From contig JANXRL010000043.1 in NCBI GenBank assembly GCA_025352985.1, positions 1 through 33,053 on the forward strand: 33,053 nucleotides of DNA, given 5' to 3'. The notes beneath the pieces were generated by a model. The model saw only the letters and a program-made list of their open reading frames with translations. It searched no databases and was not told the origin of the DNA. Made by a program: the position numbers and the translations under genes. This DNA is from Verrucomicrobiota bacterium (GTDB lineage Bacteria; Verrucomicrobiota; Verrucomicrobiia; Opitutales; Opitutaceae). Shown one piece after another: positions 1-33,053 of this stretch (positions are counted from its first letter, which is position 1; each line of letters starts with the position of its first letter).

Positions 1-1
1 G

Positions 2-709
2 GCGTTGCACAAGGACTTGAAGCAACTGCGCGAGCTCGGCGCGCTTCTGGCGACGCTCGGCACGGCCGACACGTTGCGCGAACACGCCTATGTCGCGGTG
101 ACGCGCTGGCTGCTGGCGTCGGAGCGCGTGAAGCAACTGACGGCCGCCGCGTTTGCCGACGCCGTCGCCAAGGTGAAAACCGACCTGCAAGGGCTGGTGC
201 CGAAGCTGGTCGATTTGCTGCGGGAGATTTTGACGCTTCGTCAGGCGCTGCTGGTGCATCCGCAACCTTATCGCGGACAAGGTCCGGAGCTGGCTGCGCT
301 GGTGCCCAACGATTTTTTGCTGGTGACGCCGTATGCGCGGCTCGCGCATTTCCCGCGTTACCTGAAGGCGATGAAGCTGCGCGCGGACCGCTGGAAGCAG
401 AACCAAGTCAAGGATGCCGAGCGGGCGAAGCAACTGGCCGCGTTCACCGGCGTGCCGGAGCTGCGCTGGCAGGTGGAGGAGCTGCGCGTGAGTTTGTTTG
501 CGCAGGAACTGGGCACGGCCGAACCAGTGTCGGTGCAAAAAATGGAGCGGGCGCTCGCCGAGCTGAAGGCGGGCGGGAAAGTGCAATCGGCCGCCGCCCC
601 GGTCGAGAGACCCAAGCCGCGCGATTCCGCGCCGCTGCCGGTGACGACCATGAAACCCAAGGTTCCGCTCAAGAGCTTCGGGTCGTTGGACGCGTTGTTC
701 CGGAAATAG
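2..709 (+). CDS. hrpA: ATP-dependent RNA helicase HrpA, C-terminal fragment (cut by window start)
   Basis: This is the end of a DEAH-box RNA helicase of the HrpA type. The reading frame is open to the left edge of the window, so the helicase core lies outside and the TTG at position 5 is not a convincing start. The visible 235 residues match the C-terminal DUF3418 region of HrpA: a segment with FLLVTPYARLAHFPRYLKAM, followed by the very characteristic EELRVSLFAQELGT block, then a Pro/Lys-rich tail ending in LDALFRK. HrpA family members act on RNA in the cytoplasm, including rescue of stalled ribosomes in E. coli. The family call is firm because of the EELRVSLFAQELGT block; nothing can be said about the ATPase motifs. 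The next gene starts about 45 bp downstream on the same strand. Confidence 0.85.
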   Translation, partial: ALHKDLKQLRELGALLATLGTADTLREHAYVAVTRWLLASERVKQLTAAAFADAVAKVKTDLQGLVPKLVDLLREILTLRQALLVHPQPYRGQGPELAALVPNDFLLVTPYARLAHFPRYLKAMKLRADRWKQNQVKDAERAKQLAAFTGVPELRWQVEELRVSLFAQELGTAEPVSVQKMERALAELKAGGKVQSAAAPVERPKPRDSAPLPVTTMKPKVPLKSFGSLDALFRK

Positions 710-756
710 ATGGCCGATGTTTGACGGAGCGGCGGCGTGTGTCATTTTAGGTGTGT

Positions 757-1554
757 ATGAAATACGCATCTTTTCTCTTCGCATTTTGTTTCGCGGTTCT
801 GAACGCCCATGCCGCCGTGGTGTCCAAGTATGTCGCCTACGAACACGCGGGCGTGAAGCTTGAGGGCTATCTCGTTTACGACGCAGCCAAGGTTTCCGCC
901 GAGCATCCTGCACCCGGTGTGCTGGTGGTTCATGAATGGTGGGGGCTCAACGACTACGCGAAGAGCAAGGCCGAGGCGCTCGCCAAGCTCGGTTATGTCG
1001 CCTTCGCCCTCGATATGTATGGCACGGGCGTGAACACCGAGGATCCGAAGAAAGCTACGGAACTGTCCTCGCCGTTCTACGGCAAGCCGCTCATGGCCGA
1101 GCGTGCGAAGGCCGGGCTCGATCAGTTGCTGGCGACGAGATTGGTTGCGCCGGGTAAGGTGGCGGCCATCGGTTACTGTTTCGGTGGCTCGACAGTGCAG
1201 GCGCTGGCCTACACGGGTGCGCCGCTCGCGGGCATAGTGAGTTTCCACGGCGGTCCTGTCGTGCCGACTGACGAGCAGGCGGCGGCGATCAAGGGCAAGG
1301 TGCTCATATGCCACGGAGCGATCGATCCTTTTATCAAACCCGAGCAACTGCACGGCCTTCTGGAGGCTTTGGACAAGGCGAAGGTTGACTATGAGTTCGT
1401 GAGTTACTCCGGCGCGGTTCACGCATTCACTAATCCCAACGCGACACGTATCGCTCAGGCGACCGGGCTGACTGGCATCGGCTACAACGAGGCGGCGGCA
1501 ACCCGCTCGTGGCAGCATATGCAGGATTTTTTCGGAGAAATTTTCTCCAAGTAA
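757..1554 (+). CDS. Exported dienelactone hydrolase family protein
   Basis: An alpha/beta hydrolase of the dienelactone hydrolase family, about 265 residues. I chose the ATG at 757 because it gives a clean signal peptide (MKYASFLFAFCFAVLNAHA); a GTG at 751 is in frame and would add two residues. The core shows the strand-turn PGVLVVHEWWGLNDYAK, the nucleophile elbow GYCFGG with Cys as expected in this family, an Asp in HGAIDPF and a His in SGAVHAF, so the Cys-Asp-His triad appears complete. Family members hydrolyse dienelactones and other esters; the substrate here is unknown, and the signal peptide suggests action in the periplasm. The gene converges with an ABC ATPase gene, with only 2 bp between the stop codons. 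Confidence 0.85.
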   Translation: MKYASFLFAFCFAVLNAHAAVVSKYVAYEHAGVKLEGYLVYDAAKVSAEHPAPGVLVVHEWWGLNDYAKSKAEALAKLGYVAFALDMYGTGVNTEDPKKATELSSPFYGKPLMAERAKAGLDQLLATRLVAPGKVAAIGYCFGGSTVQALAYTGAPLAGIVSFHGGPVVPTDEQAAAIKGKVLICHGAIDPFIKPEQLHGLLEALDKAKVDYEFVSYSGAVHAFTNPNATRIAQATGLTGIGYNEAAATRSWQHMQDFFGEIFSK

Positions 1555-1556
1555 GC

Positions 1557-2372
1557 TTACAATTGAAACGCACCCTGTGTCTTGGAGGGAAGACGCAGGT
1601 GTAGGCGCGTGCCGCGCGATGTGAGCTTTAACGGCGCGCTGAAGATGGCCGAGAGATTGGGTGAAACCAGCGTCGTTTTGCGCGGGCCGGATGCCAGCAC
1701 GCGGCCGGCTTTGAGCAGGAGGGCGTGGGTAAAGGCGGGCGTGATCTCCTCGACGTGATGCGTGACGAGGATGAGCGCGGGTCCGCGCGCCTGGCGCGCG
1801 AGCGTTTCGATGAAGTGTAGAAACTGTTCGCGGGCGACCGGATCGAGCCCGGCGCACGGTTCGTCGAGGATAAGCAGCTTCGGCTTCGCCATGAGGGCGC
1901 GGGCGATGAGGATGCGCTGGCGTTCGCCTTGGGAGAGCTGGCTCCAGAGACGTTCGCCGAGCGCGCCCGCGCCGGTGAAGCGGAGGAGTTTTTGGGCGGC
2001 GCGGTGGTCGGCGGGCGTGAGTTTCATCCGCAGGTCGAGCTGCGCGTATTTGCCGCTGACGACGGTTTCGAGCGCGGGTTCGTCGGGCGGGATGCTGGTT
2101 TGGAGGGCGCTGGTCACGAGACCGATTTCGAGGCGCAGGTCACGCCAGTCGCTCTCGCCGTAGCGGCGTCCGAGGAGCTCGATCTCGCCCGCGCTGGGCG
2201 TGAGGTAGCCCGTCAGAGCTTTGAGGAGAGAGGTTTTGCCGCAGCCATTGGAGCCGAGGATGACCCAGTGTTCGCCGCGTTCGACCCGCCAGACCACGTC
2301 GCGCAGCAACGTGGTGCGGTCGCGCATCACGGTGAGATCATGCAGATTGAGCAACGGCTCTGTTCCGGGCAT
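1557..2372 (-). CDS. ABC transporter ATP-binding protein
   Basis: A single-domain ABC ATPase of 271 residues. It carries the Walker A motif GSNGCGKTS (about residues 40-48), the signature LSQGERQR, the Walker B/D-loop LLILDEPCAGLD and the switch histidine in LVTHHVEEI, so it should hydrolyse ATP. The final 40 residues or so lie beyond the ATPase fold. No permease or binding-protein gene is next to it, so the transported substrate cannot be inferred; it resembles stand-alone ATPases of the YlmA/ModF kind, which is only a resemblance. It is divergent from the exported phosphatase-type gene starting at 2464, with a 91-bp shared upstream gap, and converges with the hydrolase gene ending at 1554. 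Confidence 0.88.
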   Translation of the reverse strand: MPGTEPLLNLHDLTVMRDRTTLLRDVVWRVERGEHWVILGSNGCGKTSLLKALTGYLTPSAGEIELLGRRYGESDWRDLRLEIGLVTSALQTSIPPDEPALETVVSGKYAQLDLRMKLTPADHRAAQKLLRFTGAGALGERLWSQLSQGERQRILIARALMAKPKLLILDEPCAGLDPVAREQFLHFIETLARQARGPALILVTHHVEEITPAFTHALLLKAGRVLASGPRKTTLVSPNLSAIFSAPLKLTSRGTRLHLRLPSKTQGAFQL

Positions 2373-2463
2373 GGCATCACGGTTGGGGGAGGTTGCCGGG
2401 TCGTCACGCGAAAATCACCGGTTTGGTTTTGCCAGCGCACAGTTTCTGCAGACTGATTGGGTG

Positions 2464-3945
2464 ATGAACACTTGGAAATTCGTCATGGGGTTGCTGGTGG
2501 TGCCGGCGATGCTGGCGGGGCGGCCTTTCACGGTGGTCGCCTACAATGTCGAGAATCTCCACGACGCCGACGGCGTGGCGATCTACGACGATTACCAGCC
2601 GGCGGTTTACACGCGCGCTCACGCTCTGACCAAGGTGAACAATATCGCCACGGTGCTTGCGAAGTTTGGCGACGGGAAGGGACCGGAGATTGTTTTGTTT
2701 CAGGAAATCGAAGTCGATCAGACGCCGGGGAAATCGCCGCCCGACTATGCCGCGATTTTGAAACGTTATGCCGGCACGAACATCGACCGCATGCTCGGGG
2801 CGGATTTCACGCCTGAGATCGGCGATTTGCCGGCGGAGGCTTTGCTGTTGAAGTCATGCGTCGATCACGGGCTGGGCGACTACACGGTGGTGACGGGCGG
2901 CGACCTGCCGGGTGCGTATGCAGATGGCAACCGGCGTGCGATCAAAACGGTCGTGTTCACGCGTTTTCCGGTGAAGGCGGTGCACACCTATCCGACGCTT
3001 AACGCGCGCAACATCCTCGAAGTGGAGCTCGAAGTGGATGGTTATCCGCTGACGGTTTTCGACAACCACTGGAAGTCCGGCGCGGGCGATCCGAAGACCG
3101 AGGAATTCCGCATTGAGAACGCCCGCACGTTGAAGTGCCGCGTCGATGAATTGCTCAAGGCCGATCCCAACGCCGACATCATCATCGGCGGCGATCTCAA
3201 CTCCCACTACAACCAGAAGCGCCGCTATCGCGCGATGAAGCAGACCGGCATCAACGACATCCTCGGGTCGCAGGGCAACGAGCTGGCGGTGCGCGGGCCG
3301 GCCAAGGATCTCTACAACCTGTGGTTTGAACTGCCGCCGAAAGACCGCGGCAGCGACACCTTCAAGGGCCAGTGGGGCACGCTCATGAACCTGATCGTCT
3401 CACGCGGCCTCTACGACATGCGCGGCGTGCAATACGTGGACAACTCCTTCGGCGTGGCGAAGTTTCCCGGGCTGAATGCGGATGCTTCCGGCCGACCCGT
3501 GCGCTGGAACGGAAAGGGGCCGGCGGGCGCGGGGTTTTCGGATCACTTCCCGATTTGCGCGCGTTTCACCACGGTGGCCGACAACCAACCCGGCAAATTC
3601 ATGCCGCTCCAGCGCGCGGCCGGCGTGGACGACGACAGCTCCGGGGGCAACAATGGCGATTTCAAGACAACCGCGATCACAGCCGAGAAGATTCCCGCCG
3701 GGGCCAATCTCCGCGACGGCACGTGGTCGGGGAAACTCTTTTTCGTCGAAGGGAAAGCGGTCGAGAACAGGTATCCCAAAGTGAGCGCGTTCGGTGACGT
3801 TTATGACGTTTACAGTCCGGACAAGGAGATCCGCGATGCGGTGGCGGCCCAGAAGGCCGGCGGGCAATTCAAGTTCTACGGAGAACTCGGCCAATACAAG
3901 GATCGCTGGCAGTTTGTCGTGCAGTCCATGGAGTGGGTGAAATGA
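2464..3945 (+). CDS. Exported endonuclease/exonuclease/phosphatase (EEP) family protein
   Basis: A 493-residue protein with an N-terminal hydrophobic signal (MNTWKFVMGLLVVPAMLAG) and an EEP (DNase I-like) domain over roughly residues 20-370. Active-site blocks of the family are visible in order: VVAYNVENLHD with the Asn, VLFQEIE with the metal-binding Glu, DNHWKSG with the catalytic His region, IIGGDLNSH with Asp and Asn, and the terminal SDHFPI. A C-terminal segment of about 90 residues, rich in beta-type sequence, follows; a small OB-like or accessory domain is possible but not proven. Such proteins are secreted nucleases or phosphodiesterases, so scavenging of extracellular DNA or phosphate is likely. 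I use ATG 2464; a GTG at 2461 is equally in frame. The stop overlaps the next start by 4 bp (ATGA), so the two genes are probably co-translated. Confidence 0.85.
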   Translation: MNTWKFVMGLLVVPAMLAGRPFTVVAYNVENLHDADGVAIYDDYQPAVYTRAHALTKVNNIATVLAKFGDGKGPEIVLFQEIEVDQTPGKSPPDYAAILKRYAGTNIDRMLGADFTPEIGDLPAEALLLKSCVDHGLGDYTVVTGGDLPGAYADGNRRAIKTVVFTRFPVKAVHTYPTLNARNILEVELEVDGYPLTVFDNHWKSGAGDPKTEEFRIENARTLKCRVDELLKADPNADIIIGGDLNSHYNQKRRYRAMKQTGINDILGSQGNELAVRGPAKDLYNLWFELPPKDRGSDTFKGQWGTLMNLIVSRGLYDMRGVQYVDNSFGVAKFPGLNADASGRPVRWNGKGPAGAGFSDHFPICARFTTVADNQPGKFMPLQRAAGVDDDSSGGNNGDFKTTAITAEKIPAGANLRDGTWSGKLFFVEGKAVENRYPKVSAFGDVYDVYSPDKEIRDAVAAQKAGGQFKFYGELGQYKDRWQFVVQSMEWVK

Positions 3946-4310
3946 GTTCCGCGCTGGCCGTTTACACCTACGCCAATTGCGACACCTGTCGCCGCGCCGT
4001 GAAATGGTTGCGCGCAGAGGGCATTGCGTTTGTTGAAAAACCTATCCGTGAAACGCCTCCTTCCTCCGCCGAATTACGCGCGATGCTCGCGCACCTCGGC
4101 GGCGCGGATGCGCTGCGTAAGCTCTTCAACACCTCGGGGCGCGACTACCGCGAGCTGAAGCTTGGTGAAAAACTACCCGCGATGACCGAGGCGCAGGCGC
4201 TGGCGTTGCTCGCGGCGAACGGGAATCTGGTGAAGCGGCCCTTTGCTATCGGCCAGGGCGTCGGACGGGTCGGGTTTGACGAGAAGGTGTGGGCGGCGGC
4301 GTTGCACTGA
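3942..4310 (+). CDS. ArsC/Spx-family thioredoxin-fold protein
   Basis: A 122-residue protein of the ArsC/Spx/YffB family. The N-terminal strand is followed by a CxxC motif (YANCDTCRRAVKWL), then IRETPPS, and near the C-terminus NLVKRPFAIG, which carries the conserved Arg found in ArsC-like proteins. Members include glutaredoxin-dependent arsenate reductases, the Spx transcription regulators and YffB-like proteins of unclear role. The CxxC and lack of an arsenic-related neighbour make arsenate reduction uncertain. I start at ATG 3942, which overlaps the preceding stop codon in an ATGA arrangement; an in-frame GTG lies at 3933. It converges with the orphan gene ending at 4325. Confidence 0.82.
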   Translation: MSSALAVYTYANCDTCRRAVKWLRAEGIAFVEKPIRETPPSSAELRAMLAHLGGADALRKLFNTSGRDYRELKLGEKLPAMTEAQALALLAANGNLVKRPFAIGQGVGRVGFDEKVWAAALH

Positions 4311-4324
4311 GCCTGCGGGGCGGC

Positions 4325-5434
4325 TTACGGCTTTGGCGGAAGGAACGGAGGGAGCGTGCGGGACGGGATCTTTAACTTGAGGCCGGACGACGGGGGTGTC
4401 GCCGGTTTTGCGAAGGGGGGGGGCGTGCCGGGGAAAGGCGGGTTTGAAGGCGCTTGAGCCGCCGGGGGCGGGGAGATGTCCGGTGGTGCGTCGTCGAGGC
4501 GCGACCAGGTTTCAAACTCGCCATTTGAAATGAGAATCTCCGTGTCTTTGGCCAGCGATTCCAGGTCGGCGGGATTGATATTGAGCAGGGCGGCATCGCG
4601 CAGTGAAGCCCACTGCTCGGCATGATACTGTGATGCGCCGTGCTCCGGGTGATGTAGCGACAATTGCTTTTCGGCGGAGATCGCGAGGGTGATTTGTTTG
4701 GTGATCAATTCCGATTGCGAGACGAGGTTGTGCAGCGCGGCGGCGGCGGTGGTGGCGTCAATATCCAGCAGCGACTGGGCGGATTCCTTCCAGTTGACGG
4801 CCGGTTGGCGGTTGAGCGTGAAGCCGCCCGGGCCGTTATGCGCCCGTTGGGAATCAGCGATGCGGTTGATGAACTGAATTTCGCTTTCGAGACAGCTGCC
4901 CCAGATGATGGCGCGGTTCGCCAGTTGGCGTCCGGGCGGGTTTGCGTCGATGATCATACCGGGGGGAAGGTTCGGGCAGAGGTCGGCCAGCGCCTTGAGT
5001 GAGTCGTGATAGGTGCGGATGCAGTCTTCGAGCCGTGTTTGGATGCGCGCCCAGTCGTCGGGATAGCGGTTGCCGGCGAGTCCGTTGATGTAATCTTTGG
5101 CGCAGCGGCGCAGATGGGTTTCGAGGCGGTAGGAGACGAGCGGCAGGAGTTGGTTTTCGATGGTCGTGAGTTTTGCCAACGCTTTTTGCAGGACATCGAG
5201 GGTTTGACGCGAGCCCTCCAGGGTGGCGCGGATTTCCTGATTGGCCTTGGTGGGCAGCATGATCAGGAAAGGCGCGCGGGTGGCCCGGACTTCATGTTCA
5301 TGCGCCTGCGCAATAGGAATCGCCTTTGCGAGCCGCTGGCGCGCGAGGGCGATGGCGGCTTCGCGGAGCAGCATGTTCTTCAAGCTGAGGGGCACGAACT
5401 CGAGCGGATTGGCCTGAAGGGCGTCTTGCGGCAT
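4325..5434 (-). CDS. Hypothetical protein with Pro-rich C-terminus
   Basis: I do not recognise this 369-residue protein. There is no signal peptide or obvious membrane segment. The first 300 residues are rich in Leu, Ala, Arg and Glu and look largely helical, with coiled-coil-like stretches around residues 60-110; Cys residues are scattered. The last 60 residues are a proline-rich low-complexity tail (many PP, PPF and PPP steps) ending in FLPPKP. The reading frame has the GC-rich third positions of its neighbours, and the long opposite-strand frames are weaker, so it is probably a true gene. It is divergent from the small ORF starting at 5564. A lineage-specific cytoplasmic or scaffold-like protein is possible, but no function is inferred. 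Confidence 0.7.
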   Translation of the reverse strand: MPQDALQANPLEFVPLSLKNMLLREAAIALARQRLAKAIPIAQAHEHEVRATRAPFLIMLPTKANQEIRATLEGSRQTLDVLQKALAKLTTIENQLLPLVSYRLETHLRRCAKDYINGLAGNRYPDDWARIQTRLEDCIRTYHDSLKALADLCPNLPPGMIIDANPPGRQLANRAIIWGSCLESEIQFINRIADSQRAHNGPGGFTLNRQPAVNWKESAQSLLDIDATTAAAALHNLVSQSELITKQITLAISAEKQLSLHHPEHGASQYHAEQWASLRDAALLNINPADLESLAKDTEILISNGEFETWSRLDDAPPDISPPPAAQAPSNPPFPGTPPPFAKPATPPSSGLKLKIPSRTLPPFLPPKP

Positions 5435-5563
5435 GGGGATGAATGCAAACTGGTTAACGGTGCGCGTTCTTTCGAGCGAATTTGAGATTATGCAAGATTC
5501 ACGCCTTTCGGCGGGTGATTTACGCCCGTTGACTCACGGCGGATTTTCGTCGCAACTTTCCCC

Positions 5564-5827
5564 GTGACTTGTCCCGCCTCCACTCCTTTCCAAAATACTG
5601 TTCGTTGGCTTGCCGCTTATGCGGGCTTCCCGGCGGCGCGCTTGCCTGTGCGCGCGGAAATTTTGCTGCTGATTTCCACGGCGGCGGACGAAGAGCAGGT
5701 CGCGTTGCAGCGTTCGCCGCGGTTCCTCGTCGAACGAAATGACAAAGCGAGCGACGCGTCACTTAAGGCCTACACGATGAACCGTTCGCTCGCTCATTAC
5801 GTGAGCAACAACGGCCAGAAAACCTGA
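5564..5827 (+). CDS. Small hypothetical protein upstream of DUF4097-like gene
   Basis: An 87-residue frame starting at a GTG, with no recognised domain. Its stop codon overlaps the start of the next gene (TGATG at 5825-5829), the kind of spacing seen with translational coupling. From about codon 20 onward, third positions are GC-rich and the translation looks protein-like, whereas the 80-residue frame on the opposite strand is Arg-rich and looks like a shadow. The first 15 or so codons are less convincing and there is no Shine-Dalgarno sequence, so the true start is uncertain. It could also be a leader rather than a functional protein. Confidence 0.42.
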   Translation: MTCPASTPFQNTVRWLAAYAGFPAARLPVRAEILLLISTAADEEQVALQRSPRFLVERNDKASDASLKAYTMNRSLAHYVSNNGQKT

Positions 5828-6816
5828 TGCCGCCGCGACTTTTATTTTTGTTTACGGGGTGGGCCTTGTCAGTCGCGGATGTGTCCGCGATCATCGTGCG
5901 ACGGGTGGAGCGCCACTTTGACGTGCCCGCCGCCGCGACCTTGAAGATAGATGCCTTCAGCGGTGCGGTGCATATTTCCAAGGGTAACGCCCGGGCCATC
6001 GAAGTGACGGTGACCGAACAGGCCGACGTCGAAAAAGCGGAAGAAATGGATGCCCGCGTCAATGACCTCGACCTGCAAATGACCGCGACGACCACCGGAG
6101 TAGAGATCTGCACGCGTTACAACAAGCATGCCACATGGTCCTGGAAAGGCTGGCCGCCGCTGCTGCTCACCTATGAAATCAAAGTGCCGGAGCGGTGCGA
6201 TGTGCAAGTGCTCACTCTTGACGGCGGCATCGTGGTCGGCGCGCTCAAGGGTAAACTTGACCTTGCCAACGACAGCGGGCCGATTTTCACAGGGGAGATC
6301 GACGGCGAGATCAAGGCGCACAGCCGCATAGGCGATATCGCCGTCACGGCTTGCACCGGCGCAATCAAGGCGCACACGCGCACGGGTAACGTTACGGTAG
6401 GGCGCGCCTTTGGGCGCACAGAACTTTCCAGTGATGGCGGCTATATCGAGCTGCAGCGCGCGGCGGGCGAAGTCCTGGTGCGTGGCAGCGGCACCGATGC
6501 GAAGGTCGGTTTTGTCCCGCCCATCAAGAGTCCTGCGAAAATAACGACCTCGGGCGGTGAAATCACCCTCGTGATGGAAACCACCAGCGCATGCACGCTG
6601 GACCTCAGCGCGTCGATTTTCGGCCGGGTCAAGGTCCGCAATCTCGCCATCAAGGCGACTGGCGGAGGAATGGCCCGCTCCCGTTTGGCGGGAACGGTCA
6701 ATGGTGGAGGTCCGCTCATCTCGGCCGATGCCAACGGAGGCAATATTTTCGTGCGCGGCCTCGATCCGATTCCGGCGGCGGACGTGGACGATCCGACCAA
6801 GCTGCCGCAAAGATAA
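5827..6816 (+). CDS. Exported DUF4097-like beta-strand repeat protein
   Basis: A 329-residue protein with a signal peptide (MPPRLLFLFTGWALSVADVSA) followed by a series of short beta-strand turns typical of DUF4097/putative adhesin proteins. The N-terminal part has the family pattern in which a self-normalising strand (AATLKIDAFSGAVHISKG) precedes EVTVTEQ; later repeats have the form GDIAVTACTGAIKAHTRTGN, alternating Gly-Asp turns with short strands. These proteins form right-handed beta-solenoid-like folds and often sit in the envelope or near anti-sigma factors; their function is generally unknown. The start codon overlaps the stop of the small upstream ORF. The following M32 peptidase gene begins 77 bp later, so they may or may not share a transcript. 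Confidence 0.75.
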   Translation: MPPRLLFLFTGWALSVADVSAIIVRRVERHFDVPAAATLKIDAFSGAVHISKGNARAIEVTVTEQADVEKAEEMDARVNDLDLQMTATTTGVEICTRYNKHATWSWKGWPPLLLTYEIKVPERCDVQVLTLDGGIVVGALKGKLDLANDSGPIFTGEIDGEIKAHSRIGDIAVTACTGAIKAHTRTGNVTVGRAFGRTELSSDGGYIELQRAAGEVLVRGSGTDAKVGFVPPIKSPAKITTSGGEITLVMETTSACTLDLSASIFGRVKVRNLAIKATGGGMARSRLAGTVNGGGPLISADANGGNIFVRGLDPIPAADVDDPTKLPQR

Positions 6817-6893
6817 CGCGGGGCGACGCCTTTTCGGATGATTCTGCGCTTCGCCCGATACGCGAGGTGTGTTTGCATGCATGTGATTTTTCC

Positions 6894-8387
6894 ATGTCCG
6901 ATTCTTACGAACTTCTCGTTGCCAAACTCAAACGCGTCCATGTCCTCGGCACCGTCGCCGGCCTGCTCGGCTGGGACGAACAGGTGAACTTGCCGCCCGA
7001 CAGCGCCGATCAGCGCGGCGAGCAGATGGCGTTGTTGGCCGAGCTGAACCACGACGCCGCGAGCGATGCGGGGATCGGCAAGTTATTAGGCGAACTCGAA
7101 AACGCGCCCGCCTCGCTGACTGTGGAGCAGCAGGTCGTCGTGCGTGAGACGCGGCGCGACTACGACCGCATGACAAAATTGCCCGCAGAATTTGTCGCGG
7201 AAAAAGCGCGGCTTTCCAGCGCTGCCTACCACGCCTGGGCCGAAGCCAAGGCGACATCCGATTTTGCTGCCTACGCGCCTTTCCTCTGTAAACACCTCGC
7301 GTTGGCCAAGCGCGAAGCGACTTATCTCGGCTGGGCCGACCGGCCTTACGACTACGCCATCGACAAACACGACCCGGGCATGACCGCCGCTCGACTCACC
7401 GCGCTCTTCACCGAGCTGAAGGCCGGACTCGTGCCGCTCGTGCGTGCCATCGCCGCGTCGCCGATCAAGGCGCGCACGGATATTTTCAGAGGTTTCCCCG
7501 TCGAGGCGCAGCGCGATTTTTTGCGCGAGGTCACGGAGCGCCTCGGCTTCAACTACCGGCGCGGGCGCATCGATGTGTCTCTGCATCCGTTCTGCGAGGG
7601 ATCGGGCGCAGACATCCGAATGACCACGCGTTTCGATGCGGACAACCCGCTCGATTCGCTGTTCTCGTCGATTCACGAGACGGGGCACGGACTTTACGAG
7701 CAGGGACTACCGCTGGCTTTGCAAGGGACGCCGCTCGGGCAGAACGCAGGCATGGGCATCCACGAATCGCAAAGCCGCCTGTGGGAAAACCAGGTGTCGC
7801 GCAGCCGGGAGTTCTGGGCGTTTTTCGAGCCGCGTTTCCGAGAAAAATTTCCCGCGCAACTGGCGGCGGTGTCGCCGGAGGAGCTGTATCTGGCGGTCAA
7901 CGAAGTCGCGCCGACGCTCATCCGCGTGGATTCCGACGAGGTTCACTACAACCTGCACATTCTGCTGCGCTTCGAGCTGGAGCAGCGGTTGTTTGCCGAC
8001 GATCTCGCGGTGGCCGACCTGCCGGTGGCGTGGAATGCGTTGTCGCAAGAACTGCTCGGGCTCACGCCGACGAGCGATAGGCAGGGCGTGTTGCAGGACG
8101 TGCATTGGTCGGGCGGGGCGTTCGGGTATTTCCCGAGCTATTGTTTGGGCAACATGATCGCGGCGCAGCTTTGGTTCACGGTGCTGAAAACACTGCCGGG
8201 ACTGGAGGATGATTTTGCGAAGGGTGATTTCTCGCGACTGCTCGGCTGGTTGCGGACAAACATCCATGAACAAGGCCGGCGTTACGACACGCTCGCCTTG
8301 GTGCTGAACGTGACGGGCGAGGAGCTCACGCCGAAATACTTGCTGCGGTATTTGCAGGAACGGTATGCGCCGCTCTACTTAAAATGA
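6894..8387 (+). CDS. M32 family metallocarboxypeptidase
   Basis: A 497-residue carboxypeptidase of the Taq type (peptidase family M32), a cytoplasmic zinc enzyme that removes C-terminal residues from peptides. The zinc motif is HETGH at residues 261-265, and the family's second conserved block follows as HESQSRLWENQ from residue 290, which supplies the third metal ligand. Other family landmarks are SIHETGHGLYEQ and the C-terminal WSGGAFGYFPSYCLGN. I chose ATG 6894 (MSDSYELLVAKL) because the family starts with this helix; the frame is open for another 101 codons upstream, but that stretch lies over the DUF4097 gene and is not protein-like. The TatD gene follows after 10 bp, so the two are probably one transcription unit. 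Confidence 0.93.
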   Translation: MSDSYELLVAKLKRVHVLGTVAGLLGWDEQVNLPPDSADQRGEQMALLAELNHDAASDAGIGKLLGELENAPASLTVEQQVVVRETRRDYDRMTKLPAEFVAEKARLSSAAYHAWAEAKATSDFAAYAPFLCKHLALAKREATYLGWADRPYDYAIDKHDPGMTAARLTALFTELKAGLVPLVRAIAASPIKARTDIFRGFPVEAQRDFLREVTERLGFNYRRGRIDVSLHPFCEGSGADIRMTTRFDADNPLDSLFSSIHETGHGLYEQGLPLALQGTPLGQNAGMGIHESQSRLWENQVSRSREFWAFFEPRFREKFPAQLAAVSPEELYLAVNEVAPTLIRVDSDEVHYNLHILLRFELEQRLFADDLAVADLPVAWNALSQELLGLTPTSDRQGVLQDVHWSGGAFGYFPSYCLGNMIAAQLWFTVLKTLPGLEDDFAKGDFSRLLGWLRTNIHEQGRRYDTLALVLNVTGEELTPKYLLRYLQERYAPLYLK

Positions 8388-8397
8388 ACCGCAGTCC

Positions 8398-9195
8398 ATG
8401 AAGCTCATCGACACCCACACCCACCTGGATGGTTTTGCGCGCGCCGGATCGCTTGACGCGGTGCTGGCGCGGGCGCGAGAGGCGGGCGTCGCCGAGATGG
8501 TTTCCATCGGCACGGAGAGCGATGACTGGATGCTGATCCGGGATCTGGCAGTAGCGCATCCGGGCGTCGTCCATTACTCGGTTGGATTGCATCCGTGTTG
8601 CGTGCGCGAGAACTGGGCTGACGAGGTGGCGCAGATCGAGGCGTTCTGGAGCGGCGCGAAAAAGCCCGTCGCTATTGGTGAGTGCGGCTTGGACCGGTTT
8701 CATCTGCCGAAGGACGACGCGGCGAAGGCGGAGCAGGTTTTAGCGTGGCAGAAGGCGGCGTTCGAGGTGCAGTTGAGCATCGCGAAGCGGCTGGAGTGTC
8801 CGTTGGTCGTGCATTCTCGCGGGGCTTTTGCGGAGTCGGTCGCGATGATCGACGCGAGCGGGCTCGATTGGACGAAGGTCGTTTTCCACTGTTTTAGCGA
8901 AGGTCCGGCGGAGATGAGCGAGCTGCTCAAACGCGGTGCCTACGGATCGGTCACCGGCGTCGTGACCTACAAAAACGCGGAGAATGTCCGGGAAGCAGCC
9001 AAGATGCAGGGACTTGCGCGGCTAATGTTGGAAACGGATGCGCCTTACCTGACGCCGGTTCCGCATCGGGGGAAGCCGAACGAACCGGCGTTCACGCGCC
9101 ATACGGCCGAGTATGCGGCGGAGTTGCTAGGAGTGAGTCTGGCCGAACTGGCCGAGACGACTACGAAGACGGCGCGGGGCTTTTTCGGAATCTGA
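8398..9195 (+). CDS. TatD family metal-dependent hydrolase (DNase)
   Basis: A 265-residue TIM-barrel hydrolase of the TatD family. Metal-binding and active-site blocks are all visible: THTHLDG near the N-terminus, [21 protein letters not shown] and [20 protein letters not shown] near the C-terminus. Family members are 3'-5' deoxyribonucleases active on single-stranded DNA and damaged ends, and some act as D-aminoacyl-tRNA deacylases; the precise substrate here is not visible. Length is normal for the family. The start lies 10 bp after the peptidase stop, suggesting co-transcription, and the gene converges on the HPr gene. Confidence 0.93.
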
Positions 9196-9206
9196 CCGTC
9201 TGGGGC

Positions 9207-9506
9207 TCAGGCCTCGTCGAACTTGCGGGTGAAAAGCTGTTCCAGTTCTCCGAGCATTTGGGGGGCGTCTTCGCCGGTTGCGAGAAACTTGACCTTGGAG
9301 CCTTTGCCGGCCGCGAGCATCATCAAGCCCATGATGGACTTGCCGTTGACCTGCTCTTCGTCTTTTTCCACGAAAACATCGGCTTTAAACTTGTTGGTGA
9401 TACGCACGATCATGGCAGCCGGGCGGGCGTGGATGCCCATTTTGTTCTGAACCACCAGCTCTTTTACGTGCTGCTGGCCGGTCGCGGGAGTGTCGTTCTT
9501 GTCCAT
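9207..9506 (-). CDS. HPr family phosphocarrier protein
   Basis: A 99-residue HPr-like protein with an 11-residue N-terminal extension. The active-site His lies in GIHARPA (His26) and the regulatory Ser in [12 protein letters not shown] (Ser57); their spacing of 31 residues equals that of His15 and Ser46 in canonical HPr. The Ser block suggests it could be a target of an HPr kinase (HprK). In many non-fermenting Gram-negative bacteria, HPr belongs to an incomplete, purely regulatory phosphotransferase system. No other PTS gene is in this window, so whether it takes part in sugar transport or only in regulation cannot be decided. It is divergent from kdsB across a 75-bp gap. Confidence 0.92.
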
Positions 9507-9581
9507 TCGATTTGGTTCTTAAAGTCCGGGATGAGAGGGTTGCTTGCAACTCAAAAACCCGGAGTTCAATTTGCAGCTATC

Positions 9582-10328
9582 ATGCCCAAGATCGCGATCA
9601 TCGTTCCCTGCCGGCTCGAATCGACCCGGTTTCCACGCAAGTTGCTGCACCTGATAAAGGGCAAGCCGCTGTTACTGTGGGTTGCCGAACGCATCCGCCG
9701 CGAGGCACCCGAGTTTCCGCTTTATTTTGCGGTGGATGACGAGCTGTTGGCCGCGCCCCTGCGCGCTGCCGGGTTCGAGGCGATCCTGACGGATGTGCAG
9801 CACCAGAGCGGGACAGACCGCATCGCCGAGGCCAATCGCGTAGTGAAAGCCGACCATGTCGTCAACGTGCAGGCTGACGAACCGTTGGTGACGCGTGCGC
9901 AGATTCTCGCGTTGTCGGAGCTGATCGCGGGACCGGCGGCGATGGCGACTCTGGCCACGCCGTTCACGACGGCGGCGGATTTCACCAATCCCAATCAGGT
10001 GAAGGTGGTCTTCGCGTCGGGTGGGGGCCGGGCGCTTTATTTTTCCCGGGCACCGATTCCGTATGCCCGCGACCGGGCGGGACAGGTTGACGATGCCTGG
10101 GTGAAGGCGAATCCGTGTTTCAAGCATCTCGGGCTCTACGCCTACAAGGCGGACTTGATCGAGCGGTTCGCGAAGTTGCCGCCGGGGCGCCATGAGCAGA
10201 TCGAGAAGTTGGAGCAACTGCGCGTGATCGAGAACGGCTATGAAATCGTGTGCGGGGTGACCAACGATCCCACCATTGGCGTGGACACGATCGAAGATGC
10301 GGTGAAGTTTGGACATTGCATAGGCTAG
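9582..10328 (+). CDS. kdsB: 3-deoxy-manno-octulosonate cytidylyltransferase
   Basis: A 248-residue CMP-KDO synthetase. It activates KDO with CTP to give CMP-KDO, the donor for the inner core of lipopolysaccharide, and acts in the cytoplasm. Diagnostic blocks are present in order: [16 protein letters not shown] (nucleotide binding), [21 protein letters not shown] (metal-binding Asp), [11 protein letters not shown], and [18 protein letters not shown] chose ATG 9582 because it places the nucleotide-binding strand at the usual N-terminal position; the frame is open further upstream but lies over the HPr gene on the other strand. Its presence argues for an outer membrane with KDO-containing glycolipid. 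Confidence 0.95.
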
Positions 10329-10370
10329 TGCTGGCGTTTCGTTTTAATACCTACCCCCCTTTTTTACCCT

Positions 10371-11558
10371 ATGATTTCTCTTTCTTATTGGCTTAGGTTT
10401 TGTGCGGTCGCTTCGCTGGCGTGTAGCGTCCTCGGTTTCGCGTCCACGGGGTCCCCGTTTTACGGGGATGCGCCCGACCGGCATCACCCTTGGGCGGTGC
10501 ACGACCAGAACCGGCCGCAGCCGGCCGTCGTCACGCCCGGCACGTTCAGCTCGGCGGAGCAGCCGGGAAAGCCTCCGTCCGACGCCGTCGTGCTTTTCGA
10601 CGGCACGCAGGACTCACTGGCCAACTGGCTTTCGGACAAAAAAGAGGGTGAACCCACCAAATGGGTTATCAGGGATGGCGCGATGGAGTGTGTGCCTAAA
10701 TCGGGTTATGTGCGCACCAGACAGGCGATCGGCGACTGTCAGTTGCACATCGAGTGGGCGGCTCCGGTGAAGCCACAAGGCGACAGTCAGGGGCGGGGCA
10801 ACAGCGGCATTTTCCTGATGGGAATTTTGGAGGTTCAGGTTTTGGACAACTACAACAACCCGACCTACGCAGACGGGTTCGCCTGCTCGGTCTATAGCGT
10901 CAATCCACCGATGGTCAACGCGCTGCGGCCGCCCGGCGAGTTTCAGGTGGTTGACATCGTTTTCCGCCGTCCGCTCTACCGCGAGGGCCAGGCGGTTGAT
11001 CCCGGTTACGTCACCGTTTTTTGCAATGGCGTGCTGGTGCAGGACCACACTGCGCTTGAAGGCCAGAACGGCCATATGAAGCGCTCCGTGCCCGGACCTT
11101 TCCCGGACAAGGCGCCGCTCAAGCTTCAGGATCATGGCAATCCGGTCCGCTACCGGAATATCTGGTATCGCGAGTTGCCGCCACGCGCGGCCGAGGGCGG
11201 CACCGACGGTTTGCTTTCGGAAGAAGCAACGATGGCGAAGCGCAGGGAAATCGCCGCCTCGATCCGCGCCGACGCGGCCAAGATGGATGCCAAGACCACC
11301 GCCGCGATGCTCCGCCTTGCCGAGTCGCTGGTTTACGAGCAGGACGCCGTGACTCTTGAGCAGGTGAAAGTCTGGCAAACCCAGTTTGTCGCGGGACTCA
11401 CGCCCCTCGCTCCGGCTGAACTCAAGGCGAAGGAAGCTGAAGTGAAGTCGGTGTTTAGGGCGTTCCGTTTTCTCGTGAAGTTTAAAATCATCCCGGCCGA
11501 TTTTGGCGCGCAAGAGGCATTTGACAATCTGGTCAAGATTCAGGGTTGGGAGAAGTAA
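10371..11558 (+). CDS. Exported DUF1080 (3-keto-disaccharide hydrolase) family protein
   Basis: A 395-residue exported protein with a signal peptide (about residues 1-24), a short linker, and a DUF1080/PF06439 jellyroll domain over about residues 70-270. Typical markers are VVLFDGTQDSLANW, GRGNSGIFLMG, LEVQVLDNYNNPTYADG and the C-terminal strand RYRNIWYRELP. DUF1080 proteins are lectin-like beta-sandwich enzymes; members cleave 3-keto-disaccharides/glycosides by elimination-type chemistry. The last 120 residues are an Ala/Lys-rich helical extension of unknown role. It starts a run of three exported-protein genes (31-bp and 14-bp gaps). The 15 bases before the ATG are pyrimidine-rich, with no Shine-Dalgarno. 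Confidence 0.88.
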   Translation: MISLSYWLRFCAVASLACSVLGFASTGSPFYGDAPDRHHPWAVHDQNRPQPAVVTPGTFSSAEQPGKPPSDAVVLFDGTQDSLANWLSDKKEGEPTKWVIRDGAMECVPKSGYVRTRQAIGDCQLHIEWAAPVKPQGDSQGRGNSGIFLMGILEVQVLDNYNNPTYADGFACSVYSVNPPMVNALRPPGEFQVVDIVFRRPLYREGQAVDPGYVTVFCNGVLVQDHTALEGQNGHMKRSVPGPFPDKAPLKLQDHGNPVRYRNIWYRELPPRAAEGGTDGLLSEEATMAKRREIAASIRADAAKMDAKTTAAMLRLAESLVYEQDAVTLEQVKVWQTQFVAGLTPLAPAELKAKEAEVKSVFRAFRFLVKFKIIPADFGAQEAFDNLVKIQGWEK

Positions 11559-11589
11559 TCCGGCTCGTTCAACAACACCATTTCCACCG

Positions 11590-12936
11590 ATGCCCACCTC
11601 AAACTATTCCGTCTCTCGCCGTCATTTTATCCGGGATGCGTCGCTGGCCGCTTTTGCGGTGGCCTGCGCGCCCGTCTGGGCGCAGATCGCCCCGCAGGAC
11701 TGCTTCAAGAATCTGGTCGCGAAGGATAGGAAACTCCGGCTCGCCTGCATCGGGCTTGGCGGGAAGGGGCAGAGCGACGTGATGAACTCGTCCAGCGAGG
11801 ACATCGTCGCCTTGTGCGACGTGGACTTCGCGCGCGGCGCGAAGATTTTCAACCAGTTCCCCGATGCCGCCCGCTATCGGGACTACCGTCAGATGCTGGC
11901 GGAAATGGGTGACAAGATCGATGCGGTCACGATTTCGACGCCGGACCATACGCATTTTCCCGCCGCCCTGATGGCGATCGAGATGGGCAAGCACGTTTAC
12001 ATTCAAAAGCCGCTCACCCATACGATCGGTGAGGCGCGCGCGTTGAAGGCGGCTGCGGTCAAGGCGAGGGTGGTCACTCAAATGGGCAATCAAGGCCATG
12101 CGAATGTAGGCACGCGCATGCTGAAAGAATGGGTCGAGGCGGACGTGATCGGGGCCGTGCGAGAAGTCCATGCATGGACTGACCGGCCGATCTGGCCGCA
12201 GGGCGTCGTGCTGCCGGAGACGGCGATCGTGCCGCCCACGATGGATTGGGATCTCTGGCTGGGGTGCGGGCCGGTGCATGACTACAGTCCGAAACTGGCA
12301 CCGTTCAAGTGGCGCGGATTTTGGGATTATGGCTGCGGCGCGCTCGGCGACATGGGCTGCCACTTGTTGGACGCCCCTTTTTGGGCGCTGAATCTCCGGG
12401 GCCCGGTCAAGGTGTCGGCGGAGTCCGAGGGCAACACCGAGACGAGCTGCCCCAAGTGGTCGATCGTGACATGGGAATTTCCCGCACGCGGCGCTCTGCC
12501 GCCGGTGAAGATCAAGTGGTTTGACGGGGGCAAGAGGCCTCCGTTGCCGCAGGAGATGGGCAAGGACGAGCCGCTCGGCAAGGGCGGCGTCATCTATCTC
12601 GGCGACAAGGGAACGATCCTGAATGAGGATGATTATGGAGCGTCACCCCGGCTCATCCCCGAGGCAAAGCTGCGGGCGTTTACGAATCGTCCGCCCAAGA
12701 CCATCCCGCGCGTGCCCAAGGCTGATCCGCATATGGAGTGGATCAACGGCTGCAAGGGCGGTCCTGTTCCCGGCTCCAACATCGTCGATCACTCCGCCGA
12801 CCTGACGGAGATGGTGTCGCTGGGAAATCTGGCCATCCGCATGGGCAAGCCCATCCAGTGGGATCCGGTGAAAGGCGAGTGCGTCGGCATGCCCGAGGCG
12901 AATCGTTTCATCCACAAAAATTATCGGCTGTTCTGA
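11590..12936 (+). CDS. Tat-exported Gfo/Idh/MocA family oxidoreductase
   Basis: A 448-residue NAD(P)-dependent oxidoreductase with a twin-arginine signal (SRRHFIRDASLAAFAVACA), so it is expected to fold with its cofactor in the cytoplasm and be exported to the periplasm. The Rossmann motif is CIGLGGKG (GxGxxG, about residues 55-60). The catalytic lysine lies in YIQKPLTH, and the conserved GDMGCHLLD block is present. The family oxidises or reduces sugars and cyclitols; exported members in Planctomycetes and Verrucomicrobia are numerous and mostly uncharacterised. It sits between a DUF1080 hydrolase and a TIM-barrel lipoprotein, which fits a role in sugar keto chemistry. ATG 11590 is chosen because it begins the Tat signal; the frame extends upstream over the preceding gene. 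Confidence 0.9.
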   Translation: MPTSNYSVSRRHFIRDASLAAFAVACAPVWAQIAPQDCFKNLVAKDRKLRLACIGLGGKGQSDVMNSSSEDIVALCDVDFARGAKIFNQFPDAARYRDYRQMLAEMGDKIDAVTISTPDHTHFPAALMAIEMGKHVYIQKPLTHTIGEARALKAAAVKARVVTQMGNQGHANVGTRMLKEWVEADVIGAVREVHAWTDRPIWPQGVVLPETAIVPPTMDWDLWLGCGPVHDYSPKLAPFKWRGFWDYGCGALGDMGCHLLDAPFWALNLRGPVKVSAESEGNTETSCPKWSIVTWEFPARGALPPVKIKWFDGGKRPPLPQEMGKDEPLGKGGVIYLGDKGTILNEDDYGASPRLIPEAKLRAFTNRPPKTIPRVPKADPHMEWINGCKGGPVPGSNIVDHSADLTEMVSLGNLAIRMGKPIQWDPVKGECVGMPEANRFIHKNYRLF

Positions 12937-12950
12937 TCCCGTTATCCCTC

Positions 12951-13961
12951 ATGAAGTCGTTTTCAACAATCAGTTTTATCGTCGCCGCCCTGCTTGCCGT
13001 TGCTGGCTGCCGGAGCGTGCCGCCGTCGTCAGCCGAAGTCATGCCGCGACTCGGGTTGCAGGCTTGGACCTTCCGCAGCCTGACTTTTACCGAGACTTTG
13101 AAGACCGCAAACCGGCTGGGTATTCATTATTTGCAGGCCTATCCCGGGCAAAAACTGGGCGGTGATCTTGCGGGGAATTTTCACCACACGATGGATGCTG
13201 CGACGCAGGCCAAGGTGCTGGCGCTGCTCAAGAGCGAGGACGTGAAGCTCGTCAGTTATGGCGTGGTTGGCGCGCGCGATGCGGCCGAGTGGCGGCAGCT
13301 TTTCGTTTTCGCGCAGGCCATGGGTATGGACAGCATCGCGACCGAGCCGAAGCAGGAGACGCTGGCCGTGATCGATCCGCTCTCGCGGGAGTTCGGCATC
13401 GCGATCTCGCTGCATAACCATCCGACGCCCTCTATCTACGCTAACCTCGACACCGCGTTGGCGGCGATCAAGCCATTTGGTCTGAACGTGGGGCTCTGTG
13501 CCGACACGGGACATTGGGCGCGCTCCGGTTACGACCCGGTTGCAAACCTTCACCGTGCCGAGGGACATATTGTGTCGGTGCATTTCAAGGACCTGAACGA
13601 GGTGAACGTGAAGGGTGCCCACGATGTGCCGTGGGGCACGGGTGCTTCGAACGCGGCGGGGCAGCTGGCGGAGTTGCGGCGGCAGCATTTCAGCGGAGTC
13701 GTGCTGGTGGAATACGAATACAACACCGCCGATCTCGAAAAGAACGTGGGTTTGAGCGTCGAGTATTTCAACCGCGCCATGGCCGCGCCGCTGGTCGATC
13801 TTTTGCAGGGAAAAGTGATCCCGCCTGATTACACGCGGACGCCGAAAAAGCTTTGGGCGGATGGGCGGGGCAAGGATTCTTTGCGCTGGCCTGTCGCGCC
13901 GCCGCCTGCGCCGATGGTGCCAGTCCCGACAATCGCTGCTCCGGCCGCAGCTGCTCCGTGA
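12951..13961 (+). CDS. Lipoprotein with xylose isomerase-like TIM barrel
   Basis: A 336-residue protein with a lipoprotein signal: a hydrophobic helix ending in the lipobox AVAGC (Cys at about residue 20). The body is a sugar phosphate isomerase/epimerase (AP endonuclease 2-like) TIM barrel, with LGLQAWTFRSLTF at the start and the metal-site blocks IATEPKQE, SLHNHP, LCADTGHWARSG, VHFKDL and VLVEYEYN. The C-terminal 25 residues are Pro/Ala-rich low complexity. Members of this family are isomerases, epimerases or dehydratases of sugars and keto-sugars; an outer- or inner-membrane-anchored version is unusual. It is the third gene of the set, 14 bp after the Gfo/Idh gene, and converges with apbE. 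Confidence 0.87.
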   Translation: MKSFSTISFIVAALLAVAGCRSVPPSSAEVMPRLGLQAWTFRSLTFTETLKTANRLGIHYLQAYPGQKLGGDLAGNFHHTMDAATQAKVLALLKSEDVKLVSYGVVGARDAAEWRQLFVFAQAMGMDSIATEPKQETLAVIDPLSREFGIAISLHNHPTPSIYANLDTALAAIKPFGLNVGLCADTGHWARSGYDPVANLHRAEGHIVSVHFKDLNEVNVKGAHDVPWGTGASNAAGQLAELRRQHFSGVVLVEYEYNTADLEKNVGLSVEYFNRAMAAPLVDLLQGKVIPPDYTRTPKKLWADGRGKDSLRWPVAPPPAPMVPVPTIAAPAAAAP

Positions 13962-13971
13962 CGCGGCGGAG

Positions 13972-14814
13972 TTATTTAGCGGAATGATAGACTGGCGAGG
14001 GAAACGCGGAGAAGCACTCGATCGCTTCAGGGCGTTCCTCGCTGGCGAGCAAGGCGCCACCGGTGTCCGGTCGGCGTTCGCACACGGCGGTAATTTCGTC
14101 GCGTTCGAGCAGCATCCACGCGGTCGAGAGCGCGTCGGCGGCGGCCGCTGATCCGGCGCAGGCCCAGGTGCGCGTGTAACGATGGGAAGGTTTGCCGCTG
14201 CGCGGGTCGAGGATGTGCGCACCTTTGACGGATGCGCCGGAGGCACCGATGGCTGCGTTGGCGATCCAGATGCTCTGGCGCTTGGTGAGCGTGAGCTCCC
14301 AGTCCGCGCCGTCTGCGGGGCCGTCGAGTGTGAGCAGGCTGCTGCCGCCCGCGACGAGCAGCGCGCGGGGCAGTTCCCATTCGCGCAGGAGCGCGGCGAC
14401 GAGATCGAGGGCGAAGCCTTTACCAATCGCCCCGAGGTCGAGTTGGACGGGACCGCCTTCGCATTGCACGATGCGTTCCTCTGGAAACAACACGAGCCGT
14501 CCCGACTGCCCGAGCGCCGGATCGAACGCGCCGCCGGTTTCCGCGTGCAGATCGAGGGCCAGGCGGAGGCAGGCGAAGGTCTCCGCGCTCAAGCGCAGGT
14601 GCTCGCCCGGCGCGAGCCGGCCGATTTGCGAGATCTCACTTTCCTCACGGTAGCGGCTGAGCAAAGCCTCCACGCGATCAACCAGCGCGAAGGCTTCGAC
14701 CGCCGCTTGCCCCGCGTAGGCTGCGTCGTCGGTCGCCAGATGCAGCTCGAACCAAGTCGCCATCGCGTCGTGACGATGGCGGCTGATGGCTGGATTGGGG
14801 CGACCGGCGGACAC
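13972..14814 (-). CDS. apbE: FAD:protein FMN transferase (ApbE family)
   Basis: A 280-residue ApbE-family flavin transferase, which attaches FMN covalently to a Thr/Ser in membrane or periplasmic redox proteins, using FAD as donor. Visible landmarks are AMATWFELHL near the N-terminus, ETGGAFDPALG, the binding block QLDLGAIGKGFALD, the SGAS region and the magnesium site AHILDPRSGKPS. The start is the GTG at 14814; an in-frame stop lies two codons upstream, so there is no room for the signal or lipobox that many ApbE proteins carry, and the protein appears cytoplasmic or very short at the N-terminus. It is last in the long minus-strand gene run, 104 bp after the MFS gene. No obvious flavinylated partner with a DxxxSGAT-type motif is nearby. 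Confidence 0.88.
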   Translation of the reverse strand: MSAGRPNPAISRHRHDAMATWFELHLATDDAAYAGQAAVEAFALVDRVEALLSRYREESEISQIGRLAPGEHLRLSAETFACLRLALDLHAETGGAFDPALGQSGRLVLFPEERIVQCEGGPVQLDLGAIGKGFALDLVAALLREWELPRALLVAGGSSLLTLDGPADGADWELTLTKRQSIWIANAAIGASGASVKGAHILDPRSGKPSHRYTRTWACAGSAAAADALSTAWMLLERDEITAVCERRPDTGGALLASEERPEAIECFSAFPSPVYHSAK

Positions 14815-14918
14815 GGAGGGCTACGGCGTTTGGTTTGGCGGCGACGGGCGCAGGCGGGCTTGCGGGTTTGCAGCCGCCGATGCCCGAGACAGCGGGTGAG
14901 TTGATTTCACAGCGCGAT

Positions 14919-16139
14919 TTAAGCGCGAGTGGCGGCGCGGCGCGGGCGTAGGAAGAACAAGAGGCCGAAAATGACGGAGAGGACCAGCGGCAGCACGGCC
15001 ACCCGGCCAAGGGCTTCGAGGCCGGCGGCGGCCTGGATGGCGGCGAGGGCATCGGCGGCGGGCGCGGCACCTTCGGGGGTGCGGGCGGCGATGCCTTGGT
15101 CATACCATTTGCCGATGATGGGGAGCACGAAGCTGACGGAGAGCATGCCCGCACCACCGATGATGGCCATGCCGAGGGCGCCGGTCTTGGGGAAGTTTTC
15201 CGCGACGTAGCCGACCATGGTAGGCCAGAAGAAGCAGACGCCGAAGGCGAAGATGGCGGCGGCGGCGAAGAGCATGTTGCCGCTGGCGTGGCTCATGGCG
15301 TAGAGGCCGAGAGTGGAGAGAACGGCGCTCATAACCAACATCCCGGCCGGGGAGAGCTTGTGGACGAAGGGACCGGCGAACATACGGCCGACGGCCATGA
15401 TGCCGTTGATCCAGACCAGCACGAGGATGCCGGCGACGCCCGCGTGGGAAAGAATGTTGGGGATCCATTGGCCGGAGCCAAGCTCGGTGGCGGCGGTGAG
15501 GAGCATGCAGCCGACCATGAGGAGAAAGGCAGGGGCGATGCAGGCGGCGAACATGGAGCTGGTGGATTCGCCGCGTTGGACGCGCTCCGTCTGGGGAAGG
15601 GATTGGCCAAAGAAGAGGAAGCCGTAGGCAATGGCGGGAAGAAGCATGGTGGCGAACTGGGCCTGCCAGCCCAGGCCGAGCTTGCCGAAGAAGAAGGCGA
15701 GCAGACCACCGATGACGATGCCGCCGGGGAACCAGACGTGGAAGTGGTTGAGTTTCGTGGTCTGATCCTTGGGGTAAAGGGTGGCGACGAGGGGATTGCA
15801 CGCGGCCTCGACGGAGCCGTTGGCGATGCCGAAGAGGAGAGTGCCGGTGAAGAGACTCCAGAAATCCCAGGCGAAGATGGTGAGGAGGACGCCGGCGATG
15901 TGGCCGAAGAAAGCGATGCCGAGGATGCGTTTGAAACCAAGCGAGTCCACTAGGGGACCGCCGAACACCATGGCGAGGGTGAAGCCCCAGAAGGCGGTGC
16001 CATTGACCCAGCCGACTTGCTCGTTGGTGAGGTTGAACTGGGTCATCCAGTCACCGGTGGCACCGCCACGGAGGGCGAAGCTCATGGCGGTGACAATCAA
16101 GGCGAAGCAACTGGCGGTGAACAGGCGGTCGGGTTTCAT
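14919..16139 (-). CDS. MFS sugar transporter
   Basis: A 406-residue, twelve-helix major facilitator. The pattern resembles the fucose/galactose porter (FHS) branch: the first helices carry GWVNGTAFWGFTLAMVFGG, followed by IANGSVEAACNPLVATLYP and NHFHVWFPGGIVIGG. Later helices are rich in Gly, Ala and Phe (IFAFGVCFFWPTMVGYVAEN). FHS porters import monosaccharides with protons, so uptake of a sugar or a keto-sugar product is the likely role; substrate is inference. Its ATG overlaps the stop of a 59-codon ORF by 4 bp, and the ApbE gene follows after 104 bp. The clear neighbouring gene run suggests it is co-expressed with the Gfo/Idh enzymes. Confidence 0.88.
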   Translation of the reverse strand: MKPDRLFTASCFALIVTAMSFALRGGATGDWMTQFNLTNEQVGWVNGTAFWGFTLAMVFGGPLVDSLGFKRILGIAFFGHIAGVLLTIFAWDFWSLFTGTLLFGIANGSVEAACNPLVATLYPKDQTTKLNHFHVWFPGGIVIGGLLAFFFGKLGLGWQAQFATMLLPAIAYGFLFFGQSLPQTERVQRGESTSSMFAACIAPAFLLMVGCMLLTAATELGSGQWIPNILSHAGVAGILVLVWINGIMAVGRMFAGPFVHKLSPAGMLVMSAVLSTLGLYAMSHASGNMLFAAAAIFAFGVCFFWPTMVGYVAENFPKTGALGMAIIGGAGMLSVSFVLPIIGKWYDQGIAARTPEGAAPAADALAAIQAAAGLEALGRVAVLPLVLSVIFGLLFFLRPRRAATRA

Positions 16140-16315
16140 AGTTTAGGGTGGGTGGAAAAAGAGATGTCGTTAAAAACAATGAGTTCTGCGCCGGGGGAAG
16201 GCGGAGCGATGAGCACGCTGAGGCCGGGCGAGGCGGAGAACAACTCTGAGAGTTCATCGGGCGAAAGAATCATGGCCTCGTGACGGTGGGCGTGGACTGG
16301 GACGGCGGTGGACAT
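16136..16315 (-). CDS. Small ORF (59 codons) between Agl23-like and MFS genes
   Basis: A 59-residue frame, unrecognised. Its ATG lies 2 bp after the stop of the upstream membrane protein gene, and its TGA overlaps the ATG of the MFS gene (ATGA), so it fills the gap exactly. Many third positions are C or G, as in neighbouring genes. The N-terminus is His-rich (VHAHRHEAM), followed by a helix-like LSPDELSELF and a strand-like AELIVFNDISF. An internal ATG would give a shorter form. The AT-richer 3' part could instead be the leader or promoter of the MFS gene, so the coding status is not certain. Confidence 0.45.
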   Translation of the reverse strand: MSTAVPVHAHRHEAMILSPDELSELFSASPGLSVLIAPPSPGAELIVFNDISFSTHPKL

Positions 16316-16317
16316 GG

Positions 16318-17772
16318 TCAGGGTAGGCGTCCGAGGAAAATCCAGACGCCCGGCCGAAGTTCATACGGCTTCGTCGGCAAAAAAGGAAAATGATTGATCG
16401 CCTCCGGGCCGACAAGCACCGCTCCGGGCTGCACGCCTACCTGCGGCTCCGGCCAGTAGCCGGTGCGTGGAAAACGGCGCAGCGTCCAGGGCAACGGCCA
16501 GTAATCCTTGGAGATGACCTGAACGAGCAGATCGCGGCCCTCGGGGGATCCGGCGGCAAGCGTGTCGAGGTCGCGTTGCAAGCGCGTCAGATCAGGGCTG
16601 CTCGGTGAATAAGCGAGGGGATTGGCGGGATCGACCGCGTGGCGCTGGCAACGCGCGTAGGTTTCGGTGCCGAGCAGTGCGGCGACCACCGCCGCCGCGG
16701 CGAGGGCTACGCTCCGCGAGGGCAAGGCGCGCCATGCGGCGGCCGCGCCGAAACCGGCGAGCAGCGCCAGCGGGAGCAAGAACGCCAGCATTAGCCACGG
16801 CGTCTTATAGGGCAGGGCGGATTGCAGGAAGAAAATCAGCAGCGCCCAAAGTCCGAGCCGGCGGGCGAAGGGATGGGAGCGTCCGCTCCAAATGCCGACA
16901 GCGGCAAAACCTGCGATGAGCCAGCCGCTCCAGGGCAGGCCGATGGAGGTGGGCGCGAAGGCCCAGCGCAGGTAAGTCCACCACGGGTGGGCGTGTTCGT
17001 GGCCGAGGCCGCGCCCGACTTGCTGGTGCACGGCGGCGAGGAGATCGAGGGCGTGCGCAGGGTGGCTGCCGAAATTGCTGAAAAATAAAAATACGGTGGC
17101 GGCGCAGACCGCCGCAGCCGCAAGCAGTCCGCCGAGTTGGCGGCGCCAAGAAAGCGGACTGCCGATGAGAAAAACGGGAATCACGACGAGCAGGAGGGGC
17201 GCGGCGGTTTCTTTGGTAGAAAGCGTGAGGCCGGCGAGCAGGCCTCCGGTTAGCGCCAGAGGAATCGCACCGGATTCTCGCCAGCGCCAGAACACGCCGA
17301 CGAATCCGGTCAGCAAAAGCAGCAGGAGTGTCTCGTGGATGAAGATGCCGCTGTAATAAACAAACGGAGAGCCGAGCCCGATGAAGACGGTTGCTCCGAT
17401 CGCGGCGGCGGAATCGAGGGCGGGCCGCAGCCAGAAGACGGCGGCGACGAGGGCGGCGCCGGTGCAGGCGGTCACGAGGCGCAGCATCCAAGCCTCCATC
17501 TGCGCGACGCGGGTTATGCCGGCGGGTTTCAGCGCGGCGGTGGCCAGATAAAACAATGCGGGGCCGTGATGGTCGTTGGCGCGGTAGCGGTAGCCTTCGC
17601 CCGAAAGCGTTTCCTCAAGGATGTAGGCGTTCACGGCTTCGTCAGTGTGAAACGGGCGCGACTCCAGCCCGGGCAGGCGGACGAGCAGGGCGGCCACGAA
17701 GGCCAGCAAAGGCAGCAGCAGGCCGAGGGGGAGACGGCGGGCGGGTCCGGTTACTTTGCCTTGGTGCCCCAC
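16318..17772 (-). CDS. Agl23-like membrane glycosyltransferase-superfamily protein
   Basis: A 484-residue polytopic membrane protein with around ten to twelve hydrophobic segments. The first loop carries SRPFHTDEAVNAYILEETL and YRANDHHGPALFYLA, the acidic, His-containing loop characteristic of the 'flippase activity-associated' Agl23 family (a GT-C fold, related to PMT/ArnT enzymes). The final 100 residues form a soluble domain ending VWIFLGRLP. GT-C proteins transfer sugars from polyprenyl-phosphate donors on the periplasmic side; the acceptor here is unknown. The only sensible start is a GTG at 17772, which overlaps the end of the discoidin gene by 22 bp, an arrangement that suggests tight translational linkage. 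A small ORF follows 2 bp downstream. Confidence 0.75.
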   Translation of the reverse strand: MGHQGKVTGPARRLPLGLLLPLLAFVAALLVRLPGLESRPFHTDEAVNAYILEETLSGEGYRYRANDHHGPALFYLATAALKPAGITRVAQMEAWMLRLVTACTGAALVAAVFWLRPALDSAAAIGATVFIGLGSPFVYYSGIFIHETLLLLLLTGFVGVFWRWRESGAIPLALTGGLLAGLTLSTKETAAPLLLVVIPVFLIGSPLSWRRQLGGLLAAAAVCAATVFLFFSNFGSHPAHALDLLAAVHQQVGRGLGHEHAHPWWTYLRWAFAPTSIGLPWSGWLIAGFAAVGIWSGRSHPFARRLGLWALLIFFLQSALPYKTPWLMLAFLLPLALLAGFGAAAAWRALPSRSVALAAAAVVAALLGTETYARCQRHAVDPANPLAYSPSSPDLTRLQRDLDTLAAGSPEGRDLLVQVISKDYWPLPWTLRRFPRTGYWPEPQVGVQPGAVLVGPEAINHFPFLPTKPYELRPGVWIFLGRLP

Positions 17773-18425
17773 ACTTCAACCTCGATGTAGTGATTCAGGC
17801 TGTTGGTGGTGTTGCCCTGGCTGTAGAGGCGGACGTAGCGGCCTTTCGTCTCCTTGGCGTCTATCAGGCGGCCCTCGTAGGTCTCGATGTAGGCGGGGTC
17901 TTTGCCCGCGCCCTGGCCGACGAGGTTCTTGGCGTCGCTGTTGTAGAGGGTCTTCACGCCGGTGATGAAGTCGGGATCGTCGGAAACCTGCACGATGACG
18001 CCGAGGTAAACGCGGGCTTGGGCGTGGAAATGCCACACGAGCACCGCGTCGAGGGTGGCGGGGGCGCCTAGATCGATCTGCACCCACTGGGTGCTTTTCG
18101 CGAGTTCGACGTAGCTGCCCTCGCTGCCGTCCTTGTCGCCGTCGGTTATGAGGTCGAGATCGCCGAGCAACGGCTGCGGGTCGCTGCTGGTGACGGGTTT
18201 TTTTAGCGCGAGGTTCGTGCTGGAGGCGGAGATGAGGAAATCGGGGCGCTTGCCGCTGCGGGCCGGTTCGAGGTTGTCCACCTTGACGGGGACGGGCGTG
18301 CCGACGAAGAGCGGCTTGGGGAGTTCGGTCTTGAGCGGGATCTTGTCCTCGGCGTGCAGGCTGGTGACGGCGAAGGCAACGGAAACCAAGGTGGTGGCGA
18401 GGAGGGCGAGGGCGGAGCGTTTCAT
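17751..18425 (-). CDS. Exported discoidin (F5/8 type C)-like protein
   Basis: A 224-residue protein with a signal peptide (MKRSALALLATTLVSVAFAVTSLHA) and a single discoidin/F5/8 type C-like jellyroll. Family features are NLALKKPVTSSDPQP and LITDGDKDGSEGSY at the start of the domain, STQWVQIDLG, the strand VIVQVSDDPDF and the final RYVRLYSQGN and YIEVEVWG. Such domains bind carbohydrates or surface polymers. No catalytic domain is fused to it, so it probably acts as a binding protein or as a partner of the exported Gfo/Idh oxidoreductase encoded 4 bp upstream. ATG 18425 is chosen for the signal peptide; the frame continues further upstream over the neighbouring gene. Confidence 0.82.
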   Translation of the reverse strand: MKRSALALLATTLVSVAFAVTSLHAEDKIPLKTELPKPLFVGTPVPVKVDNLEPARSGKRPDFLISASSTNLALKKPVTSSDPQPLLGDLDLITDGDKDGSEGSYVELAKSTQWVQIDLGAPATLDAVLVWHFHAQARVYLGVIVQVSDDPDFITGVKTLYNSDAKNLVGQGAGKDPAYIETYEGRLIDAKETKGRYVRLYSQGNTTNSLNHYIEVEVWGTKAK

Positions 18426-18429
18426 GGGA

Positions 18430-19776
18430 TCAGACGGAGGGAACTTGAATGGTGACGAGCTGGCGTGTTTCCACGGCTTCGATGGCTTTGAAGATGACGT
18501 ATTCGCTCTTGAAGGCTTCGTCGGCGGGACAATTGAGCTTCGCCTTGCCGAGGATGCTTTGGAAGAAGTTTTCGAGGTGATACTGGTGGATGGCCTTGTT
18601 GAGGACGACGGGGATTTTGTAGGTGGCGAGGGCGGCGGTCTCGCGGGCATCCACCTTGGCGTCGGGATCGGGGGCGGGTGCGGCGTTGGCGCGGAGGTAG
18701 TTTTTGCGCACCCAGTCTTCCCACGATGGAGCGCGGGCCTCGCGGTAGATGGCGCAGAGGGCGGGATTTTCCGAGGTCTTCACGGTGCCTTCGTCGCCCA
18801 TGAACTGCTCGAAGTAGCCGCCGCCGGAACTCGTGGTCGTCTGCACCTGGTAAAAGGCGCGGACGGTGCCGGTGGCCAGCGGGTATTCGTAGATGACCAT
18901 GGCGTTGTCGAACCACTCGTGGTTCTTGTAATAGTCGTTGCCGCCGCTCGCGATGACGGAGGTGGGCGAGACGTCGAGGAACCAGTTCAACATGTCGATC
19001 TGGTGCGCGCCGAGGTCGGAGAGCGGGCCGCCGCCGAATTTTTTGAACCAGCGCCAGTTTCGGAAGGTGTGCATGTCCGGGTAGCCGTAGTGGGCGAGCA
19101 CGGCGGCGGGGATGGCGGCTTTCTTGGGCCAGCCGAGGTCCTCGGAGACGGCGCGGTTCCACTGGGCCTGGGCGGCGGTGATGCGGCCGGGGATGCGGGC
19201 TTCGCCGATGACGCGGTTGCGGGTGAAAAGGTAGCGCGGGTTGCTGCGGCGCTGGTGGCCGATCTGGAGGAGCTTGCCGGTTTCCTTCATGGTCTCGACC
19301 ATCGAGCGGGCGCCCTCGACGGTGTTGGACATCATTTTCTCGCAGTAAACGTGGAGGCCGGCCTTGAGGCAGGCGTTGGTGTGAGGGGCGTGAAAGACGT
19401 CGGGCGTGGCGACGATGGCGGCGTCGAGGGTTTTTTCTTTGGCGAGGAGCTCGTCAAGATCGGTGTAGGCGTTGACGTCGATGCCGCCGGATTTGAGGAG
19501 GCGCTGGCCGTAGGTGCGGGCGTAGTCCCACAGGTCGCAGATGGCGACGATCTGGACGCCGGGGATTTTCAGGATGGCATCAACGAGCACGCGGCCCTCC
19601 GCGCCGAAGCCGATGATGGCGATGCGCAGCGGCTTGGCGCCGGAGGCAGCGCCGATGGCGAAGAGATGCGGCGCAGTCGCGAGCGCGAGGGCGGCGCCGG
19701 CGGATGTAGTGAGAAAGCCGCGACGGGTGAGGACCGGCCCGGCGGCGGAGGTGGTGGGGGCGGACGACGGGTTCAT
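18430..19776 (-). CDS. Tat-exported Gfo/Idh/MocA family oxidoreductase (DoxX-linked)
   Basis: A 448-residue oxidoreductase with a Tat signal (LTRRGFLTTSAGAALALA) and a Rossmann motif IIGFGAEG (about residues 54-61). Where most family members have EKP, this protein has CEKMMSN, keeping the catalytic Lys but changing the next residue. The substrate-site block GGGPLSDLGAHQIDMLNWFL is complete. Exported members of this family normally hold NAD(P) tightly and need a partner to recycle it. The start codon overlaps the stop of the DoxX gene by 4 bp, and the discoidin gene follows after 4 bp, so all three are very likely translated together. The physiological substrate is unknown; a glycoside or sugar is likely by family. 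Confidence 0.9.
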   Translation of the reverse strand: MNPSSAPTTSAAGPVLTRRGFLTTSAGAALALATAPHLFAIGAASGAKPLRIAIIGFGAEGRVLVDAILKIPGVQIVAICDLWDYARTYGQRLLKSGGIDVNAYTDLDELLAKEKTLDAAIVATPDVFHAPHTNACLKAGLHVYCEKMMSNTVEGARSMVETMKETGKLLQIGHQRRSNPRYLFTRNRVIGEARIPGRITAAQAQWNRAVSEDLGWPKKAAIPAAVLAHYGYPDMHTFRNWRWFKKFGGGPLSDLGAHQIDMLNWFLDVSPTSVIASGGNDYYKNHEWFDNAMVIYEYPLATGTVRAFYQVQTTTSSGGGYFEQFMGDEGTVKTSENPALCAIYREARAPSWEDWVRKNYLRANAAPAPDPDAKVDARETAALATYKIPVVLNKAIHQYHLENFFQSILGKAKLNCPADEAFKSEYVIFKAIEAVETRQLVTIQVPSV

Positions 19777-20294
19777 GCGCGCGTGACGGCGAAGCGGTTG
19801 TGGTCGGCCAGGGAGAGCGCGTAGGCGACGAGACCGATGTGAATCGCGAGCCAGGAGACGCCTTGGTCCTGGCCGATCAGGAGGAGGCCGAGGGTGAGGG
19901 CGGTGTAGAGCAGGCCCATCGCGAAGAGGCTGAGGCGGGTGGCGACGCCGATGAGCAGGAGGAGGCCGGTGAGGATGAGCACGGGGCCGAGGGCGGCGTA
20001 AAAGGGCTTGGTCAGGAAATCGGGGAGCAGAGGCTCGGCGCCGAGCTTGGTTTGCAAGGAATCGGGGACGGCGTGGTAGTGGGAGAGGCCGTAAACTTTC
20101 TTTTCGATTTCGACCATCGCGCCGCTGGCGTCGGGCGCGCCGGCGGCGTCGAGCAGGGGCTCCTGGGTGGTGATCTTGGCGGAGTATTTTTCGAGGCCGG
20201 TGAGGAGGGCGCGGCCGCCTAGCCAGAGGCGCAGGGTGAGGAAGGCGAAGTTTTGACCGGTGAGACCGAGGAAGGAGGCTTGGGGGGAAGTCAT
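19773..20294 (-). CDS. DoxX-like membrane protein
   Basis: A 173-residue integral membrane protein with four hydrophobic segments and a periplasm-sized loop between the first and second (about residues 38-85). The opening RLWLGGRALLTGLEKYS resembles the DoxX first helix, and PVLILTGLLLLIGVATRLS the DoxX second helix. DoxX/DoxD proteins include subunits of thiosulfate:quinone oxidoreductase and other membrane redox partners; many are uncharacterised. The 4-bp overlap with an exported Gfo/Idh oxidoreductase gene is notable and suggests that this protein could act with it. No Cys pair or heme motif is visible, so direct redox chemistry is not shown. Confidence 0.75.
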   Translation of the reverse strand: MTSPQASFLGLTGQNFAFLTLRLWLGGRALLTGLEKYSAKITTQEPLLDAAGAPDASGAMVEIEKKVYGLSHYHAVPDSLQTKLGAEPLLPDFLTKPFYAALGPVLILTGLLLLIGVATRLSLFAMGLLYTALTLGLLLIGQDQGVSWLAIHIGLVAYALSLADHNRFAVTRA

Positions 20295-20313
20295 GGATTG
20301 GGGAAAACGAGGA

Positions 20314-23184
20314 TCAGGCTTTGGCGGTGGGTTTAGGTTCGGCGGGCGCGAATTCTTTGAGGAATTTTTCGGCGTCTTTACCTTTGATTTCTTTCACAGC
20401 GGCGAGGATCGCGGCTTTCTCTTCCGGGCGCGAGGCCAGCGGCCAGGCGGCGCGGTAGCCTTCGACGCGTTGGGCGGGTTTTAGGTTGTCGAGGGCGGCG
20501 AGAGTTTCGAGGTAGCCGCGGAGGGCGAGGGTCTGTTCTGAGGACTCTTTGCTGTTCTGAGCGGTTTCCTTGAGGAGGGCGTAGGCACCTTCGCTGCGGG
20601 CGGCGGCGAGTGCGCGGATGATGTCCTTGCGCACGGCGGCGTCGGGGGAGGCGAGCAGGGCGCGGAGAACTTTCGTGGATTCTTCGCCGGGGAGGACGGT
20701 GAGGGCGCCGATGAGCACGGGGCTTTCAGGGGCGTCGGGCTGGGCGAGGGCGGTCTGGATGAGGGCGATAGCTTGGCTGTTTTTTGGCTGGGCGGAGGCG
20801 GCCGAGAAAAGGGCTTTGCGCCATTCGCGCCGGTCGGCGGCTTTTTTGAGGTTGGGGGTGAGCGCGAGGATGAGGGGGAAGTCTTCGGCGCGGGCGAGCT
20901 TGGCGACGGCTTCAAAGGCGGAGGCGCGCACGGTGGCGTCGGCTTGCGAGCACAAGGTGAGGGCGGCGGGGAAGGCGGCGCGCTGCTGGCGGCCGGCGAG
21001 GATGGCGAGGATGGTAACCTTGGCGGCGGGAGCGTCGGCGCGGGCGAGTTTGTCGAGGAGAAGGATGTCCGCTTTACCAGCGGGGAGCAGGCCGAGACCT
21101 TCCTTGGCGGCGGCGGCGAGGTCGGGGGTGGCGGTGAGCAGGGGGATGAGCAGGTCCACGGTGGTCTCGTCGCCGCAGCGGCCGTCGGCGCGGGCGGCGA
21201 GAGGGCGGATGGAGACATCGCCGGCGGAGAGCGCGGTTTTGACAAGAGGCATCAGCGCGGGGGTTCCGGAGTCGTAGGCGGCGGAAACGACGGCGGCCTG
21301 CGTATCGGCCGGCAGGGAGGCGAAGGCGGCGTCGAGTCCGGTGAGCGCGGAAGGCAGACCGGAAAGCGCGAGGCTGCGGGCGATGGATTGACGGATGCGA
21401 AGGGCGGGGTCGCGGGTGAGCGGGAGAAGTTCGGCGACGGCGTTTTCACCGTCGGCAGCGAGGAGGATTTGCGCGGCTTCGATGCGGTAGGGGATGAGTT
21501 TTGTCGTGGACAGAACCGAGCGGGCCATCTTGGCGACGGCTGGGCGGCTGGCGGCGGGTGCGCGGCGGATCACGGTGTCGGCGGCGGCGAGGAGCGCGCG
21601 GGTGCGGGCTTCGGCCTGGGGGCCTTCGAGCGGCAGTGCGGCCAGGGCGGCGAGCGATGCGGGCGTGCCGATGCGGGCGAGGGCTTCGACGGCGGCATCG
21701 GCTTCGGCGGGAGACGGAGCGGTTTTGGCGATGCGGGCGAGGGCGTCGGTGGCGGAGGCCGAGCGGCGCTGGCCGAGGGCGTTGATGAAAGTGGCGCGGC
21801 TGGCGGCGGGAGCGTTGGCGGCAAGTCGCAGCAGGGCGACGTCGGCGGAGGGATCCGCGATGCCAGCTAGGGTGCGGGCGGCGTCGGCGGCGAGAACCTC
21901 GGTCATGCCGCTTTTTTCAAGGGCGGGGACGGCGGCGGGGGTGGCGGTCAACAGGAGGCAGCGGATGAGGGCCTGTTTCGCGGCGGCGGGGGTGCCGTCG
22001 GCGGTGATCAGGGCGAGGAGCTTGGGTTCGCCGGCGGCGCGCTCGGCGGAGGACTGGCCGCGCAGGGTGGCTTCGAGGCTGGAAATCACAGAGGTGTCCT
22101 GGCCGTAATCGTAGCGGGCGAGTTGCGCGAGGGAATCGGTCACGGGCGCGGCGGTTGAGGGGGCGGCGAGCTTGGCGGCGGGGACAAGAGGGGCGGGGAC
22201 GGCGGTGGTTTTGACGGAATGGGCGGCGAGTTCCTGGAGGGTGGTTTTGTCGTCGGGGGCGAGGGCAGGCGCGGGGGCCGCAGGCAGGCGAGCGGAGGGG
22301 ACGGCGTCGGCGGGGAGATCGCCGAGGGCGAATTGGATGCCGTCGAGGAAATGCTGAAGGATGGAGGGGACGTTGAAGATGTCCTTGTTGTGGCCGAGGG
22401 AGGAATAGAAGACGCGGCCGGCGCCTTCGTTTTTGATCCAACTGATGGGGAAATCGTTGTCGGTGCGGGCGATTTTGTCGGCGGGGCGGGCGTTTTCGGG
22501 GCGGCTCATGTCGAGGCTGAGCAACACGCGCTGATGGTCGCGGGCGTAGGGTCCCATGATCTGGTAGATTTCCTCTTTGATCCAGAAGCCTTGGTGATGA
22601 AAGGCGGTGTTGAGGACGTGGTCGGGGTCGTCGAGTTTGACGGCGACGAGGTTACCGGATGTCCACGGGTGGCCGTGGAAGAGCCCGCCGATGAGGGCCT
22701 GGCCTTCGGGCCACGTGGGGAAGTTGTCGGTGGCGGCGTGAAGGCCGACGACGCCTTTTCCGGAGGCGACGAAGTCGAGGAGGGCTTTGCGTTGGGCGGG
22801 GTTGGCGAAGGCGAGCTTGGTGGTGTTTTGAAACACGACGGCGTCGAAGGTCGCGAGCGTCGCGGGGTCGAACATCGCCATGTCTTCGCTCAGGACCGCG
22901 GTGTAGGCACCGCTGGCTTCGCCGAGACGACGCAGGGCTTCGTTGCCGTAGGGGATGCAGCCGTGGACAAAGCCCTCGGTGCGATAAAACACGAGGAGCT
23001 TGCGGGGCTTGGCGGGAGCGACGCGGGCCTTGGCGGGCAAGGCGTCGGCGATGGCGGCTTTTTCGGCGGGCGTGAGCGCGGGGAAAACGTGACCGGGTTC
23101 GGCGAGGGCGGTCGTGGCGGTTGCGCCGACGGTCAGGGCGAGAAGCAGGGCAAACGAAGAAGGGCGGAGGCGGACGGCAGACAT
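20314..23184 (-). CDS. Exported ThuA-domain protein with HEAT-repeat C-terminus
   Basis: A 956-residue exported protein. After a signal peptide (about residues 1-28) comes a ThuA domain (about 61-294), a glutamine amidotransferase-like fold linked to trehalose/3-keto-sugar metabolism: KLLVFYRTEGFVHGCIPYG, VGLHAATDNFPTWPE, LIGGLFHGHPW and VFYSSLGHNKDIF are present. A Pro/Ala linker leads to about 550 residues of HEAT-like helical repeats rich in Ala and Leu. No CxxCH heme motif is present, unlike many related planctomycete and verrucomicrobial proteins. In Sinorhizobium, ThuA works with the Gfo/Idh protein ThuB on 3-ketotrehalose, and this gene lies between two Gfo/Idh genes. ATG 23184 is chosen for its signal peptide; the 45 codons upstream are not protein-like. 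Confidence 0.87.
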   Translation of the reverse strand: MSAVRLRPSSFALLLALTVGATATTALAEPGHVFPALTPAEKAAIADALPAKARVAPAKPRKLLVFYRTEGFVHGCIPYGNEALRRLGEASGAYTAVLSEDMAMFDPATLATFDAVVFQNTTKLAFANPAQRKALLDFVASGKGVVGLHAATDNFPTWPEGQALIGGLFHGHPWTSGNLVAVKLDDPDHVLNTAFHHQGFWIKEEIYQIMGPYARDHQRVLLSLDMSRPENARPADKIARTDNDFPISWIKNEGAGRVFYSSLGHNKDIFNVPSILQHFLDGIQFALGDLPADAVPSARLPAAPAPALAPDDKTTLQELAAHSVKTTAVPAPLVPAAKLAAPSTAAPVTDSLAQLARYDYGQDTSVISSLEATLRGQSSAERAAGEPKLLALITADGTPAAAKQALIRCLLLTATPAAVPALEKSGMTEVLAADAARTLAGIADPSADVALLRLAANAPAASRATFINALGQRRSASATDALARIAKTAPSPAEADAAVEALARIGTPASLAALAALPLEGPQAEARTRALLAAADTVIRRAPAASRPAVAKMARSVLSTTKLIPYRIEAAQILLAADGENAVAELLPLTRDPALRIRQSIARSLALSGLPSALTGLDAAFASLPADTQAAVVSAAYDSGTPALMPLVKTALSAGDVSIRPLAARADGRCGDETTVDLLIPLLTATPDLAAAAKEGLGLLPAGKADILLLDKLARADAPAAKVTILAILAGRQQRAAFPAALTLCSQADATVRASAFEAVAKLARAEDFPLILALTPNLKKAADRREWRKALFSAASAQPKNSQAIALIQTALAQPDAPESPVLIGALTVLPGEESTKVLRALLASPDAAVRKDIIRALAAARSEGAYALLKETAQNSKESSEQTLALRGYLETLAALDNLKPAQRVEGYRAAWPLASRPEEKAAILAAVKEIKGKDAEKFLKEFAPAEPKPTAKA

Positions 23185-23225
23185 GGTGGCGATGGGGTAG
23201 GGAGGTGGTCGCGGCGCGGGGTTTG

Positions 23226-24551
23226 TCAGGCGTGAAGATCCCACGGGGCGCGGTAGGTGCGGAGCAGGAAGCGGGCGGCGTCGGGCGCGTCGATGGCGGT
23301 CTCGGTGGACGGATCCCAACGCAGTTCGCTGCGCCCGCTGCGGAAGGCGGCGTTGGCGAGGTGGGCAACGCTGGCGACGTTGTGGGCCTCATGGATGGGG
23401 CAGCGTGGCTGGGAATTGGTGCGGATGGCGTCGATGAAGTTATCCATGTGGCCTTTGGCGCCGCGTCCGAGCGTGAGACTTTGGGAGGGGATAACTACGC
23501 CGCGCAGGGCGTCGGAGCTGTGCTCGATGGTGCCGCGGGTGGCGAAAACCCAGCCGTCGGAGCCTTCAATGCGGAGGCCGCCCTTGTTTTTCGTCGATAC
23601 CTCGATGGCCACGCCGTTGGCGTAGTGGGCCTCGAAGGCATAGGCGGTGGCGGTGTTGAACAAAGGATCGCCCACGGGGAACTCGGCGGTGGCGTTGCGG
23701 ATGGCTACGGGGCCGGTGGTGCTGACGCCCATCGCCACGGCGGCGATGTCGAAATGGTGGCCGATCCAATCGGTGAGCTGGCCGCCGGCAAAGTTGAAGG
23801 ACCAGCGCCAGTTCCAGTGGCAGCGGGCGGCGTAATAGGGGACGTAGGCGACCGGCCCCAGCCAGCGATCGTAATCGAAGCCGGCGGGCGGGGTTTCAGG
23901 GGCGAGCGGCGCGGTGTGGTTGCCCCTCGCGCTCATGCCGGAGGGCAGGCCGACTTGCACGCGCGTGATTTTGCCGAGGTAGCCGTTTCGCGCTAGGTCG
24001 ATGGTGCGTTGGAATTCGCCGGTGGAGCGTTGCTGGCTGCCGATCTGGCAGACGACTCCGGCGCGGCGGACGGCGTCGGCCATGGCGCGGCTTTCGGGGA
24101 TGCTGCTGGCGGCGGGTTTTTCGCAGTAGATGTGTTTGCCTGCGTTGGCGGCCCACACGGTGGCGAGGGAATGCCAGTGATCGGGCGTGGCGATCAGCAC
24201 CGCGTCGATGTCCGGCCGGGCGATGATCTGCTGCATGTCCACGTATTCTTCGCAGCCCTTATAGGCGCTGCTGGCGGTGTCTTTCGCGTATTTTTCCGCG
24301 ACACGTTTTTGGGCGGCTTGACGGTGTTCCTGATCCACGTCGCACACGGCGACGATCTGGGCGAGGGGGTTGCCTAGGATGTTGCCCATGTCGCCCATGC
24401 CCTGGCCGCCGAGTCCGATGCAGCCAAAAGTGATGCGGTTGCTTGGCGCGGTGCCGCCGCCCAGACCGAGGGTTTGCGCGCGAACGAGGGAGGGGAAGGC
24501 AATCGTGGCCGATGATGCGGCCATCAATTTGATGAAGGAACGTCTTTTCAT
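23226..24551 (-). CDS. Tat-exported Gfo/Idh/MocA family oxidoreductase (first gene of the run)
   Basis: A 441-residue oxidoreductase with a Tat-type signal (KRRSFIKLMAASSATIAF) and the Rossmann motif CIGLGGQG (about residues 44-51). The EKP motif is intact in YCEKPAASS, and the substrate block FAGGQLTDWIGHHFDIA is present. It is closer in pattern to the Gfo/Idh protein at 11590-12936 (GLGG) than to the DoxX-linked one. Expected location is the periplasm. It is the first gene of the long minus-strand run, 41 bp before the ThuA-HEAT gene, and has an AT-rich leader region upstream. ATG 24551 is preferred; the upstream extension of the frame runs over the regulator gene. Confidence 0.92.
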   Translation of the reverse strand: MKRRSFIKLMAASSATIAFPSLVRAQTLGLGGGTAPSNRITFGCIGLGGQGMGDMGNILGNPLAQIVAVCDVDQEHRQAAQKRVAEKYAKDTASSAYKGCEEYVDMQQIIARPDIDAVLIATPDHWHSLATVWAANAGKHIYCEKPAASSIPESRAMADAVRRAGVVCQIGSQQRSTGEFQRTIDLARNGYLGKITRVQVGLPSGMSARGNHTAPLAPETPPAGFDYDRWLGPVAYVPYYAARCHWNWRWSFNFAGGQLTDWIGHHFDIAAVAMGVSTTGPVAIRNATAEFPVGDPLFNTATAYAFEAHYANGVAIEVSTKNKGGLRIEGSDGWVFATRGTIEHSSDALRGVVIPSQSLTLGRGAKGHMDNFIDAIRTNSQPRCPIHEAHNVASVAHLANAAFRSGRSELRWDPSTETAIDAPDAARFLLRTYRAPWDLHA

Positions 24552-24583
24552 GGGGTAAATGGGGTTACTACAGAGACAGTCAT

Positions 24584-24623
24584 AATATACGGAATTTCTC
24601 AAAAATCTTCTGTGAAATATACG
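24584..24623 (-). promoter_or_regulatory. Direct repeat CGTATATT x2 upstream of the Gfo/Idh gene; putative operator/promoter
   Basis: The 131-bp gap between the AraC-type regulator gene and the first Gfo/Idh gene is AT-rich, unlike the surroundings. Read on the minus strand, the 8-mer CGTATATT occurs at 24623-24616 and again at 24591-24584, 32 bp apart, or about three helical turns. The downstream copy overlaps a -10-like TATATT/TATTAT about 30 bp from the start codon, and no good -35 is seen, as is common at activator-dependent promoters. The link to the PAS-AraC protein next door is inference. Confidence 0.4.
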
Positions 24624-24682
24624 CTTAAATTTATGATGATTGCGACAAGATTGATAGGTGGCAAACCGCCTCCCGGGCAAAG

Positions 24683-25423
24683 TTATGCTTGCAGCTCCCG
24701 GCAGCGGCGCGGGCTTAGCCCGAAATGTCGGGTGAACATGGCGGTCATGTGGCTCTGGTCGTAAAAACCGCATTCGGTGGCGATGGAGGCGAGCGACTGG
24801 TTGGTGCGCACGAGCCGGTGGCGGGCGGCTTGTAGGCGGACGCGGTTCACGTAGTGGATCGGCGAGGTGTTGAAAGTGCCGGTGAAGTTTCGCCCGAAGG
24901 AGCGCGGTGAAAGGCCGGCGATAGCGGCCAGTTCGCGCACGGTCAGGCGGGTGCCGTAGTGCTGGCCGATGTGTTCGAGCACGGCGAACATCGTCTTGCC
25001 GTAGTGCGATGGGGCGTTCTGCCGCGACAGGCGGGTCATGACGCCGGCGAGCCCGACGATCTTGCGGCGGCGGTCCCGGAGCGGGACCTTGTTCACCAGC
25101 CACCAGCTGAAGGTCATATCGTTGGAGGGGACTGGTTCGGAGAGATTGCGGATGGGTCGGCCGGTTTCGATGACTTGGTGGTCGTCCGCCACGAATTTTT
25201 CGGCGATGTTTTTAGGGAAAAAATCAAAGTCGATTTTCCCCAGGATCTCATCGCGGTGCCTGCAGCCGAGCATGGCGATGAAGCCGTCGTCCATCTGCAC
25301 GAAGCGCCCGGCGTGATCCTTGGCGAAATAGTTGAGCTCGGGCACGCAACTGAGGAGTTGTTCGAAGTGGGTGCCGGGTTCCAGGCTTTCGAGAAACCGC
25401 CTGATGGAAAAGGAAGAGGGCAT
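24683..25423 (-). CDS. PAS domain-containing AraC-family transcriptional regulator
   Basis: A 246-residue regulator. Residues of about 20-130 form a PAS domain (PELNYFAKDHAGRFVQMDD, then GKIDFDFFPKNIAEKF and VNKVPLRDRRRKIVGLAGVM). Residues of about 145-246 are the AraC-type double helix-turn-helix, with RELAAIAGLSPRSFGRNF as the first helix-turn-helix and IATECGFYDQSHMTAMFTRH with FGLSPRRCRE as the second, carrying the family signature. A PAS sensor replaces the usual cupin ligand domain, so the signal may be a small ligand or redox state. It lies on the same strand as, and 131 bp upstream of, the Gfo/Idh-ThuA-DoxX run, so a role in controlling that run is likely by position. Confidence 0.88.
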   Translation of the reverse strand: MPSSFSIRRFLESLEPGTHFEQLLSCVPELNYFAKDHAGRFVQMDDGFIAMLGCRHRDEILGKIDFDFFPKNIAEKFVADDHQVIETGRPIRNLSEPVPSNDMTFSWWLVNKVPLRDRRRKIVGLAGVMTRLSRQNAPSHYGKTMFAVLEHIGQHYGTRLTVRELAAIAGLSPRSFGRNFTGTFNTSPIHYVNRVRLQAARHRLVRTNQSLASIATECGFYDQSHMTAMFTRHFGLSPRRCRELQA

Positions 25424-25563
25424 GAAGGACGTGCGGGGTGATTCAGGCCCGGGTGGCGCGGTCAGGCAATCTTTCGCGTGGAGGGAGGGCTTGCGCCGGA
25501 GAGCGTCGGCGGTGTTGGATGGGCTGGCGGTTTAGACGGCGGATGCGCCGCGCCAGTTTCACG

Positions 25564-26292
25564 ATGCCCCAATTTTTACTGGTTATTCCCGCCTATCGCG
25601 AAGTCCAAAGGCTGCCGGTTTTCGCCGGCGAGCTGCTGGCGGCGCTGGCTCAGGCGGGGTTGTCGGTCGCAGTGCAGGTGGTTGATGACGGTTCCCCGGA
25701 AGCGGAGCGTGTGGCGATGGCGGCGCTGTGCGAAAGACTGCGCGGGCGCTGGCCGATGATGCAGCCGTTGATCGCGTTGCCGGCAAACGTCGGCAAGGGC
25801 GCCGCGGTCTATGCGGGCTGGGATACGGCGGCCGAGGCGCGTTGGCTGGGGTTTTGCGATGCGGATGGAAGCGTGCCGGCTGACGAGGTGGTGAGGCTGA
25901 TGTGGATGGTGCTGGCGGCGAACGATCCGGTGGTGTGCGTGATTGCGAGCCGGCGTTCGTCGGACGGGAAAAGCGTGCACCGAGGCTGGCTGCGCGGCGG
26001 GCTGAGCCGGTTGTTCTCGGCGTGGGTGCGCCGGTGCGCCGGGCTCGGGGTGCGTGACACTCAGTGTGGCTGTAAATTTATACCGGCGACGGTTTATCAA
26101 ACGATCCGGCCGGGGCTGCACGAGCGGCGGTTCGTCTTCGATGTGGAGCTTTTGAAAAGGACGGTCGAGGCGGGCGTCCGGGTGCTCGAAGAACCCGTCA
26201 ACTGGGTGAGCCGACCCGGCGGGTCGCTGCGGTTGTGGCGAGACGGGGCGACGATGGCCGCAGCCGTCTGGCGGTTGAGAAACCGACGTTGA
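25564..26292 (+). CDS. Family 2 glycosyltransferase
   Basis: A 242-residue GT-A fold transferase resembling dolichyl-phosphate beta-glucosyltransferases. Visible are the nucleotide-binding strand LLVIPAYREVQRLP, VVDDGSP, NVGKGAAVYAGW, the metal-binding FCDADGSVP (DxD-like), RDTQCGCKFI and RRFVFDVELLKR. Such enzymes usually load a sugar from a nucleotide donor onto a polyprenyl phosphate. No long membrane helix is seen at the C-terminus. An in-frame ATG at 25543 would add seven residues; I prefer 25564 because the core strand begins there. It is divergent from the PAS-AraC gene (140-bp gap) and converges with carA. It could supply the donor for the Agl23-like GT-C protein encoded elsewhere in the window, which is speculation. 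Confidence 0.87.
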   Translation: MPQFLLVIPAYREVQRLPVFAGELLAALAQAGLSVAVQVVDDGSPEAERVAMAALCERLRGRWPMMQPLIALPANVGKGAAVYAGWDTAAEARWLGFCDADGSVPADEVVRLMWMVLAANDPVVCVIASRRSSDGKSVHRGWLRGGLSRLFSAWVRRCAGLGVRDTQCGCKFIPATVYQTIRPGLHERRFVFDVELLKRTVEAGVRVLEEPVNWVSRPGGSLRLWRDGATMAAAVWRLRNRR

Positions 26293-26298
26293 AAAACG

Positions 26299-27471
26299 TC
26301 AGATTTTACCGGCCTGGCGCTTGGCGACGAGGTTGTAGAAGTCGAGGAAGAGCGGGTCGGCGTCGTTCGGGCCGGGGGCGGCCTCGGGGTGATATTGCAC
26401 CGAGAAAATCGGGAGCTCCTTGTGGCGCAGGCCTTCGACGGTGTTGTCGTTGAGGTTGAGCTCGGTGACGATGGCGCCGCCTTTTTCGAGGGACTTGGGG
26501 TCGGTCGCGAAGCCGTGGTTTTGCGCGGTGATGGAGACTTTGCCGGTCTCCAGGTTTTTCACGGGCTGGTTGCCGCCGCGGTGGCCGAACTTGAGCTTGA
26601 AAGTGGTGCCGCCGAGGGCGTGGGTGAGCATCTGGTGGCCGAGGCAGATGCCGAAGATCGGGAAGTGCGGGACGAGGCCGGTGACAGTCTTGTGGATGTA
26701 GGGGAGCGCGGCGGGATCGCCGGGGCCGTTGGAGAGGAAAACGCCGTCGGGGGCGTGGGCCTTGATTTCTTCGGCGGTGGCGGTGGCGGGGAAAACCTTT
26801 ACGTCGAAGCCGTGGTTGATGAGCTTGCGGAAGATGGAGTGCTTGGCGCCGAAATCGAAGGCGGCGACGGTGAAGCGTTTAGTCGGTGTGTGGGGCAGGC
26901 CGAGGGTCGTGCCGACAGGGACGTAAACGGTGTTATGGTTGGCCGCGTCGGTGGCGCTCCAAAGGTAGGGGGCTTTGCAGGTGGTGTCCTTGACGTAGTC
27001 GCTGCCGGCCATGTCGTGCCAGGATTTGGCCTTGGCGACGGCGTCGGCATCGGAGAGCTGGAGCGTGGAGAGGCAGCACTTTAACGAACCGTTGACGCGG
27101 AGTTTTTTGGTGAGCGCGCGGGTGTCCACTTCGCTGATGCCGGGGATGCCGTATTTGGCGAGGTAGGCGTCGAGGGAGGACTGGCTGCGCCAGTTGCTGA
27201 CAATGGGGGAGAGTTCGCGGACGACCAAGCCGCTGGCTTTCGGGGTGGTGGCCTCGGTGTCCTCGTCGTTGACGCCGTAGTTGCCGATCATCGGGGCGGT
27301 CATGGTGACGATCTGGCCGAAGTAGGAGGGATCGGTGATGATCTCCTGATAGCCGGTCATCGAAGTATTAAAGACACATTCGCCCGAAATGGTGGCGGCG
27401 GCGCCAAAGGCGCGGCCATGGAACACGGAACCATCTTCGAGGGCGAGGACTGCGGGCTTGAACGTGGACAT
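26299..27471 (-). CDS. carA: Carbamoyl-phosphate synthase small subunit
   Basis: A 390-residue glutamine-hydrolysing subunit of carbamoyl-phosphate synthase, which feeds ammonia to CarB for arginine and pyrimidine synthesis in the cytoplasm. N-terminal family blocks are LEDGSVFHGRAFG, GECVFNTSMTGYQEIITDPSY and the motif GNYGVND. The class I glutamine amidotransferase domain has the nucleophile in FGICLGHQML and the His-Glu pair in SVQYHPEAAPGPND. Length is normal. The large subunit is not in the window. The gene is divergent from the KamA gene across 153 bp. Confidence 0.96.
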   Translation of the reverse strand: MSTFKPAVLALEDGSVFHGRAFGAAATISGECVFNTSMTGYQEIITDPSYFGQIVTMTAPMIGNYGVNDEDTEATTPKASGLVVRELSPIVSNWRSQSSLDAYLAKYGIPGISEVDTRALTKKLRVNGSLKCCLSTLQLSDADAVAKAKSWHDMAGSDYVKDTTCKAPYLWSATDAANHNTVYVPVGTTLGLPHTPTKRFTVAAFDFGAKHSIFRKLINHGFDVKVFPATATAEEIKAHAPDGVFLSNGPGDPAALPYIHKTVTGLVPHFPIFGICLGHQMLTHALGGTTFKLKFGHRGGNQPVKNLETGKVSITAQNHGFATDPKSLEKGGAIVTELNLNDNTVEGLRHKELPIFSVQYHPEAAPGPNDADPLFLDFYNLVAKRQAGKI

Positions 27472-27578
27472 TAAAGCTTAACGAAAAGGCGTCGCCCTAC
27501 GCCTGCCAAGGGTTTTGTTGGGTTAGTTCGGGGCATTTTGACGCCATGGGTAGGCCGGCCGCCATCTGGAGCTGCCGT

Positions 27579-27607
27579 TTGACAGGGCGGCGGGCTTTCT
27601 TTAGCTC
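27579..27607 (+). promoter_or_regulatory. Possible sigma70-type promoter for the KamA gene
   Basis: A perfect -35 hexamer TTGACA (27579-27584) is followed, after 17 bp, by TAGCTC (27602-27607), which matches a -10 only at three positions. A start site about 10 bp upstream of the ATG at 27625 would leave a very short leader. The -35 is good but the -10 is poor, so this is a weak call. Confidence 0.28.
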
Positions 27608-27624
27608 CGTGACAATCCAACGAC

Positions 27625-28815
27625 ATGGCTTACTCCGAAGACCGCTCCGCCTGGTTTGAAGGCCAAGGCCACTGGCAGCATGTTCCCCCAAGTGACTGGC
27701 AGGACTGGGGCTGGCAGCTCAAAAACCGCCTGACCAAGCTCGAAGATCTCGAGCGCTACATGACGCTCACGCCCGACGAGCGCGCCGGCGTGCTCTTTGC
27801 GAGCCACAAGCTGGCGATGGCGATTACCCCTTATTTTTTTAACCTGATCGACCGTGACGATCCCAACTGTCCGATCCGCCTACAGATGATCCCGCGTTCG
27901 GGCGAGGCGCAGCTACACGCGGAGGAAATGCTCGATTCTCTCGGCGAGGACGAGCATTCGCCGGTGCCGGGGTTGGTGCATCGTTACCCGGACCGCGTGC
28001 TGTTTCTCGTGACCGACCGATGCGCGGCCTACTGTCGTTACTGCACGCGCAGCCGGCTCGTTTCCAATGCGCAGGACTACAACTTCCACCCCGAATACGA
28101 ACAAGGTCTGCGCTATATCGAGTCGCATCCGGAAATCCGCGACGTGCTGCTGTCGGGCGGCGATCCGCTGCTGTTATCAGACAGGAAACTGGATCATTTG
28201 CTCGGCCGTCTGAGGGCGATCAAGCACGTGGAGTTTATCCGCATCGGTTCGCGCATCCCGGTTTTTCTGCCGCAGCGCATCACGCCGGAGCTCTGCGAAA
28301 TCCTAAAAAAGCACGGGCCGATATGGATGAGCATTCATACGAATCATCCGAAGGAGGCGACCGCCGAGCTGCGTGACGCGTGCGAGCGGCTGAGTTTTGC
28401 CGGCGTGCCGCTGGGCAACCAGAGCGTTTTGCTCAAGGGCGTGAACGATGACGCCGAGGTGATGCAGGCGCTCGTGCACCGGCTGCTGCGGATGCGCGTG
28501 CGGCCCTACTATCTTTATCAGATGGATCTCATCACTGGCGGGGCGCACTTCAAAGTCGATGTGCGCAAGGGCATGGAGATCATCCAGGCGCTGCGCGGCC
28601 ACACCACGGGTTACGCGGTGCCGCAATACGTGATCGATGCGCCGGGCGGTGGCGGCAAGGTGCCGGTCAACCCGAATTACATCGAGAAGATCACCGACAC
28701 CGAGGTGGTTTTCAAAAACTACGAGGGAAAGACGTTCAGGTATCCGCTAGCGTCCACGTTGGTCGAGACGGAGGATGCTAAGCCCGTGAAGCTTAACGAG
28801 GAATTGCACGGTTGA
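27625..28815 (+). CDS. KamA family radical SAM lysine 2,3-aminomutase
   Basis: A 396-residue radical SAM enzyme of the KamA family, which moves the alpha-amino group of lysine to the beta carbon using SAM, a 4Fe-4S cluster and PLP. The cluster ligands are Cys133, Cys137 and Cys140 in CAAYCRYCTR. The PLP lysine is Lys345 in DAPGGGGKVPVNPNY. Two acidic residues that in lysine 2,3-aminomutase hold the epsilon-amino group are kept (Asp301 in QMDLITGG and Asp338 in VIDAPGG), whereas glutamate 2,3-aminomutases replace them. It is therefore expected to act on lysine. Products may be beta-lysine for osmoprotection, or for modification of elongation factor P; no partner gene is visible to decide. Confidence 0.9.
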   Translation: MAYSEDRSAWFEGQGHWQHVPPSDWQDWGWQLKNRLTKLEDLERYMTLTPDERAGVLFASHKLAMAITPYFFNLIDRDDPNCPIRLQMIPRSGEAQLHAEEMLDSLGEDEHSPVPGLVHRYPDRVLFLVTDRCAAYCRYCTRSRLVSNAQDYNFHPEYEQGLRYIESHPEIRDVLLSGGDPLLLSDRKLDHLLGRLRAIKHVEFIRIGSRIPVFLPQRITPELCEILKKHGPIWMSIHTNHPKEATAELRDACERLSFAGVPLGNQSVLLKGVNDDAEVMQALVHRLLRMRVRPYYLYQMDLITGGAHFKVDVRKGMEIIQALRGHTTGYAVPQYVIDAPGGGGKVPVNPNYIEKITDTEVVFKNYEGKTFRYPLASTLVETEDAKPVKLNEELHG

Positions 28816-28838
28816 GGCCGGAGCGGACGGACCGCCGT

Positions 28839-28887
28839 GCGATTTGGCTCATGAACCGAGGTTCCTCGAATCGCCCGGCGGGTTTTT
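28839..28887 (+). terminator. Possible terminator after the KamA gene
   Basis: An outer stem GCGATT (28839-28844) can pair with AATCGC (28869-28874), enclosing an inner CGAGG/CCTCG hairpin, and a run of five T at 28883-28887 follows a few bases later. The loop of the inner hairpin is short and the T run is not immediately adjacent, so this is a weak candidate. It lies in the 92-bp gap between converging genes. Confidence 0.3.
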
Positions 28888-28907
28888 GTGTCTTCGCCTT
28901 GGGGAAT

Positions 28908-29837
28908 TTAATCTGAAAACGCGCTTGTCACCGGGCGTCCCCAGAAATTCTCCGGCACAGGCACGCCGAGCAGCCAGAGCGCCGTCGCAGCGGTGTCGTA
29001 TTGGATGACCGGCGCGGTGATCGTGAAGCCGGGCTTCACGCCTTTGCCCCAGGCGATCCACGGGATGATCACGTCCGCCGATTCGGCGGAGCCGTGCGTG
29101 CCGAGCTGGGGGCCGAGGCCTTGCTTGGCGCGGGCGGCGTTTTCCTCGGGTGTGCGGTCGTGGCCGCCGTGATCGGCGGTGAGAATGATGACGCTGGAGT
29201 CGGCGATCCCGGCAGCGGTGATCGCGGTGCGGATGACGCCGAGCGCACGGTCGCAGGTGGCGAGCGCTTTCATTTTTTCCGGCGAGCGAACGCCGTATTG
29301 GTGTCCGGTAAAATCGGGGTCGCCGAAGTGGATGAAGCACAGGTTTGGCGCGAGTTCCTTGATCACGTCGGCAGCGGCGGCGGCGATGCCCGGGGAGAGA
29401 AATTCTTGGGGGATTATAAATTTATCCAAGCTGTCCGGCTGCTCCAAGGTTTTGAACTTGGACTTGGAGACGATCATCGCCGTGGTGAGGCCTTGTTTTT
29501 TGGCCAGTCGAAAGATCGTGGGCACGGCGAGCTTGGGCTTGGTCGTCTCCCATTCGTTCCAAGTGATTTGGTGCTTCTGCACGCCGACGCCCGTGAGCAT
29601 CGAGGTGTGCGAGGGTAGGGTGAGGCTGGGCACGATGGTGTAAGCTTCCCACGTGTGTGCCCCTTCGGTGGCCATAACCTTGAACAAAGGCATTTCGGCC
29701 TGATCGATGTTCTCCGGTGAGGTTTGGTCGAAGCTTATGATGAAAACATGCGAGGCCCGCGGTGCGGACTGGGCGCAGAGCGAGGTGACGGCGAACAAAC
29801 CGAGGGTCATCCAGCGGAGAATTTCTAAGGGTTTCAT
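28908..29837 (-). CDS. Exported type I phosphodiesterase/alkaline phosphatase-like protein
   Basis: A 309-residue member of the alkaline phosphatase superfamily (nucleotide pyrophosphatase/phosphodiesterase branch) with a signal peptide of about 22 residues (MKPLEILRWMTLGLFAVTSLC). Metal and active-site blocks are visible: ISFDQTSPEN with the first Asp (about residue 37), SLTLPSHTSMLTG with the nucleophile Thr (about 73), FGDPDFTGHQYG, LTADHGGHD, and the final GTHGS His. The enzyme would hydrolyse phosphodiesters, or act as a lipid or sugar-phosphate hydrolase, in the periplasm; substrate is unknown. ATG 29837 is preferred as it starts the signal peptide. It lies 61 bp downstream of the HupE/UreJ-like gene on the same strand. 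Confidence 0.87.
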   Translation of the reverse strand: MKPLEILRWMTLGLFAVTSLCAQSAPRASHVFIISFDQTSPENIDQAEMPLFKVMATEGAHTWEAYTIVPSLTLPSHTSMLTGVGVQKHQITWNEWETTKPKLAVPTIFRLAKKQGLTTAMIVSKSKFKTLEQPDSLDKFIIPQEFLSPGIAAAAADVIKELAPNLCFIHFGDPDFTGHQYGVRSPEKMKALATCDRALGVIRTAITAAGIADSSVIILTADHGGHDRTPEENAARAKQGLGPQLGTHGSAESADVIIPWIAWGKGVKPGFTITAPVIQYDTAATALWLLGVPVPENFWGRPVTSAFSD

Positions 29838-29898
29838 GAGGTGAGTGAGCAAATTTAAGCTGGTTCTTCCTGCAACCGCTGGCGACTGCATTTGCGGC

Positions 29899-30942
29899 TT
29901 AGAACCAGACGCGCTCGACGAACCAGTAAAGTCCGAAGCCCGCGACCAGTAGCGACAAGGCGGGCGCGCCGCGTTTCGTGAAACGAGGCCGGCCGCGAGC
30001 CCAGGCCAGCACGGGCAGGATCAACGCCACGATGCAAAGCTGCCCGAGCTCGACGCCGAGGTTGAAGGAGAGCAGGGGCAGCAACACGGAACTGCCGTTT
30101 TGCCCCACGCCGATTTCACGGAGCAGGCCCGCAAAGCCGAAGCCATGGACTAGGCCGAATATCCCGGCGGTTATCCAGCGGTGGCGGGGTTCCAGGTCGC
30201 GCATCCAGAGATTTTCGACGCCGACGTAAACGATCGAAGCGGCTATCAACGGCTCGACCCAACTCGGTGACAGCGACCAAGCGCCGACCGTGGCCATGCC
30301 CAGCGTCAACGAATGCGCCACCGTGAAACTGGTGATGATCGGTAGGATGGACCGAAAGCGATGGCAGGCCAGAATCAGTCCAGCCAGATAGAGCAAGTGA
30401 TCGTAGCCGGTCAGAATGTGCCGGATGCCGAGACGCACAAAATCCGTGAACGTGTGCGTCGGCGCGGGCTGGTCGTAGGAAAACTCGATGACCGGGTTTT
30501 GCGCGGAGAGCAGACCTTCGGTGAGCGTCCGGCCGGCTTGCACGATGGAAACGAATTCGCGGTGGCCGGAGCTGAGTTTGCCGAGCTGGCGCAGCGTGAT
30601 TTTTAATGGGCCGGGACTGCGCAGCGGAATCGTGGCGCGCCATTCGAGGACGCTTTGATCGGTCCGGCGGGTGATGGAGCCGGCAATCACGGTCAGCGGC
30701 CCTTGAGGATCGCTCACGTCGAGCCAGCGGGGGGAAAGCGTGCGTAACTGGGTTTCCCCGTCGATGAATTCTTGTTCCGAGGCGCGCCCGTCACCATTGG
30801 GATCGGGCGGGGTGAGTTGCAGGGTGAGCGCGAGGTGGTCTCCTTCGACTTCGCACAACAGCGAACTGAGGCCCGGGTTATGGGCTCGTGCGCATGAACC
30901 GCCGAGAGCAAGCAGGAGGAAGGCGAAAAAGAGACGACGCAT
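29899..30942 (-). CDS. HupE/UreJ-like membrane protein with EF-hand loop
   Basis: A 347-residue protein with a signal peptide (cut after ARA, so His would be the first mature residue), an extracytoplasmic domain of about 145 residues and a six- to seven-helix C-terminal HupE/UreJ_2 domain (about residues 165-345). Membrane motifs are GIRHILTGYDH (172-182), SFTVAHSLTL, GLVHGFGFAG (263-272) and SFNLGVELGQ (292-301), giving several in-membrane His and Asp residues that could carry a metal. HupE/UreJ relatives are thought to transport nickel or other divalent metals. The soluble domain holds a canonical EF-hand loop at 47-58 (DPNGDGRASEQE), so calcium binding is plausible. It follows the TPR gene after 3 bp. 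Confidence 0.85.
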   Translation of the reverse strand: MRRLFFAFLLLALGGSCARAHNPGLSSLLCEVEGDHLALTLQLTPPDPNGDGRASEQEFIDGETQLRTLSPRWLDVSDPQGPLTVIAGSITRRTDQSVLEWRATIPLRSPGPLKITLRQLGKLSSGHREFVSIVQAGRTLTEGLLSAQNPVIEFSYDQPAPTHTFTDFVRLGIRHILTGYDHLLYLAGLILACHRFRSILPIITSFTVAHSLTLGMATVGAWSLSPSWVEPLIAASIVYVGVENLWMRDLEPRHRWITAGIFGLVHGFGFAGLLREIGVGQNGSSVLLPLLSFNLGVELGQLCIVALILPVLAWARGRPRFTKRGAPALSLLVAGFGLYWFVERVWF

Positions 30943-30945
30943 GAA

Positions 30946-32322
30946 TCAAGGGCGGGCGGTTAAGAGTGCGGCGGATGCAGTGAGGCGCAGCAGGGCGGCG
31001 CGGGCGAGCGGGGCGTGCACGGGATTAAAATGGGGTTCGCGCCCCAAGGCGGTTTCCAGGTGGGCGCGGGCCTCCGTGGTGTTGCCCGCCGCTTCCTCGA
31101 TGAGCGCCACGTGATAAAGCTGGGGCGCGGGCTGGTGACGCGACTGGAGAATCTCAGGAACGAGTGCACGGGCTTCGTTGATGCGACCGGCGCGAAAATA
31201 GGCCCAGGCCAGGGTGTCGGCCGCGACGGCGCCGAGGTGATGCGAGCGTTCTGCTTCGGCCAAATGAATGGCCTCGTCGAGTTTGATGCCCGTGTCGGCG
31301 TAGAATCGGGAAAGCTCGCCTTCGCCGCCTTGGATGTTTCGGGCGCGGAGGCGGGCGTGCAGTTCTTCGATGCGCGCGGTCATCGTGCCGGCATCGGCGG
31401 TGCGTCCGGCCGCGAGGTAAAGGTCATGCAGGGTGGCCAGCGTCACGTGTTGCGGTTGCAGGGCGGCGGCGTGTTCGAGCGCGACGATGGCGGCGGCTTC
31501 GTCGCCTGTGGCGAGATGAGCTTGGCCGGAGGCGTTGAGCAGAACGAGATTGTCGGGGGCGTGTTTGAGCCAGACGTCCACGGCTTCAACCGATCCGGCG
31601 AGGTCTCCGGTGTAGCGAAGCATCATCGACAGTTCGGCGGCGCACCATGCGCTGCGGGCGGGTTCGCCGCCGCCGGCCGCGAGCGCCTGGCGGATCAGGG
31701 AGAGGGCCTCGGTGGTGTCGCCTTGGAGGTAGAGCAGATGAGCGGCGCGGCTGTAGGAGCCGAGGTCGGGCTTGAGGTCGAGCATCCGCTGGTAGTTGAG
31801 TGCGGCTTCTTCGTAACGTCCGCGCTCGACGGCAGCGTCGCCGATGATGCCGTAGGCCGCGGGCAGCTCCGGATCGGTTTTAAGGGCGAGCAAGGCCCAG
31901 GCGACGCTGTCGTCAAAGTGGTGCGCCGCCCCGGCCGCCCAAGCCAGGCCCACCAGGGACGTGGGGTCGGTGCGGTCGAGTTTGTGTGCCTGAAGGTAAA
32001 CCCGCTCGATCTGCGGGTAGAGCGATGTATCGAGATTCAGGCGACTACGCTGGGTGAGGGCGTCTGCGAGACGGACCCAGGAGACGGAGGAAAGTGGGAG
32101 ATTGTTCACCGTCTGCAGGCCGGCGGCAATCTCGCGGTGGAGCGGGGCGGAACCCGGTTCGTGCGATAATCCCGAGATGAACTGGGCGAGTTCATCGGAA
32201 ACCGCGGGGGCCGGTGCGGCGCGTGGCGGTGCGAGCGAGTGGGCTCCTGGGGCGACGGCCAAGATCCAAACCGCCCCGGCTGCGGCCGCGGCGAGTAAAG
32301 GAAAGAGGATGCGTCGGTTCAT
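30946..32322 (-). CDS. TPR-repeat protein with N-terminal membrane anchor
   Basis: A 458-residue protein beginning with a hydrophobic segment (about residues 5-25, FPLLAAAAAGAVWILAVAP), an Ala/Pro linker, and then tetratricopeptide repeats from about residue 115 on: AYGIIGDAAVERGRYEEAAL, then LLYLQGDTTEALSLIRQAL, further repeats with A-xx-G-x-x-x-x-A patterns, and a final pair near the C-terminus (AWAYFRAGRINEARALVPEI and LIEEAAGNTTEARAHLETAL). TPRs mediate protein-protein contacts; the anchor places the repeats on the periplasmic face, probably as a scaffold for envelope proteins. It ends 3 bp before the HupE/UreJ-like gene. A strong terminator lies 43 bp upstream of its start. Confidence 0.85.
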   Translation of the reverse strand: MNRRILFPLLAAAAAGAVWILAVAPGAHSLAPPRAAPAPAVSDELAQFISGLSHEPGSAPLHREIAAGLQTVNNLPLSSVSWVRLADALTQRSRLNLDTSLYPQIERVYLQAHKLDRTDPTSLVGLAWAAGAAHHFDDSVAWALLALKTDPELPAAYGIIGDAAVERGRYEEAALNYQRMLDLKPDLGSYSRAAHLLYLQGDTTEALSLIRQALAAGGGEPARSAWCAAELSMMLRYTGDLAGSVEAVDVWLKHAPDNLVLLNASGQAHLATGDEAAAIVALEHAAALQPQHVTLATLHDLYLAAGRTADAGTMTARIEELHARLRARNIQGGEGELSRFYADTGIKLDEAIHLAEAERSHHLGAVAADTLAWAYFRAGRINEARALVPEILQSRHQPAPQLYHVALIEEAAGNTTEARAHLETALGREPHFNPVHAPLARAALLRLTASAALLTARP

Positions 32323-32364
32323 CGGCGGGAGCGCGGCGGGCTGGTTCAGGAAACAGGAGGGCCT

Positions 32365-32402
32365 TTAAAAACGGAGGCCGATGGCGCAAGCCATCGGCCT
32401 CC
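32365..32402 (-). terminator. Rho-independent terminator after the DUF4331 gene
   Basis: A perfect 13-bp stem (32373-32385 with 32390-32402) closes a four-base loop, and on the minus strand it is followed directly by GTTTTTAAA. It lies 28 bp after the DUF4331 stop and 43 bp before the TPR start. The stem is very GC-rich. No T run follows on the plus strand, so it acts on minus-strand transcripts. Confidence 0.85.
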
Positions 32403-32429
32403 CGGAGGCAGGCAAGGTGAGCGGGATGC

Positions 32430-33053
32430 TCAAGGAAGCACGACAGGATCCTTGCGGTTTTTGGTGCCGGAATGCGGGGTGCCCGAATAAGGGAACACCG
32501 CGTTGTAGGGCTCGTCGTTGCCGTTCACGTTGTCTCCGACGATGGTGATGGTCGAGTAGGCGGGGCCGCTGGCCACGGCGGTGAGCGCGATATCGACGAC
32601 ATCGTCGCCGAGGCGACGGCCGTTGGGCCAGCCGCCGGCGGCACCGCCGGTGGTGTCGCCACCGATAAAGCTCAGGCGGCTGAAGCCGCTGTCGCCGGCG
32701 AGTTTCACGGGAGCGGTGGCGGTGTTCACCCGCAGGACGTCGGGGATGAAGACGGCGGAGAGATCGGTGCGTCCGGTGGTGACAAACGTGGTGTGATAAA
32801 GCGTGTTCACCAATGTCGCGATCTCTGGGTTTTCCGCGTAGGTGCGGAAGCGGGCCGAGTCGGTGGTGGGCAGGGCGCGGTTGTAGTTATCCTTGTCACG
32901 GAGGGCGACGAGCACCTCGTTGGCATCGTGCCGAGCGAAGTGCAACAGGAGGCCTAAAGGCATGAAGCTGGCGTCAACTGCTTGCAGTTTGGCCTCGGCG
33001 AAGCCGGAAGACCATGTGTGTGTAAGAAAAACTACCGGCAGCTGACGCCGTGT
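32430..33053 (-). CDS. DUF4331 family protein, C-terminal part (cut by the window edge or truncated)
   Basis: This is the C-terminal region of a DUF4331-type protein: NEVLVALRDKDNYNRA, PEIATLVNTLYHTTF, RTDLSAVFIPDVLRVN, FIGGDTTGG and especially GWPNGRRLGDDVVDIAL match the family. The conserved part begins at about 32930; from there to the window edge the frame stays open without a stop, but its translation (for example HTWSSGFAEAKLQA) does not look like the family. Normally about 200 or more residues precede this point. Either the gene continues beyond the window with a divergent segment, or the N-terminal part has been replaced. DUF4331 proteins are exported and of unknown function. An internal ATG at 32963 could start a short form. 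Confidence 0.75.
   Translation of the reverse strand, partial: TRRQLPVVFLTHTWSSGFAEAKLQAVDASFMPLGLLLHFARHDANEVLVALRDKDNYNRALPTTDSARFRTYAENPEIATLVNTLYHTTFVTTGRTDLSAVFIPDVLRVNTATAPVKLAGDSGFSRLSFIGGDTTGGAAGGWPNGRRLGDDVVDIALTAVASGPAYSTITIVGDNVNGNDEPYNAVFPYSGTPHSGTKNRKDPVVLP
32970..33049. repeat. Imperfect inverted repeat at the right edge
   Basis: GGCGTCAACTGC at 32970-32981 faces an inverted near copy, GGCAGCTGACGCC at 33037-33049, with one mismatch over 12 bases. The 56-bp interior also contains the short dyad GGCCTCGGCGAAGCC. The arms flank exactly the stretch of the DUF4331 frame that does not look like the family. A short palindromic repeat (REP-like) is possible, but only one copy is visible. 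Confidence 0.35.

Follow-up and report, generated by a model that had tools for sequence, protein, structure and literature searches.

A conserved DoxX-like, Gfo/Idh, discoidin, GT-C, and ApbE gene core beside a variable 3-keto-glycoside module in an Opitutaceae genome

Gene content of the locus

The DNA analysed here (the window) is a 33,053-nt stretch of contig JANXRL010000043.1 (GCA_025352985.1) from an Opitutaceae genome, and all coordinates are positions within it. A first-pass annotation, made from the sequence alone, had described nine closely spaced frames on the minus strand at 13972-24551 with a PAS-AraC gene just upstream. This layout was confirmed, with spacings from GfoA to ApbE of 40, 19, -4, 4, -22, 2, -4, and 104 bp, and 131 bp between the PAS-AraC gene and GfoA. 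The annotation had missed the convergent plus-strand genes at 10371-13961, among which are the enzymes typical of the 3-keto pathway. The features of the locus are as follows:

10371-11558, plus strand: 3-keto-disaccharide hydrolase, accessory module (PF06439, 122 bits against a cut-off of 26.8)
11590-12936, plus strand: GfoC, homologous to the solved dehydrogenases 8TDF/8TDH and to the BT_2158 family
12951-13961, plus strand: exported TIM-barrel protein of the AP_endonuc_2 (xylose-isomerase-like) type, leader lipoprotein-like
13972-14814, minus strand: ApbE, core (PF02424, 125.6 bits against a cut-off of 25.6; catalytic Ser192-His200-Asp227)
14919-16139, minus strand: MFS transporter, recently imported block (Pfam; DNA identity to the relatives L037 and L070)
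16136-16315, minus strand: 59-aa frame, apbE remnant (apbE N-terminal 15 aa and C-terminal 44 aa)
16318-17772, minus strand: Agl23-like GT-C membrane glycosyltransferase, core (TIGR03663 above cut-off; predicted fold)
17751-18425, minus strand: Disc, small Sec-exported F5/8-C (discoidin) protein, core (F5/8-C Pfam domain)
18430-19776, minus strand: GfoB, Tat-exported Gfo/Idh oxidoreductase, core (PF01408, twin Arg, K147-D254-H258)
19773-20294, minus strand: DoxX/MauE-like membrane protein, core (conserved synteny)
20314-23185, minus strand: ThuA-HEAT exported protein, accessory module (PF06283, 142 bits; HEAT_2)
23226-24551, minus strand: GfoA, exported Gfo/Idh protein, accessory module (PF01408 and PF19051)
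24683-25423, minus strand: PAS-AraC regulator (Pfam HTH_18, PAS_4)
25438-26292, plus strand: GT2, polyprenyl-phosphate-sugar-synthase-like (PF00535); its true start probably lies 3' of the GTG at 25438

The Gfo/Idh, ThuA, HEAT, F5/8-C, MFS, ApbE, PAS, and AraC domains all pass their Pfam cut-offs. Most of the original domain labels stood, including Agl23, but that of DoxX is weak (24.1 bits for MauE, cut-off 27). A promoter and terminator scan of the run gave nothing clear, with one promoter-like site at 24664-24636, 5' of GfoA, where 0.8 are expected by chance.

The nine frames do not correspond to nine genes. The 59-aa frame is an internally deleted apbE remnant, a pseudogene scar rather than a gene. 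The adjacent MFS gene has 88% DNA identity to L037 and L070, while core DNA has just 65-73%, and is a recently imported block that is separate from the core.

A core conserved across Verrucomicrobiota and Acidobacteriota

Comparison with about 270 genomes indicates that the run is very probably a composite of a conserved core, a variable module, and a patch, and not a single nine-gene system. The core is a two-operon system in which DoxX-like, GfoB, and Disc form one part and GT-C and ApbE, often with GT2, form the other. It is distributed across Verrucomicrobiota and is also present in Acidobacteriota, with carriers that include isolates such as Occallatibacter savannae (L075). The genes for DoxX, GfoB, Disc, GT-C, and ApbE occur in the same order repeatedly across many genera. 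All 20 loci examined in relatives had the order DoxX-GfoB-Disc; 16 of these also had GT-C and 15 had ApbE. In addition, 80 further loci chosen on Disc contained GfoB (73), DoxX (61), GT-C (55), and ApbE (48). GfoA, ThuA-HEAT, the MFS gene, and the 59-aa frame show no such recurrence, unlike the core. Conservation of gene order in relatives, on which the first-pass reading depended, thus holds for DoxX-GfoB-Disc with GT-C-ApbE but not for ThuA-HEAT (4/20 loci), GfoA, or the MFS gene.

The two halves of the core are unlinked in many genomes, yet their co-occurrence is almost perfect. Genome-wide counts for Disc and GT-C (both, Disc only, GT-C only, neither) were 34:1:1:58 among 94 relatives and 28:0:5:161 among 194 genomes of the phylum, so that GT-C is present in 28/28 genomes with Disc compared with 5/166 others. 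GT-C and ApbE remain neighbours where they are separated from Disc. In a few genomes GT-C is present, whether ApbE is there or not, and Disc is missing (G099, G111, G222, G104, G241, and G047). Divergence of the five core proteins is correlated (Mantel r 0.56-0.80, p=0.001). Within the window's own genus, all core genes occur together in 3/13 genomes and the other 10 have no strong DoxX, Disc, or GT-C matches. We found no other conserved neighbours of the core or of split-off GT-C-ApbE pairs, just housekeeping or sporadic sugar genes.

DoxX-like protein, GfoB, and Disc

The DoxX-like gene encodes a four-helix membrane protein with a beta-hairpin following the first helix. It scores below the Pfam gathering threshold, and among 20 orthologues MauE is hit by 13 and DoxX by 7 at E<=1; we file it just as "DoxX/MauE-like", a weak assignment. 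The best structural match to the predicted model is NACHO (Z 13.4 over 125 residues, which is borderline for a helical bundle), followed by a quinone-using gamma-carboxylase (Z about 8), and fold similarity of this order (Z 8-13) is too weak to establish quinone binding. Searched as sequences against solved structures, neither DoxX nor GT-C gave a usable match. An SG-A-M stretch in the DoxX loop was considered as a flavinylation motif and rejected, as its final residue is hydrophobic and variable.

GfoB has the features of a Tat-exported Gfo/Idh/MocA protein (PF01408, a twin Arg, and catalytic K/D/H), with RR, K147, D254, and H258 invariant. Ranked by score, the solved proteins closest to it are DgpA proteins. 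The similarity of Disc to CBM32 modules is weak at best (E no better than 0.001), and for this reason we do not propose a ligand for it.

GT-C, ApbE, and the search for a flavin acceptor

GT-C scores 140.3 bits against TIGR03663/Agl23 (NCBIfam cut-off 126.25) and its predicted fold resembles ArnT (Z 29.4 over 425 residues) and OST (Z 29.7). The HGP motif is conserved and the DE motif is present in 17/17 sequences. By fold and DE motif, GT-C is a putative sugar transferase that uses a polyprenyl-phosphate donor. GT2 often adjoins GT-C/ApbE in relatives; in L043 the two proteins GT2 and ApbE form a natural fusion.

ApbE is of the cytosolic type and has no signal peptide. Residues S192, H200, and D227, which we equated by alignment position with the catalytic residues of PMC12052999, are kept in 16/16 sequences. 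The gene set contains no FMN_bind, DUF2271, DUF3570, or flavinylation motif. The strict D-x-x-[S/T]-G-A-[S/T] motif is absent from the conserved genes of 21 loci, and no flavinylation motif recurs in core proteins or conserved neighbours. No flavin acceptor was therefore identified. Known ApbE substrate families do occur among 12 genomes (FMN_bind in 2, DUF2271 in 1, and DUF3570 in 6). DUF3570 was rejected as a partner of the core ApbE because it always adjoins a second, ordinary ApbE (e.g., G000:C102). In three genomes (G014, G032, and G081) the core ApbE is the sole ApbE and none of the three known substrate families is present.

A variable 3-keto-glycoside module

The variable module consists of PAS-AraC, GfoA, and ThuA-HEAT together with the opposite-strand hydrolase, GfoC, and TIM-barrel genes, and is a Bacteroides-type 3-keto-glycoside kit. 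GfoC, GfoA, and GfoB are homologous to the BT_2158 glycoside 3-dehydrogenase family, yet none is an equivalog member: against a cut-off of 750 bits, GfoC scores 418.5, GfoA 147.5 (NF058561, a weak relative whose best solved match is 8TDF), and GfoB 75.5. The PAS-AraC gene lies 5' of GfoA in several relatives and immediately 5' of DoxX in L036.

The TIM-barrel protein is fused to a PF06439 domain in L039, L041, and L042, and such fusions lie immediately 5' of DoxX in three relatives, in nearly gapless arrays. At least 9/21 genomes have PF06439 genes 10 kb or less from the core, where 0.04 are expected per locus (P about 8e-8). This enrichment supports a link between the core and C3-oxidised sugars. 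Together with the PF06439 hydrolase, the 8TDF/8TDH homologue, and the TIM-barrel gene adjoining the run, it supports the link to extracytoplasmic 3-keto-sugar chemistry suggested earlier. One genome that is 99% complete (G002) has the core but no PF06439 gene, so that keto-glycoside cleavage by this family is not obligatory for the core.

Possible functions of the core

The first-pass annotation had interpreted the run as one catabolic pathway of nine genes, in which a glycoside is oxidised, the keto product rearranged, and the result imported by the MFS porter. The single strand, the tight spacing, and the presence of ThuA, Gfo/Idh, and keto-hydrolase genes fit this idea, and an MFS gene also follows GT-C/ApbE in L037, L070, and L071. 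However, GfoA/ThuA-HEAT and the MFS gene are variable where the core is invariable, the MFS gene is a recent import, one frame is an apbE scar, GT-C and ApbE would have no role in such a pathway, and some genomes carry the core alone; we consider it improbable. Shared ancestry and operon hitch-hiking in Verrucomicrobiota could also produce an association without common function, given that the relatives are not independent and that our tests covered whole-genome presence and synteny. This is very hard to reconcile with halves that co-occur though unlinked in many genomes and are seldom found alone, with a genus in which the core is either complete or without strong matches to three of its genes, and with recurrence of the set in Acidobacteriota.

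A stronger alternative, though still a somewhat unlikely one, is that the core is anabolic and finishes an envelope glycan. GT2 and GT-C would glycosylate a lipid, glycan, or protein of the envelope, GfoB, DoxX, and Disc would oxidise or epimerise the added sugar in place, and the 3-keto-glycoside genes would be mere frequent neighbours. The ArnT/OST fold of polyprenyl-phosphate-sugar transferases with its conserved DE motif, the recurrent and once ApbE-fused GT2, and the G002 core are consistent with this. It is harder to square with 3-keto-glycoside genes being significantly enriched next to the core, with nearly gapless arrays in three relatives, and no flippase, ligase, polymerase, or other glycan-assembly genes recur in the neighbourhoods.

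We tentatively favour a sugar dehydrogenase that is tethered to the membrane, works outside the cytoplasm, and is coupled to quinones, as a possible rather than a probable reading. The analysis shows which genes are present, that they are conserved and co-occur, that their catalytic residues are intact, which export signals they carry, and what fold is predicted for GT-C; the substrate, C3 regiochemistry, quinone coupling, flavin acceptor, and GT-C product are inferred. GfoB would fold with NAD in the cytosol and, once exported by Tat, act beyond the cytoplasmic membrane on a sugar that it oxidises, probably at C3. Electrons from GfoB would reach the quinone pool through the four-helix DoxX-like protein, Disc may hold the glycan or the complex, and GT2/GT-C may make a polyprenyl-phosphate-dependent glycan that serves as substrate or anchor. 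An acceptor in this chain, not yet recognised, would receive FMN from ApbE, and the accessory module would then cleave the keto product. Against this mechanism, it does not need GT-C and leaves the strict GT-C/ApbE pairing unexplained. The G002 core without PF06439, the absence of a strict flavinylation motif, the weak DoxX fold similarity, and the genomes with GT-C but without Disc also weigh against it. A bolder and rather unlikely reading makes the core an extracytoplasmic redox system of an undescribed kind. Its cytosolic-type ApbE would flavinylate an acceptor of a new class and so couple the oxidation of sugars to the respiratory chain; candidate acceptors include the Tat substrate GfoB prior to its export, the DoxX-like protein, and a glycan or lipid made by GT-C.

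Relation to known systems

The Bacteroides-type 3-keto-glycoside pathway BT2157-BT2159 comprises a keto-hydrolase and Gfo/Idh 3-dehydrogenases. The accessory module resembles it in having a PF06439 hydrolase, a full-length BT_2158/8TDF/8TDH homologue (GfoC), and a TIM-barrel isomerase-like protein, but GfoC (418 bits) and GfoA (148) fall under the BT_2158 cut-off of 750. To our knowledge, DoxX, GfoB, Disc, GT-C, ApbE, and GT2 are not part of that pathway. ThuA/ThuB of Sinorhizobium also pair a ThuA domain with nearby Gfo/Idh genes, a comparison that concerns the ThuA domain only; here ThuA is HEAT-fused, exported, and confined to the variable module. GT-C passes the Agl23/TIGR03663 cut-off and has the DE and HGP motifs, but is paired with ApbE in bacteria, whereas Agl23 belongs to an archaeal N-glycosylation locus.

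Caulobacter has a LacABC-type periplasmic lactose 3-dehydrogenase with a DUF1080 hydrolase (PMC9007349). Extracytoplasmic C3 oxidation, which we propose here, is likewise paired with PF06439 hydrolases, but here Gfo/Idh proteins are the dehydrogenases, and they have a DoxX/MauE-like membrane partner. In a Pfam scan of the genes at 13972-25423 and 8398-13961, no LacABC-like subunits were found among the run's genes: each gene fell into another family except GT-C, which is TIGR03663, and the DoxX-like gene, which stayed below cut-off. ApbE-linked extracytosolic electron-transfer systems (PMC8238504, PMC11334425) likewise have an ApbE paralogue of their own among their redox genes; the core differs from these in the missing acceptor domains and motif and the missing ApbE signal peptide, and we found no mention of Gfo/Idh proteins or glycosyltransferases in either paper. 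The cytosolic ApbE of Klebsiella, which flavinylates a soluble fumarate reductase (PMC12052999), shares the absent signal peptide and conserved catalytic triad, but our locus has no fumarate reductase or recognisable target.

Literature searches on TIGR03663, on DoxX with ApbE or discoidin, and on ThuA with DoxX found no description of the gene set. As far as these searches show, the core is undescribed, as had been suspected of the run's unusual composition, though it is found well beyond this genome. It includes an ApbE whose active site is intact but which has no known substrate, and its five genes make two questions testable: the targets of orphan ApbE enzymes and the re-oxidation of periplasmic Gfo/Idh enzymes. 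If the proposed mechanism is true, a dedicated redox and glycosylation apparatus would join 3-keto-sugar metabolism in Verrucomicrobiota and Acidobacteriota.

A conserved core of two partner operons

We compared 20 loci around DoxX orthologues in relatives. GfoB (a Gfo/Idh enzyme) and the discoidin gene Disc were present in all 20 with unchanged order, along with GT-C in 16, ApbE in 15, and often GT2. A further 80 loci were collected via Disc alone from Opitutia, Limisphaerales, Verrucomicrobiales, Spartobacteria, Kiritimatiellae, Acidobacteriaceae, and Aminicenantes; many of these contigs are short, and the loci contain GfoB (73), DoxX (61), GT-C (55), and ApbE (48). Of the DoxX, Gfo/Idh, ThuA-HEAT, and discoidin genes whose co-occurrence the first-pass annotation proposed to check, DoxX, GfoB, and Disc recur in order, but ThuA-HEAT, like GfoA, AraC, and MFS genes, is found in only a minority of the relatives' loci. 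Four Aminicenantes/Acidobacteriota MAG loci (L121, L126, L128, and L134) have Disc and GT-C, mostly with ApbE, and no DoxX nearby. Two Lentisphaerota/Victivallales loci (L098 and L108, the latter with two copies) have the Disc family without any other core gene nearby.

A strong GT-C match was found in 34 of 35 genomes with Disc versus 1 of 59 others among 94 relatives (Fisher, 3e-23), and in 28 of 28 versus 5 of 166 among 194 genomes of the phylum (5e-29), noting that genomes are not independent and that E-value thresholds were chosen after the scores were known. Core-type ApbE has a distribution pattern like that of GT-C. In the window's genus (13 genomes), strong DoxX, Disc, and GT-C matches are jointly present in three genomes and jointly absent in ten. 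Of the 54 genomes with both GT-C and ApbE, 50 have the two genes no more than 10 kb apart, compared with only 35 of the 52 that have GT-C together with Disc; detached GT-C-ApbE pairs are flanked by housekeeping genes. Co-occurrence despite loose linkage indicates that the core is two small operons that move as partners. Pairwise distances for the five core proteins are correlated (Mantel r 0.56-0.80, p = 0.001), a result that common descent alone might also produce. GT-C homologues also occur in three genomes (G047, G104, and G241) that lack both Disc and any strong match to core-type ApbE, and the family may serve another purpose there.

Gene layout and an apbE scar

Within its draft genome, the window makes up contig C2, and relatives with matching contigs carry the labels Opitutaceae and Puniceicoccaceae. 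All nine minus-strand frames of the first-pass annotation are present at 13972-24551, spaced by 40, 19, -4, 4, -22, 2, -4, and 104 bp. Pfam and NCBIfam searches confirmed the labels of both Gfo/Idh enzymes, ThuA, HEAT, F5/8-C, MFS, and ApbE, and the Agl23-like GT-C exceeds the TIGR03663 cut-off. The DoxX label proved weak, as the protein scores 24.1 bits to MauE, below the cut-off of 27; its 20 orthologues match MauE (13) or DoxX (7).

The frame annotated as a ninth gene is a scar of apbE and not an intact gene. Its start resembles the ApbE of the relative locus L037 and its end resembles an ApbE C-terminus (local score 63; best of 1000 shuffles 53). The gene order in L037, L070, and L071 is GT-C, ApbE, MFS, and the window's intact apbE follows the MFS gene. 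In the window, the first apbE has been cut down to an internally deleted remnant between GT-C and MFS.

16136-16315, minus strand: 59-aa frame, apbE remnant
14919-16139, minus strand: MFS gene, 88% DNA identity to L037 and L070

Flanking core DNA is only 65-73% identical to the same relatives, and this difference suggests that the MFS block was recently imported or exchanged.

Predicted functions of the core proteins

The twin arginine of GfoB and residues K147, D254, and H258, which we take to be its catalytic set, are invariant in 21 orthologues; among solved structures, DgpA proteins are its highest-scoring relatives. The predicted GT-C model (pLDDT 89) matches ArnT (Z 29.4, 425 residues) and also oligosaccharyltransferases, the natural reading of which is a polyprenyl-phosphate-sugar transferase. 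For the DoxX-like model (pLDDT 87), the closest fold is NACHO (Z 13.4), followed by vitamin K gamma-carboxylase (Z about 8); both matches are too weak to show quinone binding.

Core ApbE lacks a signal peptide and retains S192, H200, and D227, aligned with residues reported as catalytic, in 16 of 16 sequences. A natural ApbE-GT2 fusion (556-aa frame, L043:14061-15728) occurs in the single-contig genome G032. As for an acceptor, the D-x-x-[S/T]-G-A-[S/T] motif was in no conserved gene among 21 loci, and 10 of the 12 genomes checked lack FMN_bind. DUF3570, when it occurs, adjoins a second, ordinary ApbE, a pair seen in the window's own genome and several relatives.

G000:C102:1681-3666: second ordinary ApbE and DUF3570 gene

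In G014, G032, and G081 the core ApbE is the sole ApbE, and all three substrate families are missing.

Link to 3-keto-sugar metabolism

Convergent genes that the first-pass annotation did not describe adjoin the run.

10371-11558, plus strand: 3-keto-disaccharide hydrolase (PF06439)
Convergent genes, plus strand: GfoC, Gfo/Idh enzyme
End 10 bp from apbE, plus strand: TIM-barrel protein

GfoC is homologous over its full length to the solved dehydrogenases 8TDF and 8TDH (E 1e-86) and is related, at a score under the family cut-off, to the glycoside 3-dehydrogenases of the BT_2158 family. In the 21 core-bearing genomes, PF06439 domains number 189 over about 90 Mb, which gives an expectation of 0.042 for every 20 kb; a PF06439 domain was nonetheless present no more than 10 kb from the core at a minimum of 9 of the 21 loci (P about 8e-8). 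In three relatives, the gene directly upstream of DoxX fuses a xylose-isomerase-like TIM barrel to a PF06439 (3-keto-disaccharide hydrolase) domain.

L039:10413-11957, fusion beside DoxX
L041:10346-12202, fusion beside DoxX
L042:7881-9500, fusion beside DoxX

An obligatory link is spoken against by G002 (99% complete), which carries the core but in which no PF06439 gene was found. The accessory module represents a variant of a pathway already described.

Proposed role

We found no description of the core gene set in the open-licence papers searched, where absence is no proof of novelty. Gene content, conservation, and predicted folds are what the analysis shows; all else that we propose is inferred. 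The GfoB residues and export signal, the GT-C fold, the DoxX-like model, the ApbE residues, and the ApbE-GT2 fusion lead us to favour a Tat-exported, extracytoplasmic sugar dehydrogenase that would be re-oxidised via a membrane partner. Flavin attachment and glycosylation would serve the dehydrogenase complex or its substrate, and the output of the dehydrogenase would feed the 3-keto-glycoside module where the latter exists.
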